NCBI RefSeq assembly: GCF_039566955.1
Contig: NZ_CP154796.1
Location: forward strand, 3,100,001-3,164,000
DNA length: 64,000 bases
Direction of reading: 5' to 3'
Source: Micromonospora sp. DSM 45708
GTDB lineage: Bacteria > Actinomycetota > Actinomycetes > Mycobacteriales > Micromonosporaceae
Shown here: positions 1 to 64,000 of the stretch, in pieces
Position numbering within the stretch: the first letter of the stretch is position 1
Layout of the letters: every line of letters starts with the position of its first letter
The notes under the pieces: model-generated
What the model saw: only the letters and a program-made list of their open reading frames with translations
What the model was told of the DNA's origin: nothing
Databases searched by the model: none
Translations under genes and position numbers: made by a program

Positions 1-911
1 TCGAGCGTCGGACGGCGCAGCGCCACGTCCGCCACGGTGACGCCGCCGGCGTCGAGCGCCCGCAGCAGCTCGGTGAGCGCGCCCGCGCGGTTGCCGACCC
101 GGGCGCTGACGAGGCGGCGGTCGGGGTCGACCTCCGGCTCCGCACGGGCGACCAGACGGAGCCGCGCGGCGGCCACGGTCAGGTCACCGGCGTCGTGCAC
201 CACGAGGTCGATCCGGTCGCCGCCGAGCCGCGCCTTCAACTCGTCGGGGGTGCCCTCGGCGATGACCCGTCCGGTGTCGATCACCGAGATCTGGTCGGCG
301 AGCTGGTCGGCCTCGTCCAGGTACTGCGTGGTGAGCAGCACGGTGGTGCCGGCGCGGACCAGCTCACGGACGGCCTCCCAGACCTCGTTGCGGCTGCGCG
401 GGTCCAGACCGGTGGTCGGCTCGTCGAGGAAGAGCACCGACGGGGTGAGGATCATGCCGGCGGCGAGGTCGAGCCGGCGTCGCATGCCGCCCGAGTACGC
501 CTTGACCGGCTTGTCGCCGGCCTCGGCGAGGCCGAAGCGCTCCAGCAGCTCGGTGGCACGCCGCCGGGCCCGCTTCGTGCCGAGGTGGCAGAGCCGGCCG
601 AAGATGACGAGGTTCTGGTAGCCGCTGAGCACCTCGTCCACCGCGGCGTGCTCCCCGACCAGACCGATGCGGTGGCGCACCCGGTCGGCCTGCCGGGCGA
701 TGTCGAAGCCGGCGACCTCGGCCCGGCCCTCGTCGAACCGGAGCAGGGTGGACAGGATGCGCACCGAGGTGGTCTTGCCGGCGCCGTTCGGGCCGAGCAG
801 TCCGCACACGGTGCCCGGCGGGACCCGCAGGTCGAACCCGTCCAGGGCGTAGCTGTCCCCGTACCGCTTGCGCAGCCCCTCCGCGATGATCGCGTGCTCG
901 CCCGCTGTCAC
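1..911 (-). CDS. Drug-export ABC transporter ATP-binding protein, DrrA type (3' end outside window)
   Basis: ATPase subunit of an ABC-2 exporter resembling daunorubicin-resistance DrrA. From a GTG at 909-911, which has a GGAGGAGG Shine-Dalgarno just upstream, it reads the Walker A GPNGAGKT at residues 40-47, an ABC signature YSGGMRRR, Walker B VLFLDEPTTGLDP and the switch histidine region replaced by TTQYLDEAD, as is usual in DrrA proteins. The C-terminal DrrA-type domain (VRVPTLD-like end) is reached at the window edge, so the stop codon and probably the membrane partner lie outside. It is divergent from helR, which suggests a resistance-related neighbourhood, but its substrate cannot be read from the sequence. 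The family assignment is firm. Confidence 0.9.
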   Translation of the reverse strand, partial: MTAGEHAIIAEGLRKRYGDSYALDGFDLRVPPGTVCGLLGPNGAGKTTSVRILSTLLRFDEGRAEVAGFDIARQADRVRHRIGLVGEHAAVDEVLSGYQNLVIFGRLCHLGTKRARRRATELLERFGLAEAGDKPVKAYSGGMRRRLDLAAGMILTPSVLFLDEPTTGLDPRSRNEVWEAVRELVRAGTTVLLTTQYLDEADQLADQISVIDTGRVIAEGTPDELKARLGGDRIDLVVHDAGDLTVAAARLRLVARAEPEVDPDRRLVSARVGNRAGALTELLRALDAGGVTVADVALRRPTL

Positions 912-1172
912 GTGGCCTCCTCCTCCGCAGTGCCGGCCTTCGACGCCGCTAGCGTACATCATACGGTAAACAGTACGGCGAGACCGGACACGACGCGGGG
1001 ACGCCGGCTGGACGGCGGGGTCACGACATGCGGCGGGGCGCGATCCGGATTCGGCGGGGTGCGGTCCGGCGACGGCCGGGACGGCGCGGAGCGGGCCTCG
1101 CGACGGCGAATCGGCCCGGGAAAGAGCGGAGGCAAACGCGTCCTCCGCCACCACCACCATATAGCAGACCCC

Positions 1173-1191
1173 GGGTCTTGCGGCAAGACCC
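1173..1191. promoter_or_regulatory. Rifamycin-associated element (RAE) upstream of helR
   Basis: A perfect 19-bp inverted repeat, gggtcttgcggcaagaccc, with 9-bp arms around a central G. This matches the published rifamycin-associated element (consensus GGGGCTTGCGGCAAGGCCCC-like) found upstream of rifamycin-inducible genes such as helR, rph, rgt and rox in actinomycetes. It lies 157 bp before the helR GTG. A TATAG sequence at 1160-1165 just upstream could be a -10 box, placing transcription start near or inside the element; that placement is inference. The in-frame region upstream of it is therefore promoter, not an N-terminal extension of helR. Confidence 0.88.
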
Positions 1192-1206
1192 CGGTAGGGG
1201 CGCAGA

Positions 1207-1344
1207 ATGGCCGGCCGAAGCGATTCCCCCGACAAGGACAAGGCCGCCAGGAGCGGCGGGTGGCTCGTGTCCGCGTCCGCCCGGACCGGCCCACCACAAG
1301 CCTCGCGGCACACCGGCCGGCCGCCGGCCGCAGATCGGAGCTGA
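1207..1344 (+). CDS. Possible 45-aa leader ORF in the helR 5' region
   Basis: An ATG-started ORF of 45 codons begins 15 bp after the RAE and stops 4 bp before the helR GTG. AGGGG lies about 6 bp before the ATG. Third positions are mostly G or C. The product is rich in Ser, Arg, Pro and Gly and has no recognised domain. It may be a translated leader that couples or tunes helR translation, or simply an open frame in GC-rich DNA. No homolog is known to me. Confidence 0.3.
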   Translation: MAGRSDSPDKDKAARSGGWLVSASARTGPPQASRHTGRPPAADRS

Positions 1345-1348
1345 TTTC

Positions 1349-3496
1349 GTGAATCAATCCGCCACCAGCGTCTTCGACCTTCCCGAGCACCTCCGGGCGA
1401 AGGCCGATCCCGAACTGATCGCCGACGACGAACGGCACTTCACGACCATCGGGGAGAGCCTGCGACGGTCGATCGCCGAACTGTCCGACCGGCTGGACGC
1501 CGAGCGCCGGGCCGCCGGCGGCAAGGGCCGCCAGGCCGTCGACCGGGACCAGGAGATCCGCCGACTGACCGCGCGGCTGCGTACCCTGCGCCGGTACGGC
1601 CTCGACCTGTGCCTGGGCCGGATGGTCGGCGCGGACGGCGCCGACCCGGTGTACGTGGGCCGGCTCGGCCTCACCGACGGCGCGGGCGGCCGGCTGCTGC
1701 TGGACTGGCGCTCCCCGGCCGCCGAGCCGTTCTTCGGCGCGACCCACGCCAACCCGATGGGCCTGGCCAGCCGCCGCCGGTACCGCTGGACGCGGGGTCG
1801 GATCACCGACTACTGGGACGAGGTGTTCACCGCGGACCGGCTGGCCGGGCACGCCGCGCTCGACGACCAGTCCGCGTTCATCGCCAGCCTGGGCGACACC
1901 CGGTCGGCCCGGATGCGGGACGTGCTCGGCACCATCCAGGCCGACCAGGACGCCATCATCCGGGCCGGGTCGCGCGGCACGCTGGTGGTCGACGGCGGGC
2001 CGGGCACCGGCAAGACGGTGGTCGCGCTGCACCGCACCGCGTACCTGCTGCACGCCGACCCACGGTTGGGCGAGCGCCGGGGCGGCGTGCTGTTCGTCGG
2101 CCCGCACCAGCCCTACCTGAGCTACGTCGCCGACGTGCTGCCCAGCCTCGGCGAGGAGGACGTGCAGATCTGCACACTGCGCGACCTGGTGCCCGAGGGC
2201 GCGGCGGCGACAGCCGAGACGGACCCGGCGGCGGCCCGGCTGAAGTCGTCCGCGGACCTGGTCCGGGCGGTCGACGCGGCGGTGCGCTTCTACGAGGAAC
2301 CACCCACGTCCGGGATGACGGTCGGCGTCGCGGACGCCGAGCTGCGACTGACCGCCAGCGACTGGGCGGACGCGTTCGCGGCGGCCGGGCCGGGCGTCCC
2401 GCACAACGAGGCCCGGGACGACGTGTGGGAGGAACTGCTCACCATCCTGCTGGAGCGGTACCACGGCGACGAGCCGGAACACGCGGTCCGGCGGTCACTG
2501 GCCGGCAACCGGGACCTGGCCGTCGCGTTCGGCCGGGCGTGGCCGCTGCTCGACCCGACCGACGTGGTGGCGGACCTCTGGTCGGTGCCGGCCTACCTGC
2601 GCCGGTGCGCCCCGTGGCTGAGCGTAGACGAGATCCGTACGCTGCGCCGGGACGACGCCCGCGCCTGGACGGTCGCCGACCTGCCGCTGCTGGACGCGGC
2701 GCGGCAGCGGGTCGGCGACCCGGAGGCGTCCCGGCGGCGGCGCCGCAACGCCGCGGCCCTGGCCGCGCAGCGGGAGCGGATGGACACGGTCGTCGACGCC
2801 CTGATCGCCACGCACGCCTACGACGACGGCGAGGGCCTGATGACCATGCTCAGCGGCGCGGACATGCGGACCAGCCTGATCGACACCAGCGGGCTGGCCG
2901 TCGCCGACCCGGACCTGCTGGCCGGCCCGTTCGCGCACGTGGTGGTGGACGAGGCGCAGGAGCTGACCGACGCGCAGTGGCAGATGCTGCTGTCGCGCTG
3001 CCCGTCGCGCAGCTTCACCGTGGTCGGCGACCGGGCCCAGGCCCGGCACGGGTTCGCCGGGTCCTGGCGGGAGCGGCTGGAGCGGGTCGGTCTCGACCGG
3101 ATCGACGTGGCCCCGCTGACCGTCAACTACCGCACCCCGGCGCAGGTGATAGCCGCGGCCGAACCGGTCATCCGGGCCGTCCTCCCCGACGCCAACGTGC
3201 CGACGTCCATCCGCACCGGTGACCTGCCGGTGCGGTACGGCGACCGGTCGGAGCTGGGCGCGGTGGTGCACGGGTGGCTCGGCGCCCACCCCGAGGGGAC
3301 CGCCTGCGTCATCGGCGACCCCACGTTCCCGGCCACGGCCCGGGTCCGGTCGCTGACCCCGGAGCTGGCCAAGGGGCTGGAGTTCGACCTGGTCGTGCTC
3401 GTCGACGCGGCGGCGTTCGGCGACGGCGTCGAGGGCGCGGTGGACCGCTACGTCGCGATGACCCGGGCCACCCGGCAGCTCGTGGTGCTCGGCTGA
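1349..3496 (+). CDS. helR: HelR-type HelD helicase, rifamycin-resistance RNA polymerase recycling factor
   Basis: A 715-aa superfamily 1 NTPase of the HelD family. HelD proteins bind stalled RNA polymerase and release it from nucleic acid; actinomycete HelR also displaces bound rifamycin. The sequence shows an N-terminal coiled-coil-like arm (about residues 10-90), Walker A GGPGTGKT (about 215-222), motif II VVVDEAQEL (about 531-539), VVGDRAQARHGF, the NYRTP motif, LAKGLEFDLVVLVD and a C-terminal MTRATRQLVVLG. The GTG at 1349 was chosen because GGAG sits 8 bp upstream and because the RAE at 1173-1191 must lie outside the gene. The RAE upstream is the main reason to prefer helR over a generic HelD or UvrD helicase. 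The expected regulation is induction by rifamycins. Confidence 0.93.
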   Translation: MNQSATSVFDLPEHLRAKADPELIADDERHFTTIGESLRRSIAELSDRLDAERRAAGGKGRQAVDRDQEIRRLTARLRTLRRYGLDLCLGRMVGADGADPVYVGRLGLTDGAGGRLLLDWRSPAAEPFFGATHANPMGLASRRRYRWTRGRITDYWDEVFTADRLAGHAALDDQSAFIASLGDTRSARMRDVLGTIQADQDAIIRAGSRGTLVVDGGPGTGKTVVALHRTAYLLHADPRLGERRGGVLFVGPHQPYLSYVADVLPSLGEEDVQICTLRDLVPEGAAATAETDPAAARLKSSADLVRAVDAAVRFYEEPPTSGMTVGVADAELRLTASDWADAFAAAGPGVPHNEARDDVWEELLTILLERYHGDEPEHAVRRSLAGNRDLAVAFGRAWPLLDPTDVVADLWSVPAYLRRCAPWLSVDEIRTLRRDDARAWTVADLPLLDAARQRVGDPEASRRRRRNAAALAAQRERMDTVVDALIATHAYDDGEGLMTMLSGADMRTSLIDTSGLAVADPDLLAGPFAHVVVDEAQELTDAQWQMLLSRCPSRSFTVVGDRAQARHGFAGSWRERLERVGLDRIDVAPLTVNYRTPAQVIAAAEPVIRAVLPDANVPTSIRTGDLPVRYGDRSELGAVVHGWLGAHPEGTACVIGDPTFPATARVRSLTPELAKGLEFDLVVLVDAAAFGDGVEGAVDRYVAMTRATRQLVVLG

Positions 3497-3578
3497 CCGC
3501 CGCGGCGCGTGGCAGTGCAACCGGCGGCCGGCGGCCGGGGCGGCGACGTGCCGTCCCGCCGCCGGCGACCGTCCGCCG

Positions 3579-4457
3579 TCACCGGGCCAGCAGTGCGCGC
3601 AGCGCGGCGCTGACCTCGGCCGGCGCCGACTCGGCCAGGAAGTGCCCGGCGGAGGTGGTGCGATGCTCCAGGTCCGGGGCCCAGGCCCGCCACAGCGCCG
3701 CCGCGTCGTAGCCGAGCGCCGCGCCCCAGTCCTGCTGGACCACCGTCACCGGCATGGTCAGCCGCCGCCCGGCGGCCCGGTCCGCCCGGTCGTGCACGAC
3801 GTCGATCCCGGCCGAGGCGCGGTAGTCCGCGACGATCGAGTCGACCGCCTCCCGGGAGGCCCGCAGGTACTCGGCGCGCACGTCGGCCGGGATCGCCGCC
3901 GGATCGCCGGCCCAGGCGTCGAGGAAGTACCCGAAGAAGTCGTCCGCGCTGGCCGAGATCATCCGCTCCGGCAGGCCGGGCGGCTGGGCCATCAGGTAGA
4001 GGTGGAACGCGACCGACGCGGACGCGCCGTGCAGCACCTCCCACATGTCGAGGGTGGGCAGGACGTCCAGCGACGCCAGGTGGGTGACCGCGTCCGGGTG
4101 GTCGAGGCCGGCCCGGACCGCGACCAGGGCGCCCCGGTCGTGGCCGGCGAGCGCGAACCGCTCGTGGCCGAGCGCCCGGGCCAGGGCCACCACGTCGGCG
4201 GCCATGGTCCGCTTCGCGTACGTGTCCTCGTCGCGCGCGGCCGGCTTGTCGCTGGCCCCGTACCCGCGCAGGTCCGGGCAGATGACGGTGTGGTCGGCGG
4301 CCAGGTCGGCGGCGACGTGCCGCCACATCAGGTGGGTCTGCGGGAAGCCGTGCAGCAGCACGATCGGGCGGCCTGCGCCGCCCACCGCCACATGCAGCGC
4401 CACGCCCTCGGCGACGGTGACCCGTCGCGTGTCGAATCCGGCGATGGTGGAAGTCAT
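3579..4457 (-). CDS. Alpha/beta hydrolase, haloacetate dehalogenase / epoxide hydrolase-like
   Basis: A 292-aa alpha/beta hydrolase. It has the oxyanion-side LLHGFPQTHLMW, the strand motif DLRGYGASDKP, and the nucleophile elbow GHDRG at residues 105-109, giving Asp107 as nucleophile, with His272 in GHFLAE as the catalytic histidine. An Asp nucleophile followed by Arg (DRxA) is the pattern of fluoroacetate dehalogenases and related epoxide hydrolases, so hydrolysis of a small halo-acid or ester-like compound is likely; the substrate is not shown. The ATG at 4455-4457 is preceded by GAGAGGGA. It is cytoplasmic, with no signal peptide. It is divergent from the SARP-like regulator across 104 bp, so that regulator may control it. 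Confidence 0.85.
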   Translation of the reverse strand: MTSTIAGFDTRRVTVAEGVALHVAVGGAGRPIVLLHGFPQTHLMWRHVAADLAADHTVICPDLRGYGASDKPAARDEDTYAKRTMAADVVALARALGHERFALAGHDRGALVAVRAGLDHPDAVTHLASLDVLPTLDMWEVLHGASASVAFHLYLMAQPPGLPERMISASADDFFGYFLDAWAGDPAAIPADVRAEYLRASREAVDSIVADYRASAGIDVVHDRADRAAGRRLTMPVTVVQQDWGAALGYDAAALWRAWAPDLEHRTTSAGHFLAESAPAEVSAALRALLAR

Positions 4458-4561
4458 CGGTCGTCCCTCTCTCGGTTCAACTGGTGCCCGACCAGCGTCG
4501 CCGCGTCGGATGAGCAACCGATGAGCGCGGTACGGTGGCCCGGTCGAGGAGGGGACGGTCG

Positions 4562-6511
4562 GTGCGGGTCAGCTTCGGTGTGCTCGGTCCGGTGACGGCC
4601 TGGGACGACACCGGCACGCCTGTCGACCTGCGGGGTCCCCGGCACCGCGCGGTGCTGGCCCGGCTGATCGTGGCCCGGGGTCGGGTGGTGCCGGTCGGGC
4701 ACCTCGTCGAGGACCTCTGGGACGACCCGCCGGCCGGCGCGGTCGGCGCGGTCCGCACGTTCGTGGCGGCGCTGCGCCGCGGCCTGGAACCGCACCGTCC
4801 GCCGCGCGGGCCGGCCCGGCTGCTGGTCACCGACGGACCCGGGTACGCGCTGCGCGCCGCCCCGGACGCGGTCGACGCCTGGCGCTTCGAGACCGCGGTC
4901 GCCGACGCCGCCGACGCGCTGCCCCGGCCGACACTCGACCGGCTCGACGCGACGCTGGGCCTGTGGCGCGGACCCGGGTACGCCGACGTCGACCGGCCGT
5001 GGGCGCACGCCGAACGCGCCCGGCTCGACCAGGTGCGGCTGACCGCTGTCGAACGCCGGGCCGAGGCGCTGCTCACGCTCGACCGGGCCGCCGACGCCGT
5101 ACCCGACCTGGACGCCCACGTGGCGGACCACCCGTGGCGGGAGGACGGCTGGCGACTGCTGGCGCTGGCGCTCTACCGGGCCGGGCGGCAGGCCGACGCG
5201 CTGGCGGTGCTACGCCGGGCCCGCGAGCTGCTGCGCGACCAGCTCGGCCTGGACCCCGGCCCGCGACTGCGCCGGCTGGAAACCGACCTGAGACGCCAAG
5301 CCGACCCCGAGCCGGCCGGTCCCGCACACGTCTGGGCGGAGGCCGCCGCGGCGTACCAGCGCAGCGTGGTGCCGGGCGCGCGGGCCCGGCTGGAGTCCAC
5401 CGTCGGCCTGCTGCGCAGCCTCGCGGTGACCGGGGCGGGCGGCTTGGCCGCCGCCCGTGACCAGCGGCTGGCGGCCATCGACGCGGCCGAGCAGCTCGGC
5501 GACCCGGACCTCACCGCGCGGGTGATCGGTGGGTACGACGTGCCGGCGCTCTGGACCCGGTCGGACGACCCGGAACAGGCGGCCCGGGTGGTGACCGCGG
5601 CGGAGCGGGCGCTCGCCGGCCTCGGCCCGGACGCGCCGGAGACGACCCGGGCGCGGCTGCTCGCCACCGTCGCGGTCGAGTCGCGCGGCCTGCCGTCGAC
5701 GCGGGGCCCCGAGGCGGCCCGGCGGGCCGAGGCGATCGCCCGGCGACTGGCCGACCCGGCGCTGCTGGCCCAGGCGCTCAACGGCGTGTTCCTGCAGACG
5801 TTCCACCGCACCGGCCTGGCCGCCGAACGGGACGCCGTCGGCGCGGAACTGGTCGCGCTGGCCGCCCGGCACGGCCTGGCCCCGGTCGAGATCCTCGGAC
5901 ACCTGATCCGGATGCAGGCCCGGGGCGCGCTCGCCGACTTCGCCGGCGCCGACACGCACGCGGACGCCGCGGACCGGCTCGCCGACCGGCACGAGTCCCC
6001 GCTCACCGGCGTGTTCACCACCTGGTACCGGGCCATGCGGACCGCGGCGACCGGCGCGTCGTACCCGCGGGCCGAGGCCGCCTACCGGTCGGCCGCGCCC
6101 CGGCTGACCGACTGCGGCATGCCGGGCGTGGAGCGCGGTCTGCTCCCGCTGGCGCTGCTGTGCCTGCGGGTGTGGCACGACCGGCCCGCCGACTTCCCCG
6201 ACGACACCGACTGGGGGCCGTACGCGCCCTGGGCCCGCCCCCTGGTCCTGCTCGCCACCGACCGCCCCGCCGACGCCGCCGACGCGTTGCGCCGGACCCC
6301 CGCGCCCCCGCCCGACCTGCTGTGCGAGGCGCTGTGGTGCCTCACCGGCCGGGCCGCGACGGCGCTCGACGACCGGGCCGCGATGCGGCAGGCCCGGGCC
6401 GCGCTCGCCCCGGCGGCGCACGAGGTGGCCGGCGCGGGCAGCGGCATGCTCACCGCCGGGCCGGTCGCCGCGCACCTCGACCGGCTCGACGCCGCGCTCC
6501 GGTCCGGATGA
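4562..6511 (+). CDS. SARP/BTAD-family transcriptional regulator without NB-ARC domain
   Basis: A 649-aa regulator. Residues 1-95 form an OmpR-like winged-helix DNA-binding domain (VSFGVLGPVTAW, then LVEDLWDDPP and VRTFVAALRR). Residues about 100-250 form the bacterial transcriptional activation domain (BTAD), ending in LLRDQLGLDPGPRLRRLE. The rest, to 649, is helical, Ala/Arg/Leu-rich and TPR-like, with no P-loop, so it is not a full AfsR. The GTG at 4562 is used because GAGGAGGGG stands 7 bp upstream; an in-frame upstream start would overlap the divergent promoter. SARPs usually activate nearby catabolic or antibiotic genes; the divergent hydrolase and the downstream decarboxylase are the nearest candidates. 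Confidence 0.88.
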   Translation: MRVSFGVLGPVTAWDDTGTPVDLRGPRHRAVLARLIVARGRVVPVGHLVEDLWDDPPAGAVGAVRTFVAALRRGLEPHRPPRGPARLLVTDGPGYALRAAPDAVDAWRFETAVADAADALPRPTLDRLDATLGLWRGPGYADVDRPWAHAERARLDQVRLTAVERRAEALLTLDRAADAVPDLDAHVADHPWREDGWRLLALALYRAGRQADALAVLRRARELLRDQLGLDPGPRLRRLETDLRRQADPEPAGPAHVWAEAAAAYQRSVVPGARARLESTVGLLRSLAVTGAGGLAAARDQRLAAIDAAEQLGDPDLTARVIGGYDVPALWTRSDDPEQAARVVTAAERALAGLGPDAPETTRARLLATVAVESRGLPSTRGPEAARRAEAIARRLADPALLAQALNGVFLQTFHRTGLAAERDAVGAELVALAARHGLAPVEILGHLIRMQARGALADFAGADTHADAADRLADRHESPLTGVFTTWYRAMRTAATGASYPRAEAAYRSAAPRLTDCGMPGVERGLLPLALLCLRVWHDRPADFPDDTDWGPYAPWARPLVLLATDRPADAADALRRTPAPPPDLLCEALWCLTGRAATALDDRAAMRQARAALAPAAHEVAGAGSGMLTAGPVAAHLDRLDAALRSG

Positions 6512-6672
6512 GCACAGCCGAGGGCGGACCCGGGCACTTGGCCGGGGATGGACCCGGACACTTAGCCGCGGGCGGACCCGGACACTTGGCCGCGGCGGAC
6601 CGTCGACCCGGCAGGCCGCCGGGCCCCGGCCCGGGGCCCGGACGGCCGGCGGCCGGGACGGGGCCGGGCTAG
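6508..6672 (+). CDS. Small repeat-containing ORF overlapping the SARP stop (doubtful)
   Basis: A 54-codon ORF whose ATG overlaps the upstream TGA as ATGA. It reads through the 24-bp tandem repeats, giving three GGPGHLA-like units, and then a Pro/Gly/Arg tail. It stops 9 bp before the decarboxylase ATG. The overlap suggests possible translational coupling, but the composition is low-complexity and no family is recognised, so it may be only a by-product of the DNA repeat. Confidence 0.2.
   Translation: MSTAEGGPGHLAGDGPGHLAAGGPGHLAAADRRPGRPPGPGPGPGRPAAGTGPG
6523..6601. repeat. 24-bp tandem repeat, three copies plus a partial
   Basis: Three consecutive units at 6523-6546, 6547-6570 and 6571-6594, followed by a partial unit. 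The shared core is GGACCCGGACACTTGGCCG; units differ at a few positions. It lies between the SARP-like gene and the PLP decarboxylase. The period is a multiple of three, so copy change would not shift a reading frame. Confidence 0.85.
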
Positions 6673-6681
6673 GGTGCGGCG

Positions 6682-8049
6682 ATGGACGAGCTGAGGCGCC
6701 TGCTCCGGCGGGCCGCCGACCACGCCACCGACTACCGGCGGTCGCTGCCGGAGCGGCCGGTCGGTGTGCCGGTCGACCAGGCCGCGCTGACCCGCGCGTT
6801 CGCCACCCCGCTGCCGGCCGCGCCCACGCCCCCGGAGCAGGTGCTGACCGAACTGGTGGCCGCCGCCGACCCGGGACTGGTCGCCACCGCCGGGCCGCGC
6901 TACTTCGGCTTCGTGGTCGGCGGCGCGTCCCCGGCGGCCACCGCCGCCGACATGCTCGCCGCCGGCTGGGACCAGATCGCGTTCAACGCGGTCACGTCGC
7001 CGGCCGCGGTGGCCGCCGAGACGGCCGCCGGCGGCTGGCTCAAGGAGCTGCTGGGCCTGCCGGCGTCGGCGTCGCTCGGCTTCGTCACCGGTGGCCAGGC
7101 CGCCAACACCGCCGGGCTCGCCGCGGCCCGGCACCAGGTGCTCGCCGACGCCGGCTGGGACGTGGCACGGCGTGGCCTGCCCGGTGCGCCGCCGGTGCGG
7201 GTGCTCGCCGGCACCGAACGGCACGCCACCATCGACCGGTCGCTGCGCCTGCTCGGCCTCGGCACGGACGCGCTGCGCGAGGTGCCGGCCGGCCCGCAGG
7301 GCGCGATCGACCCGGACGCGCTGGCCGTGGCGCTGCGCGACGCCGGCCCCGGCCCCACCGTCGTCTGCCTCCAGGCCGGCAACGTCAACACCGGCGCCTG
7401 CGACGAACTGCGCCGGGCCTGCGACCTGGTCCACCGGCACGGCGGCTGGGTGCACGTGGACGGCGCGTTCGGGCTGTGGGCCGCCGCCAGCCCCACCACC
7501 CGGCACCTGGTGGACGGCATCGAGGCGGCCGACTCGTGGGCCTGCGACGGCCACAAGTGGCTCAACCTGCCGTACGACACCGCGTTCGCGTTCTGCGCCC
7601 GACCCGACGCGCACGCGGCGGCCCTGTCGTATTCGGCCGCGTACCTCGTGGGCTCCGGCGGGGTGCCCGCGGGCGCGGACCTGACCGCGGAGTCCTCCCG
7701 CCGGGCCCGTGGCTTCGCGGTCTGGGCCGGCCTGCGGGAGCTGGGCCGCGACGGCGTCACCGCGCTCGTGGACAGGTGCTGCGCGCTGGCCCGCCGGTTC
7801 GCCGACGGGCTGATCGCGGCCGGGTTCGAGGTGGTCAACGACGTGGTCCTCAACCAGGTGCTGGTCGGCTTCGGCGACGACGCGCGCACCGACCGGGTGG
7901 TGGCCGCGGTGCAGGCCGACGGCACCTGCTGGGTGGGCGGGACGACATGGCGGGGCCGACGATTGATGCGGATCTCGGTGTCGAACGCGACCACCACGGC
8001 GGCGGACGTGGACCGGTCGGTGGCCGCGATCACCCGGCTCGCCCGCTGA
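6682..8049 (+). CDS. Group II PLP-dependent amino-acid decarboxylase
   Basis: A 455-aa fold-type I PLP enzyme of the aromatic-L-amino-acid/tyrosine/glutamate decarboxylase family, close to the usual 450-500 aa. Features in order are PRYFGFVVGGASPAA (substrate side), FVTGGQAANTAGL (PLP phosphate binding), AGTERHATIDRSLRLLGLG (His stacked on the PLP ring), GGWVHVDGAFG (Asp binding the pyridine nitrogen) and CDGHKWLNLPYD with the Schiff-base Lys292. The ATG at 6682 is 10 bp after the small ORF that follows the SARP gene. It would remove CO2 from an amino acid, probably aromatic, to give an amine; a decarboxylation-deamination role is also possible. The exact substrate is not readable. Confidence 0.88.
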   Translation: MDELRRLLRRAADHATDYRRSLPERPVGVPVDQAALTRAFATPLPAAPTPPEQVLTELVAAADPGLVATAGPRYFGFVVGGASPAATAADMLAAGWDQIAFNAVTSPAAVAAETAAGGWLKELLGLPASASLGFVTGGQAANTAGLAAARHQVLADAGWDVARRGLPGAPPVRVLAGTERHATIDRSLRLLGLGTDALREVPAGPQGAIDPDALAVALRDAGPGPTVVCLQAGNVNTGACDELRRACDLVHRHGGWVHVDGAFGLWAAASPTTRHLVDGIEAADSWACDGHKWLNLPYDTAFAFCARPDAHAAALSYSAAYLVGSGGVPAGADLTAESSRRARGFAVWAGLRELGRDGVTALVDRCCALARRFADGLIAAGFEVVNDVVLNQVLVGFGDDARTDRVVAAVQADGTCWVGGTTWRGRRLMRISVSNATTTAADVDRSVAAITRLAR

Positions 8050-8094
8050 GTCGACGGACCGCCCGGCACCGGGGCACACGCGGGAAGCCACTGC

Positions 8095-8886
8095 TCAGGA
8101 GCCGTGAACGCCGTACTGCAACCACACGTGGACCCGCTCGGTGACCTCGCTCCTTCCGCCGAGGGCGTCGCGGACCTCGGCGGTGAACGCGGCACGGCGC
8201 TCCACGGTGGGCAACCGGTCGGCCGACATCGCCGAGAAGACTCCACCGACCATGTCCTCGACGGTGAGCGCGGCGTCGTACGCCACACATGTCTCCGCGT
8301 ACCGGTAACCGGCAGCGAGCAGCGCCTCCCGGTTGAGTCGGCGACCGGCCTCGTCGGTCTGGCAACTGTCGGTCACGGGATGCCCGAACAGCCGTCCCAG
8401 ACATCCCCGCAGCGCTCTGGACCACTCGGTGTCCTGCAACCACAGGGGCGTGCCGTTGGTGACCACCGCGACGCCGCCGCCGGTTCGCAGCATCGACCGG
8501 GCGGCGGTGAACACGGCCTTCCGGTCCATGAAATGGATCGCGACAGCGATGGTCAGCGCGCCGACCGTTCCCGGTCCGAGCAGCCGGCCCACCGTGGCCA
8601 GGTCGTCGTCCGCCCCGAGCAGCCATGTCACGTTGGTCGGCCCGTCGTTGGCGGCGGTCGCACGGGCGATGGCCAGCATGTCCGGCTCCGGGTCCACGCC
8701 GACGACCGCGGCCACCCGGGCTGCCAACGGAAGGGTCAACTGGCCGGTGCCGCAACCGAGGTCGATCACCGTGTCGTCGGCCTCGAGGGTCAACGCCGCG
8801 GTGAGTGCGTCGAGCACCTCAGGCGGATAACCGCGCCGGTGCCGTGCGTAGCAGCTGGCCACCTCACCGCCGAATCCCTTCGCCAT
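8095..8886 (-). CDS. Class I SAM-dependent methyltransferase
   Basis: A 263-aa cytoplasmic methyltransferase. SAM motif I is VIDLGCGTGQLTLPLA at about residues 40-55, the acidic end of strand 2 is GVDPEPDML, and motif II/III regions are GALTIAVAIHFMD and LRTGGGVAVVTNG. The N-terminal start MAKGFGGEVASCYARHRRGYP is typical of small-molecule methyltransferases of the ubiE/COQ5-like type. It converges on the decarboxylase with 45 bp between stops. Methyl acceptor unknown. Confidence 0.88.
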   Translation of the reverse strand: MAKGFGGEVASCYARHRRGYPPEVLDALTAALTLEADDTVIDLGCGTGQLTLPLAARVAAVVGVDPEPDMLAIARATAANDGPTNVTWLLGADDDLATVGRLLGPGTVGALTIAVAIHFMDRKAVFTAARSMLRTGGGVAVVTNGTPLWLQDTEWSRALRGCLGRLFGHPVTDSCQTDEAGRRLNREALLAAGYRYAETCVAYDAALTVEDMVGGVFSAMSADRLPTVERRAAFTAEVRDALGGRSEVTERVHVWLQYGVHGS

Positions 8887-8929
8887 GCCCGCAGCCTGCC
8901 CGCAGCCCCGGTGATGAAGCCAGCCATTC

Positions 8930-9262
8930 TGCTCACGGCATGCGGAAGGTTCTCGGTTTCCCGAGCGGGGAGCCCGTCGCGGAGGATCGGTGGAGTGGTC
9001 AGCTTCTCCTCCGGTTGCCGGGGCGCGCTGCCGTACCCCGGGTGTCGCGCCGTATCCACGAAGCGGTCGGTGACGTCACGACCGTCGGGCAACACGGAGT
9101 GGCGCCCCTCGACCACCTCCACCAGTTCCGCACCGGCGCGCAGATGCTTTCGTACCCGACCCGGGCGACCGACCCCGAATTTGAGCAGTCCGCGGTGCCG
9201 GACCAGGTAGAGCAGATAGGGGGTGTCCCGCAGCGCCGCGAACGACCTGTCACCAGGCTCCG
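8930..9262 (-). pseudogene. Decayed gene with LLKFGVG-type N-terminal motif
   Basis: Read on the minus strand from about 9262, one frame gives YLLYLVRHRGLLKFGVGR followed by PGRVRKHLRAGAELVEVVEG. This resembles conserved actinobacterial proteins with a GIY-YIG-like nuclease start. A TAG closes the frame shortly upstream and no ATG, GTG or TTG start lies between, so the N-terminus is missing. The frame then runs on without recognisable similarity and into the start of the methyltransferase in another frame. It follows the zinc-ribbon gene on the same strand and was probably once its operon partner. The similarity is from memory of the family. Confidence 0.45.
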
Positions 9263-9276
9263 GCGCCTACTGCGGG

Positions 9277-9444
9277 CTAGAGGTCCACGCCGCTGTCGTT
9301 CGGCAGCAGAGCGAGCCGTTCCATCCGTTCCGCCACCAGAGCCGCGCACGGCTGGCAGTGGGCGTGCCAGGCGATGTCAACGCCGCGACCGCGCGAATTC
9401 GCCCGGCCGTGGACGAGCTCGCCGCAGTTGACGCAACGCGCCAC
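9277..9444 (-). CDS. Small zinc-ribbon-like protein (55 aa)
   Basis: A 55-codon GTG-started gene. It has CVNCG at residues 4-8 and HAHCQPC at 27-33, two paired-cysteine knuckles spaced like a small zinc ribbon, then a helix AALVAERMERLALLP. It begins 7 bp after the stop of the DUF6308 gene on the same strand, so the two are probably cotranscribed. Function unknown; a nucleic-acid- or protein-binding zinc peptide is the usual reading. The cysteine pattern and tight spacing support it as a real gene. Confidence 0.65.
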   Translation of the reverse strand: MARCVNCGELVHGRANSRGRGVDIAWHAHCQPCAALVAERMERLALLPNDSGVDL

Positions 9445-9451
9445 GGCTCTC

Positions 9452-10141
9452 TCATCCCTCCACGGAAGCGGGCAGTCGCATGCCGGGACAGCCGCTCGGA
9501 AGGTGAGCGTGCCGATGCCGCATCCAGAACACGACGTCGAGCACCCGCAACCGGCTGACGGCGGCCGGCAACTCGGCCTCCCGGTGCAAGGCGTCGAGCC
9601 GCCGAGTCAGGGCTCCGCCGTCCTCGCGGAGCGTGCCGTGCAGCCAGGCCCAGAAGCCGCTCCGCGTGCCGTAGGCGCAGGACACCACGTGGTCGTACAC
9701 CGGCACGAGCTTCGGGCGTTTACGGGCGAGCAGCTTGCCGGCGGTGACCCAGCCAATGCCGGGCGTGTCGCGGAGCAGGCGCCACGCGATGTCGGCAGCA
9801 CCGCCGTCGACGATGTACGCGAACGCGTCGTCCTCACCCAGCGCCACGTCGGTCGGGATATTGGCGAGTGCCGCGGACACCTCCCGGCCGAGCTCGCCCT
9901 CGAGCAGGTCGAGCCGCCGTCCGGAACGGATGGTCACGCTGAGCAGTTCCACCCCGATCAGATCCTCGGCGGTGACGGTGTCCGCGACCTCCGGGCGGGA
10001 TCCGCCGCCGCCCAGCACGTCGAACTGTCCGCCCGTGTAGGCCGCGTCGGCGACACCGTGGAAGTAGCTCCGGAGGTCACCGACCGATTTCGGGGCGGCC
10101 AGAACGGTCAGGATTTCGGCGAGGGTGAGGGGTTGGCGCAT
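9452..10141 (-). CDS. DUF6308 family protein
   Basis: A 229-aa protein whose features match the actinobacterial DUF6308 family: an N-terminal helix MRQPLTLAEILTVLAAPKSV, a central LIGVELLSVTI, the conserved stretch TPGIGWVTAGKLLARKRPKL, and VPVYDHVVSCAYG. The GIGxVTAGKLLARKRP segment resembles a helix-hairpin-helix, and the family is often near mobile or stress genes, but its activity is not known. GGAGA stands 4-5 bp before the ATG at 10139-10141. It heads a small minus-strand operon with the zinc-ribbon gene and the decayed gene, and is divergent from the NACHT gene. Confidence 0.75.
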   Translation of the reverse strand: MRQPLTLAEILTVLAAPKSVGDLRSYFHGVADAAYTGGQFDVLGGGGSRPEVADTVTAEDLIGVELLSVTIRSGRRLDLLEGELGREVSAALANIPTDVALGEDDAFAYIVDGGAADIAWRLLRDTPGIGWVTAGKLLARKRPKLVPVYDHVVSCAYGTRSGFWAWLHGTLREDGGALTRRLDALHREAELPAAVSRLRVLDVVFWMRHRHAHLPSGCPGMRLPASVEG

Positions 10142-10435
10142 GGCTCTCCTTCGAGGTCCGGGCCGCGTCGCCTTTCACGTCGTCCCGGGGGATGTGGTCG
10201 GGCCAGCCAACCAGACGTCCGGAGTGGATCAACGCCTCCGTCAGGAACGCGACTGTCCGGCCGGCCGTGCCAGCAGTCGGCGAGCCGGATGGTCCGCATC
10301 AGTGGGGAGGAGTCGCGAATGCGACCCGGCTGTACTCCCTTGTGGATGCCTCTGACCCGGCGTACGCCCGCCGGCAGCGATAGCCTGGAGTCAGCGTCCG
10401 GTCACCCGCAGCCAACCGTCGCGACGGGGATGTAC
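10142..10435. promoter_or_regulatory. Divergent intergenic region before the NACHT gene
   Basis: About 294 bp without a convincing gene. It must hold the promoters of DUF6308 (minus) and of the NACHT-HAD-radical SAM set (plus). A short inverted repeat with arms GTCGC and GCGAC around gaat lies at 10310-10323, and TAGCCT at 10381-10386 could be a -10 box for the plus-strand set. Both are weak signals. Confidence 0.3.
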
Positions 10436-12577
10436 ATGATGAGGACACCGCGAATGGTGGTGGCGATCGCGGTCACCGGTGTCCTGTCCGTCGCCACCGT
10501 GCTGACGGGGCTGATCACCAATGAGGCGTCGGCCCAGCAGCGGTGGCCCGGTTCGCTGGAGGTGATTCGCACCCATGCGTGGCAGTCGCTCGGCGTCCTG
10601 GCAATGCTGTTGGTCGGGCTGACCGTCGCCCTGGTGGTGCTGCCGGAGGGCGGAGCGACGACACCGGCCGGTCCGGAAGAACCTTCGGGCGACGACGCGG
10701 AGCCGCCGACGCCACCGGTGGGCGAAGAGACTGCACCGGTCGAGGAGGGTCGGAAGGCGCAACAGGAACGGCTGACCCGGCTCTCCACGGGACTGGTCAG
10801 TCGGCTGGGTCGGCGGCGCACCGCGTACCCCCTCGATCTCAGCCTGGCCGAGTTGCATCGGATGGACCTGTTCGTGCCGGGGCGGCTGGCCCGCTATCAC
10901 GAGCGGGCCCCGGAGACGGGCGAGCCGGTGGTGGCGGCGCTGGTGGCGCGCTTGTGCGGCGGTGAGTCCGTGCTTCTGCTGGGTGAACCGGGTTCCGGCA
11001 AGAGCCTCTCGCTCTACGGTGTCGCGCTGGCGCTGCGGCGGGCTGGATTGCGGCCGATCCCGTTACGTGCGCTGGACGCCTTGGAGGTCGTCGGCGACCT
11101 GCGGACGGCGGGGCTCGACCCGATGGAGGCGGCGGACGCGGTGGTGTTGGTGGACGGCTTGGACGAGGCAAGCGAACTGGCCGACGGTGGACCGCTCACC
11201 GCTGCGCTGCTGGACCTGCTCGGCCATGGTCCAGCGCTCGTCACCTCCCGCACGAGGGAATATGAGGAGTGGATCGCCTTCGAGACCACCGGCATCAGCT
11301 TCGACGAGGTGTTCGTGCTCCGTGGTTGGTCGGTGGAGATCGAGTTCGCCGACTATCTGAGTCGGCTGCAACGACACGGGCTGATCACCGATCCGGGTCT
11401 CTATCGGACGGTGGTCACGTCGGAGCGTTTGACCCGGCTCGTGAAACGGCCGCTTTACGCCCGGATGCTCACCTTCATCGGTCCCGACGCCGCGACGCGG
11501 GTCAGCAGTGCGAGCAACCTTTACGGCGAGTACCTGAACCGACTCGGCCGTACCACGGACTTCGCGGTACGCGGCAGTCATCCCGGGTGGGGTGGTCAAT
11601 CCCTGTCGGTCTGGCAGGCCGCGGCCTGGCTCGTGCACGCCCAGGATCTGCCCGCGGACGCTATCCCGATGGCCGAACTGTTCGCCGCGCTCACTCCGGA
11701 CAGTGGACGCGGTGCGGAGATCCGGGCGCTCGACCAGGTAATCGATCGACGCACCCTGCACGGCACCGAGGTCGGCGAGTTCCTCCACTACTCGTTCTAC
11801 GAGAATCTGCTGGCCCGGCACATCAGGAACCGGCTGTTGTCCGACCTCTCCACCGAGCAGGCGGTCGTGGCGCTACGGCATGACCTGACCAGGGAGGTCC
11901 GGCACCATCTGATCGGCCAGTTGCAGGAACTGGCCGATCGCGGGCTCGGCGAGCGGCTCTCCGAGCTGTACCGGAAGTTGCGGGACGAACCGGGCCTCGA
12001 CCCGGCCGACCGGCTCATCGTGTGCAACCTGCTGGTCTACCTGATCTCGCGGACCAGCCCGGCGGCGCCCGAGCAGTTGAGCACCCTGCTGCACCGGGAG
12101 CGGGACGAGTTCCTGCTGAGTGCGATTCTGTGGGCGCTGTGCCACCATCGGTCGGACTTCGCGCTGTCGCGCTTCTTCTCCCTGCTGCAGTACGACCCGG
12201 AGTTCCGGGCGTGCAGCCGCGGCTACGTCCTCTACTACTACGGGGATGTCAGGACGGGCCGTCCACCGTTCCTGGACCGGCCGCCATACCTGCCGCATGA
12301 ACGCACCACGACTCGGGTGTTGGCGATGTTCGAGAGCCCGACCTTCCAGGCAATTCCCGCACAACGCCGCTACGTCGACCTCTACACCTTCATGGACATC
12401 TATCTTGTGCGTCATGAGACCATCGGTGGCCGCTCCCTGTCCACGCTTGGTGCGGCCGTGGACGCGCTGTCCGGGCAGGGGCTGACGCAGGCGATGGAAG
12501 AGAAGCTGTCCGACATGCTGCAGACGATCTCCCGCCGGCCCATACCGGACGCGAATCCGACGTCGTTTGCCGGGTGA
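10436..12577 (+). CDS. Membrane-anchored NACHT-type STAND NTPase
   Basis: A 713-aa protein. Two hydrophobic segments at about residues 7-27 and 49-68 put the N-terminus in the membrane, followed by an acidic, Pro-rich linker (about 75-105). The NTPase core has Walker A GEPGSGKS at 183-190, the NACHT Walker B signature VVLVDGLDEAS near 237-247, and LVTSRTREYEEW as the sensor region. The C-terminal 350 residues are helical without obvious repeats. STAND NTPases of this kind act as signalling switches and some bacterial NACHT proteins defend against phage. No toxin-like effector domain is visible here. Three in-frame ATGs (10430, 10436, 10439) compete; GGGGA favours 10436. It is 37 bp before the HAD gene. 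Confidence 0.85.
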   Translation: MMRTPRMVVAIAVTGVLSVATVLTGLITNEASAQQRWPGSLEVIRTHAWQSLGVLAMLLVGLTVALVVLPEGGATTPAGPEEPSGDDAEPPTPPVGEETAPVEEGRKAQQERLTRLSTGLVSRLGRRRTAYPLDLSLAELHRMDLFVPGRLARYHERAPETGEPVVAALVARLCGGESVLLLGEPGSGKSLSLYGVALALRRAGLRPIPLRALDALEVVGDLRTAGLDPMEAADAVVLVDGLDEASELADGGPLTAALLDLLGHGPALVTSRTREYEEWIAFETTGISFDEVFVLRGWSVEIEFADYLSRLQRHGLITDPGLYRTVVTSERLTRLVKRPLYARMLTFIGPDAATRVSSASNLYGEYLNRLGRTTDFAVRGSHPGWGGQSLSVWQAAAWLVHAQDLPADAIPMAELFAALTPDSGRGAEIRALDQVIDRRTLHGTEVGEFLHYSFYENLLARHIRNRLLSDLSTEQAVVALRHDLTREVRHHLIGQLQELADRGLGERLSELYRKLRDEPGLDPADRLIVCNLLVYLISRTSPAAPEQLSTLLHRERDEFLLSAILWALCHHRSDFALSRFFSLLQYDPEFRACSRGYVLYYYGDVRTGRPPFLDRPPYLPHERTTTRVLAMFESPTFQAIPAQRRYVDLYTFMDIYLVRHETIGGRSLSTLGAAVDALSGQGLTQAMEEKLSDMLQTISRRPIPDANPTSFAG

Positions 12578-12614
12578 GTGGATGGCACTACGCGACCATG
12601 GGAAAGGCCAGCTT

Positions 12615-13265
12615 ATGAAACTCTTCGTCTGGGACCTGCACGGCGTGCTCGAGCAGGGCAACGATCGAGCCGTGGTCGACATCTCCAACGAGGTGCTCTC
12701 GACCTTCGGATTCGAGCCCCGATTCACCTACGAGGACGGCCGACTGCTCTACGGTAAGAAGTGGTACGAGTATTTTGCCTTCCTCCTCCCCAACGAGACG
12801 CACCAGCTCCACCTGGAGCTTCAGGATGCCTGCTTCATCCTGTCGGAGGAGCGGCCCGAGCTGCAATATCGCTGGATGACACCGACGCCGCATGTGACGA
12901 CCGTGCTGGACGCCATCGCCGCCCGTCACCAGCAGATCGTCATCTCCAACACCCGTCCCGGCACCCTCGACATGTTTCTCAAACTGTTGGATCTGACCGA
13001 CTACTTCATACCTGGGCGCGCGTTCGCGGTCGACCAGCACGTCCTGGACGTTAAAACCACCAAGATGGACGTCCTTGCCGGCTATCTCGCCGGACAGCCG
13101 GGCTTCGATGAGGTCGTGATCGTCGGAGATTCAGCCAGTGACATGCGAATGGCGGATGTCGCCGGTGGAACCACCTACCTCTTCGCCCACCCCGGCTTTG
13201 CATTACGCAATTGCGCTGCGGACTTCAAGATTCGGGATCTCCGCAAGGTTCTCCAGCGCGTATAG
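12615..13265 (+). CDS. HAD-superfamily protein with Asp-to-His change in motif I
   Basis: A 216-aa HAD-fold protein. Motif I is WDLHGVLEQG, so the nucleophile Asp7 is present but the usual second Asp (DxD) is His9. Motif II is VISNTRP, motif III probably the Lys in KTTKMDVL, and motif IV GDSASDM with Asp172 and Asp176. An alpha-helical cap of about 70 residues follows motif I. It could be a phosphatase with altered acid-base chemistry, or a binding protein. GGAAAGG lies 8 bp before the ATG. It is the middle gene of the NACHT-HAD-radical SAM set, with gaps of 37 and 63 bp. Codon use is less GC-biased than in flanking genes, a sign of acquisition. Confidence 0.85.
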   Translation: MKLFVWDLHGVLEQGNDRAVVDISNEVLSTFGFEPRFTYEDGRLLYGKKWYEYFAFLLPNETHQLHLELQDACFILSEERPELQYRWMTPTPHVTTVLDAIAARHQQIVISNTRPGTLDMFLKLLDLTDYFIPGRAFAVDQHVLDVKTTKMDVLAGYLAGQPGFDEVVIVGDSASDMRMADVAGGTTYLFAHPGFALRNCAADFKIRDLRKVLQRV

Positions 13266-13328
13266 ACCCTGTCACAGCACGGGCCATACACTGAGAGCAA
13301 TCAATGCCTAGCTTGGTGTGAGGACGCG

Positions 13329-14912
13329 ATGGCATCATCCGAATCCCGCCACGCGCCGCTGTCGCGCTGCGATGCGTTGATCGTCGTACCGCCGCCGTCC
13401 CCGTCGGACACCAACCCGCCGCTGGGGCCGGCGATCCTCGCGACAGTGGCGGCACGCAGCGGGTTTCACGTCGAGGTGCTGGACCTCAACATCCTCTTGC
13501 TCAGGCAGTTCGGCAAACGGGCGGGCGGCCTCGGCCACACCCTCGGCGACCACGGCAAGGATCGTTCGGGCGTGGCCGCCGCCGCGCAGTGGCTGTTCGC
13601 CCACACCGGCCTGCGCGGCACTCCCCCGCTGCACCTGCCCGACACCGCCGATCCGGTCGCTGGAATGCACTACCCACTGAGCGCCGTCACCGCTGCCGTG
13701 ACCGCAGCCGCCGCCGACCCCGAGCCCTGGCGGGCCTGGCTCGAAGAGCACCTTCTCGCTACCTGCGACCGGCCTCCGACCGTGGTCGGAGTGTCCCTGA
13801 TGGGTCCCTCGCAGGTCTTCGTCGGTCTGCTCGTGCTACGCGTGGTCAAGGAGATCTGGCCCGGCACGACGACCGTGCTCGGGGGCAGTCACGTCACATT
13901 GCTGCGAGAGTCCCTCCAGCGTGACGCCGGCCTGCGGGACGGTGTCGACCTGGTGCTCACCGGTCACTGCGAGGACGAGTTCGTCGCGATGGTGGCGCGC
14001 CTCAGCGCACGCCCCATCCGACGGCCACTGACACCGGCGAAGCCGCCGGCCCGCGCCCCATTCGAATACCTTCCCACATTCGGCGAGCGGCAACTCACGC
14101 ACTACGACCGGCGGCAGGTCACCCTGCCGGTGCAGTTCACCCGCGGATGTTCCTACGGTCGGTGCACGTTCTGCACCTACCCGGTGGTCGAACCGCAACT
14201 GACCGCCCTCGACGTGGCGGCCGCGAGCCGGACGATGGGCGTGCTCGCGCAGACGTACGGGATCCGTCGCTTCTCCGTGAAGGACTCGCTGTTCACCGCG
14301 CCGATGCTGCGCGCCCTCGCGCACGCGCTGCGGCAAACCCCGGCCACCGACGTGCGATGGAGCGCCACCACGAAGGCCAGCCGAGCACTGGTTCCGATCG
14401 CACCGCTGTTGGCCGGCTCGGGGCTCGCCACGCTGGAGATCGGGGTGGAGACGATCAGCTCGACCGGTCAACGCCTCTTCGACAAACGCGCCGACCCCAC
14501 GATGCTCCAGGAGTTGATCCTGGCCCTGGCGGAGGCGGGCATCACCGTGGTCACCAACCTGATCTTCGGCTTCCCCGGTGAGCGGGAGGAGGAGGCGCAG
14601 GCACAATTGGCGTGGTTCCTGCGCCTACAGGCGGCGGCGTCGCCCGGCCGGGTGGACTGCTCGCTGAACATGCTGGAGATGGTTCGCGGCGCGCCGATGG
14701 TCGCCCACCCGCCGGCCGGAGTCGAACTGCACGGAGTAGCCCCGTGGGCGTTCAGCTATGCCTGGAACGCGCCCGCGTGGCGACGTGACTTCGCAGCCGA
14801 CCTGGAACGGGTGGAACGGGCGCGCGGCGCAACGGGCGCCCTGACGGTGGCGGGCACGCCAGCGGGCACCGGTGCACTCAGCTTTGATGGTGCGCCTCCG
14901 CGCCGATCTTGA
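13329..14912 (+). CDS. B12-binding-domain radical SAM enzyme
   Basis: A 527-aa protein. Residues about 15-235 form a Rossmann-like cobalamin-binding domain (DALIVVPPPSPSDTNPPLG, VVGVSLMGPSQVF, TVLGGSHVTLL, LVLTGHCEDEF) with no DxHxxG motif, as in base-off cobalamin radical SAM methylases. The radical SAM core starts with TRGCSYGRCTFC: Cys274, Cys279 and Cys282 in a Cx4Cx2C spacing that occurs in this family. Later core motifs are FSVKDSLFTAP, LEIGVETIS and VVTNLIFGFPGE. Such enzymes usually methylate unactivated carbons or rearrange small molecules. It is the last gene of the set with NACHT and HAD genes; no precursor peptide or biosynthetic partner is evident nearby. Confidence 0.88.
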   Translation: MASSESRHAPLSRCDALIVVPPPSPSDTNPPLGPAILATVAARSGFHVEVLDLNILLLRQFGKRAGGLGHTLGDHGKDRSGVAAAAQWLFAHTGLRGTPPLHLPDTADPVAGMHYPLSAVTAAVTAAAADPEPWRAWLEEHLLATCDRPPTVVGVSLMGPSQVFVGLLVLRVVKEIWPGTTTVLGGSHVTLLRESLQRDAGLRDGVDLVLTGHCEDEFVAMVARLSARPIRRPLTPAKPPARAPFEYLPTFGERQLTHYDRRQVTLPVQFTRGCSYGRCTFCTYPVVEPQLTALDVAAASRTMGVLAQTYGIRRFSVKDSLFTAPMLRALAHALRQTPATDVRWSATTKASRALVPIAPLLAGSGLATLEIGVETISSTGQRLFDKRADPTMLQELILALAEAGITVVTNLIFGFPGEREEEAQAQLAWFLRLQAAASPGRVDCSLNMLEMVRGAPMVAHPPAGVELHGVAPWAFSYAWNAPAWRRDFAADLERVERARGATGALTVAGTPAGTGALSFDGAPPRRS

Positions 14913-15345
14913 CGATGATCCGCCGGGACTCCTCCTCGCCCAGAACCATCTCCATCCTCTACCCATGCCACCCCTCTCCCAGCCGCCACGGCGGAAAGAC
15001 CTGAACGGCTGGATCGCCCGCCGTGGTCGATGAACAACCTGGCGATATCGGCGAGGCACCTACGACGTGGCCACGTGCCGTTGGCCGCGGTACGCGGGTC
15101 GGCAGGCAACGTCCCCCTTGCGACCTGTATCGGGTGATCAGCACGGCAACGGGTCGAACGGACAACCCGGGCGGCCGATCGGCGGCCACGCCGGAGCTTC
15201 CGCAGGAAGGCGGGCTAGCCGTGAAGGCAGTTCCCGCACTGAGCCCTGTCTCCAAGCTGACAGGGCCGTGGACGAGGCCCCGTGCGCCAGTACCGTCGAC
15301 GGGACTCGCGGCACGGCGTCGCAGGCAAATTGTGGGGATACCATC
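14913..15345. other. 433-bp gap with a hairpin at 15243-15266
   Basis: No convincing gene. A 22-codon frame at 14965-15033 (MPPLSQPPRRKDLNGWIARR and two more residues) lacks a ribosome site and is not called. An 8-bp perfect stem, gccctgtc / gacagggc, with an 8-nt loop lies at 15243-15266, 80 bp before the DUF4352 gene; it may be a terminator for upstream transcription or a leader hairpin. There is no T-run. Confidence 0.4.
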
Positions 15346-16116
15346 ATGACCTTTCCTGGCCAGCCGAGCCAGAACCAGCCGTACGGCCCGCCACCGGTGG
15401 GACCACCGCCACTTGCCGGAACGCCTCCGATGGTCCCGTTCCCTGCCGCACCGACGGCTCGACGGCGGCCGGTCTGGCTGATCCCGACCCTTGTCGGCGT
15501 GGGAGCCATGGTCGCTCTCTGCTGTGGACTCGGCGTCGTCGGCGCCGTCATGGGAGATTCACCATCGGCCGACGGAACGCCCAGCCGGGCGGCGGAGGTG
15601 GCGGCGAGCTCACCCGGTCCGACGCAATCGTCCTCCACGGTCGCGCCGGCAACCAAGGCGCCCTCTCCCGTTAAGGCAGCGCCTTCAGAGCCCCCTGCGA
15701 CCGGGCCCAAGGTTTACCAGATTGGTGACAAGGTGCGTGGCGGCGACTTCGAGTTCACGGTAAAGGGTCTGAAGTGCGGGATCAGCCAGGTCGGTGACTC
15801 GTTCCTCAACCAGAAGGCGCAGGGTAGTTTCTGCCGCGTCACCATCACGGTGAAGAACGTGACGAAGTCCGCGCACCTCTTCCACGCCGACGGGACGGTT
15901 ACCGCACAGGACGCCAGTGGCCGCGAGTACGACGCCGACGGTGAGGCCGGCATCTACGGAAACAGAGATGGCAGAGGCTTCCTGGACGAGATCAACCCCG
16001 GAAACTCCGTGAGCGCCAACGTCTTCTTCGACGTGCCGAAGGGGACCAAGCTGAAGACGATCACGTTCGACGCCGGCCTCCTCACTCTCGCCAAGGACGC
16101 CGTGGTAACGCTCTGA
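15346..16116 (+). CDS. Membrane-anchored DUF4352 (telomeric-repeat-like fold) protein
   Basis: A 256-aa protein. Residues 1-45 are a Pro/Gly-rich cytoplasmic tail (PPPVGPPPLAGTPP), one membrane helix follows at about 46-68 (WLIPTLVGVGAMVALCCGLG), then a Ser/Thr/Pro linker, then an extracellular DUF4352 immunoglobulin-like domain from about 125 (IGDKVRGGDFEFTVKGLKC, VTITVKNVTKS, GTVTAQDASGREY, INPGNSVSANVFFDVPKG). Two cysteines in the domain (GLKCG and SFCRV) probably form a disulfide, as is common in this family. Function unknown; many are surface or envelope proteins. GGGGA lies 8 bp before the ATG. Confidence 0.85.
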   Translation: MTFPGQPSQNQPYGPPPVGPPPLAGTPPMVPFPAAPTARRRPVWLIPTLVGVGAMVALCCGLGVVGAVMGDSPSADGTPSRAAEVAASSPGPTQSSSTVAPATKAPSPVKAAPSEPPATGPKVYQIGDKVRGGDFEFTVKGLKCGISQVGDSFLNQKAQGSFCRVTITVKNVTKSAHLFHADGTVTAQDASGREYDADGEAGIYGNRDGRGFLDEINPGNSVSANVFFDVPKGTKLKTITFDAGLLTLAKDAVVTL

Positions 16117-16165
16117 CAGCAGCCGCCGATGAGGTCGTTCGTCTTGGCCCTGCCAGACTACTGAG

Positions 16166-16501
16166 GTGAACGACCTGACGGCTCGCCTACGGGCTTTCGC
16201 CGAGGAACGTGACTGGCAGCAGTTCCACACACCGAAGAACCTCGCCATGGCGCTTGCCGGCGAGGTCGGTGAGTTGGTCGCCGAGTTTCAGTGGCTGACA
16301 CCTGAGCAGGCAATCGCAGTCATGGAGGACGTCGACGCGGGCGCCCGGGTCCAGGCGGAGATCGGCGACGTCATGATCTATCTGACCCGGTTGGCGGACG
16401 TCCTCGGCATAGATCTGCTGGAGGCCGCCACCGCCAAGTTGACCGAGGTCGCCGTCCGCTATCCCGCCGAAGATGTCAGGGGATCCGCGACCAAGCGGTA
16501 G
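16166..16501 (+). CDS. MazG-like nucleotide pyrophosphohydrolase
   Basis: A 111-aa all-alpha NTP pyrophosphatase of the MazG / dCTPase (RS21-C6-like) type. The metal-binding motif is present: EVGELVAEFQW (ExxE) and, after the loop, EIGDVMIYL (ExxD). It would hydrolyse a (d)NTP to (d)NMP and pyrophosphate, cleaning up non-canonical nucleotides. The start is a GTG with only a weak GAG ribosome site. It stands 49 bp after the DUF4352 gene on the same strand. Confidence 0.9.
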   Translation: MNDLTARLRAFAEERDWQQFHTPKNLAMALAGEVGELVAEFQWLTPEQAIAVMEDVDAGARVQAEIGDVMIYLTRLADVLGIDLLEAATAKLTEVAVRYPAEDVRGSATKR

Positions 16502-16589
16502 CGGAGCGTGCGAGAAGATCACCTCTTCGCTACAGTTCACGCGTACAGGCGCGTAACGACGGGCTTCCGGCCGTGGCCGGCTCCAACAC

Positions 16590-16816
16590 TGGGCCGGCGG
16601 CATCCTGGCCGATCGGATCGCGGAGCGCATCGGGCGCAGCGTGAGCACCGCCGAAAGTCGGTCCTGGGAGCGCAGCCTACCCACACTCGGCCAGGATCTG
16701 ATCGACACCGGCCTACTCGATGGAGGCGGAGACGCGCTACTTGCTTGCCTCTCTGGTTCGGGGTGGAACGCGGCCCGAAGACGATCTACGAGGCGGCGTC
16801 GACTCCATCGGGTAGC
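16590..16816 (+). pseudogene. Remnant of a DUF2075-like / nuclease-helicase N-terminus
   Basis: In one plus frame 16608-16750 reads LADRIAERIGRSVSTAESRS then WERSLPTLGQDLIDTGL. This resembles the N-terminus of DUF2075-type ATP-binding proteins (SP-AEVRSW-SLP-L pattern). It has no plausible start, and similarity ends after about 45 residues. A second short frame just after it (MEAETRYLLASLVRGGTRPE, ending with TAG at 16814-16816) may be a further scrap of another gene. The 16502-16882 interval is thus debris rather than an intact gene. The family match is from memory of the pattern. Confidence 0.4.
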
Positions 16817-16882
16817 CGCGTCACCGCGCGAGGTTCGTCACCATGCTTGCCCCGGACCCCACCGGATAGTTGGCTCGACGGC

Positions 16883-17614
16883 ATGGCCCGCATCGCGTAC
16901 GACGACACCGACGCGGCGGCGTTCGCGGCGACCCGGCACCTCGCCGACGACGGACTCACCGCGTGGCGGGAGGCGGTCGCCCGGCACCTCGCCCCGCGGC
17001 CCGGCATGCGCCTGCTCGACCTGGGCGCCGGCACCGGGAGCTGGGCCGACGCGTTCACCACGTGGTTCCCGGGCCTGCATGTCGTCGCGGTCGAGCCGTC
17101 GCCGGCGATGCGCGCCCGCGCCGCGTTCCGGCCGCTCCTGGGCGGCGACGCGGCGGGCATCCCGCTCGGCGACGGCAGCGTCGACGGCGCGTGGCTCTCC
17201 ACCGTGATCCACCACGTGCCCGACCTCGTCGCCGCGGCGCGTGAGCTGCGCCGGGTCGTGCGGCCCGGCGGCCCGGTGCTCATCCGCTCGGCGTTCGCCG
17301 GCCGGCACCGGGCGATCACGCTGTTCCGCTACTTCCCGGAGGCCGTGCGCGTGCTCGACACGTACCCCGGCGTCACCGAGGTCGGGTCGGCCTTCGCCGG
17401 TGCCGGCTTTCCCGCCGCGTCCGTCGAGCCGGTCCCGCAGGTCACCGCGACGTCACTGCGGGAGGCGGCGGTCACGCTGCGCCGGGAGGCGCACACGCCG
17501 CTTCAGTTGATCACCGACGACGAGTACGCGGCGGGCGTGGCGCGACTGTGCGAGGCCGCCCGGGCCGGCACCGGGCCGGTGATCGACGCGTTGGACCTGC
17601 TGGTCGTGCGCTGA
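16883..17614 (+). CDS. Class I SAM-dependent methyltransferase
   Basis: A 243-aa methyltransferase. Motif I is LLDLGAGTGSWADAF at about residues 44-58, followed by VVAVEPSPAM (acidic end of strand 2) and the Methyltransf_11-type segment IPLGDGSVDGAWLSTVIHHV and ELRRVVRPGGPVLIR. The ATG at 16883 starts the conserved block MARIAYDDTDAAAF; upstream in-frame sequence is debris. GC content jumps back to the host level at this gene. The acceptor substrate is unknown. Confidence 0.88.
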   Translation: MARIAYDDTDAAAFAATRHLADDGLTAWREAVARHLAPRPGMRLLDLGAGTGSWADAFTTWFPGLHVVAVEPSPAMRARAAFRPLLGGDAAGIPLGDGSVDGAWLSTVIHHVPDLVAAARELRRVVRPGGPVLIRSAFAGRHRAITLFRYFPEAVRVLDTYPGVTEVGSAFAGAGFPAASVEPVPQVTATSLREAAVTLRREAHTPLQLITDDEYAAGVARLCEAARAGTGPVIDALDLLVVR

Positions 17615-17722
17615 CCACCGCCGCCTGAGCGGTGCCACTCCAGCTCGACGGTGGCCGTCCGGCCGGTCCGACCTCCGGACCCGGGTCGGCGCGGAACGCC
17701 TTGCGGAGAAGGAGCCGACACG

Positions 17723-18090
17723 CTAGCCGACCTCGGTGTCGGCGAGGTGCGGTAGCAGGACCTTCGCGGTGCCGGGTGCCGGGTGCCGGGTGCCGGGTGC
17801 CGGGTGCCGGGTGCCGGGTGCCGAACTCCCGGTCGAGCGCCTGGTCACTCGGCACGAACACCATGGCCAGCCCCCTCGCCGAGCACCATGGCCTCCTGCC
17901 GGGCGTCCGTCGTGCCACGGAACACGTACCCGGTGACGGCGTGCGGAGAATCCTTCTTCTACGGTCCGGGCCCCTTCACAGCAGGCGCAGGCGGTTTCGC
18001 GGGCTCGCGCCGGGCGGCCCGCTCGGGTGTCTCACCAGGCTCGATGCTGCCGCCGGGGAAGCTCCACCGGTACGGAGCGTGCCAACCCCG
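17723..18090 (-). pseudogene. Nudix hydrolase pseudogene
   Basis: The minus strand reads WHAPYRWSFPGGSIEPGETP and ERAARRE, a Nudix-box beginning (GGxxExGET..AARRE), at about 18084-17995. It then loses the REL-EE end and meets a TAG. Further on, in another frame, comes YVFRGTTDARQEAMVLGEG (near 17930-17870), then a one-base shift into LAMVFVPSDQALDREFG. After the heptamer array it ends TAKVLLPHLADTEVG before a TAG at 17723-17725. Several frameshifts, a degenerate Nudix box and no start codon show decay. The ancestral protein was a Nudix hydrolase of about 130-150 aa. Confidence 0.75.
17771..17819. repeat. Seven tandem copies of a 7-bp repeat (gccgggt)
   Basis: Seven perfect uninterrupted copies of gccgggt. 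They sit inside the Nudix pseudogene between codons for DREFG and TAKVLL; removing the whole array joins the two parts in frame. Seven bases per unit means each gain or loss shifts the frame. Confidence 0.95.
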
Positions 18091-18136
18091 CTACCACTTT
18101 TGTTCAACGCGGGCAAAAGTTGAGCCGGAAACACAG

Positions 18137-18164
18137 AAAGCTATGGACATATAGACATTGCTTT
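18137..18164. promoter_or_regulatory. Inverted repeat before the sugar dehydrogenase gene
   Basis: AAAGCTATG and CATTGCTTT form an 8-of-9 inverted repeat around gacatataga, in a locally AT-rich stretch 55 bp before the TTG start. The enclosed CATATAG could serve as a -10 box. This layout suits an operator overlapping the promoter; the binding protein is not shown. Confidence 0.45.
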
Positions 18165-18219
18165 TGTAGCGTCGGCCGCATCCCATGACCTGCCCGACCG
18201 TCCCGAGAAGGAGAGGCAG

Positions 18220-20334
18220 TTGACTGGACGACTCGCACTCGCGGTGGCCACCGTTACCGCCACCGCCCTCGTCGCCACCCCCACCGTCGCCGCCACCGCC
18301 GCACCGGGCACCGCCGCCCCGCCGCCGGACAGCGCCTTCCAGAAGGTCACCCTCAACGACAGTCCCGGCGAGCCGATGGACCTGGCCGTGCTGCCCGACC
18401 GCCGGGTGCTGCACGTGACCCGCGCCGGCGAGGTCTGGTTGCACAACCCCGCCACCGGCCGCAACACGATCGCCGCCACGTTGGACGTCTACCGGCACGA
18501 CGAGGAGGGCCTGCAGAACGTCGCCGTCGACCCGAACTTCGGGCGGGGCGGCAACAACTGGGTGTACCTCTACTACTCGCCGCCGATGAACACGCCCGTC
18601 GACGATCCCGCCACCCCGGGCGTCAACGAGGGCGACGCGCCCGGCTGGGGCACCGCCGAGGACTTCGCGCCGTTCCGGGGCGTGCTGCGCCTGTCCCGGT
18701 TCCGCCTGGTCAAGGACCGGCTGGACCTGCGCACCGAGCAGCAGATCCTGGACGTGCCGGTCGACCGGGGCATCTGCTGCCACGTCGGCGGCGACATCGT
18801 CTTCGACGCCGAGGGCAACCTCTACCTGTCCACCGGCGACGACACCAACCCGTTCGAGTCCGGCGGCTACGCGCCCATCGACGAGCGGCCGGGCCGCAAC
18901 CCGGCGTACGACGCGCAGCGCACCGCCGCCAACACCAACGACCTGCGCGGCAAGATCCTGCGGATCAGGGTCGCGGCCGACGGGTCGTACTCGATCCCGG
19001 CGGGCAACCTGTTCCGTGAGGGGACGCCCCGCACCCGCCCGGAGATCTACCTGATGGGCGTGCGCAACCCGTTCCGCATCGAGGTGAACCGGGGCACCGG
19101 TGAGCTGTACGTCGCGGACTACTCGCCGGACGCGCGGGAGGCGGACCCGACGCGCGGGCCGGCCGGGCACGGCAAGTGGCTGTCCACCCGCCGGGCCGGC
19201 AACTTCGGCTGGCCGTACTGCGCCACCGCCGACCTGCCCTACGTGGACCACGACTTCGCCACCGGCGCGTCCGGGGCCCCGTTCGACTGCGCCGCCCCGG
19301 TCAACGACTCACCGCACAACACCGGGCTGCGCGCGCTGCCACCGGTGCAGCAGCCGCAGGTGGCCTACACGTACGGCGACTCGCCGCGGTTCCCGGAGCT
19401 GGGCGACGGCGGCATCGGCCCGATGGCCGGCCCGGCGTACGACTTCGACAGGCGCACCACCCGGGGGCGCACCGCGGTCGGCTGGCCGTCCTACTACGCC
19501 GGGCTGCCGCTGTTCTACGAGTGGACCCGCGACTACGTCAAGGCGTTCCGGCAGGACCGGCGCGGCGCGGTGACCGGGATCGAGCCGGTGCTGCCCTCGG
19601 TGGTCTTCGACAACCCGATGGACCTGGAGTTCGGCCCGGACGGCGCGCTCTACGTGCTGGAGTACGGCGACGGCTACTTCAGCGAGAACCCGGACGCGCA
19701 GCTCGCCCGCATCGACCACATCGGCTGGACCGGCAACCACACGCCGGTGCCGCGGGCCTCGGCGACGCCCACCGCCGGCGCCACCCCGCTGACGGTCGCT
19801 TTCTCCAGCGCCGGCACCATCGACGCGGACGGTGACCGGCTGCGCTACGAGTGGTACCTCGACGACGACAACCGGGTCGACTCCCGGGCGCCGAACCCGA
19901 CGTTCACCTACCGGGAGAACGGCCTCTACCGCGCCACGCTGAAGGTCACCGACCGCGCCGGCCGGTCCGCCTCCACCGAGGTACGGATCGCGGTCGGCAA
20001 CGCCGCCCCGGTGGTGGAGCTGGTCAACCCGGTCGAGGGTCAGTCGTTCTCGTTCGGCGACACGGTCGCGTTCGAGGTCCGCGTGACCGACGACCAGCCG
20101 GTGGACTGCGCCCGGGTCACCGTCACCTACATCCTCGGCCACGACAGCCACGGGCACCCGCAGACCACGGCCAGCGGCTGCACCGGCTCGATCACCACCA
20201 CCGTCCCGGAGGGCCACGACCCCGGGACCGACAATCTCACCGGCGTGTTCGTCGCCAGCTACACCGACACCGGAAGCGACGGGCTGCCGGCGCTGACCGG
20301 CACCGACCAGGTCGTCCTGGTCCCCTCCGCGTAA
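18220..20334 (+). CDS. Secreted PQQ-type sugar dehydrogenase with PKD domain
   Basis: A 704-aa exported protein. An Ala/Thr-rich signal peptide (residues about 1-28, cleavage near ATAAPGTAA) leads into a six-bladed glucose/sorbosone dehydrogenase propeller (about 40-510) with MDLAVLPDRRVLHVTRAGE, DEEGLQNVAVDPNFG, LYLSTGDDTNPFE, LRGKILRI, MGVRNPFRIEVN and MDLEFGPDGALYVLEYGDG. A PKD domain follows (about 515-595; IDADGDRLRYEWYLDDD) and then a C-terminal beta domain. It probably oxidises an extracellular sugar. The TTG start is set by AAGGAGAGG 5 bp upstream. It is 22 bp before the Tat-exported isomerase, so the two likely form an operon. The family is sure; the cofactor and substrate are inferred. 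Confidence 0.88.
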   Translation: MTGRLALAVATVTATALVATPTVAATAAPGTAAPPPDSAFQKVTLNDSPGEPMDLAVLPDRRVLHVTRAGEVWLHNPATGRNTIAATLDVYRHDEEGLQNVAVDPNFGRGGNNWVYLYYSPPMNTPVDDPATPGVNEGDAPGWGTAEDFAPFRGVLRLSRFRLVKDRLDLRTEQQILDVPVDRGICCHVGGDIVFDAEGNLYLSTGDDTNPFESGGYAPIDERPGRNPAYDAQRTAANTNDLRGKILRIRVAADGSYSIPAGNLFREGTPRTRPEIYLMGVRNPFRIEVNRGTGELYVADYSPDAREADPTRGPAGHGKWLSTRRAGNFGWPYCATADLPYVDHDFATGASGAPFDCAAPVNDSPHNTGLRALPPVQQPQVAYTYGDSPRFPELGDGGIGPMAGPAYDFDRRTTRGRTAVGWPSYYAGLPLFYEWTRDYVKAFRQDRRGAVTGIEPVLPSVVFDNPMDLEFGPDGALYVLEYGDGYFSENPDAQLARIDHIGWTGNHTPVPRASATPTAGATPLTVAFSSAGTIDADGDRLRYEWYLDDDNRVDSRAPNPTFTYRENGLYRATLKVTDRAGRSASTEVRIAVGNAAPVVELVNPVEGQSFSFGDTVAFEVRVTDDQPVDCARVTVTYILGHDSHGHPQTTASGCTGSITTTVPEGHDPGTDNLTGVFVASYTDTGSDGLPALTGTDQVVLVPSA

Positions 20335-20356
20335 GACCGGCGAAAAGGAGAACGTC

Positions 20357-21301
20357 ATGTGTTACGGATTCGACGGGGAGGGCGCGCTGCGGCAGTCCCT
20401 CGACCGGCGCAACCTGCTGCGCGGCTCGCTGGCGGCGCTGGCCGGCGTCGGCCTGGCCATCGGGCTCGGCGCGACCGCGGCCCAGGCCGGGGGTGGGCAC
20501 CAGCACGGCCGGCGGCACGTGCCGAAGGAGCTGATCAGCCTTCAGCTCTGGACGGTCCGCGACGCGCTGAACGGCGCACCCGGCTACGACGCGACGCTGG
20601 CCCAGCTGGCCCGCATCGGCTACCCGCGGGTGGAGCTGGCGCTCGGCTACTTCGGCCGCACCGCGAAGGAGCTGCGCCGGTTCCTCGACGGCATCGGCAT
20701 CCGGGCCACCTCCAGCCACGACGGGATCGCCGCCGACGCCGCCGCGTTGGAGCAGAAGATCGCTAACGCCCGTACGCTGGGCCAGCGGTTCATGGTGGTG
20801 CCGTACCTGAACTCCGACCGCGAGGACGACTGGAAGCGTTGGGCGGAGCAGATGAACGTGGAGGCCGCCGCCGCGCGCAAGGCCGGCCTGCGGTACGGCT
20901 ACCACAACCACGCGCACGAGTTCACCATCGACTTCGGCAACGGCCGACGCCCGTGGGACGTACTGACCGAGGAGTTGGACCCGCGCCTGGTGCACCTGGA
21001 GATCGACCTGTACTGGGCGGTGACCGGTGGCATCAACTCGGGTGAGGGCGTCGACGACCCGGAGGGCTTCGCGCTCGACGTCATCCGGTGCGCGCCGCAG
21101 CGGGTGCTGCAGTACCACGTCAAGGACCGCGACCCGGTCACCGGCGACATGGCCGATCTGGGCACCGGGATGATCGACTTCGCCCGGATCTTCCGCCGGC
21201 ACCAGGTGCTGGAGTACATCGTGGAGAACGACACCCCGGACGTGACGCCGCAGCGGACCGCCGAGGTCGGCTACCGCTACCTGCGTCGCCTGACCTACTG
21301 A
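20357..21301 (+). CDS. Tat-exported sugar isomerase/epimerase-like TIM-barrel protein
   Basis: A 314-aa protein. The N-terminus has a twin-arginine motif (DRRNLLRGS) and a hydrophobic Ala/Gly/Leu stretch to about residue 45 (ATAAQAGG), so the folded enzyme is exported by Tat. The body is an AP-endonuclease-2 TIM barrel of the xylose-isomerase-like family: ISLQLWTVRDAL, YPRVELALGY, GYHNHAHEF (metal His), VHLEIDLYWAVTGG, QYHVKDRD and EYIVENDTPD supply the usual metal-site Glu, His and Asp. It would isomerise or epimerise a sugar outside the membrane. GGAG precedes the ATG. It pairs with the dehydrogenase upstream. Confidence 0.85.
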   Translation: MCYGFDGEGALRQSLDRRNLLRGSLAALAGVGLAIGLGATAAQAGGGHQHGRRHVPKELISLQLWTVRDALNGAPGYDATLAQLARIGYPRVELALGYFGRTAKELRRFLDGIGIRATSSHDGIAADAAALEQKIANARTLGQRFMVVPYLNSDREDDWKRWAEQMNVEAAAARKAGLRYGYHNHAHEFTIDFGNGRRPWDVLTEELDPRLVHLEIDLYWAVTGGINSGEGVDDPEGFALDVIRCAPQRVLQYHVKDRDPVTGDMADLGTGMIDFARIFRRHQVLEYIVENDTPDVTPQRTAEVGYRYLRRLTY

Positions 21302-21306
21302 CGCGA

Positions 21307-21360
21307 CGGCACCTACGGCTCGCCGCAGCGCACCCCCGGGTGGCCGAGCCGTAGGTGCCG
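21307..21360. terminator. Bidirectional terminator-like hairpin
   Basis: A perfect 16-bp stem (cggcacctacggctcg / cgagccgtaggtgccg) with a 22-nt loop, between the convergent isomerase (stop at 21301) and LacI gene (stop at 21497). No T-tract, as is usual in such high-GC genomes. Confidence 0.8.
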
Positions 21361-21496
21361 CCGTCGAACGGCGACCGGTGGTGCGCGTGGTCCGGGGCGG
21401 CGATCTGGCGCATCGTCGGCGAGCGCGGCGCGGAGCGGCGGTGAACATCAGTGTGAAGCCCAGCGGGTACCCGCGGACAGGCCCACGTGTTGGTGG

Positions 21497-22528
21497 TCAC
21501 GCGCCCACCTTGGCGGTGCTGGCGCGCAGGACCACCTCGCCGGTCATGCGCAGCATCCGCCGGCGGCGGGTGGTGTTCTCGGTGATCGCCAGCTCCATCA
21601 CCTTCTCGCCGATCTCGCGCAGCGGCAACGCCACGGTGGTCAGCGGCGGGGTGAGGTCACGGACGATCGGGATGTCGTCGAACCCGGCGACGGAGACGTC
21701 ACCGGGCACCGAGAGCCCGTGGTCGCGCAGCGCCGCGTACGCGCCGATGGCCATCACGTCGGTCAGCGCGAACACGCAGGTGGCGGCCAGGCCGCGGGTG
21801 AGCAGCTCGGTCATCGCCTGGTAGCCGCCGTCGCGGGTGAACGGCCCCTCGACCACGTCGGCCGGGTCGAGTGTGACGCCGGCGGCGGCCAGTTCGTCGC
21901 CGAAGCCGCCGAGCCGGTCGATGACGGTGGTGAGCGCCCGGGGGCCGGAGAGCACCGCGAAGCGGCGGTGGCCCAGCTCCAGCAGGGCGCGGGCCATGGC
22001 GGCGGCGCCGGCCCGGTTCTCCGGCAGCACGCTGTCGACCTTGAGGCTGCGGTGCCGGCTGACCACGGCGACCCGGCCGCCGCCGTCGAGGTAGGGCTTC
22101 AGCTCGGCCTCCATGGCCCGCTCCCAGTGGGTGTCCTCGAAGCCGGAGCCGATGAGCAGGATGGCCGGGGCGCGCTCGGCGCGCAGCATCGAGACGTACG
22201 CGATCTCGCGCTCCGGGTCGCCGAGCGTGCTGGCGAGCATGACCAGCAGGTCGTTGGCGCCGGCGATCCGCATGACCCCGCCGGCGATGGCGGCGAAGTA
22301 GGGGTCGGTGACGTCGTGGCAGATGACGCCGACGGTGCGGTGCGAGGCGCCGGCCAGCGCGCGGGCGTGCGCGTTCGGGGTGTACGCGAGTTGCGCGGCG
22401 GCGGCCAGGACGCGATCGCGCAGGTGGGGGGTGACCCGCATGCCGTTGAGCGCGCGGGAGGCCGTGGCCAGTGAGACGTCGGCGGCCCGGGCCACGTCCT
22501 CCAGGGTCACGTGCGTCCGTGGCTGCAT
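21497..22528 (-). CDS. LacI-family transcriptional repressor
   Basis: A 343-aa regulator. The HTH at residues 7-27 reads VTLEDVARAADVSLATASRA with the hinge motif LAYTPNAHARALA, followed by a periplasmic-binding-protein-like sugar domain (TVGVICHDVTDPYFAAIAGG, LSVPGDVSVAGFDDIPI, LREIGEKVMELA). It would bind palindromic operators and be released by a sugar or sugar phosphate. It is divergent from the dehydrogenase operon, with near-palindromic operators at 22574-22616 between them, so it most likely controls that operon and itself. Confidence 0.93.
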   Translation of the reverse strand: MQPRTHVTLEDVARAADVSLATASRALNGMRVTPHLRDRVLAAAAQLAYTPNAHARALAGASHRTVGVICHDVTDPYFAAIAGGVMRIAGANDLLVMLASTLGDPEREIAYVSMLRAERAPAILLIGSGFEDTHWERAMEAELKPYLDGGGRVAVVSRHRSLKVDSVLPENRAGAAAMARALLELGHRRFAVLSGPRALTTVIDRLGGFGDELAAAGVTLDPADVVEGPFTRDGGYQAMTELLTRGLAATCVFALTDVMAIGAYAALRDHGLSVPGDVSVAGFDDIPIVRDLTPPLTTVALPLREIGEKVMELAITENTTRRRRMLRMTGEVVLRASTAKVGA

Positions 22529-22573
22529 CGATCTTCCCCCTGCGGAACGTCTTGACCGGCCTGTTTGGGCGTG

Positions 22574-22616
22574 GTTACCGTAACATTCTGAAAGCGCTTA
22601 CTGAAAGCGCATTCAG
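22574..22616. promoter_or_regulatory. LacI-type operators in the divergent promoter
   Basis: Three near-palindromes in 43 bp: GTTAC-c-GTAAC at 22574-22584; the AAGCGCTT-centred site at 22592-22599; and ctgaaagcgcattcag at 22601-22616, a 16-bp palindrome with one mismatched pair. AAGCGCTT-type centres are typical of LacI-family operators. They lie 46-80 bp upstream of the repressor start and 38-80 bp before the Gfo/Idh gene. Confidence 0.75.
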
Positions 22617-22653
22617 GAGCGCGACCGACCCACCCCGCCGGAAGGACACACAC

Positions 22654-23805
22654 GTGGAGCGCACGTCTATCGGGATCATCCTCAACGGCGTGACCGGGCG
22701 GATGGGCTACCGGCAACACCTCGTCCGGTCCCTGCTCGCGATCCGGGAGCAGGGTGGGCTGCCCGCCCGCGACGGCAGCCGGATCTGGCCGGAGCTGACC
22801 CTGGTCGGCCGCAACGAGGCCCGGCTCGCCGAGATCGCCGCCCGGCACGGGCTCACCTCGTACACCACCGATCTGGCCGCGGCGCTCGCCGACGACAGCC
22901 ACCAGATCTACTTCGACGCGCAGGTGACCGCCCAGCGGGAGAAGGCGATCCGGGCGGCGATCGAGGCCGGCAAGCACATCTACACCGAGAAGCCGCTCGC
23001 CGAAGGGCTGGACGCGTCGCTGGAGCTGGCCCGGCTCGCCGCCGCCAGGGGCGTCCGGAACGGCGTGGTGCAGGACAAGCTGTTCCTGCCCGGCCTGCGC
23101 AAGCTCAAGCGGCTGGTCGACGGCGGGTTCTTCGGCCGGATCCTGTCGGTGCGCGGCGAGTTCGGCTACTGGGTGTTCGAGGGCGACTGGCAGGACGCGC
23201 AGCGGCCGAGCTGGAACTACCGCGCCGAGGACGGCGGCGGCATCACCGTCGACATGTTCCCGCACTGGCACTACGTGCTGGAGCAGATCCTCGGCCCGGT
23301 CACCGCCGTCACCGCGGTCACCGCCACGCACATCCCGGAGCGGGTCGACGAGAACGGCGTCACCTACCCGGCCACCGCCGACGACGCCGCGTACGGGATC
23401 TTCGAGCTGGCCGGCGGCGTCATCGCGCAGATCAACTCCTCCTGGGCGGTCCGGGTGTACCGGGACGAGCTGGTCGAGTTCCAGGTCGACGGCACGCACG
23501 GCAGCGCGGTCGCCGGGCTGCGGGACTGCCGCATCCAGCACCGGGGCACCACCCCGATGCCGGTGTGGAACCCGGACCTGCCGGTCACCGAGCCGTTCCG
23601 CGCGCAGTGGCAGACCGTGCCGGACAACGCCGACTACGACAACGGGTTCAAGGTGCAGTGGGAGGCGTTCCTGCGACACGTCGTCGACGGCGAGCCGTTC
23701 CCGTGGGACTTCCTGGCCGGCGCGCGCGGCGTGCAGCTCGCCGAGGCCGGGCTGCGGTCCGCCCGGGAGGGGCGGCGGGTCGAGATCGAGGAGATCGACA
23801 GGTGA
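22654..23805 (+). CDS. Gfo/Idh/MocA-family NAD(P)-dependent oxidoreductase
   Basis: A 383-aa dehydrogenase. An N-terminal nucleotide-binding fold (IGIILNGVTGRMGYRQH; the loop is GVTGRMG instead of GxGxxG), the family's EKP catalytic lysine motif (HIYTEKPLAEGL), and a C-terminal beta-sheet substrate domain (GGGITVDMFPHWHYVLEQ, QINSSWAVRVYRDELVEFQV) are visible. It probably oxidises a sugar, inositol or sugar acid. The GTG at 22654 follows GGAAGGA at 8 bp. It is the first of five overlapping or closely packed genes under the LacI-type operators; its stop overlaps the next start as GTGA. Confidence 0.9.
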   Translation: MERTSIGIILNGVTGRMGYRQHLVRSLLAIREQGGLPARDGSRIWPELTLVGRNEARLAEIAARHGLTSYTTDLAAALADDSHQIYFDAQVTAQREKAIRAAIEAGKHIYTEKPLAEGLDASLELARLAAARGVRNGVVQDKLFLPGLRKLKRLVDGGFFGRILSVRGEFGYWVFEGDWQDAQRPSWNYRAEDGGGITVDMFPHWHYVLEQILGPVTAVTAVTATHIPERVDENGVTYPATADDAAYGIFELAGGVIAQINSSWAVRVYRDELVEFQVDGTHGSAVAGLRDCRIQHRGTTPMPVWNPDLPVTEPFRAQWQTVPDNADYDNGFKVQWEAFLRHVVDGEPFPWDFLAGARGVQLAEAGLRSAREGRRVEIEEIDR

Positions 23806-24965
23806 CCGCACGGATCACGCTGCCCACCCCGGGCGGCGGCACCGAGACGATGACGCTGCGGGAACCGGCGGGGTGGCGGCGGCCGGCCGCGCCGCCGGCC
23901 AGCCGGATCGCGTACGCGGCGGCACACGTGGTCGCCGACCCGTACGCCGACAACGCCCCCGACGCGCCCGCGCGGCTGGACTGGGACGCCACCCTCGCGG
24001 TGCGGCGCGACCTGTGGTCGTGGGGGCTCGGCGTGGCCGAGGCGATGGACACCGCGCAGCGCGGCATGGGGCTGGACTGGGCGGCCACCCGCGAGCTGAT
24101 CCGGCGCAGCGCCGCCGAGGCCGCCGCCTGCGGCGGGCGCATCGTCGCCGGGGCGGCCACCGACCAGCTCACCGGCGTGCCCGACACGCTCGACGAGGTG
24201 GTCGCCGCGTACGCCGAGCAGGTCGCGTTCGTGCAGGAGTGCGGCGCGGTCGCGGTGGTGATGGCCAGCCGGCAGCTCGCCGCGCTCGCCACCGGCCCCG
24301 ACGACTACCTGCGCGTCTACCAGCAGGTGCTGGGCGCCACCGGCGCGCCGGTGGTGCTGCACTGGCTCGGCGACATGTTCGACCCGGCGCTCGCCGGCTA
24401 CTGGGGCTCGACCGACCTGGACGACGCCACCACGACGTTCGTCGCGCTGGTGCACGCGCACGCCGACGTGATCGACGGCGTGAAGGTGTCGCTGCTCGAC
24501 GCCGGCCGGGAGGTGCGGCTGCGGGAACTGCTGCCACCCACCGTGAAGGTCTACACCGGCGACGACTACCACTACCCGGAGCTGATCGCCGGCGACGGCG
24601 AACGGTCCAGCCACGCGCTGCTCGGCGCGTTCGCGGCCATCGCCCCGGCCGCGTCGGCCGCGCTGCAACGCCTCGACGCCGGCGACCAGGCCGGCTTCCG
24701 GGCGGTCCTGGACCCGACCGTGCCGCTGTCCCGGCACGTGTTCGCCCCGCCCACGCGGTACTACAAGACCGGCATCGCGTTCCTCGCCTGGCTGAACGGC
24801 CGGCAACCCGGCTTCACCATGGTCGGCGGGCTGCACGGCGGGCGCGGCGTCCCGCACCTGGTGGAGACGTTCCGGCTGGCTGACGCCGCCGGGCTGCTGC
24901 TCGATCCGGAGCTGGCGGCACACCGGATGCGCGGGTACCTCGCCGTGGCGGGGGTGACCGGATGA
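23802..24965 (+). CDS. DUF993 family protein, aldolase-like TIM barrel
   Basis: A 387-aa protein of DUF993, a family related to dihydrodipicolinate-synthase-like lyases. Visible blocks are SRIAYAAAHVVADPYADN, LDWDATLAVRRDLWSWGLGVAEAMDTAQRGMGLDW split over about residues 50-85, GAPVVLHWLGDMFDPAL, VDGVKVSLLD-like DGVKVSLLDAG (a candidate Schiff-base Lys), and VYTGDDYHYPELI. It begins with GTG inside the previous stop (GTGA), so translation is coupled. It may be the C-C bond-cleaving step of the pathway; this is inference. Confidence 0.82.
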   Translation: MTARITLPTPGGGTETMTLREPAGWRRPAAPPASRIAYAAAHVVADPYADNAPDAPARLDWDATLAVRRDLWSWGLGVAEAMDTAQRGMGLDWAATRELIRRSAAEAAACGGRIVAGAATDQLTGVPDTLDEVVAAYAEQVAFVQECGAVAVVMASRQLAALATGPDDYLRVYQQVLGATGAPVVLHWLGDMFDPALAGYWGSTDLDDATTTFVALVHAHADVIDGVKVSLLDAGREVRLRELLPPTVKVYTGDDYHYPELIAGDGERSSHALLGAFAAIAPAASAALQRLDAGDQAGFRAVLDPTVPLSRHVFAPPTRYYKTGIAFLAWLNGRQPGFTMVGGLHGGRGVPHLVETFRLADAAGLLLDPELAAHRMRGYLAVAGVTG

Positions 24966-25801
24966 CCGCCGATCCGCGGCTGGCCAAGCTGTCGCTCAAC
25001 CAGCGCACCACCGAACGCTGGTCGGTCCGGGAGGCGGTCGACGGCTGTGTCCGCGCCGGCATCCCGGCGATCGGGCTGTGGCGCGAGCCGGTCGCCGAGA
25101 TCGGCGTACCGGCCGCCGCGAAGCTGGTCGCGGACGCCGGGCTGCGGGTCTCCTCGCTGTGTCGGGGCGGGTTCCTCACCGCCGACGGGGAGGCCGCGCG
25201 GGCCGAGGCGCTGGCCGACAACCGGCGTGCCGTCGACGAGGCGGCCGGCCTCGGCACCGACTGTCTGGTGCTGGTCGTCGGCGGCCTGCCGCCCGGCTCC
25301 CGCGACCTGGCCGGCGCGCGGCAGCGGGTCGCCGACGCGCTCGCCGAGCTGGCCCCGTACGCGGGCGAGCGCGGCGTGCGCCTGGCGCTGGAGCCGCTGC
25401 ACCCGATGTACTGCGCCGACCGGGCGGTGCTGTCCACGCTCGGGCAGGCGCTCGACCTGGCCGAGGCGTTCCCGGTCGACCAGGTCGGCGTCGTGGTGGA
25501 CACGTTCCACGTCTGGTGGGACCCGGACGTGTGGCGGCAGATCGCCCGCGCCGGGGCGCGGATCGCCAGCTTCCAGGTGTGCGACTTCCTCACCCCGCTG
25601 CCGGCCGACGTGCTGCTCGGCCGCGGGATGATGGGCGACGGGCACATCGACTTCCCGCCGCTGCGCCGCGCCGTGCAGGCGGCCGGCTACACCGGGGACA
25701 CCGAGGTGGAGATCTTCAACGCCGAGGTGTGGGCGACCGACCCGGACCGGGTCCTGGCCACCATGGCCGAGCGCTACGTCGAGCTGGTGCTGGCCGACTG
25801 A
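24962..25801 (+). CDS. Sugar phosphate isomerase/epimerase, AP-endonuclease-2 TIM barrel
   Basis: A 279-aa cytoplasmic TIM barrel. Key blocks are IPAIGLWREPVAEIG, LRVSSLCRGGFLT, VRLALEPLHPMY (metal Glu), VGVVVDTFHVWWDPD (Asp and His), SFQVCDFLTPL, MMGDGHIDFPPL and DTEVEIFNAEVW (second metal Glu). These match xylose-isomerase-like enzymes that isomerise or epimerise keto-sugars and inositol derivatives. The ATG overlaps the DUF993 stop as ATGA. It is a third enzyme in the LacI-controlled pathway. Confidence 0.88.
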   Translation: MTADPRLAKLSLNQRTTERWSVREAVDGCVRAGIPAIGLWREPVAEIGVPAAAKLVADAGLRVSSLCRGGFLTADGEAARAEALADNRRAVDEAAGLGTDCLVLVVGGLPPGSRDLAGARQRVADALAELAPYAGERGVRLALEPLHPMYCADRAVLSTLGQALDLAEAFPVDQVGVVVDTFHVWWDPDVWRQIARAGARIASFQVCDFLTPLPADVLLGRGMMGDGHIDFPPLRRAVQAAGYTGDTEVEIFNAEVWATDPDRVLATMAERYVELVLAD

Positions 25802-26961
25802 TGCGCGTCGTCGTCGCGCCGGACTCGTTCAAGGGCTCGCTGGCCGCCGCCGACGCCGCCCGCGCCCTCGCGGCCGGCTGGTCGGCCCGCCGGCCCGGCG
25901 ACGACGTCCGGCTGCTGCCGCTGGCCGACGGCGGCGAGGGCACGCTCGACGCGTTCGCCGCCGCCCGGCCCGACGCGGAGTGGCACACCACCACCGTGCC
26001 CGGCCCGGACGGCCGGCCGGTCGACGCCGGCTGGCTGCTGCTGCCCGAGGTGCCCGGAGCGGACCCGGGTCCCGGCCCGGCCGGGCGGCGTACCGCCGTG
26101 CTGGAACTGGCCCGCGCCAGCGGGCTTCCGCTGCTGCGTCGTCCGGACCCGCGGCACGCCCACACCTACGGCCTCGGCGCGGTCGCCGCCGCCGCGCTCG
26201 ACGCCGGGGCGACCGCGCTGGTCATCGGCCTCGGCGGGTCGGCCGGCACCGACGCCGGCACCGGCGCGCTGCGCGCCCTCGGGCTGCGGCTGCGCGACGG
26301 CCGGGGCCGGGACCTGCCGCTCGGCGGCGTCGCGCTCGCCGAGCTGACCCACCTCGACCGCAGCGGGCTGCGGCCCGCCCCGCCCGGCGGGGTACGGCTG
26401 CTTGTCGACGTGACCGCGCCGCTGACCGGGCCGGCCGGCGCCGCCGTCGTGTTCGGGCCGCAGAAGGGCGCCGACCCGGAGGACGTCGCGGCGCTGGACG
26501 CCGCGCTGCACCACGTCGCCACGCTGGCCGGCGGCGACCCGGACCGGCCGGGCGCCGGAGCGGCCGGTGGGACCGGGTACGGACTGGCGGCGCTCTGGGG
26601 CGCGGAGATCGTGCCCGGGGCGGCGGCGGTCGCCGAGCTGGCCGGGCTGGCCGGTGCGCTGGCCGGGGCGGATCTGGTGCTCACCGGCGAGGGGCGGTTC
26701 GACGAGACGTCGCTGCGCGGCAAGGTGGTGGGCGCGCTGCTGGACCGCGCTGCCGCCGCCGGCGTACCGGTGGGGGTGGTCGCCGGTCAGCTCGGCACGA
26801 CGCCGCCGGGTCCGGTCACGGCGGCGGTGTCGCTGGTCGAGCTGGCCGGTTCCGTGGCGGCGGCGATGGCCGACCCGGGCCGCTGGCTGCGCGCGGCCGG
26901 CGGTCGGCTGGCCGCGCGGGTCCGGCCGGTCGGACCGAACAGGTGGCCGCCCGGCGGGTAG
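25801..26961 (+). CDS. Glycerate kinase
   Basis: A 386-aa glycerate kinase of the GlxK/GarK family. It shows the family start VVVAPDSFKGSLAA, LLPLADGGEGTLDAF, ALVIGLGGSAGTDAG, GATALVIG, VFGPQKGAD, GTGYGLAA, LVLTGEGRFDETSLRGK and VGVVAGQL. It phosphorylates D-glycerate with ATP to 2- or 3-phosphoglycerate. The ATG shares one base with the previous TGA. Its position in the operon suggests that glycerate is an end product of the upstream steps, feeding central metabolism. Confidence 0.93.
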   Translation: MRVVVAPDSFKGSLAAADAARALAAGWSARRPGDDVRLLPLADGGEGTLDAFAAARPDAEWHTTTVPGPDGRPVDAGWLLLPEVPGADPGPGPAGRRTAVLELARASGLPLLRRPDPRHAHTYGLGAVAAAALDAGATALVIGLGGSAGTDAGTGALRALGLRLRDGRGRDLPLGGVALAELTHLDRSGLRPAPPGGVRLLVDVTAPLTGPAGAAVVFGPQKGADPEDVAALDAALHHVATLAGGDPDRPGAGAAGGTGYGLAALWGAEIVPGAAAVAELAGLAGALAGADLVLTGEGRFDETSLRGKVVGALLDRAAAAGVPVGVVAGQLGTTPPGPVTAAVSLVELAGSVAAAMADPGRWLRAAGGRLAARVRPVGPNRWPPGG

Positions 26962-26979
26962 GTGGGCCAAGATCGGATC

Positions 26980-28155
26980 ATGACCTTTCCGCGCCCCTCG
27001 ATCACCACGCCCATCACCCCCGACCTGCTGCGCGGCGCGCTGGACCTGGAACGCACCCCGCAGGGGGTGTTACCGCACCGGCTGCCCGCGCCCGCCCGGG
27101 CGCGGAACACCGACCCGCAGGTGACGATGGCGGAGGCGATGCCGTCCGGCGTCCGGCTGGTGTTCCGCACCCGGGCCACCGTGGTCGAGCTGGACGTGCT
27201 CGCCACCAAGATGGTCTACCGGGGCACCCCGCCGCGCCCCGACGGCCGCTACGACCTGCTGGTCGACGGACGCCTCGCCGGGCAGGGCACGGCCGGCGGC
27301 GGCAAGGTGCTCACCATCGACCTGACCACCGGCGCGGTGACCACCGATCTCGGCCCGGTCGGCACGGTCCGGTTCGCCGACCTGCCGGACACGGACAAGG
27401 AGGTGGAGATCTGGCTGCCGCAGCGGGAGATCACCGAGCTGGTGGCGCTGCGCACCGACGCGCCGGTCGAGACCGTCGGCGACCGGGGCCGACGGGTCTG
27501 GCTGCACCACGGCAGCTCGATCAGCCACGGCTCGGACGCCGAGAGCCCCACCGGCACCTGGCCGGCGATCGCCGCCGGGCTCGCCGGCGTGGAGCTGGTC
27601 AACCTCGGGTTCAGCGGCAGCGCGCTGCTCGACCCGTTCACCGCGCGGGCGATGCGGGACACCCCGGCGGACCTGATCAGCGTGAAGATCGGCATCAACC
27701 TGGTGAACAGCGACGTGATGCGGCTGCGCGCGTTCACCCCGGCGGTGCACGGTTTCCTCGACACGCTGCGTGACGGGCACCCGGACACGCCGTTGCTGGT
27801 CGTGTCGTCCATCCTGTGCCCGATCCAGGAGGACACGCCCGGCCCCGGCGCGGCGGACCTCAGCACCGGCACGTTGCGGTTCGTCGCCACCGGCGACCCG
27901 GCCGAGCGGGCCGCCGGCAAGCTCACGCTGCGGGTGATCCGCGCCGAGCTGGCCCGGATCGTGGCCGCCCGGGCCGCCGAGGACCCGAACCTGCACTACC
28001 TGGACGGGCTGGAGCTCTACGGCGAGGCGGACTACGCCGAGCTGCCGCTGCCCGACGAGCTGCACCCCGACCCGGTCGCGGACCGCCGCATCGGCGAGCG
28101 GTTCGCCGCGCTGGCGTTCGGCGCGGGCGGCCCGTTCGCCGCCGCGGGCTCCTGA
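26980..28155 (+). CDS. SGNH/GDSL-family hydrolase
   Basis: A 391-aa protein. An N-terminal jelly-roll-like domain (about residues 1-165) is followed by an SGNH hydrolase domain: HHGSSISHGSDA (block I Ser), VNLGFSGSALLD (block II Gly), VKIGINLVNSD (block III Asn) and the C-terminal LPDELHPD (block V Asp-x-x-His). No signal peptide, so it acts in the cytoplasm, probably as a deacetylase or esterase on the operon's substrate. A GTG at 26962 right after the kinase stop is an alternative start. It is the last gene before a strong hairpin. Confidence 0.83.
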   Translation: MTFPRPSITTPITPDLLRGALDLERTPQGVLPHRLPAPARARNTDPQVTMAEAMPSGVRLVFRTRATVVELDVLATKMVYRGTPPRPDGRYDLLVDGRLAGQGTAGGGKVLTIDLTTGAVTTDLGPVGTVRFADLPDTDKEVEIWLPQREITELVALRTDAPVETVGDRGRRVWLHHGSSISHGSDAESPTGTWPAIAAGLAGVELVNLGFSGSALLDPFTARAMRDTPADLISVKIGINLVNSDVMRLRAFTPAVHGFLDTLRDGHPDTPLLVVSSILCPIQEDTPGPGAADLSTGTLRFVATGDPAERAAGKLTLRVIRAELARIVAARAAEDPNLHYLDGLELYGEADYAELPLPDELHPDPVADRRIGERFAALAFGAGGPFAAAGS

Positions 28156-28161
28156 CACGCC

Positions 28162-28196
28162 GGCCGGTCGGGACGCCCGCGGCGTCCCGACCGGCC
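28162..28196. terminator. Strong hairpin terminator between convergent genes
   Basis: A perfect 16-bp stem (ggccggtcgggacgcc / ggcgtcccgaccggcc) closed by a 3-nt loop, 6 bp after the SGNH stop and 23 bp from the stop of the convergent GlsB-like gene. It probably works in both directions. Confidence 0.85.
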
Positions 28197-28219
28197 CGGG
28201 TGACGGCGGTGCGGTCGGG

Positions 28220-28489
28220 TCAGATCCGTCGTCGGCCGTAGGTGCCGGCGACGATCGCCACGCCGATCGCGGCGAAGACGACCTGGATGAGCAGCTCGAT
28301 CCAGTCGACGCCGTTGGTGTCGGACACGTCCAGCGCGCCGGCGACGGCGGTGCCCAGGAGCGCGGCGACCACGCCGATGACCAGGGTGAGCCAGATCGGG
28401 ATGTTCTGCTTGCCCGGTACGACCAGGCGGCCCAGCGCGCCGATGATCAGACCGATGATGATGCCGGAGATGATGCCGCCGACGTGCAT
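28220..28489 (-). CDS. GlsB/YeaQ/YmgE family stress membrane protein
   Basis: An 89-aa integral membrane protein. Three hydrophobic helices are clear: IISGIIIGLIIGALGRL, IWLTLVIGVVAALLGTAVAG and LIQVVFAAIGVAIVAG, with the family motif LGRLVVPGKQNIPIW between the first two. The family (transglycosylase-associated protein) is stress-inducible in many bacteria, with no known chemistry. ATG at 28487-28489 is preceded by GGAAGGG. Confidence 0.93.
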   Translation of the reverse strand: MHVGGIISGIIIGLIIGALGRLVVPGKQNIPIWLTLVIGVVAALLGTAVAGALDVSDTNGVDWIELLIQVVFAAIGVAIVAGTYGRRRI

Positions 28490-28630
28490 GATGGCCGCCC
28501 TTCCTCAGGGATGTGAGTCGACCGGTCCATTGCCCCGGGCAACGGAAATTGAAACCGGGTGGCGGGCTGACCGGACCGCCACCGGTGGGGTGGGATGGAG
28601 CGGACGGACCGGCGCACCCGAGGAGGACGC

Positions 28631-28990
28631 ATGGCACACGGCCCGGTGCTGGTGATCGGACTCGACCCGGCCCGGATCCCGGGCTGGGATCCGGCGCCGG
28701 TGGTCGCCGCGATCGCGCGCGGTCACGCCCGCTTCGCCGAGCACGGGATCGAGGCCGAGCTGTGCCTGGTCGCGCCGGACCCGGACGCCGAGCGAGAGAT
28801 CGCGGCGGCGCTGACCCGCCGGGCGTACGCCTGCGTGGTGGTCGGCGGCGGCCTCCGCAAGCACGAGCCGCTGCTCGAACTCTTCGAGCAGATTGTCAAC
28901 CTGGTGCACCGGCACGCGCCCGGCGCGGCGATCGCGTTCAACAGCACACCGGAGGACACCCTGGACGCCGCGCTGCGTCGGCTCGGTTAG
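28631..28990 (+). CDS. Conserved hypothetical cytosolic protein (119 aa)
   Basis: A 119-aa protein starting MAHGPVLVIGLDPARIPGWD after AGGAGG at 4-5 bp. It looks like a small Rossmann-like alpha/beta fold: VLVIGLD, ELCLVAPDPDAE, YACVVVGGGLRKH and AIAFNSTPEDTL. The same type of protein occurs widely in bacteria without a defined role, and I do not recognise a catalytic motif. Its stop overlaps that of the convergent YCII-domain gene by 3 bases. Confidence 0.75.
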   Translation: MAHGPVLVIGLDPARIPGWDPAPVVAAIARGHARFAEHGIEAELCLVAPDPDAEREIAAALTRRAYACVVVGGGLRKHEPLLELFEQIVNLVHRHAPGAAIAFNSTPEDTLDAALRRLG

Positions 28991-29319
28991 GGCGTGTCCC
29001 GCAGCGGCCACACCTCGACGACCCCGTTGGCGACGGCACACGGCGTTCCGGAGACGATCTCGATCGCCTCCGCCATCGACTCCGCCTCGATCACGGCGAA
29101 CCCGGCGATCGGCAGCGCCGAGGTCAGGAACGCCCCGTCCCGCACCTCGGTGCCCGTGCCGTCGGGGTTGCGTACCTGCACCGGTGGGCCGGCCACGCCC
29201 ATCCGGACCCCGGCCGCCCGCAGCCGCTCGTCGTGCGCGTGGGCCGCGTCGCGTACCGCGGGGTCGGTGCGGTCGTAGCCGTCCTGGTCGCCGTACCCGA
29301 TGGTGATGAACGTCGGCAT
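28987..29319 (-). CDS. YCII-related (DGPF) domain protein
   Basis: A 110-aa ferredoxin-like alpha/beta-barrel protein of the YCII/YciI family: MPTFITIGYGDQDGYDRTDP, HAHDERLRAAGVRMGVAGPP, VRDGAFLTSALPIAGFAVIE and AIEIVSGTPCAVANGVVEVWPL. The family often stands beside ECF sigma factors; none is seen here. The ATG at 29317-29319 follows GGAGGGG. Role unknown. Confidence 0.85.
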   Translation of the reverse strand: MPTFITIGYGDQDGYDRTDPAVRDAAHAHDERLRAAGVRMGVAGPPVQVRNPDGTGTEVRDGAFLTSALPIAGFAVIEAESMAEAIEIVSGTPCAVANGVVEVWPLRDTP

Positions 29320-29582
29320 GCTCCGGGCCCCTCCGTCGCGGTTGCGGTCCTCGACCCTGCGTACCACGCTCCCGCTCGCCGCGCCACGCAGCGGCCGTCG
29401 TTCGGGGCCGGACGTCGACATCGGCTTCCAGGCCACCCACTCCGGCAACACCGGCAGGCCGGCGGCCGTCACCCTGAACGGCGTCTCCTGCTCGGTCGGC
29501 TGATCCCCGCCGACCGGCGCCGTACCCGCTCTGCCGGTGCGCCCGGCCCCACCGGCCGGGCGCACCGGGACCGGCCGGGCGG

Positions 29583-30593
29583 TCAGGTCCGCTCCGGCGC
29601 GTCGACGCGCCGGAGCACCGCGTCGAGCCAGCTCCGCTGCCGTCGCACGTGGACGGCCTCCCCGCCCTCGTGGCCGTTGTACGGGTAGGTGTGCATCTCC
29701 CGCAGCGGCGTCACCGGCCGGCCGCTGGCGGCGCCGTACTGGTTGTACGCGGCGAAACCGGTGCTCGGCGGGCAGACGTCGTCGCGCAGGCCGATCCCGA
29801 AGTGCGCCGGGGCGGTCGCCCGGCGGGCGAAGGCCACGCCGTCGACGTGGGACAGCGTGTGCCGGACCGCCGCCTCCACCTCGCGGTCGACCGCCAGGTA
29901 CTGGGCGATCTCGCCGTACGGCGAGGCGTCGGTGAGCTGGACGGCCCGCTCGATGTGGCACAGGAACGGCGCGGTGACCAGCAGCGCGGCGAGGTCACCG
30001 ACCAGGCCGGCGACCGCCAGGGCGAGCCCGCCGCCCTGGCTGTTCCCGGCCGCGACGACGCGCGTCGCGTCGACGCCCGGCAGCGCGCGGACGGCGTCGA
30101 CGGCACGGACCGCGTCGGTGATCAGGCGGCGGTAGTAGTAGTCCTCCGGGCTCAGGATGCCCCGGGTGGCGACGGTCGGGCCGCCCGGGGCGCCGTGCGG
30201 GTCCGGGGTGTCGCCGCGGGCGTACCGGCCGGCCTGGCCGCGGTTGTCCATCAGCAGGTGGGCGTACCCGGCCACCGGCCAGGTCAGCCGCTCCCCCGGC
30301 AGGCCCCGCCCGCGGCCGTAGCCGGGGTACTCCACCACGGCGGGCAGCGGCGCGTCGACGCCCGCCGGGCGGGTGTACCAGGCCCGCACCGGCTCGCCGT
30401 CGAAGCCGGCGTACGTCACGTCCCAGGTGTCGACCAGCCGCAGGCCGGTGGGTTCGGGCCGGACGTCGAGGAGCACCGGAGCGGCGGCGGCCCGGGCGAG
30501 CGTGACACGCCAGAACCGGTCGAAGTCGGCCGGCTCGGCGACGGCCGGCCGGTAGCGCCGGAGCTGGTCGAGCGGCAGGTCGGAAAAGGGCAC
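29583..30593 (-). CDS. Acetyl-xylan esterase / cephalosporin C deacetylase family
   Basis: A 336-aa carbohydrate esterase (CE7/AXE1 family, usual length about 320). The nucleophile elbow AGNSQGGG gives Ser185; Asp is in GLRDDVCPPS and His in YNGHEGGE. The RGQ motif (DNRGQAG) typical of CE7 is present. It removes acetyl groups from xylo-oligosaccharides; there is no signal peptide, so it acts on imported oligomers. The GTG at 30591-30593 has GGAGGATCC before it. It is divergent from the transporter operon across a shared promoter region and belongs to the glucuronoxylan locus. Confidence 0.92.
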   Translation of the reverse strand: MPFSDLPLDQLRRYRPAVAEPADFDRFWRVTLARAAAAPVLLDVRPEPTGLRLVDTWDVTYAGFDGEPVRAWYTRPAGVDAPLPAVVEYPGYGRGRGLPGERLTWPVAGYAHLLMDNRGQAGRYARGDTPDPHGAPGGPTVATRGILSPEDYYYRRLITDAVRAVDAVRALPGVDATRVVAAGNSQGGGLALAVAGLVGDLAALLVTAPFLCHIERAVQLTDASPYGEIAQYLAVDREVEAAVRHTLSHVDGVAFARRATAPAHFGIGLRDDVCPPSTGFAAYNQYGAASGRPVTPLREMHTYPYNGHEGGEAVHVRRQRSWLDAVLRRVDAPERT

Positions 30594-30626
30594 GGATCCT
30601 CCACGGCGGTCGAGATATCGATTGCC

Positions 30627-30664
30627 TTGACATCCATCAACTGATGACCATAAATTTCCGGAAA
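30627..30664 (+). promoter_or_regulatory. Promoter and palindrome of the xylan uptake operon
   Basis: TTGACA at 30627-30632, a 17-bp spacer and ATAAAT at 30650-30655 form a good housekeeping-type promoter. The palindrome TTTCCGGAAA at 30655-30664 overlaps the -10 edge, a natural place for repressor binding. The stretch is strikingly AT-rich for this genome. It reads toward the permease gene at 30711. Confidence 0.7.
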
Positions 30665-30710
30665 GCTTACGGGTCATTACCGGAATTTTTCGGCCAGGCT
30701 GGGAGGGCGG

Positions 30711-31694
30711 ATGACATCCGTACGGTCGGATGCGCGGGCCGCCCCGACGACGGCGGCGCCGCGACCGGACCGCCGGCGTCGCGCCGGCGGACGCCGGTCC
30801 TGGCGGCGGGCGATACGGCGGGACTGGCAGCTCTACTCGCTGGCCGTCCTGCCGCTGCTGTTCTTCCTGGTCTTCCGCTACCTGCCGATGCTGGGCAACG
30901 TGATCGCGTTCCGGCGCTTCCGGCCCGGCGGCAGCGTGTTCGGCGAGTACTGGACCGGCCTGCGCTACTTCCGGCTGTTCTTCACCGACCCCACGTTCTG
31001 GGACGTCTTCACCAACACGCTGGTGCTCGGCGCGTTGACGCTGCTGTTCTGCTTCCCGCTGCCGATCGTGCTCGCGCTGCTGCTCAACGAGGTGCGCAGC
31101 CGGGTCCTCAGGCGCTTCGTGCAGTCGGTGTCCTACCTGCCCCACTTCCTGTCGATCGTGATCGTGGCCGCGATGGTCATGCAGTTGCTGTCCGTGGACG
31201 GCACGGTGAACCAGGTGGTCGGCGCGTTCGGTGGGCGGCCGGTCCCGTTCATCCAGGAGCCCGGCTGGTTCCGGTCGATCTACGTCTCCTCCGAGGTCTG
31301 GCAGACCGTCGGCTGGGGCACCATCCTCTACCTCGCAGCGCTCACCACGATCGACGGCGACCTCTACGAGGCGGCCCGGATCGACGGCGCCAACCGGTGG
31401 CGACAGACCTGGCACGTCACGCTGCCCGGCATCCGACCGACCATGATGACGTTGCTGATCCTGAACATCGGCACGTTCATGGCGGTCGGCTTCGAGAAGA
31501 TCCTGCTGCTCTACAACCCGCTCACCTATCCGACCGCGGACGTCATCTCCACCTACCTGTACCGGGTGGGCATCGTCTCCGGGAACCTCAGTTACGCCGC
31601 CGCGATCGGCCTGTTCGAGGCCGTGATCGGCTTGACGCTGGTGCTGTCCGCGAACGGGATCTCCCGGCGCGCGGTGGGGACGAGCCTGTGGTGA
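30711..31694 (+). CDS. Sugar ABC transporter permease, LplB/AguF type
   Basis: A 327-aa CUT1-family permease. After a basic N-terminal tail, six membrane helices begin with LYSLAVLPLLFFLVF; the EAA loop that binds the ATPase reads DLYEAARIDGANRWRQTWH at about residues 220-238. The type is the LplB-like partner used for aldouronic acid or other large oligosaccharides. GGGAGGGCGG is close before the ATG. Its stop overlaps the second permease start as GTGA. No ATPase gene is in the operon, so a shared MsiK-type ATPase is expected. Confidence 0.93.
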   Translation: MTSVRSDARAAPTTAAPRPDRRRRAGGRRSWRRAIRRDWQLYSLAVLPLLFFLVFRYLPMLGNVIAFRRFRPGGSVFGEYWTGLRYFRLFFTDPTFWDVFTNTLVLGALTLLFCFPLPIVLALLLNEVRSRVLRRFVQSVSYLPHFLSIVIVAAMVMQLLSVDGTVNQVVGAFGGRPVPFIQEPGWFRSIYVSSEVWQTVGWGTILYLAALTTIDGDLYEAARIDGANRWRQTWHVTLPGIRPTMMTLLILNIGTFMAVGFEKILLLYNPLTYPTADVISTYLYRVGIVSGNLSYAAAIGLFEAVIGLTLVLSANGISRRAVGTSLW

Positions 31695-32617
31695 CCGCCG
31701 GGACCCGGGCCCGGGGCCGGGCGTCCCGGTCGCGCGGTCCCCGGCCCAGCCGGGGCTACCGCGTCTTCCAGGCGGTCAACGCCCTCGTCCTCACCGCCGT
31801 GGTGGTGGTGACGGTGTACCCGTTCCTCACCATCGTGGCGCGCTCGCTCAGCGACAACGCCGCCATCATCAGCGGGCAGGTCAACCTCGTCCCGCGCGGG
31901 TTCAACCTCACCGCGTACCGGGTGGTGACGTCCGACCCGGCGTTCTGGATCAGCTACCGCAACACCGTCTTCTACACGGTGGTCGCCACGCTCATCTCCG
32001 TCGTGCTGACCACCTGCTACGCGTACGTGCTGTCGAAGAGGCACCTGCGGGGCCGGACCGCGCTGGTCGGGATCGCCGTGTTCACCATGTTCTTCACCGG
32101 CGGCCTGATCCCCAACTACGTGCTGGTCACCAGCCTGGGCCTGAAGAACACCGTGTGGGCCGTCGCGCTGCCCAACGCCATCAACGTGTTCAACCTGCTG
32201 GTGATGAAGGCGTTCTTCGAGAGCCTGCCGGTCGAGCTGGAGGAGGCCGCCGCGGTCGACGGGCTGGGCACGTACGGAACGCTGCTGCGGATCGTCCTGC
32301 CGCTGTCCAAGGCGATGGTGGCCACGATGGTGCTGTTCTACGCCGTGTCGTTCTGGAACTCGTGGTTCGCCGCGTTCCTCTACATGGACCGCCAGGACCT
32401 ACTCCCGGTGACGGTCTACCTGCGCAACCTCATCGTCGGCGCGACCGACGCCACGCAGACCGGCGGCGGGCTCGGCAGCGGCGACGACATCGTGCAGGCC
32501 GCCGCGACCATCCAGTCCGTGACCATCGTGCTCACGGTCCTGCCGATCCTCGCGGTCTACCCGTTCATCCAGCGCTACTTCGTCTCCGGAATCATGCTCG
32601 GCGCCGTCAAGGGATAG
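31691..32617 (+). CDS. Sugar ABC transporter permease, YtcP/AguG type
   Basis: A 308-aa CUT1-family permease with six helices, starting at FQAVNALVLTAVVVVTVYPF; the EAA loop is VELEEAAAVDGLGTYG. It carries the YtcP-type features MFFTGGLIPNYVLV and YFVSGIMLGAVKG at the C-terminus. It forms the channel with the upstream permease. The GTG at 31691 overlaps the previous TGA; a GTG one codon earlier is also possible. Confidence 0.93.
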   Translation: MTAGTRARGRASRSRGPRPSRGYRVFQAVNALVLTAVVVVTVYPFLTIVARSLSDNAAIISGQVNLVPRGFNLTAYRVVTSDPAFWISYRNTVFYTVVATLISVVLTTCYAYVLSKRHLRGRTALVGIAVFTMFFTGGLIPNYVLVTSLGLKNTVWAVALPNAINVFNLLVMKAFFESLPVELEEAAAVDGLGTYGTLLRIVLPLSKAMVATMVLFYAVSFWNSWFAAFLYMDRQDLLPVTVYLRNLIVGATDATQTGGGLGSGDDIVQAAATIQSVTIVLTVLPILAVYPFIQRYFVSGIMLGAVKG

Positions 32618-32643
32618 CGGCGCCGCCAACCGAAGGGAACCCC

Positions 32644-34290
32644 ATGGTCCAGCTGTCCCGACGCCAGGTGCTGTACGCCGCCGGTGCGGCCACCGTCGTC
32701 TCGCTGACCGGCTGCGGTGACGACGACGGCCCCGACAAGAAGGACCTCGACCGCAACCGGGCCGGCGCGATGGAGAAGTACGGCGTCGGCGACCAGTTCC
32801 GGGCCGCGGAGCCGGTCACGTTCTCGATCCTCTACAACAACCACCCGAACTACCCGCTCAAGCCGGAGTGGCTGTTCTGGTCGGAACTGGCGAAGCGGAC
32901 CAACGTCAAGCTCGACCCGGTCGCCGTGCCGCTCAGCGACTACGAACAGAAACGCAGCGTGCTCGTCTCCTCCGGGGACGCCCCGCTGATCATCCCGAAG
33001 ACCTACCACCCGCAGGAGAACTCGTACGTCTCCTCCGGCGCCATCCTGCCGGTCAGCGACTACCTGGACCTGATGCCGCACTTCAAGGAGAAGCTGGAGA
33101 AGTGGAACCTCAAGCCGGAGATGGACACGCTCCGGCAGGAGGACGGCAAGTTCTACCTGCTGCCCGGCCTGCACGAGAAGCCCTGGCAGGAGTACACGCT
33201 CGCGGTCCGCACCGACGTCCTGGAGCAACTGGGCATCCCGTCGCCGACCACCTGGGACGAGGTGTACGCCATGCTCAAGGCGATGCGGGCGGCCCACCCG
33301 GACGTCCATCCGTTCTCCGACCGGTTCGGCAAGCCCAACCCGGCCGGCAACCTGTTGAACATGCTCGCCCTGTCGCACGGGCTGCCGGGCGCCGGCTGGA
33401 ACTACCAGGCGACCGCCTGGGACGCCGGCGCCGGGAAGTACGTCTTCACCGGCGCGTCGGAGCAGTACCGGCAGGTGGTGACGTTCCTGCACAAGCTGGT
33501 GGCCGAGGGGCTGCTCGACCCGGAGACGTTCACCCAGACCGACGACCAGGCCCGCCAGAAGCTCGCCAGCGGGAAGTCGTTCGTGATCAGCACGAACGCG
33601 CAGACGCTGGTGAACGACTACCGCCCCGACATCGCGAAGATCAACCCGAACGCCCGACTGAAGAAGATCATGTTCCCGATCGGCCCGGCCGGCCCGGTCA
33701 ACCCGGCGAGCCGGCTGGAGAACGGCGTGATGATCTCCAGCAAGGCCCGCGACGGCAAGCACTTCGTGGCCATGATGCAGTTCATCGACTGGCTCTGGTA
33801 CTCCGACGCCGGCCAGGAGTTCGCCAAGTGGGGCGTCGAGGGCACCACCTACACCCGGGACGCCTCGGGCCGGCGCGCGCCCACCGCGGACGTCGACATC
33901 GTCGGGCTCAACCCCAAGGGCACCAAGCACCTCCAGAAGGACTTCGGCTTCGCCAACGGCGTCTTCGCCTACGGCGGCAAGCTGGACCTGGTGCAGTCGT
34001 TCTTCTCCCCCGAGGAGATGGAGTTCCAGCGGGAGATGAACGGCCGCAAGCCGGCGCCATGGGTGACGCCGCCACCCGCGCCGCTGACCGACTCCGAGCG
34101 CGAGCAGACCACGCTCTGGGCGACGGCGCTGAAGGACTACGTCACCCAGAACACGCTCAAGTTCGCGCTGGGCCAGCGCCCGCTGAGCGAGTGGGACGCC
34201 TACGTCACCGAACTGAAGGGCAAGAACGCGCAGGCGTACACCGATCTGGTCAACAAGGCGTACGAGCGGTACCGCAAGAACCACGGGTGA
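32644..34290 (+). CDS. Oligosaccharide-binding lipoprotein (LplA/AguE type)
   Basis: A 548-aa extracellular solute-binding protein, the large size typical of LplA-type binders of aldouronic acids. The N-terminus has SRRQVL and a lipobox LTGC with Cys24, so it is a Tat-dependent lipoprotein. The body has two lobes with aromatic-rich binding regions (GLHEKPWQEYTLAV, MMQFIDWLWYSDAGQEFAKW). It captures the sugar outside and delivers it to the two permeases upstream. AAGGGAA precedes the ATG. It stands 26 bp after the second permease and 6 bp before the GH39 gene. Confidence 0.93.
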   Translation: MVQLSRRQVLYAAGAATVVSLTGCGDDDGPDKKDLDRNRAGAMEKYGVGDQFRAAEPVTFSILYNNHPNYPLKPEWLFWSELAKRTNVKLDPVAVPLSDYEQKRSVLVSSGDAPLIIPKTYHPQENSYVSSGAILPVSDYLDLMPHFKEKLEKWNLKPEMDTLRQEDGKFYLLPGLHEKPWQEYTLAVRTDVLEQLGIPSPTTWDEVYAMLKAMRAAHPDVHPFSDRFGKPNPAGNLLNMLALSHGLPGAGWNYQATAWDAGAGKYVFTGASEQYRQVVTFLHKLVAEGLLDPETFTQTDDQARQKLASGKSFVISTNAQTLVNDYRPDIAKINPNARLKKIMFPIGPAGPVNPASRLENGVMISSKARDGKHFVAMMQFIDWLWYSDAGQEFAKWGVEGTTYTRDASGRRAPTADVDIVGLNPKGTKHLQKDFGFANGVFAYGGKLDLVQSFFSPEEMEFQREMNGRKPAPWVTPPPAPLTDSEREQTTLWATALKDYVTQNTLKFALGQRPLSEWDAYVTELKGKNAQAYTDLVNKAYERYRKNHG

Positions 34291-34296
34291 CCGGCG

Positions 34297-35841
34297 ATGC
34301 GCCACACCGTTCCCGACCGGCCCGTCGGCCGGCTGACCGACGCCTGGCGCACCTGCGTGGGCACCGGGCGCTTCGACCTGGCGCTGCGCCGGGACTACCA
34401 GGACTCGCTGGCGCTCGTGCAGCGCGACATCGGGTTCCGGCACATCCGCGGGCACGGGCTGCTCAGCGACGGCGCCGGCGTGCACCAGCCGTACGAGTAC
34501 CGGGGCGAGCGCCGGGTACGCCACGCGTTCACGTACGTCGACCAGGTCGTCGACGCCTACCTGGAACGGGGCGTGCGGCCCTTCGTGGAGCTGGGTTTCA
34601 TGCCGTCGGCGCTCGCCTCCGGGGAGCAGACCGTGTTCTGGTGGCGGGGCAACGTCACGCCACCACGCTCCTATCCGGAGTGGGGCGACCTGGTCCGCGC
34701 CACGGTGGCCCACCTGGTCGACCGGTACGGCCTGGCCGAGGTGCGCGGCTGGCCCATCGAGGTGTGGAACGAACCCAACCTGCCCGACTTCTGGCGCGAC
34801 GCCGACCAGGCCGCCTACCACCGCCTGTACGAGGTGTCGGCGCACGCGGTCAAGGACGTCGACGCCTCGCTCCAGGTCGGCGGCCCGGCCCTCTCCCCCG
34901 GCGCGGACGAGTGGCTGGCGCCGTTCGCCGAGTTCGTCGCCGCCCGCGACGTGCCCGTCGACTTCGTCAGCCGCCACGCGTACACCTCCGGCCCGGCCCG
35001 GCACGTGCCGTTCGGCACCCACCAGACGCTGGCCCCGGCGGCGGAGCTGCTGGAACAGTTCGCCGCGCCCCGCCGTCTCCTCGCCGGGACCGCGCTGGCG
35101 GACCGGCCGGTGCACATCACCGAGTTCAACTCCTCCTACCGGCCGGACAACCCGGTCCACGACACCGCGTTCCACGCCGCCTACCTCGCGCCGGTGCTGG
35201 CCGGCGGCGGGGACCTGGTCGACTCGTTCTCGTACTGGACGTTCAGCGACGTGTTCGAGGAGGTGGGCGTGCCGACCGCGCCGTTGCACGGCGGCTTCGG
35301 CCTGCTCGCCCACCGGCAGCTCAAGAAACCCACCTACCACCTGTACGCGTTCATGGCGCGGCTCGGCGACGAGGTGCTCGCCCGCGGACCGGACCACCTG
35401 GTCACCCGGCACCCGGACGGTCGGGTCGCGGTGCTGGCCTGGGCGCCGGTCGACGTCACCGGCCGGGCGCCGGCGCCGGCGCGGCACACCCTGGCGCTGT
35501 CGGTCCCGCTCGGCCCGCCGGGCACCCCGTCCGCGTTCCAGCTCCGCTCGTCGGTGAGCGAGGAGGCCGGCAACACCTGGGCGGCCTGGCGGGAGATGGG
35601 CAGCCCGCGCTCGCCCCACCCCCGGCAACTCGACGCGTTGCGGGAGGCCGCCGAGCCGGCCCGCAGCCACCGGGCGCTGCCGGTCACCGCCGGGCGGGTC
35701 GACGTCGACCTCACGCTCGCCCGGCACGAGGTGACGCTTGTCGAACTGACGGCGGTGGTGGACGAGACGCCGCCGTGGTGGGACGACGACCGGCTGGTCG
35801 ACCCGCCCACCGGGCCGGCACCGGCGGGGCGGGAGCCGTGA
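34297..35841 (+). CDS. GH39 beta-xylosidase
   Basis: A 514-aa glycoside hydrolase of family 39 (beta-xylosidases are about 500 aa). The acid/base Glu159 is in EVWNEPNLPDFW and the nucleophile Glu276 in HITEFNSSYRPD, both on the expected strands of the (beta/alpha)8 barrel; FVSRHAYTSGP and FSYWTFSDVFEE are further family blocks. No signal peptide: it removes xylose from the non-reducing end of imported xylo-oligosaccharides in the cytoplasm. It stands 6 bp after the binding-protein stop. Its own stop overlaps the DUF624 start as GTGA. Confidence 0.93.
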   Translation: MRHTVPDRPVGRLTDAWRTCVGTGRFDLALRRDYQDSLALVQRDIGFRHIRGHGLLSDGAGVHQPYEYRGERRVRHAFTYVDQVVDAYLERGVRPFVELGFMPSALASGEQTVFWWRGNVTPPRSYPEWGDLVRATVAHLVDRYGLAEVRGWPIEVWNEPNLPDFWRDADQAAYHRLYEVSAHAVKDVDASLQVGGPALSPGADEWLAPFAEFVAARDVPVDFVSRHAYTSGPARHVPFGTHQTLAPAAELLEQFAAPRRLLAGTALADRPVHITEFNSSYRPDNPVHDTAFHAAYLAPVLAGGGDLVDSFSYWTFSDVFEEVGVPTAPLHGGFGLLAHRQLKKPTYHLYAFMARLGDEVLARGPDHLVTRHPDGRVAVLAWAPVDVTGRAPAPARHTLALSVPLGPPGTPSAFQLRSSVSEEAGNTWAAWREMGSPRSPHPRQLDALREAAEPARSHRALPVTAGRVDVDLTLARHEVTLVELTAVVDETPPWWDDDRLVDPPTGPAPAGREP

Positions 35842-36521
35842 GCGCGTCCGGCCGGCGGGAGTTCGGCGACGGACCGCTGTCGCGGGCCGCCGCAGCCGTG
35901 CACATCCTGCTCGTCGTCGAGCTGCTGCTCCTGCTCACCACCGTGCCGGGGCTGGTCGCGCTGGTGCTGCTCGACCGGGACGCCAGCAACCTGCCGCTGG
36001 TCGCGGTCTGTCTGCTGCCGGTCGGACCGGCCGTCTCCGCCGCGCTGCACGCCCTGCGCCACCAACGCCGGGACCTGACCGACCTGCGGCCCGCCGCCGC
36101 GTTCCGGCGGGCCTACCGGGCCAACCTGCCGGGCGTGCTGCGGGTGTGGGTGCCGACGCTGGTGTGGTTGACGCTCATCGCGGTGAACCTGGCCCACCTG
36201 CCCGCCGCCGCCGTACCGGCCTGGTGGGCGGTGCCGCTGGCGCTGGTCGGCGCCGGCGTGGTCCTGGTCGGGGCGAACGCCCTGGTGATCGTCTCGCTGT
36301 TCACGTTCCGCACCCGCGACGTGGTCCGGCTGGCCGGCTACTTCCTGGTCCGGACGCCGGGTGTCACGGTCGGCAACGCCGTCCTGCTGGCCGCCGCCGC
36401 CGGCGTCACCGCCGTCTTCTCCGAGGCGGTGCTCGCGCTCCTGGGCGCGGTCGGTGTGCTGGCGCTGCTGCGGATCGGCGAGCCGATGATCGACGTGATC
36501 CGGAGGGAGTTCACCGCGTGA
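35838..36521 (+). CDS. DUF624 family membrane protein
   Basis: A 227-aa membrane protein with about five hydrophobic helices, starting at AAVHILLVVELLLLLTTVPG and followed by LPLVAVCLLPVGPAVSAALH; later helices include VPLALVGAGVVLVGANALVI. DUF624 proteins often lie inside oligosaccharide ABC transporter operons and may help transporter assembly; this role is inferred from context only. Start and stop both overlap neighbours (GTGA), so translation is coupled with the GH39 and GH67 genes. Confidence 0.85.
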   Translation: MSASGRREFGDGPLSRAAAAVHILLVVELLLLLTTVPGLVALVLLDRDASNLPLVAVCLLPVGPAVSAALHALRHQRRDLTDLRPAAAFRRAYRANLPGVLRVWVPTLVWLTLIAVNLAHLPAAAVPAWWAVPLALVGAGVVLVGANALVIVSLFTFRTRDVVRLAGYFLVRTPGVTVGNAVLLAAAAGVTAVFSEAVLALLGAVGVLALLRIGEPMIDVIRREFTA

Positions 36522-38635
36522 GTACCGCTGCCACGGACGGGCCGGCGAGCGGCGCGGAGCCGCTGCCATTGGACACCACCATCTGGCACGCCGCCTGGCT
36601 GCCACCGGAGGCGTTCCGGGCACTCGGCGCCCGGGGCGTCCTGGTGCACGGTCACGGCCCGCTGGTGGACACCGTGCTGGCCGAGGTGACGCGCGCCTGC
36701 GCCCGGTACGGCGGGCGGGTGTGGCGCTCCCCGTCCTGGGACGTCGACGCCGATCTGGTGCTCGCGCTGCGCGACGCCGGTCCGCTGGCGAACGCGACAG
36801 CGGAGGCGGTCCGCCTCGCCGCCACGCCGGGGGTCAACGGTCGGGGCGACGGCGCGCTCGGCGACGAGGGGTTCCTGACCGCCCGGTCGGCCGGGGTGAC
36901 GGTGGTGCTGGCCGACGCGCCGGCCGGCCTGCTGTACGGGCTGTTCCACGTGGTCCGGCTGGGCGCGGCGGCGTTCGACGCGGACCGGCCGGCGCGACGG
37001 CACCAGCCGGCCCTGTCCCGCCGGATGCTCGACCACTGGGACAACGTGGCCGTGCACCCGGTGTCGGGTCAGGTCGAGCGCGGCTACGCCGGCGGCTCGA
37101 TCTTCTGGCGCGACGGCGTGGCACGGCGGGACGCGGCCCGGGTCCGGGACTACGGACGGCTGCTGGCCGCCTGCGGGATCAACGCGATCGCGGTGAACAA
37201 CGTCAACGTGCACGACACCGAGGCGCGGCTGTTGACCGACCGGCTGGGCGACGTGGCGGAGATCGCGGACGTGCTGCGCCCGTACGGCGTGCGGGTGCAC
37301 CTGGCGGTCACGTTCGCCGCCCCGGTGGTGCTCGGCGGCCTGCCCACCGCCGACCCCCACGACGACCGGGTACGGGCCTGGTGGGCCGCCGCCACCGGGC
37401 GGGTGTACGCGCGCATCCCGGACTTCGGCGGCTTCCTGGTGAAGGCCGACTCGGAGGGCCGGCCCGGCCCGTTCACCTACGGGCGTGACCACGCCGACGG
37501 GGCGAACCTGCTGGCCGGGGCGCTCGCGCCGCACGGCGGCGTGGTGCACTGGCGGGCGTTCGTCTACGACCACCACCAGGACTGGCGGGACCGGTCGACG
37601 GACCGGGCCCGGGCCGCGTACGACCACTTCACCCCGCTGGACGGGCGCTTCGCCGACAACGTGATCGTCCAGGTGAAGTTCGGCCCGGTGGACTTCCAGG
37701 TCCGCGAGCCGGTGTCGCCGCTGCTGCTGGCCATGCCGGCCACCCGGATGGCGGTCGAGGTGCAGGTGACGCAGGAGTACACCGGCCAGCAACGGCACGT
37801 CTGCTGGCTCGGCCCCTGGTGGAGCGAGGTGTTGCGGTTCGCGCCCCGGGGCGACGCCGGCACGGTCGCCGACGTGGTGGCCGGCGCGCGCGGTGGCGGC
37901 CTGGCCGCGGTGGCCAACACCGGTGACGACCCGTTCTGGACCGGGCATCCGCTGGCCCAGGCCAACCTGTACGCCGTCGGCCGGCTCGCCTGGGACCCCC
38001 ACCTGGCGCCCGACGCGGTGCTCGACGAGTGGATCGGGTTGACGTGGCCGCCGGCCACGACGCCCGACCCGGACCTGCTGCGGCGCACGCTGCACGAGGT
38101 CATGGACGACTCCTGGCGCGGCTACGAGCGGTACACCGCGCCGCTGGGCGTCGGTTTCATGGTGCGACCCGGGCACCACTACGGGCCCGACGTGGACGGC
38201 TACGAGTACACCGCCTGGGGCACCTACCACTTCGCCGACCGGGACGGCGTCGGGGTGGACCGCACCCGGGCGACCGGAACCGGGTTCACCGGCCAGTACC
38301 CGGCGCCGTGGTCGGAGGTGTACGAGTCACGCGAGCGGTGCCCGGACGAGCTGCTGCTCTTCTTCCACCACGTCCCCTACGACCACGTGCTGCACAGCGG
38401 CCGTACCGTGATCCAGCACATCTACGACACGCACTTCGCCGGCGTCGAGCAGGTGGTGGCGATGCGTGAGCGGTGGCGTCGGCTCGCCGGCCTGATCGAG
38501 CCGGGCGTCCACGAACGGGTGGCCGAGCGCCTCGACGAGCAGGTCCGCAGCGCCACGGAATGGCGGGACCAGGTCAACACCTACTTCTTCCGCAAGTCCG
38601 GGGTGCCGGACGCGCACGGCCGCCGCATCTGGTGA
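36518..38635 (+). CDS. aguA: GH67 alpha-glucuronidase
   Basis: A 705-aa GH67 enzyme, the usual length. The acid Glu313 is in KADSEGRPGPFTYGRDHADG, and the general bases are Asp392 in KFGPVDFQVREP and Glu420 in VTQEYTG; the 28-residue spacing of the last two equals that of characterised GH67 enzymes. An N-terminal beta domain (about 1-155) precedes the barrel and a helical C-terminal dimerisation domain follows. It releases (4-O-methyl)glucuronate from aldouronic acids inside the cell. The GTG overlaps the DUF624 stop. It is the final gene of the transporter operon. Confidence 0.95.
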   Translation: MSTAATDGPASGAEPLPLDTTIWHAAWLPPEAFRALGARGVLVHGHGPLVDTVLAEVTRACARYGGRVWRSPSWDVDADLVLALRDAGPLANATAEAVRLAATPGVNGRGDGALGDEGFLTARSAGVTVVLADAPAGLLYGLFHVVRLGAAAFDADRPARRHQPALSRRMLDHWDNVAVHPVSGQVERGYAGGSIFWRDGVARRDAARVRDYGRLLAACGINAIAVNNVNVHDTEARLLTDRLGDVAEIADVLRPYGVRVHLAVTFAAPVVLGGLPTADPHDDRVRAWWAAATGRVYARIPDFGGFLVKADSEGRPGPFTYGRDHADGANLLAGALAPHGGVVHWRAFVYDHHQDWRDRSTDRARAAYDHFTPLDGRFADNVIVQVKFGPVDFQVREPVSPLLLAMPATRMAVEVQVTQEYTGQQRHVCWLGPWWSEVLRFAPRGDAGTVADVVAGARGGGLAAVANTGDDPFWTGHPLAQANLYAVGRLAWDPHLAPDAVLDEWIGLTWPPATTPDPDLLRRTLHEVMDDSWRGYERYTAPLGVGFMVRPGHHYGPDVDGYEYTAWGTYHFADRDGVGVDRTRATGTGFTGQYPAPWSEVYESRERCPDELLLFFHHVPYDHVLHSGRTVIQHIYDTHFAGVEQVVAMRERWRRLAGLIEPGVHERVAERLDEQVRSATEWRDQVNTYFFRKSGVPDAHGRRIW

Positions 38636-38645
38636 CCCGGCGCGG

Positions 38646-39857
38646 TCACCACGGGTGCACAGTGCCGTCGGTCAGCCGGTTCACCGGCAGGTAGGCCGGC
38701 GCGTACGGGAAGCGGGCCGCCGCCGCCTCGTCGACGTCCACCCCGAGCCCGGGTGTCTCGGCGGGGTGCAGGTAGCCGTCGGCGAAGTGGTAGCCGTGCG
38801 GGAAGACCTCGTCGGTCGCCTCGGTGTGCCGCATGTACTCCTGGAGGCCGAAGTTCGGGATGGCGAGGTCGAGGTGGAGCGCGGCGGCCATGCAGACGGG
38901 CGACAGGTCGGTGGCCCCGTGCGAGCCGCTGCGCACGTGGTGCAGCGCCGCGAGGTCGAAGATGCGCCGCAGGTGGGTGAGCCCGCCGGCGTGCACCACC
39001 GTGGCGCGGACGTAGTCGATGAGCTGTTCCCGGATGAGCTGGGCGGCGTCCCAGATGCTGGTGAAGACCTCACCGACGGCGATCGGGGTGGTGGTGTGCT
39101 GGCGGATGAGCCGGAAGCCCTCCGGCAGATCGGCCGGGACCGGATCCTCCATCCAGGTCAGCGCGTACGGCTCCAGGCTGCGGCCGAGCCGCGCCGCCTC
39201 GATCGGGGTGAGCCGGTGGTGCACGTCGTGCAGCAGCCGCAGGGTGGGGCCGAACTCGTCGCGGACCCGGGCGAACACGCCCGGCGCGTGGGCCAGGTAC
39301 GCCTCGGTGGACCAGGTGGTCTCGCTGGGCAGCGCGGCGTCGGCGGGCTCGTAGAACATCTTGTCGGCGCTGACGCCGTAGGTGCGGGGCAGGCCGGGCA
39401 CGCCGCACTGCACGCGTACCGCGCGGTAGCCGAGGTCGACGTAGCGGGCGACCTCGGCCAGCACCTCGTCGACGGTCTCGCCGTTGGCGTGGCCGTAGAC
39501 GGTCACGCCGTCGCGGGACCGGCCGCCGAGCAACTGGTAGACCGGCAGCCCGGCGACCTTGCCCTTGATGTCCCAGAGCGCGGTGTCCACGGCGGCGATC
39601 GCGCTCATCGTGACCGGCCCGCGTCGCCAGTAGGAGCCCTGGTAGAGGTACTGCCAGGTGTCCTCGATGCGGGCCGGGTCGCGGCCGATCAGCAGCGGCA
39701 CGACGTGGTCGCGCAGGTAGGACGCGACGGCCAGCTCCCGACCGTTGAGGGTGGCGTCGCCGACCCCGGTGACGCCCTCGTCGGTCACCACCTTGAGGGT
39801 GACGAAGTTGCGGCCGGGGCAGGTCAGGATGACCCGAGCATCGACGATCCTCATCAT
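38646..39857 (-). CDS. manD: D-mannonate dehydratase, enolase superfamily (ManD type)
   Basis: A 403-aa enolase-superfamily enzyme with ManD hallmarks: the opening [38 protein letters not shown], the loop [20 protein letters not shown], the metal ligands in [20 protein letters not shown] and IAVGEVFTS, and the C-terminal [14 protein letters not shown]. It dehydrates D-mannonate to 2-keto-3-deoxygluconate, the step after glucuronate isomerisation and reduction; some relatives act on D-gluconate. It fits the adjacent GH67 enzyme but is transcribed toward it. An ATG at 39875 is a less likely alternative start. No clear ribosome site is visible, so leaderless translation is possible. Confidence 0.9.
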
Positions 39858-39912
39858 CAGGACATTAACAGACATCCATGGTCGCGGTGGGCCGCCGGTC
39901 CGCCGGCCGGGG

Positions 39913-41853
39913 TCAGGTCGTCGGCACCCAGGCCACCGTCCGCATGGTGGTCGGGGCGGTCGCCTTCAGGCCGGTGTCGGAGACGGTCCAGAGCACCCCG
40001 TCGACCACCAGCGACCGGCGGACCGGCGTCCACTCCGCACCGTCGCCCAGCGACGGCGGATGGTCGATCGTGCCGGCCACCGTGAACCCGTCGTCGCCGA
40101 CCCGCAGCGCCAGCATCCCGGTGGCCGGCGCGGCCCGGCGGGCCGCCCCGTCGGCCCGGTCGGTGACCACGCCCGGCCGGCTCACCGGCAGCACCACCAG
40201 GCGCTCCGGCGCCCAGTAGAGGAACGCGTGCGGGTCGGCCTCCGCGTCGGACCAGCCCTGCGCGACGTGGTGCCGGGCGATCCGGGTCGGCCGGGCCGGG
40301 TCGGCGACGTCGAACAGCGACACCTGGGTGCCCAGGACCTGCCCCCGGTCGGTCGCCTCCTGCCCGACCCCGAGCAGCCGGCCGTCCCCGGCCGGATGCA
40401 GGTACGACGAGTACCCGTTGATCTTCAGCTCGCCGGTCACCCGGGGCGCGGCCGGGTTCCGCAGGTCCACCGCGTACAGCGGGTCGGTCTGCCGGAACGT
40501 CACCGCGTAGCCGGTGGGGCCGAGGAACCGCACCGCGAAGATCCGCTCGCCCCGGCCCAGCCCGGTGACCTGGCCGACTCGGGTGAGCGTCGGGCCGTCG
40601 GGCCGCAGCACGTAGACGCCGGAGGTGGAGCGATCCCCGCGGCCCCACCGGTCGCCGGTGGTGGTGGCCACCCGCAGGTGACCGTTCCACTCGGACAACG
40701 CGTACTGGTTGATCAACCAGCCCGGCACCGAGCCGGACGCGACGTGACGCGGGGTGCCCGCCGTCAGGTCGAACTGGTAGATCTCGGTGCCGCCGTCCGC
40801 CCCGCCCGCCGGCACCCGCCGGCGCTGGTCGTTGGTGAGATAGAGCCGAGGGCCGCTGCTGTAGACCGTGTCGCCGTCGGCCGCGACGGTCACCGGGTCG
40901 CCGGTGCCGAGCGTGGTCGCGCCGAGATCGAAGCTGAGCACGGTCACCATCGCGGCGCCGGAGAAGCCGGCCGGCCGGCTCACCCGGTCGCAGTCCACCC
41001 GCCCGGAAACGGTGCGTCCACCCGCGCGGACCTCGTACCGGGGCAGCCAGTCGTCGATCGTGGCACGGTCGACGACCGCGCGGTTGGCGGCGGTCCGCTG
41101 CGCGTCGGTGCCCCGACCCGGCGCGGGGAAGACCAGCCGGGGCGTGGAGCGAACCACCACCCGGGCGGTCGCGCCGACCTGCCGCGCGTCGACCATGCCG
41201 CCGTCGATCCGGTAGTCGCCGAGGATCCGCGGCGCCCCGGCGAGGTCGACCAGGATCAGCCGGGCCTGGGGCGCGTCCGGGGCCGGCCGTCCCTTCGCCG
41301 CGGCGGGCGTGGCCACCCGGCGGGCCGGGAGCAGCACGAGCGCCCGGTCACCGTGCAGCAGCAGGCTGATGTCGCCCCCGGCGAACCGCTCCCCGAGCGT
41401 CGGGTCGATCGCCAGCCGGCCGGTCAGCCGGCGGCTCGCCGGATCCACCACGGACAGCACGCCCCGGGTCACCGTGACGATCCGCCGCCCGTCGGTCTTG
41501 ACCAGATCCGGTTCGTCCACGCCGGCCTCGTGCACGGTGGTGCCGGAGAAACCGGCCGTGGGGGCGCTCGCCGCGTCCTTCGCGGCGGCCGGCCCGCCGC
41601 CCCGTTCGGCGGCGGCAAGCGGCACGGCGTCGCCGTCCGGGCCGATGCCCCACGGGCCGACCGCCGCCCGCGCGGCGGCCCGGAGCTGCCGCAACGCCTC
41701 CGTGCAGGAGTCGAACGCGACCAACCGCAGCCCGCCGGCCGGGCCGCCCCGGTCCCGGGGCGGCGGCGCGGCCGACGGTGCGGCGGTGCAGCCGGCGAGG
41801 GTCAGCGCGACGACCGTCGCCCATCCGACGGTTCGGGATCTGCCACCAGTCAT
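39913..41853 (-). CDS. Secreted beta-propeller lipoprotein (Beta_propel family)
   Basis: A 646-aa extracytoplasmic protein. A lipobox LAGC gives Cys22. The conserved N-terminal block [21 protein letters not shown] and [21 protein letters not shown] mark the C-terminal beta-propeller family (PF09826). Repeated strands such as [40 protein letters not shown] and [17 protein letters not shown] follow. Its role is unknown; a cell-surface sensing or scaffold part is usual speculation. It lies 55 bp upstream of the ManD gene on the same strand. Confidence 0.9.
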
Positions 41854-41902
41854 GGGCCCTCAGACGTGCCCGCCCCGGACGCGGTTCCCGCAGGGCGGCG
41901 GC

Positions 41903-42199
41903 TCAGCCCCCGGCCATCGCGCCGAGCACGATGAACGGCTCCTGGCCGGCGACCACCTCCTCGGGCAGCGGCGCGTCCGGCGGCTCGTGGGACAGGTCCC
42001 GCTCGCAGGCGTAGAAGCGGACGAACGGGCGGCGCGCGCCGCTGTGCCGGTCACGGATGGTGCCCCGCAGCATCGGGTACGCGGTCTCCAGCGCGTCGAG
42101 CACCTCGCGCTGCGTGGGCGGCCCGGCCACCTCGACGCGCACCTCGCCGGTGACGTGCGCCAGGTTCTTCAGGTGGGCCGGCAGCACGACCCGGATCAC
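41903..42199 (-). CDS. MoaD/ThiS-like ubiquitin-fold protein
   Basis: A 98-aa beta-grasp protein. It starts [20 protein letters not shown], has the helix [18 protein letters not shown], and ends [10 protein letters not shown] with the terminal Gly-Gly needed for adenylation and sulfur carrying. No MoeB/ThiF activator or biosynthetic operon is nearby. The GTG at 42197-42199 overlaps the stop of the BNR-propeller gene by 4 bases, so the two proteins are made together. Confidence 0.88.
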
Positions 42200-43311
42200 G
42201 GCAGCACCTGCACCTCGACGGAGAGCACCGGCGGCAGGTCGCGCACGATCGGCGCCCAACTGTCGCCGGCGTCCGCCGAGTGGTAGACCTGCCCGCCGGT
42301 GGTGCCGAAGTAGATCCCGCACTCGTCGAGCGTGTCGACCGCCATCGCGTCCCGCAGCACGTTGACGTAGCAGTGCGACTGCGGCAGCCCTTCGGTCAGC
42401 GGCTCCCAGTGCTCGCCGCCGGTGCGGCTGCGGTAGACGCGCAGCCGGCCCTCCGGCGGGTAGTGCAGCGAGTCGCTGGTGATCGGCACCACGTAGACCG
42501 TCTCGGGCTCGTGCGCGTGCACCGCGATGGGAAAACCGAAATCCGACGGCAGGTCGCCGCTGACCTCCCGCCAGCTCCCGCCGGCGTCGTCGGTGCGCAT
42601 CACGTCCCAGTGCTTCTGCATGAACAGCGTGTCGGGCCGGGACGGATGCTGGGCCAGCCGGTGCACGCAGTGGCCGGTCTCCGAATCCTGGTCGGGGATC
42701 TCCCCTGACCGCAGCCCCTTGTTGATCGGCAGCCAGCTCGCGCCGCCGTCGTCGCTGCGGAACGCCCCCGCCGCCGAGATCGCGACGTAGATCCGGTCCC
42801 GGTGGACCGGGTCCAGGATGATCGTGTGCAGGCACATCCCGCCCGCGCCGGGCTGCCAGCCGGGACCGCTCGGGTGCTGGCGCAGCGCGGGCAGCTCGGT
42901 CCACTTCTCGCCACCGTCGGTGGAGACGTAGAGCGCGGCGTCCTCCGCGCCCGCGTACACCGTGTCGGGGTCGTGACGGGACGGTTCGAGATGCCAGATC
43001 CGCTTGAACTCCCACGGCCGGGGCGTGCCGTCGAACCACAGGTGCTCGCCGACGTCCCCGGCGTAGGCGAAGTCGTTGCCGACCGGGTTCCAGCTCCGGC
43101 CGCCGTCGTCCGAGCGCTGGATGAGCTGGCCGAACCAGCCGCCGGACTGGGACGCGTAGAGCCGGTCCGGATCGACCGGGGAGCCGGTCAGGTGGTAGAT
43201 CTCCCAGCCGCCGAAGTGGGGGCCGTCGACGGTCCAGTCGCGGCGCCGCTCGTCCGACGTCAGCAGGAACGCGCCCTTGCGGGTGCCGACAAGCACTCGA
43301 ACTATGCTCAT
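42196..43311 (-). CDS. BNR/sortilin-type beta-propeller protein
   Basis: A 371-aa cytosolic propeller. Several Asp-box (BNR) repeats are visible: [60 protein letters not shown] and [12 protein letters not shown]. It begins [20 protein letters not shown] with no signal peptide, so it is not a secreted sialidase; annotations as exo-alpha-sialidase rest only on the Asp boxes. It overlaps the MoaD/ThiS-like gene. Function unknown. Confidence 0.88.
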
Positions 43312-43474
43312 ATCCTCATCCTTTGTCCGCTGGTGCAGCAGGTATGACCACGGATCGCGTCGAGACTCATCGGTGTTCTACTCCCCGCCTACGACAATCG
43401 ACGCCCGTACCGGCGGCGGCAAGGACGCCGCGCCGGCCGACCGGGTTGTCGGTGGGGGTGGTTAACCTGCGCGC

Positions 43475-43888
43475 ATGACCGGCCCCGGAGACGTCCCACC
43501 CGCCTGCCTCGACCGCCTGCGGCCGGTCTGCCTCGGCCTGCCGGAAACCCACGAGGAGCCGGCCTGGGTGGGCGTGCGCTGGCGGATCCGCACCCGCACG
43601 TTCGCCCACGCGTACACCGTCGGCCCGGACCACCCGGCCGCCGTCGCGCGGGCCACGGCGACCGACGAGCCGCTCTGCGTGCTGACGTTCCGCGCGCCCG
43701 GCGACGAGATCGCCGGGCTGCTCGCCGCCGGTCCGCCGTTCTTTTCGCCGGGCTGGGGCGCCGACGTGGTCGGGATGGCGCTCGACGACGCGACGGACTG
43801 GACCGAGGTCGCCGAGCTGCTCACCGAGAGCTACTGCCTGCGGGCGCCGAGGAAGCTGGCCGCCCGGGTCGACCGGCCGCCGGGCTGA
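43475..43888 (+). CDS. MmcQ/YjbR family protein
   Basis: A 137-aa protein of the MmcQ/YjbR fold (CyaY-like DNA-binding superfamily). The family pattern is visible: LRPVCLGLPETHEEPAW, WRIRTRTFAHAYTV, LTFRAPGDEIAGLLAAGPPFFSPGWG split across about residues 70-95, and VVGMALDDATDWTEVAELLTESY. Its biochemical role is not settled. It converges on the GNAT gene with one base between stops. Confidence 0.88.
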   Translation: MTGPGDVPPACLDRLRPVCLGLPETHEEPAWVGVRWRIRTRTFAHAYTVGPDHPAAVARATATDEPLCVLTFRAPGDEIAGLLAAGPPFFSPGWGADVVGMALDDATDWTEVAELLTESYCLRAPRKLAARVDRPPG

Positions 43889-43889
43889 G

Positions 43890-44417
43890 TCAGCCGAGCT
43901 TCTTGCGCAGCGTCTCGAACGCCAGGTCCGGGCGACGCGGCACGCCGAAGCGCTCGTCGCCGTACGGGAACGGGCTCAACTCGCCGGTACGGACGTAGCC
44001 GCGCCGCTCGTACCAGGCGATCAGGTCGTCGCGCTGGACGATCACGGTCATCCGCAGCTCGCCGGCGTGCCAACGCTCGCGGGCGTACCGCTCGGCCTCG
44101 GCCAGCAGCTCCCGGCCCAACCCGCCGCCCTGGTGGCCGGGCGCGACCGCGAACATGCCGAAGTACGCGTGGTCGTCGCGGCGCTCCAACTGGCAGCAGG
44201 CGACCGGCTCGCCGTCCCGCTCCGCCACCAGCACCACGCCGGCCGGGCCGGTCACCGCCGCCGCCACCATCTCCGGGTCGGTGCGCTGCCCGTCGAGCAG
44301 GTCCGCCTCGTGGGTCCAACCGGACCGGGCCCGGGCCCCCCGGTAGGCCGACTCGATCAGGTCGACCAGGGCGGGCACGTCGGCGGGTCCTGCGGTACGG
44401 GTCGTGGTGCTGGTCAT
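43890..44417 (-). CDS. GNAT family N-acetyltransferase
   Basis: A 175-aa GNAT enzyme. Acetyl-CoA motif A is FAVAPGHQGGGLGRELLAEA (Q/RxxGxG/A) near residues 95-114; motif B is the C-terminal LIAWYERRGYVRTGELSPFP. It would acetylate an amine, substrate unknown. The ATG at 44415-44417 opens MTSTTTRTAGPADVPALVDL. Confidence 0.92.
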   Translation of the reverse strand: MTSTTTRTAGPADVPALVDLIESAYRGARARSGWTHEADLLDGQRTDPEMVAAAVTGPAGVVLVAERDGEPVACCQLERRDDHAYFGMFAVAPGHQGGGLGRELLAEAERYARERWHAGELRMTVIVQRDDLIAWYERRGYVRTGELSPFPYGDERFGVPRRPDLAFETLRKKLG

Positions 44418-44528
44418 CGTGCTCTCCACGGTCGGCGCGGCGTACCCCGCCAGCGTACGCAGGCGGATGCGCGACGCACCCGGCGGCACGGGACGGCCGG
44501 GACCGGCGCGGCGTGGTTGACTGCCGGC

Positions 44529-45410
44529 GTGGAGACGACCATCGGCGCGTCGGGCCGGCCGGCGACGCTCGACCTGCCGGCCGGGCCGGTCCGGGGCGGG
44601 TTGGTGGTCCTGCACGGTTCGCACGCCGACAAGCGGTCCCACTTCCTCTACCGGCACCTCGCCCGGCTGCTGCCGCCGGCCGGCGTCGCGGTGCTGCGCT
44701 ACGACCGCCGCCCCCGCGTCGACGGCCGCGACGTGCCGCTCGCCGACCAGGCCGAGGACGCCGCCGCCGCGGTGACCGTGCTGCGCCGGCACGTCGGCCC
44801 GGCGCCGGTCGGGCTGTGGGGCTTCAGCCAGGGGGCCTGGGCGGCGGGGGTCACCGCCGCCGCGCACCCCGTCGACTTCCTGATCCTGGTCTCGTGCAGC
44901 GGGGTCAGCCCGGCCGTGCAGATGCGCTACGGCACCGCCGAGCAGCTACGCCGGCACGGCTACGGGCCGGCCGACGTGGCCGAGCTGACCCGGTTGCGCG
45001 AGGTCGCCGAGGGGTTCCAACGCGGCGACGTGCCGCGCCCGACCGCGCAGGCGGCGCTGACGGCCGCGCTGTCGCGGCCCTGGTTCCCGCTGGCGTTCCT
45101 CCCCCGCGAGCTGTCCGAGCGGCCGGGCACCTGGGCCGACATGGATTTCGACCCGGCGCCGGTGTTCGCCCGACTGACCGGCCCGGTGCTGCTCTGCTAC
45201 GGCGAGACCGACGAGTGGGTGCCGATCGAGGAGAGCATCGCGGTGTGGCGACGGGCGGCCCACGACGCCGACCTGACCGTGACCCGGCTGCCCGGTTGCG
45301 ACCACGCGCCCACCCTCGACGGGCGGGACGAGCTGGCCGCCGTCAGCCCGCGTTACGAGGCCGTGCTGCTCGACTGGCTCGACCGGCGGCTCCCGGCCGA
45401 CCCGGCCTGA
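44529..45410 (+). CDS. Alpha/beta hydrolase (dienelactone hydrolase-like)
   Basis: A 293-aa serine hydrolase. It has the oxyanion motif VVLHGSHADKRSHF, the elbow GLWGFSQGAWAAG with the nucleophile Ser, LLCYGETDEWVPIE with the Asp, and LPGCDHAPTLDGR with the His. Cytoplasmic. The GTG at 44529 begins VETTIGASGRPATLDLPAGP. Substrate unknown; small esters are likely. Confidence 0.88.
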   Translation: METTIGASGRPATLDLPAGPVRGGLVVLHGSHADKRSHFLYRHLARLLPPAGVAVLRYDRRPRVDGRDVPLADQAEDAAAAVTVLRRHVGPAPVGLWGFSQGAWAAGVTAAAHPVDFLILVSCSGVSPAVQMRYGTAEQLRRHGYGPADVAELTRLREVAEGFQRGDVPRPTAQAALTAALSRPWFPLAFLPRELSERPGTWADMDFDPAPVFARLTGPVLLCYGETDEWVPIEESIAVWRRAAHDADLTVTRLPGCDHAPTLDGRDELAAVSPRYEAVLLDWLDRRLPADPA

Positions 45411-45473
45411 CCCCGTCGGGCGTGCGCCGAAACCGCGTCGCCGCCGACCCACCTCGCGGCTACGCTGCGGGCC

Positions 45474-45890
45474 ATGACCGCCGAGCTGCCCCCGTACGAG
45501 TTCGCCTTCCCCGGCCCGCTGCGTGACCAACTGGTCGCCGCCGTGCTGGACGGCACCAAGACCAGCACCACCGGGCTGCTCCAGGACAACGAGATCGAGG
45601 GCGAGCCGCTGCCGGCCGTCGGCAGCCGGTTCGCGGTGATCGACTCCGCCGGCCGGCCGGTGGCCGTGATCGAGCTGGTCGAGGTCAAGGTCGCCCGGAT
45701 CGGTGACGTGGACCTCGACCACGCCCGGGACGAGGGCGAGGGCTACACGTCGGTCGCCGCCTGGCGCGCCGGCCACGAGGACTACTGGCACGGCGACGAC
45801 TACCGGGGGTGGCTCGGCGACCCGGCGTTCACGATCGACGACGACACGCCCGCCGTGCTGGAGCGCTTCCGCCTCGTCGAGACGCTGTGA
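45474..45890 (+). CDS. ASCH domain protein
   Basis: A 138-aa ASCH protein (PUA-like beta barrel that binds RNA or modified nucleosides). The family signature GTKTSTTGLLQDNEIEGEPL (G-K-T-S/T) is at about residues 27-46, with RFAVIDSAGRPVAVIELVEV and the C-terminal block EDYWHGDDYR. Some members hydrolyse N4-acetylcytidine. It follows the hydrolase by 63 bp. Confidence 0.92.
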   Translation: MTAELPPYEFAFPGPLRDQLVAAVLDGTKTSTTGLLQDNEIEGEPLPAVGSRFAVIDSAGRPVAVIELVEVKVARIGDVDLDHARDEGEGYTSVAAWRAGHEDYWHGDDYRGWLGDPAFTIDDDTPAVLERFRLVETL

Positions 45891-45904
45891 CGACGCGCGC
45901 GATT

Positions 45905-45962
45905 CGCTCCGGGTGCGGTCGTCGTCGCGCTGAGCCCGCTCCGGGTGCGGTTGTCGTCGCGC
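45905..45962. repeat. Pair of 26-bp direct repeats
   Basis: Two 26-bp copies at 45905-45930 and 45937-45962, differing by one base (cgctccgggtgcggt then c or t, then gtcgtcgcgc). They lie between the ASCH gene and the convergent small membrane protein, with a 32-bp period. No hairpin is obvious. Confidence 0.85.
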
Positions 45963-45971
45963 CGGCGCCAC

Positions 45972-46394
45972 TCAGTCGAGCCACCAGGCCTGCATGTCCG
46001 CCCCGACCGGCGTGAAGCGCAGCACGGTCACCACGGCACCGGCCACCACGCCGGCCAACAGCAGCACCCGCAGCCCGCGCGGCAGCGACCGCCGGTCCCG
46101 GGCCAGGAGCACCACGCCGTAGCCGGCCAACAGCGGGCTGGCCAACCCGGCGAGATAGAGCAGCGCGGTGAGGCCGTAGAGCCACATGAACGGATTCCAA
46201 CCGTGCATGCCGAACGGCACCAGATCCTTCGGGTCGTACGCACCGGTGCGCAGCTCGGCCGGACCCGCGTCGGCCGACACCATCCGGCCCAGCCAGAGCG
46301 TGGCGACGGTGAGGAACGCGACCACCAGCGCCACCTGCGCCACCGCGACGGTGCGCGCCAGCGGAGGACGGTAGGGCAGGGAATCGACGGACAT
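45972..46394 (-). CDS. Small integral membrane protein, unknown family
   Basis: A 140-aa membrane protein with three or four hydrophobic helices: TVAVAQVALVVAFLTVATLW, MWLYGLTALLYLAGLASPLL, and a segment near LRVLLLAGVVAGAVVTVLRF. The region between the first two is polar (ELRTGAYDPKDLVPFGMHGW). I do not recognise the family. The ATG at 46392-46394 is followed by SVDSLPYRPPLARTVA. Confidence 0.7.
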   Translation of the reverse strand: MSVDSLPYRPPLARTVAVAQVALVVAFLTVATLWLGRMVSADAGPAELRTGAYDPKDLVPFGMHGWNPFMWLYGLTALLYLAGLASPLLAGYGVVLLARDRRSLPRGLRVLLLAGVVAGAVVTVLRFTPVGADMQAWWLD

Positions 46395-46441
46395 GAAGGG
46401 AGCCTAATCCGTGATTCTCAGAGATCCATGGCACCGGATTC

Positions 46442-46636
46442 TTATCGGCGCGTTCGATCGCTCCTGAGGTCGTCCACAAAGGCACACCAGGCGGCAGCAT
46501 CGAAGCTCAGCATGCCGACAGTCGGCGCCTTCGAGTCGCGGACATCGATGTGACCGCCCCGATTGCGCACCTCGACGCACTGGCCGTTGCTCCCGGACCG
46601 GCTCGACTTGCGCCAGGCGTCACGTTCCATGCTCAC
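46442..46636 (-). CDS. DUF397 domain protein
   Basis: A 64-aa DUF397 protein: AWRKSSRSGSNGQCVEV, GHIDVRDSKAPTVGMLSFDA and AWCAFVDDLR are the family core. DUF397 proteins pair with XRE/DUF5753 regulators (for example around bldB/whiJ in Streptomyces) and are thought to modulate them. Its start overlaps the end of that gene by 17 bp (11 bp if the second ATG is used). Confidence 0.92.
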   Translation of the reverse strand: MSMERDAWRKSSRSGSNGQCVEVRNRGGHIDVRDSKAPTVGMLSFDAAAWCAFVDDLRSDRTRR

Positions 46637-47468
46637 TCAACCCCTTGACGAACGTCACCGATTCGGCCGGCGACATGGCCAGCGTCCTCAGATTGTCGTA
46701 CGCCGCAGCGAGTCGCGCCAGGTCGCGTGGCGACTCGAGGAACAACTCGCCTGCCAAGGTCTCGATATAGCCCAACGGCGGGTCGTCCTGGTCGAAGGTG
46801 AGTAGTGCGAAGCCACTGCTGTCGGCCAGGTGGGCACCAGCTTCGAAACGCAACACCTGGATCGTGACGTTGGGCAACCGACTCAACGTGACCAGGCGGT
46901 CGAGTTGCTCGCGAAGCACCTCTGGGCCACCGACCTCGGTCCGCAGGGACGCCTCGGAGAGGATGGCGTGCATCCGCAGCGGTTTCGGTTGCCGGTGCAG
47001 TACCTCCTGACGAGTCAGCCGGGCCGTTACCCGCTCGTCGACGGTTTCCGGATCGGCTTCTCGACCGATGACGTTGACCTCGCGGGCATAACGCTCGGTC
47101 TGAAGGAGGCCAGGCACCAGCATCGGCTCGAAGTTCTTCAGTTCGACGGCCTCGGTCTCGTACGCGATGTACGTCGCGTACTTGCCGCCGAGGCGTTGCC
47201 ACCACCCGTCTTCGCGCAGCCCTCTCGCCTGTTCGAGTAGCGAGGCACCCGGCTCTTCGTCGATCTTGACGCCGTAAGCGACCAACAGCTCCATGACGTC
47301 ACCGACCCGGGGCCTGATGTCGCCGGACTCGATTCGGCTGATACGCGAGGACGAGCAACGAACGATCTCCGCCGCCGCCTCACCGGTCATGCCCTTCGCT
47401 TCGCGAAGCTTGCGCAGCTCACGGCCAAGTCTCCGGGAGCGCGGTGTCGCGGGCGTGAATCGAGGCAT
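46620..47468 (-). CDS. XRE-family HTH regulator with DUF5753 domain (WhiJ-like)
   Basis: A 282-aa regulator. The N-terminal HTH is at about residues 10-65 (LGRELRKLREAKGMTGEAAA, SSSRISRIESGDIRPRV). A DUF5753 domain follows, with the signature FEPMLVPGLLQTERYARE at about 110-127. The downstream DUF397 gene overlaps it, forming the classic developmental regulator pair of actinomycetes. The ATG at 47466-47468 (MPRFTPATPRSRRLGREL) was chosen over one 33 bp upstream. Confidence 0.92.
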   Translation of the reverse strand: MPRFTPATPRSRRLGRELRKLREAKGMTGEAAAEIVRCSSSRISRIESGDIRPRVGDVMELLVAYGVKIDEEPGASLLEQARGLREDGWWQRLGGKYATYIAYETEAVELKNFEPMLVPGLLQTERYAREVNVIGREADPETVDERVTARLTRQEVLHRQPKPLRMHAILSEASLRTEVGGPEVLREQLDRLVTLSRLPNVTIQVLRFEAGAHLADSSGFALLTFDQDDPPLGYIETLAGELFLESPRDLARLAAAYDNLRTLAMSPAESVTFVKGLSEHGT

Positions 47469-47673
47469 GCGTCGATGATGCATCCAGATCAGCCCAATCA
47501 CTTGTCGGCACGCACATGTCTCTGAACCTTGGCCATGCGCGGTACTTGCATAGCATCACTTGATGCGCAATCCTGACGGGGTGCACTACGGACGGTTATC
47601 GGTCGTGCACGATGGGAAGCTGCGTCACGACAGGATGAGCTTCCGGCCGTAATCTCGTCAGGAGGTGACGCTG

Positions 47674-47823
47674 TTGCTCTCCACAGTCGTGTCGATGGTG
47701 TTCGGTGGGCTGGTGCCCGGGTTCCTGCTCGGGCTGCTCGCCTTCCGGGTGAAGTCTCGGTGGTGCCCGCGCTGCGGAGCGTCCACGCTGGCCAGTTACC
47801 CACCGGCGGAGCGCGACCGGTGA
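47674..47823 (+). CDS. Small membrane protein with zinc-ribbon tail (49 aa)
   Basis: A 49-codon gene. AGGAGGTGA at 47660-47668 places the start at the TTG 47674. One membrane helix (VSMVFGGLVPGFLLGLLAF) is followed by WCPRCGAS, a CxxC knuckle on the inner or outer face. Its TGA overlaps the GTG of the next gene (GTGA), so it is translated together with that HTH regulator and may anchor or tune it. Confidence 0.6.
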   Translation: MLSTVVSMVFGGLVPGFLLGLLAFRVKSRWCPRCGASTLASYPPAERDR

Positions 47824-48962
47824 CGGGCCGGCGGCTGCTCGACACCGACGAGATGCCGATCGGACGCCGCGTGGCCCGCTGGCGAGTCCGCCGCCGGATG
47901 ACCCAACAGATGCTCGCCGACCGGCTCGGCAAGTCGAAGAGCTGGGTCGACAAGGTCGAACGCGGCGTACGCGCGCTGGACCGCTACTCGGTGATCCAGG
48001 AGATCGCCGAGGTGCTCCGCCTGGACCCGGCGGTCCTGCTCGGCCCTCACCGGCCACCGTCGGCAGCGGAAACCCGGCTGGACGGGGTCGAGGCGGTGCG
48101 CGCCGCCCTCGCCCGCTATCACCGCCGTCCCCCCACGCCGGTGCCGGCGGACCAGGTCGAACCACACGTCGCCCATGCCTGGCTCACCTACCAGCATGCC
48201 CACTACGCCCAACTTCTGCGCGTCCTACCCTCCCTGCTCGACGCCGCCCACGGCCACCGCGACCTGCTGGTACCCGCCTACCGGATCACCGCTTCAGTGC
48301 TGGTCAAGCTCGGCGAACCGGACCTCGCCTGGCTCGCCGCGGACCGCGCCGTCACCGCCGCCGGCAACCCCACCCACGCCGCCACCGCCACCATCGCCGT
48401 CACCCAGGCACTGCGCGCGCTGGGTCGCCACCGCCTCGCGCTCACCGCCGCCCGTGCCGCCGCCGACACCACGACCCACGATGCGGTACGCGGAACGCTG
48501 CTGCTTCAGGCCGGCCTCGCCGCCGCCGGCTGCGGCGACCGCCGGCACGCCGACGACCTGACCGACCGCGCCGCCGCACTCGCCGACCGCGGCGCCACCG
48601 ACGACCCGCACCACACCGCGTTCAATCCCACCACCGTGCTGCTGGCCCGCTTCCTGACCGCCCTCGAAATCGGCGATAGCACCGAAGCGGTGGCTCGGCA
48701 CGAGAGCGCGATCCGTGCCGGCGGATGGTCTCGGCTGCCGGTCGAGCATCGCGCCGCCCACCTCGTCGACGCCGCGCGCGCCCACCTCGGCACCGGCGAT
48801 CTCACCGCTGCCGCCCGGGCGCTGGTCGAAGCCGATCGGATCGCTCCCGCCGAGGTCCGTTGCCGACCGGTCGCGCGTACCCTCGTCGCCGAGATAGCCC
48901 GGTGCGACCCGGCGGCGGCCGACGTCGCCCGGATCGCGGCCATGATCGGTCTCACCCGCTGA
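47820..48962 (+). CDS. HTH (XRE-type) regulator with TPR-like helical domain
   Basis: A 380-aa regulator. The HTH is at about residues 15-70 (IGRRVARWRVRRRMTQQMLA, LGKSKSWVDKVERGVRALDR). The remainder is Ala-rich helical and TPR-like (HVAHAWLTYQHAHYAQLLRV, LAWLAADRAVTAAGNP), as in many Streptomyces and Micromonospora signalling regulators. The GTG at 47820 overlaps the small membrane gene stop. Target genes unknown. Confidence 0.88.
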   Translation: MTGRRLLDTDEMPIGRRVARWRVRRRMTQQMLADRLGKSKSWVDKVERGVRALDRYSVIQEIAEVLRLDPAVLLGPHRPPSAAETRLDGVEAVRAALARYHRRPPTPVPADQVEPHVAHAWLTYQHAHYAQLLRVLPSLLDAAHGHRDLLVPAYRITASVLVKLGEPDLAWLAADRAVTAAGNPTHAATATIAVTQALRALGRHRLALTAARAAADTTTHDAVRGTLLLQAGLAAAGCGDRRHADDLTDRAAALADRGATDDPHHTAFNPTTVLLARFLTALEIGDSTEAVARHESAIRAGGWSRLPVEHRAAHLVDAARAHLGTGDLTAAARALVEADRIAPAEVRCRPVARTLVAEIARCDPAAADVARIAAMIGLTR

Positions 48963-48991
48963 CCCGGACCGGGTGGAATTGAGGGGCGAAT

Positions 48992-49019
48992 TCAGGGGTT
49001 GTTTTGCCGAACCCCCTGA
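48992..49019. terminator. Hairpin after the HTH gene
   Basis: tcaggggtt at 48992-49000 pairs with aaccccctga at 49010-49019 (one extra C) around gttttgccg, 30 bp after the HTH stop. It is terminator-like, though it could also be an operator upstream of the GT8 gene. Confidence 0.5.
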
Positions 49020-49070
49020 GCGAATGCCCGTTCCTTGCCGGGCCGACAATTCCGCGGCTACTTTTCTCGA

Positions 49071-49088
49071 CGTTGCGCTGACGCAACG
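49071..49088. promoter_or_regulatory. Inverted repeat in the GT8 leader
   Basis: CGTTGCG-ctga-CGCAACG, perfect 7-bp arms, ending 18 bp before the GTG and just before the GAAGGAGAG ribosome site. It could be an operator or a leader hairpin that affects translation. Confidence 0.45.
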
Positions 49089-49106
49089 CCGCGAAGGAGA
49101 GCACCC

Positions 49107-49943
49107 GTGGACCTCACCCTGACCTTTGACAACGCGTACGCGGCACACGCCGCGGTCGTCATGTCGACCGTCGCCGAGTCGAACCCGGGCGAGAAGCTCC
49201 GGTACTGGCTGGTCGCCGCCGACGACGTGCCGGCGAGCGCCCGGACCACGCTCACCCGCATCGCCGGGCCGAACGCCACGGTGGAGTTCCTCCGGGTGGA
49301 CGCCGCGCAGGTGAACCTGTCGAAGGGCAGCGACCCGCTGATGGCGTACCTGTCACCGGCGATGTACCTGCGGCTGCTGGTCCCGGCGGCGCTGCCGGCC
49401 GACGTGCGCCGGCTGCTCTACCTGGACTGCGACACGATGTGCCTGAACAGCCTGAAGCCGCTGTTCGAGGTGGACATGGGCGGGGTGCCGCTCGGCGGGG
49501 TGCGGGACCCGTTCAACCGCCGCCTGCTGGACATGGGCGGCATTCCCGGCCTGGCCGACTACGACCACCTCGACCCGCACGCGCTCTACTTCAACTCCGG
49601 CGTGCTGCTGATCGACGTGCCGCGCTGGAAGGAGTGCGAGGTGACCGAGGTGTCGCTGGACTACCTGCGCCGGCACGCGCACGAGTCCCGCTACCCGGAC
49701 CAGGACGCGCTCAACTTCGCGGTGCACGCCAACTGGCTGCGGCTGCCGCACCGGTGGAACGACCTGATGGCCTGGCGGCGGGAGCCGGCGTTCGGCGGCA
49801 AGCTCACCGACTCGGCGATCATCCACACCGCCGGCCCGGTCAAGCCCTGGCAGCCCGGCTTCCCGCAGGGCGCCCGGCGTGACTTCTACTGGCAGCACCG
49901 GCGGCGCAGCGGTGGCGGCCTCGGTTCGACGCTGCGCCGTTGA
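49107..49943 (+). CDS. Glycosyltransferase family 8 protein
   Basis: A 278-aa GT-A glycosyltransferase of family 8 (LgtC/glycogenin-like). The DxD metal-sugar-nucleotide motif is LLYLDCDTMC with Asp107 and Asp109. Other family blocks are LTFDNAYAAHAAVVMSTVAE, YLSPAMYLRLLVPAAL, LYFNSGVLLIDVPRWKE, YPDQDALNFAV and IIHTAGPVKPWQ. It transfers a hexose from UDP-sugar with retention; acceptor unknown. The GTG at 49107 follows GAAGGAGAG by 6 bp. Confidence 0.92.
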   Translation: MDLTLTFDNAYAAHAAVVMSTVAESNPGEKLRYWLVAADDVPASARTTLTRIAGPNATVEFLRVDAAQVNLSKGSDPLMAYLSPAMYLRLLVPAALPADVRRLLYLDCDTMCLNSLKPLFEVDMGGVPLGGVRDPFNRRLLDMGGIPGLADYDHLDPHALYFNSGVLLIDVPRWKECEVTEVSLDYLRRHAHESRYPDQDALNFAVHANWLRLPHRWNDLMAWRREPAFGGKLTDSAIIHTAGPVKPWQPGFPQGARRDFYWQHRRRSGGGLGSTLRR

Positions 49944-49954
49944 TCCTCGCGGGC

Positions 49955-50004
49955 ACGACGAACGGCCCCACCACCGGGGGATCGGTGGCGGGGCCGTTCG
50001 TCGT
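49955..50004. terminator. Bidirectional terminator hairpin
   Basis: A 21-bp stem with one mismatch, acgacgaacggccccacc.. pairing with ..ggggccgttcgtcgt, and an 8-nt loop. It lies between the convergent GT8 and VOC genes, 12 and 11 bp from their stops. Confidence 0.85.
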
Positions 50005-50014
50005 CGTGGGGGAC

Positions 50015-50380
50015 CTAGGGGCCGGGCACCGCCCAGCGCAGGCCGGCCGGGTCCCGGAACACCACCCCCACCGGCGGGCCGCCGGGGGTGGTTTCGAGCG
50101 TCGCGCCGGCCGCCAACGCCCGCTGCACGAGCAGGTGCGGGTCGGCCGGGGCGAGCGGCAGCGGACCATCCGGACCGCCCGGCTCACCCGGGCAGTCGGA
50201 CCACTCGCTCACCGTCAGCCGGTGGCCGTCGACCACCAGTTCGGCGTGCAGGACGCGGCCGTCCAGCAGACACTCCCGCTGCACCGGCACCGCCTCGAAG
50301 ACCGCCGCGTAGAACGCGGTCACCGTGGCCACGTCGGTCACCGTCAGGTGCGCACCGTTGCGCGGTTCCCCGACGCCCAT
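50015..50380 (-). CDS. VOC (glyoxalase/bleomycin-resistance fold) family protein
   Basis: A 121-aa vicinal-oxygen-chelate protein of the PhnB/3-demethylubiquinone type: HLTVTDVATVTAFYAAVFEA, RVLHAELVVDGHRLTVSEW, LLVQRALAAGATLETTPGG and VVFRDPAGLRWAV. A single betaalpha-beta-beta-beta pair unit, so it works as a dimer. Substrate unknown; some family members bind or inactivate antibiotics. Confidence 0.88.
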   Translation of the reverse strand: MGVGEPRNGAHLTVTDVATVTAFYAAVFEAVPVQRECLLDGRVLHAELVVDGHRLTVSEWSDCPGEPGGPDGPLPLAPADPHLLVQRALAAGATLETTPGGPPVGVVFRDPAGLRWAVPGP

Positions 50381-50398
50381 CGCGTTACCGCCTCTCGT

Positions 50399-50713
50399 TC
50401 ACTCCGCGATACGGGTACGGCCGGTCCAGCGGAAGACCGCCGGCGTGCCGTCGACGACGCCGGCCGGATCCCGCTCGAAGTGCTCGTAGCCCCCGTAGTG
50501 CCGTACCTTGATCTTGGATTCCACCGGGGACACCCGGTGGTTGCGCAGCTCGACCGGCAACGTCGCCGGCCCGCCCTCCAGCACCGCCTCGACGATGCCG
50601 GTGGCGTCCGCGCCTATCTGCTGGGCCGTCGGCGGCCAGGCGGTCCGGTCGTCACCGTTGACGAAGGACGTCGCCGTCCGGATGGCCGGGGCGGGATCGG
50701 AAGAAGCTGTCAT
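50399..50713 (-). CDS. DUF5988 family protein
   Basis: A 104-aa small actinobacterial protein. The DUF5988 core is VEAVLEGGPATLPVELR, SKIKVRHYGGYEHFERD and FRWTGRTRIAE at the C-terminus. Function unknown; relatives often occur near biosynthetic gene clusters. It lies 18 bp upstream of the VOC gene on the same strand, so they may be cotranscribed. Confidence 0.85.
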   Translation of the reverse strand: MTASSDPAPAIRTATSFVNGDDRTAWPPTAQQIGADATGIVEAVLEGGPATLPVELRNHRVSPVESKIKVRHYGGYEHFERDPAGVVDGTPAVFRWTGRTRIAE

Positions 50714-50903
50714 GGCACGACCTCCGTCGCTCGTCGTTCCGCCTCGCCGTGCGCGCACCGCAGGTGCCGCGCGCGAGCGCCGGGCGGATCACCGCCGGTT
50801 CCGCCGGGGCGGAACGTGCGGCGATCTCCGGTGCGACTCGAACGTAATCCAGCTCACACTGCCGAAGTACCCTTAGCCGCCCCCTACCGGGGGCCGGCGG
50901 GCC

Positions 50904-51644
50904 CTACTCCCAGCGGAACAGGCGGGTGGCGAGCAGGCAGCCCAGGATGGCGGTGCCGGCCAGCACGAGCAGCTGCGACACGGACGGGCTCTGCCCGGCC
51001 CAGGCGGCGGAGAGGGTGTCCACGGTGGCGCCCAGCGGCGAGTATTCCCCGATGCGGGCCAGCACGGTGGGCATCTGGTCGCGGGGCAGCCAGGCCCCGG
51101 CCAGGAACAGCAGCGGGAAGAACAGCGTCGGCCCGATGGACTGCGCCGACCGCGCCGACGGGGCGAGCGCGGCGATGAGCAGGCCGATCGCGAACAGGCA
51201 GGCCACGCCGAGCAGGAAGGCCAGCACGAAACCGGGCACGTTGGCCGGCGCGGGCTGGTCCAGCAGGAAACGTACGCCGACCGCGGTGACCACCGCGCCG
51301 GCCACGCCCATCGCCAGGTTGACCACCACCTGGGCGATGAGCAGCAACGCCGGGCTGACCGGGGTGGTGGCCAGCCGGCGCAGCACCTTGCGTTCCCGGT
51401 AGATGCCCAGCGCCATCGGCAGCGTGAACAGCGCCAACATCCCGATCGTCAGGGAGAGCGCGATGGACGGCAGGAACGTCTGCTCACCGTGCTGCCCGGG
51501 GGTCGCCTCCTGGGGGGCCCCGCGCTGCGGCAGGCCGAACACCAGCATCAGGCCGAGCGGCAGCGCGAAGACGAAGAACAGCGAGACCGGCTCCCGCAGG
51601 AACAGCTTGGCCTCGACGGCGACGAGCTTGGACAGGGCGTTCAC
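50904..51644 (-). CDS. ABC-2 type transporter permease
   Basis: A 246-aa membrane protein with six helices: LFFVFALPLGLMLVFG, ALSLTIGMLALFTLPMALGI, VVVNLAMGVAGAVVTAVGV, FVLAFLLGVACLFAIGLLIA, LFFPLLFLAGAWLP and QLLVLAGTAILGCLLAT. The ABC-2 signature ALAPSARSAQSIGPTLFFPL is present. It forms an exporter with the ATPase whose stop overlaps its start (ATGA). Cargo unknown. Confidence 0.92.
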   Translation of the reverse strand: MNALSKLVAVEAKLFLREPVSLFFVFALPLGLMLVFGLPQRGAPQEATPGQHGEQTFLPSIALSLTIGMLALFTLPMALGIYRERKVLRRLATTPVSPALLLIAQVVVNLAMGVAGAVVTAVGVRFLLDQPAPANVPGFVLAFLLGVACLFAIGLLIAALAPSARSAQSIGPTLFFPLLFLAGAWLPRDQMPTVLARIGEYSPLGATVDTLSAAWAGQSPSVSQLLVLAGTAILGCLLATRLFRWE

Positions 51645-52573
51645 GATGACCTTCCGTCGAGCGCCGGCGGGGTGGCCGGGTGGCCGGTGAGAGAGACGAA
51701 CGCGTCGTCCAGGGTGGGCTGCTCGACCCGGAGGCCGGCGTAGCGGATCTTGCGCTCGGTCAGCGCCGACAGCACCGCCTGGAGCACCTCCTCGGGCCCG
51801 GTGACGGTGACCTCGTCGCCGTCCCGGCGCACGGAGCTGACCTCGGGCAGCGCGGACAGCAGGGCGTCGTCGAGGTGGTCGACCGGGCGGAAGTGCACCC
51901 GGTGCTCGGCGTCCACCCGGGACATCAGCCCGGCCGGTGTGTCGATGGCGACCACCCGACCGGCGTCGATGAGCGCGAGTCGGTCGCAGAGCCGCTCGGC
52001 CTCGGCCATGAAGTGGGTGACCAGCACGACCGTCACGCCACGGTCGCGGATGCGCTCGACCAGGTCCCAGGTGTCGCGCCGGCCCTTCGGGTCCAGCCCG
52101 GTGGTCAGCTCGTCGAGGATGGCGATCTCGGGGCGGCCGACCAGCGCCAGCGCCACCGAGAGGCGCTGCTTCTGGCCGCCGGAGAGCTTGTGGAACGCGG
52201 TGTCGCGCTGCTCGGCCAGCCCGAGGTCGGCCAGCAGCTCGTCGATGTCGGCGCGGTTGCGGTAGAAGGACCGGTAGAGGTCCAGCGCCTCACGCACCCG
52301 CAGCTTGTCGGGGAGCTGGCTCTCCTGGAGCTGGGCGCCGACCCGCTGGCGCACCTCGGTGCGGTCGCGGATCGGGTCGAGCCCGAGCACCCGGACCGTG
52401 CCGCCGTCGGCGCGACGCAGGCCCTGCACGCACTCCACGGTGGTGGTCTTGCCGGCGCCGTTGCGGCCGAGCACCCCGAAGATCTCGCCCTGCTCCACCG
52501 TGAACGAGACGTCGTCGACCGCCACCTTGTCGCCGTACCTCTTGTGCAGGTGCTCGACTTCGATGACCGGCAT
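51641..52573 (-). CDS. ABC-2 exporter ATP-binding protein
   Basis: A 310-aa ATPase. Walker A GRNGAGKTT is at about residues 35-43, followed by Q-loop GAQLQESQL, signature LSGGQKQRLSVALAL, Walker B IAILDELTTGLDP (Glu position is Asp-Glu-Leu), and the switch VTHFMAEAERLCDR. A C-terminal DrrA-like domain of about 80 residues ends in PTLDDAFVSLTG. With the coupled permease it exports a small molecule, plausibly a drug or product of the adjacent locus. The GGAGGA site is 9 bp before the ATG. Confidence 0.93.
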   Translation of the reverse strand: MPVIEVEHLHKRYGDKVAVDDVSFTVEQGEIFGVLGRNGAGKTTTVECVQGLRRADGGTVRVLGLDPIRDRTEVRQRVGAQLQESQLPDKLRVREALDLYRSFYRNRADIDELLADLGLAEQRDTAFHKLSGGQKQRLSVALALVGRPEIAILDELTTGLDPKGRRDTWDLVERIRDRGVTVVLVTHFMAEAERLCDRLALIDAGRVVAIDTPAGLMSRVDAEHRVHFRPVDHLDDALLSALPEVSSVRRDGDEVTVTGPEEVLQAVLSALTERKIRYAGLRVEQPTLDDAFVSLTGHPATPPALDGRSS

Positions 52574-52850
52574 CTGGCGGGATCCTCCGTCGCGTACGGG
52601 TGCCGCCGGGGAGTCGCGGCGTCGGGTGTCGGCATGATCGACCCGCCCGGCGGGCCGACGCCGCCCATCATCCGGGCAACCGAGGCACGGTTCAACCCAT
52701 CGGTCGACGAATCGGGGGTGTGGGCCGGTCGCCAGGGGTGTCGGCCGGTCACCCGGCGTGTCGCCGGGCCCGGTGGGGGTGGCCGGCCCCCGGGCGGCCC
52801 GGCTACGGTCGGTGCGCCGCCGCCGGCGGCGAATCGCGAGAGGGGCGCCC

Positions 52851-54254
52851 GTGCCGCTGCTGAGCTGGCTCGACCGGTCCACCGACGAGCGACCGGACGC
52901 GATCCGGGTCGACGACCGGTCACTGTCCTGGGTGGAGCTGCGCCGGGCCGCCGCCGCGGTCGCCGACGACCTGCACGGGGTCCGCCGGGTCGCGGTGCCC
53001 GCCACGTCGAGCCTGGAGACCGTGGTCGGCGTGGTCGGCGGGCTGCTGGCCGGCGCGGCGGTGGTGCCGGTGCCGCCGGACGCCGGGCCGGTGGAACGCG
53101 ACCACGTGCTGCGCGACTCCGCCGCCGAGGTGTTGCTGGCGACGCCCGGGACGCCGACCGTCGACGGTCCCGCCGCGCCGCCGGCCCTGCCGGTGGACCT
53201 GACCCGCCGCTCGGACACCCGGCGTCCCGAGCCGGACGCGGCGACCACCGCGCTGATCCTCTACACCAGCGGCACCACGGGCGCGCCGAAGGGCGCGGTG
53301 CTGTCCCGCCGCGCGGTCGCCGCCTGCCTGGACGGGCTGGCCGACGCCTGGGCCTGGACGCCGGACGACGTGCTGGCGCACGGCCTGCCGCTGTTCCACG
53401 TGCACGGGCTGGTGCTCGGCGTGCTCGGCCCGCTGCGGGTCGGCGGCCGGCTGCACCACGTCGGCCGGCCCCGCCCCGACCGGTACGCCGCCGCCGCCGG
53501 CTCGCTCTACTTCGGCGTACCCACGATCTGGTCGCGGATCGCGGCGGAGCCGGCGGCGGCGCGGGCGCTGCGCGGCGCCCGGCTGCTGGTGTCCGGCAGC
53601 GCCGCGCTCCCCGAGCCGGTCTTCACCGCGCTCACCGAACTGACCGGCCACCGCCCGGTCGAACGGTACGGGATGACCGAAACCCTGATCACGGTGAGCG
53701 CCCGGGCGGACGGGCCCCGGCGACCGGGCACGGTCGGCGTGCCGCTGCCCGGCGTGCGCACCCGGGTGGTCGACGAGCGGGGCACGCCGCTGCCCGCCGA
53801 CGGGGAGACGATGGGCGAACTCCAGGTCCGCGGCGACACGCTCTTCGACGGCTACCTGAACCGGCCGGACGCCGACGCGGCGGCCCGGACCGCGGACGGC
53901 TGGTTCCGCACCGGTGACGTGGCGACGGTCGGACCGGACGGCGCCCACCGGATCGTCGGCCGGGCCGCCACCGACCTGATCAAGAGCGGTGGGTACCGGA
54001 TCGGCGCGGGCGAGGTGGAGGACGCGCTGCTGGCCCACCCCGGGGTCCGGGAGGCGGCGGTGGTCGGCACCCCCCACCCGGATCTGGGCCAGCAGGTCAC
54101 CGCGTACGTGGTCGGGGACGGGCTGGGCGAGGCCGAGCTGATCGACTTCGTGGCCCGGCAGCTCTCCGTGCACAAGCGGCCCCGGCAGGTGCGGCTGGTC
54201 GACGCGCTGCCCCGCAACGCCATGGGCAAGGTGCAGAAGAGCCGGCTGACCTAG
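52851..54254 (+). CDS. Acyl-CoA/AMP-forming ligase (ANL superfamily, MatB-like)
   Basis: A 467-aa adenylate-forming ligase, a compact size like malonyl-CoA synthetase MatB. The P-loop LILYTSGTTGAPKG starts at Tyr138; A5 is ERYGMTETLITVS; A7/A8 is WFRTGDVATVGPDGAHRIVGR and DLIKSGGYRIGAGEVE; and the catalytic lysine is Lys460 in RNAMGKVQKSRL. All catalytic elements are intact. It activates a carboxylic acid as acyl-AMP and probably acyl-CoA. GTG at 52851 follows AGAGGGG. Its stop overlaps that of the PPTase gene. Confidence 0.92.
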   Translation: MPLLSWLDRSTDERPDAIRVDDRSLSWVELRRAAAAVADDLHGVRRVAVPATSSLETVVGVVGGLLAGAAVVPVPPDAGPVERDHVLRDSAAEVLLATPGTPTVDGPAAPPALPVDLTRRSDTRRPEPDAATTALILYTSGTTGAPKGAVLSRRAVAACLDGLADAWAWTPDDVLAHGLPLFHVHGLVLGVLGPLRVGGRLHHVGRPRPDRYAAAAGSLYFGVPTIWSRIAAEPAAARALRGARLLVSGSAALPEPVFTALTELTGHRPVERYGMTETLITVSARADGPRRPGTVGVPLPGVRTRVVDERGTPLPADGETMGELQVRGDTLFDGYLNRPDADAAARTADGWFRTGDVATVGPDGAHRIVGRAATDLIKSGGYRIGAGEVEDALLAHPGVREAAVVGTPHPDLGQQVTAYVVGDGLGEAELIDFVARQLSVHKRPRQVRLVDALPRNAMGKVQKSRLT

Positions 54255-54907
54255 GGGGCGGGGACGGTGACGGCGGTGAGCACCAGACCCCGCTCCACCA
54301 GGAACCGGCCGTCGAACGCGGTCAGTTCCACGCCGCCCAGCCGCGGGCCGGGCACCAGCAGCCGGGCGGTGAACGTGCCGGCCGGGTCGACCACGATGTC
54401 CGCCTCGGCGAAGTCCAGCCAGCGCCCGGTCAGCGGGAACCAGGCCTTGTAGACCGCCTCCTTCGCGCTGAACAGCAGCCGGTCCCAGCAGACAGCCGGG
54501 TGGGTGGTGCGCAACGCGGCGGTCCGGGTGCGCTCGGCCGGCAGCGCGACCGCGTCCAGCACCCCGTCGGGCAGCGGCGCGTGCGGCTCGGCGTCCACGC
54601 CGACGCTGCCGACCGTCCCGGACCGGGCGAGGGCGGCGCCACGGTAGCCGTCGCAGTGGGTCATGCTGCCGACCACGCCGGCCGGCCAGCCGGGCGCGCC
54701 CCGGACGCCGGGCAGGATCGCCGCCGGCGGCAGCCCCAGCCGGGCCAGCGCCCGGCGGGCGCAGTGCCGCACGGTGGTGAACTCCTGGCGGCGCTTCGCC
54801 ACCGAGTTCGCGACGACGTGCTCCTCGGCCGGGTGCAGGCGTAGCCCGACCGGGTCGGTGAAGCACTCCTCCACCACCACGGCCGGCGGCAGGATCCGCT
54901 CGATCAC
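54251..54907 (-). CDS. Sfp-type 4'-phosphopantetheinyl transferase (EntD-like)
   Basis: A 218-aa PPTase. The magnesium and CoA motifs are GSMTHCDGYRGAAL, VGVDAEPHAPLPDGV (D-x-E) and FSAKEAVYKAWFP (KEAxYK). The N-terminal RRQEFTTVRHCARRALARLG is the usual F/W-x-x-R-x-x-A block. It converts apo acyl or peptidyl carrier proteins to holo form. It is convergent and overlapping with one ligase and 51 bp upstream of the second on the same strand, so the group serves a biosynthetic system. Confidence 0.93.
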   Translation of the reverse strand: MIERILPPAVVVEECFTDPVGLRLHPAEEHVVANSVAKRRQEFTTVRHCARRALARLGLPPAAILPGVRGAPGWPAGVVGSMTHCDGYRGAALARSGTVGSVGVDAEPHAPLPDGVLDAVALPAERTRTAALRTTHPAVCWDRLLFSAKEAVYKAWFPLTGRWLDFAEADIVVDPAGTFTARLLVPGPRLGGVELTAFDGRFLVERGLVLTAVTVPAP

Positions 54908-54958
54908 GCCCCGGATGGTAGGGCGTGCCCGCCGGTGTGTCCGGCCCGTGGCCGGTGG

Positions 54959-56347
54959 TCAGGGGTCGCGTACGGGGGGAGGCCCGCTCCGCCGGATCAG
55001 CAGCGACTTGCGGACCCGGCCCTGCGCGCTGCACGGCAGCTCGTCGACGAAGTGCACCCGGCGGGGCCGGGCCGCCGCCGAGAGCAGTCGGCCGACGTGG
55101 TCGATGAGCGCCTGGGCGGTGAGCCCGGCCGCCGCGACGACGTACGCGACGACCTGCTCGCCGAGTGTGCGGTGCGGCGCGCCGACCACCGCCGCCTCGT
55201 GCACCCCGGGGTGGGTGAGCAGCACCTCCTCGACCTGCCGGGTCGGCACCGGTCGACCGCCGCAGCGCACCACGCCGGTGCCGTCCGGGCCGAGGATCCG
55301 GTGGCGTCCGGCCGGGTCCACGGTGGCCAGATCGCCGGTGGGGTGCCAGCCGTCGGCCGGCGGCGCCGACCCGGGCCGGTCGGTGTACCCGCTGAACAGC
55401 GTCGGGCTCCGGACGCTCAGTTCACCGACCGCGTCGCCGTCGGCGGTCACCGGCCGGCCGGCCTGGTCCAGCACCCGGGTCTGCACGCCGGGCAGCGCGG
55501 TGCCCGGCGTGCCGGCCGGCCCGGTGAGCACGATCAGTGTCTCCGTGGTGCCGTACCCCTCCACCGGGTGGTGCGAGGTCAGCAACCGCAGCCGTTCCCC
55601 CACGGCGGGCGCCAGTGGGGCGTCGCCGGAGACCAGCATGCGCGCCCGGGACAGCGTCCGGGCCCGGGGCGCGTCCCGGGCGATGCGCGCCCACTGCCGG
55701 GGCAACGCCAGGTAGATGGTGCCGGCCGGGCCGGCGGTGGCGTGCCGGTCGAGGTGGACGAAGCGGCTGCCCACCCGGAGCGCGCCGAGCAGGCCGACCA
55801 CCAGCCCGAACGCCCGGAACAGTGGCGCGCCCTGGACGAGGACGTCGTCGGCGCTCCACCGCCAGGCGGCGGCGAGCAGGTCCAGGTCGGCGGCGATGGC
55901 CCGGTGCGAGATGCGGACGCCGCGGGAGGGCCCGCCGGCGCCGCCGGTGTAGAGGATCACCGCGTCGCTGGCCGGCAGCGGGTCCGGGTGCGTGGCCCAG
56001 GACCGTTTTCGCAGGTCCACCGGGACGATCGGCAGGGTGGCCCCGGCGGTGGTAGGACCGAGCAGCACGTCGGCGCGCGACTCGCGCAGGATGCGGTGCC
56101 GCTCGCCCGCCTCGGCGCCGGGCGGCAACGGCACCACCGGCACGCCGGCCTGGACGGCGCCGACGATCCCGACCATGGTCTCCAGGCTCGGCCCGGCCTC
56201 GACCGCGACCGCCCGGGCGCCCCGGATCCGATCGGCGACCGCGTTCGCGCAGCCCAGGAGCGCCTCGGCGGAGAGTGTCCGGCCGGCGACCCGGAGCGCG
56301 TCGGAACGGTCCGCCCCGGACCCCCGCAGCCCGGGCAGAAGCGTCAT
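54959..56347 (-). CDS. ANL-superfamily ligase paralog with degraded active site
   Basis: A 462-aa paralog of the ligase at 52851, aligned over its whole length (for example SLETMVGIVGAVQAGVPVVP against SLETVVGVVGGLLAGAAVVP). The P-loop is ILYTGGAGGPSRGV instead of YTSGTTGAPKG; A8 is VVRCGGRPVPTRQVEE instead of IKSGGYRIGAGEVED; and the position of the catalytic Lys is Arg444 in CSAQGRVRKSLL. YGTTET and PTGDLATVDP are kept. It is a full-length open frame, so it may be a pseudoenzyme, a partial-reaction enzyme or a regulator of its partner. It lies upstream of the PPTase on the same strand. Confidence 0.88.
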   Translation of the reverse strand: MTLLPGLRGSGADRSDALRVAGRTLSAEALLGCANAVADRIRGARAVAVEAGPSLETMVGIVGAVQAGVPVVPLPPGAEAGERHRILRESRADVLLGPTTAGATLPIVPVDLRKRSWATHPDPLPASDAVILYTGGAGGPSRGVRISHRAIAADLDLLAAAWRWSADDVLVQGAPLFRAFGLVVGLLGALRVGSRFVHLDRHATAGPAGTIYLALPRQWARIARDAPRARTLSRARMLVSGDAPLAPAVGERLRLLTSHHPVEGYGTTETLIVLTGPAGTPGTALPGVQTRVLDQAGRPVTADGDAVGELSVRSPTLFSGYTDRPGSAPPADGWHPTGDLATVDPAGRHRILGPDGTGVVRCGGRPVPTRQVEEVLLTHPGVHEAAVVGAPHRTLGEQVVAYVVAAAGLTAQALIDHVGRLLSAAARPRRVHFVDELPCSAQGRVRKSLLIRRSGPPPVRDP

Positions 56348-57636
56348 CGAACCGGGGCCCGGTGTCTCGGCGGTGGTTGGCAGATCACGCGCGAACCCTT
56401 CACGTCCCGGGCGCGCGGCCCGTGGCCGATCCCCCCGTCGTGCGGCGGATTGTCATCCGCCGACCACGGCGGACAGTCCGAAATTAGGCGGCTGAGCGGC
56501 GGCAGACAACCCCTACCCGGCGGGCCCGACGGCGCGTCCGGACGCCGCGTCACCGGCCCGGAGCGGCAGGTGGGGGGTGGACGACGAGTCCGTGATGAAA
56601 CTCGTTCGCGTTGATCGCCGGGTGACGGGAAGCGTCCACGGGGATGACGGAATCGGGCCGTCGAATCGCGCCCGGTCCACCGGCGCGCCATCCGTCGGTC
56701 CCGGGAATAACGATTCCAATTTCATTCTTCCGCAGTTACCGGCGGGTCAACTTTCTTTCCCCTCACCGTTCCGCGCACCGGCTCGACGCGAATTTCTTCT
56801 TTAACAACAAGTTGCGGCAAAGGGCTTCCAGACGGACTGAAACGGGCAAGTTGGGCGAGCGACGAAAGCGCGGTGACGGCTGCCGGAATCGACCGGTGCC
56901 GCCGGGCCGACAATCGGCCGAAAGCGCCGGGTACCACGCGCCGGGCACACCGGTCGGAGCGGCCGGCGACGCCGGGCGCCCGCGACCCGCCGGCCGGCTC
57001 GTCGTCACCGCCCGACCGACGGGGCGGCACCCCGCCGGCGCGGTCGTCGCCCGGCCACCGGTGAACAGCGAGAACGCTCTCACGGCGAGCGGCGTGAGCC
57101 GCGGCGACGCCGGGTCGCCGCGCCGGCGGACCGGGGCGGACCGTCGGCGGCCGGGCCCGACCCCCCGAGGGTCGGGCGTCCGTTCTTCCCGCGCATTAGC
57201 GGCAAGGGTGGAAAACGTTACCAACCGACCTACCGGGCCGCCTGCGTCACGTTCCGGAAGAGGCGGATGACTTTCCGCTGTCGGACCACCCCGGCCACCG
57301 TCGTCGACCGCCGGCGAGGCGATGCCATGTTTGCTCATCCTTTACATCCTTCGACTTGCCGCCCAATTGCCGGGCTGACATACTCCACCCCATGAATCGG
57401 GATCGATAGAGGCGGACCGCGTCGATCCGCCCCGAATTGCGGGACCGCAGGTGGTGGCGGATTTTCGACGCACGAGACCAGGCGCGACGTTCGATGAAAC
57501 GCCCACGTCGTACCATCGTTGTCGGTATTCGCCAATTGGAATGGGTCAAGGATTTGTGGGTCTCTGACTGCAACGAGTGTCACCGGAGACCACGGCGCGC
57601 GGCCCGAGGGGCCACAGCCGGGCGGAGGCCCGCCCC
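56348..57636. other. Long intergenic region (1.29 kb) before the first LAL regulator
   Basis: No convincing gene on either strand: the long frame on the minus strand at 56763-57338 is Pro/Arg/Ser-rich with no fold-like pattern. The stretch around 56700-56830 and 57330-57560 is notably AT-rich for the genome, as promoters are. A hairpin (gcccgaccc / gggtcgggc, 5-nt loop) lies at 57155-57177 and is followed by gtccgttcttccc. It probably holds the promoters of the divergent ligase and regulator genes and maybe a long leader RNA. Confidence 0.5.
57155..57177. terminator. Hairpin in the long intergenic region
   Basis: Perfect 9-bp stem with a 5-nt loop followed by a short pyrimidine run. It may be an attenuator or terminator about 460 bp upstream of the LAL gene. 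Confidence 0.4.
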
Positions 57637-60408
57637 ATGACGATGGCCGAACGGGACCGGCACCTCGACGTCCTGACCGGTCGGCTCACCGATCTGCTCC
57701 ACCCGGGCGAACCCGCCACCGCCCCCGGCCCGATCACGCTGATCACCGGACCGGTCGGTGCCGGCAAGACCACACTCCTCCAGTCCTTCGCCCGGCGGTG
57801 CGCCGAGGCCGGCGTCACGTTCCTCGGCGCCAGCGCGTCGCGCAGCGAACGCACCGTGCCGCTGGAGGTGGTCCGGCAACTCCTCCGGCGGGCCACCGTG
57901 GACGACGCCGACCGCGACCGCGTCGGGCGGCTCCTGGACCGGGCCGTGCTGCGCTGGGGCGAGACGGCCGACGAGGAGGCGCTCGCCCCGCTCACCGCCG
58001 CGATCGGTGGCGAACTGCTGGAACTCGCGGCGCGGGCGCCCGCCGTGGTCGCGGTCGACGACGTCCAGCACGCCGACGCGCCGTCGCTGCGGTGCCTCGA
58101 CCACCTGGCCCGTCGGGTCACCGGCCTGCCGGTGCTGATCGTGCTGACCGAGGCGCCGCGCACCCGGCCCTGGCACCCCACCGCGTACGCCGAACTGCTC
58201 CAGCCGGCCCGGCTGCACCGGGTCCGGCTGCCGCTGCTCTCCGCCGACGGGACGTACCGGATCCTGGCCGACCGGCTGGGCGCCCCGGTGGCACGGCGGG
58301 TCGCCGACGAGGCGCACCGGATCAGCGGCGGCAATCCGCTGCTGGTGCACGCGCTGGCCGACGACCACCCGGCCGGCGCCGACACCCCGACGCCCGGTGA
58401 GGCGTTCCGGGAGGCGGTGCTGAGCTGCCTCTACCGGTGCGAGCACCTGGTGCTCAAGACCGCTCGCGTGCTGGCGGTGACCGAGGAGCCGCTGCACGGC
58501 CCGCTCCTGCCCCACCTGGTCGACCTCCCCTCCGAGCTGAACCTGCACGCCGTCGACGCGGCCACCAGCGCCGGTCTCGTCGTCGCCGACGGCCTCCGAC
58601 ACCCGGCGGTACGCCGGGCGGTGCTCGACGGCATGACGGTGGAGGAACGCGCCCGGTTGCACCGCGCCGCCGCCCAACTGCTGCACGACGACGGCGCCCC
58701 GCCACCGCGGATCGCTCCGCACCTGCTGACCTCCGACGAGCTGACCGAGCCGTGGATGGCGCAGACCCTGCTCGACGCCGGCGAGCAGGCGCTCGCCGAC
58801 GGCGACGTGGACACCGGCCGTCGCTACCTGCGCCGCGCCAACCGGGACTGCCCCGACGAGTGCCTGCGGGCCCGGATCCGGTCCGCCCTGGCCCGCGCCG
58901 AGTGGCGGCTCGACCCGCAGGGCGCGGTCCCCCACCTGCTCGGCGTCGCCACCGCCGTACGCGCCGGCCACCTGGGCACCCGGCAGGCCTCCGGGCCGAT
59001 CCAGTACCTGCTCTGGCACGGCCAGATCGGCCGGGCCGTGGAACTCATCCACCATCTCGGCGAGCGTGCCGACGGCGTCGACGCGCGCTCGGCCGCCGAC
59101 CTGATGATCATCAAGGGGTGGATGACCACGCTCTATCCCGGGGTTCCGCTCGACGGCGCCGCACCGACCGGCACCACCCGGGACCCGCTCGCCCTGGCCC
59201 GGGTCAGGCACCGGCTGCGCGGCGTCCTCCTGCTCGACACCGTGTTGGGTCGGGGCGACCTCGGCGCGCTGGAGAACGCCGAGCGCACCCTCGGGACGCT
59301 CGGGCTGGACGACGAGCCGAGCATGTGGAACGCGGTCTGCGCGGTGATCGCGATGATCTACGCCGACCGGCTCGACCTGGCCGGCGAGTGGTGCGACCGG
59401 CTGGACCGGATCGCCTCCGCCCGCCGGCACCGCACGCCGCGCGCGCTGCTCACCGCGGTCGCCGCCACCGTGGCGGGCCGACGCGGTGACCTGCGCCGGG
59501 CGCGCGAGCTCGCCGAGTCCGCGCTCAACCGGTTGTCCCCGAAGGGGTGGGGCGTCGTCATCGGCGCGCCGCTGGCCATCCGACTGTGGACGCTGACCTG
59601 CCTCGAGGAGTGGGACGAGGCGGCGGCCTGCCTGCGTACGCCGGTGCCGCCGGCGCTGTTCGAGACCCCGTTCGGCCTGCACTACCTGCACGCCCGGGGC
59701 GTGCACGCCCTCGCCGCGGGCAGTCCGGAGGCGGCGCTGGCCGACTTCCAACTGTGCGGGCAGCTGATGACCTCGTGGCGGCTCGACCAGGCGCCGCTGG
59801 TCCCCTGGCGTACCGAATCGGCGCGGGCGCTGCTGCGGATGGGCCGCCGGCAGCAGGCCGAGAAGGTGGTTCGCGAGGAACTGGACCGGCTCCGCCCGAC
59901 CGACCTGCGCTACCGGGGCGCCGCGCTGCGGGTGCTCGGCACCGTCCGCGAGGGAGCCGAGCGGATCCGGGACCTGCGGTGCGCGGTACGGCTGCTGCGC
60001 CAGTGCGGGGACCGGGTCGAGCTGGCGCGCGCCCTCGGCGACCTCGGCCAGGCCCAGCAGGAGGCCGGCGACCTGCGCCAGGCGCGCAGCACGGCCCGGG
60101 CCGCGCGCGACCTCGCCGAGGAGTGCGGCATCCCGGTGCTGCGGCCGACGCCGGCCGGCCGGACCACCACGGTCGGCCGGACCGCCGCGCCCGACCCGGG
60201 TTCCGACGCCGGGATCCTGCTCACCGGCCTCAGCGACGCCGAGTCACGGGTCGCCGCGCTGGCCGCGCAGGGGCACACCAACCGGGAGATCGCCGAGCGG
60301 ATGTTCCTCACCGTCAGCGCCATCGAACAGCGCCTGACCCGGATCTACCGCAAGCTCGACGTCAACTCCCGCAGCGAACTGGCCGCCCGGCTGCGGCTCG
60401 ACCGCTGA
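57637..60408 (+). CDS. LAL-type LuxR regulator (large ATP-binding, AAA/NB domain)
   Basis: A 923-aa LAL regulator. Residues 38-46 are the Walker A GPVGAGKTT; Walker B is VVAVDDVQHAD; a long helical/TPR-like middle follows; and the C-terminal LuxR HTH reads LSDAESRVAALAAQGHTNRE and IAERMFLTVSAIEQRLTRIY at about 860-905. LALs usually switch on biosynthetic or catabolic clusters. The ATG at 57637 has GGAGG about 9 bp upstream; a GTG 60 bp earlier is possible. It stands before a second regulator of the same build. Confidence 0.92.
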   Translation: MTMAERDRHLDVLTGRLTDLLHPGEPATAPGPITLITGPVGAGKTTLLQSFARRCAEAGVTFLGASASRSERTVPLEVVRQLLRRATVDDADRDRVGRLLDRAVLRWGETADEEALAPLTAAIGGELLELAARAPAVVAVDDVQHADAPSLRCLDHLARRVTGLPVLIVLTEAPRTRPWHPTAYAELLQPARLHRVRLPLLSADGTYRILADRLGAPVARRVADEAHRISGGNPLLVHALADDHPAGADTPTPGEAFREAVLSCLYRCEHLVLKTARVLAVTEEPLHGPLLPHLVDLPSELNLHAVDAATSAGLVVADGLRHPAVRRAVLDGMTVEERARLHRAAAQLLHDDGAPPPRIAPHLLTSDELTEPWMAQTLLDAGEQALADGDVDTGRRYLRRANRDCPDECLRARIRSALARAEWRLDPQGAVPHLLGVATAVRAGHLGTRQASGPIQYLLWHGQIGRAVELIHHLGERADGVDARSAADLMIIKGWMTTLYPGVPLDGAAPTGTTRDPLALARVRHRLRGVLLLDTVLGRGDLGALENAERTLGTLGLDDEPSMWNAVCAVIAMIYADRLDLAGEWCDRLDRIASARRHRTPRALLTAVAATVAGRRGDLRRARELAESALNRLSPKGWGVVIGAPLAIRLWTLTCLEEWDEAAACLRTPVPPALFETPFGLHYLHARGVHALAAGSPEAALADFQLCGQLMTSWRLDQAPLVPWRTESARALLRMGRRQQAEKVVREELDRLRPTDLRYRGAALRVLGTVREGAERIRDLRCAVRLLRQCGDRVELARALGDLGQAQQEAGDLRQARSTARAARDLAEECGIPVLRPTPAGRTTTVGRTAAPDPGSDAGILLTGLSDAESRVAALAAQGHTNREIAERMFLTVSAIEQRLTRIYRKLDVNSRSELAARLRLDR

Positions 60409-60883
60409 GCCCCGCCGGCCGGCCGGCCCGTACCCCCCTGGCGGTCAACCGCGGCCGGCCACTCGGCCTGCGGTCACCTGCCGGAGTGTGGTCTCATCTC
60501 CTCGATCGGCTGTCACCTGCTGTCCATCGTGGCGAAACACGCCCGTCATCCGGTTCGGACGACACCCCCCTTCCGGGCGACCACGCAACCCCTAACGCCC
60601 CGTCCGCACCGCAGGTTTACCGCCGAAACGGTGGGGTCCCGGGACCGTTGTCGCACGCCAGGGCCGATGCCAGACTCGCCTGGAGCCGGAACGGTCGTCC
60701 GACGACGCGCTCCGGTGGGGAGGATTCCAGGGTCCACCCGGCCGACGACCCGGTGCGCTTCACCCCTGTTTTCGCGTCTGCGACGGGTGTGGTGAAGGGG
60801 TCGCCGACGACACCGGGCGGAGCGGCGTGCCGGCGGCGGTGACCCCGTCGCGGCGCCGCCGACGAGAAGGGCTGACGACACAC
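60409..60883. other. 475-bp intergenic region between the two LAL genes
   Basis: I see no gene here. It is GC-rich with short direct and inverted runs such as ccggccggccggcccg near 60416. It probably holds the promoter of the second regulator. If the GTG at 60827 is the true start, the gap ends there. Confidence 0.4.
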
Positions 60884-63700
60884 GTGCTGGTACAGCGAGA
60901 GGAACAGCTCACCCTGCTGCGCGAGACCTTCCAGAACTGCGAGCGGCAGCGGAAGGGACACGTCTCACTCGTCACCGGCGCGGTGGGCAGCGGCAAGACG
61001 AGCGTGCTGGAATCGTTCGGCGACTGGGCGGCCGGGGCCGGCGGCCGGGTGCTCAGCGCGACCGCGTCGCGCGCCGAACGGGGACTGCACCTGGGGGTGC
61101 TGGGCCAACTTCTCCAGGGGGCGCGGCTCGACCCCGAGACCGGCATCCGGGTGGAGAACCTGCTGCGCCACTCCCCGACCGCCCCGCCGGAACCCGGACA
61201 CGACGGCAGCGACGACCCCGCCGACCAGGTGTGGGCGCCGGTGCTGCACGGCCTGTTCAGCACGCTGCTCGACCTGGCCGAGTCGGCGCCGCTCGTCCTG
61301 ACCGTCGACGACGTGCACCACGCCGACCCGGCGTCGCTGCACTGCTTGCTCTACGTCGCCCGCCGGCTGCGACACATTCCGATCATGGTGGTGCTGGCCG
61401 AGGCCCGCACGCTGCGCCCGGCGCACCCGCACTTCCGGGCCGAACTGTTCAGCCAGCCCTACTTCACCCGGATCACCCTGCCGCCGCTGACCGTCGAGGC
61501 GATCGCCCGGCTGGTCGACGACGACGTCGAGCCGGCGGCCCGCGAGGCCGCCGAGCGGTGCCTGCGGATGACCGGCGGCAACCCGCTGCTCACGCGGGCG
61601 CTCATCGAGGAACGGCCCCGGCCGGCGACGGACGAGGAACCGACCGCGGACGCCGCCCTCGGCGACGCGTTCGACCAGGCGGTGCTCGGCTGCCTGTACC
61701 GGCACGAGCCGGGCGTGCGCCGGGTGGCGCAGGCGATGGCGGTGCTGGACCGGCCCGGCGGCCGGGCCGACCTGCTCGGCCACCTGCTCGACGTGGTGCC
61801 GGAGTCGGTCACCCCGATGGTCAGCATGCTGCGCACCACCGGCCTGCTGGACCAGGACCGGCTGCGACACCCCCGGATCCGGCGGTCCATCCTGGCCGAC
61901 ATGTCCGTCGACGAACGACGGGGCCTGCACCAACGGGCCGCCGAGGTGCTGCACGAGCACGGCGTCGAGCCGGGCGACGTGGCCGAGCACCTGGTCGCCG
62001 CCGGCTGGGCGGAGGCCGGGTGGACGGTGCCGGTGCTGCACGACGCCGCCGCCCAGGCGCTCGCCGCCGGCCGGCCCGACGTCGCCGCCGGCTGCCTGCG
62101 CCTCGTCGGTCGCGCCGAGGTGGACGACGACCAGCGCGTCGCCATCACCGCCATGCAGGTCAGCGCCCGCTGGCAGATCAACCCCCTTTCCGTCAACGGT
62201 CAGCTCGACCAACTGGTCGCCACCGCGCGGGCGGGCGGCTGGCCGACCGACGCCGCCCTGTCCGCCGTGCCGTACCTGCTGTGGCAGGGGCGGGCCGAGG
62301 AGGCCGACGAGGCGATCACCGGCTGCGCCGGGGACGACGAGCAGGCCCACGCCCACGCCGCCGGGCGCCGGCGGACGATGCACCTGCTGCTGGGACTCTC
62401 CCACCCGGACCACCTGGCCGCCGTACGGGAGACGGCGGGCACGCCACGCGCCGCGCTGCTGGCCGGCGGTTCCTCACCGGCGCAGGCGCTGGGCCTCGTC
62501 GGCGCGGCGCTGTCCCCGACCGGCGACCACGACGCGGTGGCCGGCGCCGAACAACTGCTGCACCGCCACCACTCCGACGACGGCATGCTCCCGCTGTTGG
62601 CCGCGCCGCTGCTGGCGCTGCTCTGGGCCGGCCGCGCCGACCGGGTGGCCGCCTGGACGGCGGCGCTGCTGGAGCGGCCGGCCGTGCGGCACGCCCCGCT
62701 CTGGCGGGCCGTGCTGCGGGCGCTGCGCGCCGAGGCGGCGCTGCGGCTGGGCGACCTGACCGTGGCCGACCAGCAGGCCCGGGCCGCGCTCGACGACCTG
62801 CCGGTGGCCGCCTGGGGCGTCGCCGCGGCGGGCCCGCTGGCCACGCTGATCGCCTGCGCCACCGAGTCCGGGCGGCACGCCGAGGCGGACCGCTGGCTGG
62901 CGCAGAGCGTGCCCGCCGGTGCCTTCCGCACGCCGCTCGGGCTGCACTACCTGGCCGCCCGGGCACGTCACCACCTGGCGCTCGGCCGGGCCCACGCGGC
63001 CACCACCGACCTGCGCCGGTGCGGCGAACTCATGCGCGCCTGGGGCGTGGACGTGGCCGGGCTGGTGCCCTGGCGGCTGGAGCTGGCCCGGGTGCAGTTC
63101 GCGGTGGGCAACAAGGCACACGCCACCCAACTGCTTCAGGAGCAGCTACGGGCACCGCACGGGGTGGACGACCGCACCCGGGGCCGGGCGCTGCGACTGC
63201 TCGCCGGCACCACCGCGCCGGACCACCGGCGCAAGCTGCTCTCCGAGGCGGTGAACCTGTTGCAGGGCTGCGGCGACCGGCTGGAGCTGGTCCGGGCGCT
63301 CGGTGACACCGGGCAGACGCTGCAACGGGCGGGCGATTCGGCGCAGGCGCGGCTGCTGGTCCGCCGGGCGTACCAGCTGGCGCAGGACTGCGGGGCCTCG
63401 GTGCTGGCCCAGCGGCTGGTCCGGCGCGAGCCGGGCAGCGTGCCGGCGGGTCCGCCGGCCGAGACAGCGGAGCCGGAGGACGGGCTCAGCGAGGCCGAAC
63501 GCCGGGTGGCGGCGCTCGCCGCGCAGGGCCACACCAACCGGCAGATCTCCAGCAAGCTGTTCATCACGGTGAGCACCGTGGAGCAGCACCTCACCCGGGT
63601 CTACCGCAAGCTCGACGTCAAGCGCCGCTCGGACCTGCCGGCCCGGCTGGTGGCCTTCGCCGAGCCGCTGGGCGAGGAGATCCAGCCTGCCGCGTCCTGA
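60884..63700 (+). CDS. LAL-type LuxR regulator, paralog of the preceding one
   Basis: A 938-aa LAL regulator. Walker A GAVGSGKTS begins near residue 33, Walker B is LVLTVDDVHHAD, and the C-terminal HTH reads LSEAERRVAALAAQGHTNRQ and ISSKLFITVSTVEQHLTRVY. Block-by-block similarity with the 57637 gene extends through the middle (PFGLHYLHARGVHALA against PLGLHYLAARARHHLA). The GTG at 60884 starts VLVQREEQLTLLRETF, where the LAL domain normally begins; the GTG at 60827 has the better ribosome site (GGCGGAG) and would add an Arg-rich 19 residues. Confidence 0.9.
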   Translation: MLVQREEQLTLLRETFQNCERQRKGHVSLVTGAVGSGKTSVLESFGDWAAGAGGRVLSATASRAERGLHLGVLGQLLQGARLDPETGIRVENLLRHSPTAPPEPGHDGSDDPADQVWAPVLHGLFSTLLDLAESAPLVLTVDDVHHADPASLHCLLYVARRLRHIPIMVVLAEARTLRPAHPHFRAELFSQPYFTRITLPPLTVEAIARLVDDDVEPAAREAAERCLRMTGGNPLLTRALIEERPRPATDEEPTADAALGDAFDQAVLGCLYRHEPGVRRVAQAMAVLDRPGGRADLLGHLLDVVPESVTPMVSMLRTTGLLDQDRLRHPRIRRSILADMSVDERRGLHQRAAEVLHEHGVEPGDVAEHLVAAGWAEAGWTVPVLHDAAAQALAAGRPDVAAGCLRLVGRAEVDDDQRVAITAMQVSARWQINPLSVNGQLDQLVATARAGGWPTDAALSAVPYLLWQGRAEEADEAITGCAGDDEQAHAHAAGRRRTMHLLLGLSHPDHLAAVRETAGTPRAALLAGGSSPAQALGLVGAALSPTGDHDAVAGAEQLLHRHHSDDGMLPLLAAPLLALLWAGRADRVAAWTAALLERPAVRHAPLWRAVLRALRAEAALRLGDLTVADQQARAALDDLPVAAWGVAAAGPLATLIACATESGRHAEADRWLAQSVPAGAFRTPLGLHYLAARARHHLALGRAHAATTDLRRCGELMRAWGVDVAGLVPWRLELARVQFAVGNKAHATQLLQEQLRAPHGVDDRTRGRALRLLAGTTAPDHRRKLLSEAVNLLQGCGDRLELVRALGDTGQTLQRAGDSAQARLLVRRAYQLAQDCGASVLAQRLVRREPGSVPAGPPAETAEPEDGLSEAERRVAALAAQGHTNRQISSKLFITVSTVEQHLTRVYRKLDVKRRSDLPARLVAFAEPLGEEIQPAAS

Positions 63701-63711
63701 CCCGACCCGGG

Positions 63712-63762
63712 TAAGGCGGGGCCCCTTGTTAACACCGGGTGTTAACAAGGGGCCCCGCCTTA
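63712..63762. terminator. 51-bp perfect palindrome, terminator or REP-like element
   Basis: Arms of 25 bp at 63712-63736 and 63738-63762 pair perfectly around one G; the outer part is taaggcggggccccttg and the inner part ttaacacc. A partial copy of the right arm (aagggaccccgccttac) follows at 63777-63793. It separates the convergent LAL and glycosyltransferase genes, so it probably terminates both. The dispersed extra copy suggests a repeat family. Confidence 0.85.
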
Positions 63763-63790
63763 GCCGACTGCGTCAGGAAGGGACCCCGCC

Positions 63791-64000
63791 TTACCCGCTC
63801 AGCACCAGGTCGGCGGCGGCGGTGACCCCGCCGGCGCGGCGCAGGCAGTCGCGCCAGCGGGCGGCCCGGTCGCGGAACGACGGCTCGGCCAGCAGCCGGC
63901 GCAGCTTGCCGACCACGTCGTCGACGTCGAGCGGGTCCTCGTGCTCGACCGCCAGCGCCACGCCGGCGTCGACCACCCGCACCGCCCCGTCGTAGCAGTC
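63791..64000 (-). CDS. Glycosyltransferase, GT1/MGT-like C-terminus (5' end outside window)
   Basis: The last 69 codons of a minus-strand gene: DCYDGAVRVVDAGVALAVEH, then DPLDVDDVVGKLRRLLAEPS and FRDRAARWRDCLRRAGGVTA. This is the C-terminal part of the UDP-sugar-binding domain of GT1-type enzymes (D-x-x-x-x-A-x-R-V-x-x-x-G-x-G followed by a helix and L-x-D/E-x-x-x-R). The stop is TAG/TGA-type at 63791. Sugar donor and acceptor cannot be told. Confidence 0.6.
   Translation of the reverse strand, partial: DCYDGAVRVVDAGVALAVEHEDPLDVDDVVGKLRRLLAEPSFRDRAARWRDCLRRAGGVTAAADLVLSG

Follow-up and report, generated by a model that had tools for sequence, protein, structure and literature searches.

Three adjacent genes, encoding a NACHT-type STAND NTPase, a HAD-fold enzyme, and a cobalamin-type radical SAM enzyme, were found to form a real unit that is conserved beyond chance. 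On balance, we favor reading this set as a conflict cassette, probably directed against phages, that is transferred from genome to genome as one piece, and it is highly probable that its NACHT protein is a conflict switch. The window, i.e. the whole stretch of 64,000 nucleotides analyzed, comes from a 7.0-Mb single-contig genome that named protein relatives assign to Micromonospora or its close surroundings, and the set, which is compact at ~4.5 kb, has the following features.

10436..12577, + strand: NACHT-type STAND NTPase gene (713 aa)
10445..10639, + strand: predicted N-terminal two-helix membrane module, residues 4–28 and 48–68, the exchangeable part (hydrophobicity, model helices, HaaT match)
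10748..11845, + strand: NACHT core, residues 105–470 (Walker A 183–190, Walker B 240–244, FxHYSF motif around H451)
11846..12535, + strand: helical C-terminal region, residues 471–700, presumed sensor (model helices, conservation)
12615..13265, + strand: HAD-fold enzyme gene with a DxH motif I (216 aa; alternative start at 12582; PF00702)
13329..14912, + strand: cobalamin-type radical SAM enzyme gene with Cx4Cx2C (527 aa)
10304..14930, no strand assigned: cassette, taken as the continuous DNA match with genome G067 (85.3% identity, blastn)

The genes lie head to tail, and the coordinates, common strand, and gaps of 37 and 63 bp given in the first-pass annotation were correct on re-reading of the sequence and its open reading frames. 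Other in-frame ATG codons for the NACHT gene occur at 10430 and 10439, and one database copy begins further in. The in-frame ATG of the HAD gene at 12582 would place its start only 4 bp after the NACHT stop codon, and an 11-residue N-terminal extension is present in database copy P0001 (227 aa) and in relative P0003. Scans for Rfam families (8000–18500), tRNAs (whole window), and promoters or terminators (9900–15400) gave nothing useful. The decayed neighbors described in the first reading were not confirmed; the neighbor genes that were scanned match known Pfam families over most of their length, and no defense genes were recognized among these few neighbors with PADLOC, NCBIfam, and Pfam models.

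Occurrence, linkage, and apparent mobility of the set

Among 151 genomes of the genus, the HAD orthologue was found in 4, the NACHT core in 4, and the radical SAM gene in 5, with all three in the same 4 genomes (G000, G067, G080, and G146); in the fifth radical SAM genome, G131, only a C-terminal piece of the gene is left. The HAD search matched 15 of these genomes, the other 11 being weak matches (30–36%) to other HAD proteins. In wider draws, which overlap and include the genome of the window itself, the HAD gene was present in 4 of 300 family, 1 of 394 class, and 1 of 396 phylum genomes, and a draw of 392 genomes contained no radical SAM relative outside the genome of the window (1 of 392). 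The set is therefore rare, since the class and phylum draws yielded only its own genome. No relatives of the HAD protein were found in viral contigs, and plasmids contained no relatives of the HAD (E 1e-15), NACHT (1e-15), or radical SAM (1e-30) proteins.

Six actinobacterial loci were read (the window, G067, G146, G080, Nonomuraea (L009), and Phytohabitans (L010/L034)), and all six contain the three genes. The order NACHT>HAD>radical SAM is seen in the window, G067, G146, and G080; Nonomuraea has NACHT>HAD with a convergent radical SAM gene, and Phytohabitans has radical SAM>NACHT>HAD. Of the earlier proposal that these are one gene set, the co-occurrence elsewhere (4 of 151 genomes and two other genera) held up, in more than one order. 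Because the genes share the same 4 of 151 genomes and stay together in other orders in two further genera, their association exceeds chance. Some copies are damaged: the G080 radical SAM gene is without most of residues 259–472, with the NACHT and HAD genes beside it at full length, one stop codon lies within the G146 radical SAM match, and the Phytohabitans HAD gene has a frame change near its end.

Co-occurrence across the database was estimated by pairing rows of identical contig size, with the best 120 of 200 HAD rows, 81 of the 120 listed radical SAM rows (127 matches), and all 92 NACHT rows entered; as only the longest contig per cluster is represented, true pairs are missed. Among the matches listed, 21 contig sizes had all three proteins, 14 had HAD and radical SAM, 10 had HAD and NACHT, and 8 had radical SAM and NACHT, with 74, 38, and 52 single-gene sizes for HAD, radical SAM, and NACHT, respectively. 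These counts are rough, as short sizes may coincide (two sources share size 4391, and an unrelated third protein is among those at 5530). Pairwise distances of the three proteins in 21 sets, from which the 4391-bp contig was left out because of its two sources and to which Nonomuraea was added, were correlated at 0.966–0.981, a level reached in 0 of 2000 permutations, and at 0.946–0.949 among 12 more distant sets, although high correlations are also expected from common descent of the hosts. Alignments A1, A2, and A3 comprised chosen rows (n = 29, 45, and 42).

DNA matches by blastn end close to the set. The main match with G067 spans 10304–14930, that with G146 spans 10425–14824, and that with G080 spans 10448–14106, with two short pieces ending at 14824. 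Outside the set, blastn gave no match with G146 or G080, and G067 matched only in pieces at 9095–10036, in and beside a DUF6308 gene. Among the matches listed (30 per locus), tblastx gave many short matches that were taken as GC-rich noise. Six flank loci from five relatives in which one or other of the border genes is retained, which span the neighborhood only and one of which is 5.4 kb, showed almost no match in 8050–18200. A MazG-like piece was matched in 2 of the 6. The lower GC noted in the first reading holds, with a content of 0.671 in the set against 0.733 for the window; 11 of 239 sliding windows of equal size are as low, and third-position GC is 0.79–0.84 in the three genes against 0.96–0.97 in two other genes of the window. 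Read together, the match edges at the set, the unmatched flanks, and the low GC and third-position GC point to horizontal acquisition as a unit, and the cassette is apparently mobile.

The NACHT protein and its exchangeable N terminus

The first protein carries the Walker A sequence GEPGSGKS and a DGLDE Walker B, and residues Gly-183, Gly-188, Lys-189, Asp-240, Asp-243, and Glu-244 are kept in all 92 relatives. His-451 of the FxHYSF motif, which we take to be the winged-helix histidine, is kept in 91 of 92, the remaining one having a gap. By sequence, the protein falls below the curated cut-off of Pfam NACHT (PF05729; 13.3 versus 26.7 bits), and solved-structure sequences gave mostly general AAA matches to the NACHT profile. 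Its predicted fold, compared with solved structures, is the NACHT core fold of NLR proteins, which supports assignment as an NLR-type NACHT STAND NTPase and with it the NACHT switch of the first-pass annotation. Matches to NLRC4, NLRP3, and NOD2 (12–20% identity) span residues about 103–637, with the N-terminal module outside. The C-terminal region is helical in the model and contains a conserved RGYxLYYYGD-type stretch at residues 595–604; mean identity among relatives is 0.42–0.43 over residues 471–640 and 0.28 over 641–700. The core and most of the C-terminal region are conserved to an equal degree.

The two long N-terminal helices coincide with hydrophobic stretches, in a part of the model with a pLDDT of about 54–71. 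This module matches HaaT (NF041717; E 2.3e-15) over its first 88 positions out of 882, a TPR protein of cyclophane RiPPs with which it shares the two-helix arrangement, although the protein as a whole scores only 55.8 bits against a cut-off of 1125. Two membrane helices are found in 17 of the 92 relatives, which are the closest ones, and the others have other or short N termini. The two-helix anchor proposed earlier can thus be kept, at modest confidence, for the protein of the window, but not as a core trait of the family. N-terminal versions among the relatives include TIR, metallophosphatase, nucleoside phosphorylase (PNP), CHAT, helical, and two-helix membrane forms, and the exchanged domains match effector-type models in PADLOC (effector-domain scans covered 10 and 6 of the 92). 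Among the matches listed, metallophosphatase and TIR versions lie on contigs matched by size to relatives of both partners, nucleoside phosphorylase versions were matched to a radical SAM relative and to no HAD, and the CHAT version was matched to neither. Because most relatives have something else in its place, the membrane part appears to be one choice of effector among several, and the exchange of N-terminal domains supports a role in conflict.

The HAD and radical SAM enzymes

The HAD protein scores above cut-off with PF00702 (35.7 versus 26.4 bits; 1.5e-8) and likewise with PF13419, whereas solved-structure sequences gave weak general HAD matches. In classical HAD phosphatases of the DxD subset, the second Asp of motif I is the acid/base. 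The protein of the window lies outside this subset at motif I but has the HAD signature and motifs II–IV; DxH replaces DxD, the second position being His in 116 and Asn in 4 of 120 relatives. Asp-7, Gly-10, Lys-150, Gly-171, and Asp-172 are invariant in these 120, Thr-113 is kept in 118, and Asp-176 in 119. The changed active site described in the first reading therefore comes down to one residue, with the other catalytic positions intact. As DxH is widespread and the remaining catalytic residues are kept, catalytic activity is more likely than its loss, and a HAD pseudoenzyme was dropped as a candidate after these counts. Three candidate-phylum genomes (0.8–1.0 Mb, possibly incomplete assemblies) encode HAD proteins 39–42% identical to that of the window and contained no radical SAM or NACHT relatives at E 1e-20; the HAD gene may thus have been recruited.

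The third protein is, by its domains and predicted fold, a cobalamin-type radical SAM enzyme. It scores above the cut-offs of PF04055 (radical SAM) and PF02310 (B12-binding), and the three cluster cysteines of its Cx4Cx2C motif align in 120 of 120 relatives, one row having a gap inside the Cx4 spacing. The model (pLDDT 90) matches whole cobalamin-type radical SAM enzymes, with OxsB (Z 23.8), AprD4 (23.7), and TsrM (22.1) as fold matches, and the profile search of solved-structure sequences returned AprD4, TsrM, and two others. As AprD4, to our knowledge, is not thought to use cobalamin, the fold by itself is no proof of cofactor use. Substrate assignment from the fold was dropped, OxsB and AprD4 being tied by Z and TsrM lying within 2 units. 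One relative, P0223, has a guanylate-kinase-like domain at its C terminus. OxsB acts with a phosphohydrolase on deoxyadenosine phosphates in oxetanocin biosynthesis (PMC13331322), which makes a nucleotide-type substrate a fair first guess and no more; the partner there, OxsA, is an HD-domain and not a HAD enzyme, and OxsB is 14% identical to the protein of the window. Neither the HAD nor the radical SAM protein had a good match to any PADLOC defense family. Weak, partial matches of proteins of the window to PDC-M51A and PDC-M54A were given no weight, and an NCBIfam match to EruA, far below its cut-off, was discarded.

A candidate signaling cascade and its alternatives

A conflict system is the reading best supported by the swapping of effector domains on an NLR-type NACHT core, and the anti-phage part also leans on two DefensePredictor systems shown to be anti-phage in PMC13092281: DS-8, a single metallophosphatase-NACHT protein, and DS-9, a metallophosphatase gene with a HAD phosphatase gene, both of which lose protection when metallophosphatase residues are mutated. 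DS-8 has the layout of relative P0257, and DS-9, like the set, includes a HAD gene. The NACHT protein of the window differs in having membrane helices in place of a metallophosphatase, a distinction drawn from descriptions rather than sequences, and the portion of PMC13092281 searched makes no mention of a radical SAM enzyme. The anti-phage bNACHT proteins are likewise built of an N-terminal effector, a NACHT switch, and a C-terminal sensor (PMC12169576) and, like this family, have an exchangeable N-terminal domain, but the switch of the window is accompanied by two enzyme genes and scores below the Pfam cut-off. A radical SAM effector was predicted to modify peptides in another, ternary conflict system in a 2020 survey (PMC7159879, excerpt). 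No description of a set combining NACHT, HAD, and cobalamin radical SAM proteins was found in the open-licence literature, mostly titles and abstracts.

In antiviral STAND proteins characterized so far, the C-terminal sensor is usually highly variable and binds proteins of the phage (PMC10907252). Here, with a conserved C-terminal region and two constant enzymes, an invariant ligand seems more likely than a phage protein that varies. In the resting state, the NACHT protein would be closed and ADP-like, with the radical SAM and HAD enzymes making, changing, or removing a small molecule, at first guess a nucleotide or sugar phosphate, that the C-terminal region would read. Infection would shift this molecule, the NACHT protein would oligomerize, and its N-terminal module would act: in the window a two-helix segment that, judging from its helices and by analogy, may damage or depolarize the membrane, and in relatives a TIR, metallophosphatase, nucleoside phosphorylase, CHAT, or helical domain. 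That the enzymes act on a small-molecule signal is quite possible but short of probable. The full scheme, an NLR-type switch with interchangeable killing domains that is gated by a nucleotide or similar compound made or tuned by the B12 radical SAM and DxH HAD enzymes, is tentative, and a nucleotide-like substrate is slightly more doubtful still. Points counted against were the truncated radical SAM gene of G080, genomes with HAD only, many single-partner rows, the low-confidence N-terminal model, poor PADLOC matches of the HAD and radical SAM proteins, and the lack of recognized defense neighbors.

The constant partners and conserved presumed sensor would fit a constant host target. The enzymes might modify a host macromolecule or cofactor (e.g. 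a tRNA end or envelope precursor), and disturbance of the mark or of the enzymes by an invader would then be sensed by the NACHT protein, with no diffusible signal. The HAD gene lies downstream of a tRNA nucleotidyltransferase gene, presumably of the CCA-adding type, in 2 of 3 candidate-phylum contigs; these two are related and are without the other two genes of the set, and such guarding seems rather unlikely. A biosynthetic or RiPP-type locus, with a peptide or natural product matured by the radical SAM enzyme and trimmed by the HAD enzyme and its production or export under the control of the membrane NACHT protein, would account for the HaaT resemblance and for the RiPP maturases among the best NCBIfam matches. 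The score of one of these, TIGR03975, is 94.1 bits against a cut-off of 281.85, however, no common neighboring precursor gene was seen by blastn with G146, G080, and G067 (very short peptides could be missed), and TIR or CHAT N termini fit a production regulator poorly, which leaves this improbable.

Tight linkage of all three genes could also reflect an antitoxin-like brake, the HAD or radical SAM protein keeping the NACHT effector off by its product or by contact. The G080 allele, which has lost most of the radical SAM domain next to full-length NACHT and HAD genes, indicates that a genome can tolerate the NACHT gene without this enzyme, provided that the NACHT gene is expressed there, and a brake is very improbable. 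Hardly any credence is given to chance neighbors or a metabolic operon with no connection to the NACHT gene: HAD relatives do exist without the other two, but the reading is largely refuted by the co-occurrence data, namely identical occurrence in 4 of 151 genomes and persistence together after rearrangement in other genera, and the match edges and distance correlations of 0.97–0.98, which common descent also raises, speak against it as well.

In the favored reading as a conflict cassette, the pairing of an inflammasome-like NACHT switch, conserved in its C-terminal region, with two metabolic enzymes would point to a constant, perhaps chemically produced trigger, searchable within a compact set of ~4.5 kb. 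We know of no immune cascade driven by cobalamin radical chemistry, and this would be the first if the gated-switch scheme is true. The targets of the metallophosphatase and HAD enzymes were left open for DS-8 and DS-9 (PMC13092281), and the family described here adds a third, assayable enzyme. Together, the comparisons suggest a variation on known NACHT-based conflict systems, with a HAD and a B12 radical SAM enzyme as a further enzymatic arm.

Genes neighbouring the cassette

The genes recorded around the cassette were as follows.

Window 9452-10141, minus strand: DUF6308 gene, adjoining the cassette
L031 1098-1775 and 4462-4938: two relatives of the DUF6308 gene, near the cassette in the same-genus genome G067
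Window 16166-16501: MazG-like gene, 1.25 kb downstream of the cassette

No DUF6308 relatives were found near the cassette in the same-genus genomes G146 and G080, or in Nonomuraea and Phytohabitans. The MazG-like gene does not lie within the DNA that matches three same-genus relatives.

Variants of the radical SAM and HAD genes

In G080 the radical SAM gene (L033 9133-9995) is shortened, with the greater part of the radical SAM domain missing; the adjoining NACHT and HAD genes appear to be full length. Another same-genus genome, G131, has an isolated piece from the C-terminal end of this gene (L044 4964-5248; 82% identity across 95 residues) but neither the NACHT nor the HAD gene; the piece is apparently the remnant of a lost cassette. 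One protein related to the radical SAM enzyme (P0223, 693 aa, from the protein database) carries a C-terminal domain that is guanylate-kinase-like (PF00625, precomputed). The HAD reading at the Phytohabitans locus (L034 8282-8937) contains a frame shift close to its C-terminal end.

HAD relatives were also seen on two candidate-phylum contigs, L011 and L012 (8001-8642 in each), with no radical SAM or NACHT genes alongside. Upstream on both contigs is a gene that, from its sequence, we take to encode a tRNA nucleotidyltransferase of the CCA-adding type; the HAD relative is the next gene in L011, and one ORF intervenes in L012. This neighbourhood may hint at what the ancestral substrate was.

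The membrane module of the NACHT protein

The NACHT protein's two membrane helices (window 10451-10708) form a module similar to the N terminus of HaaT, a RiPP-associated TPR protein. Because of this resemblance, it may be a module that is mobile among actinobacterial proteins.
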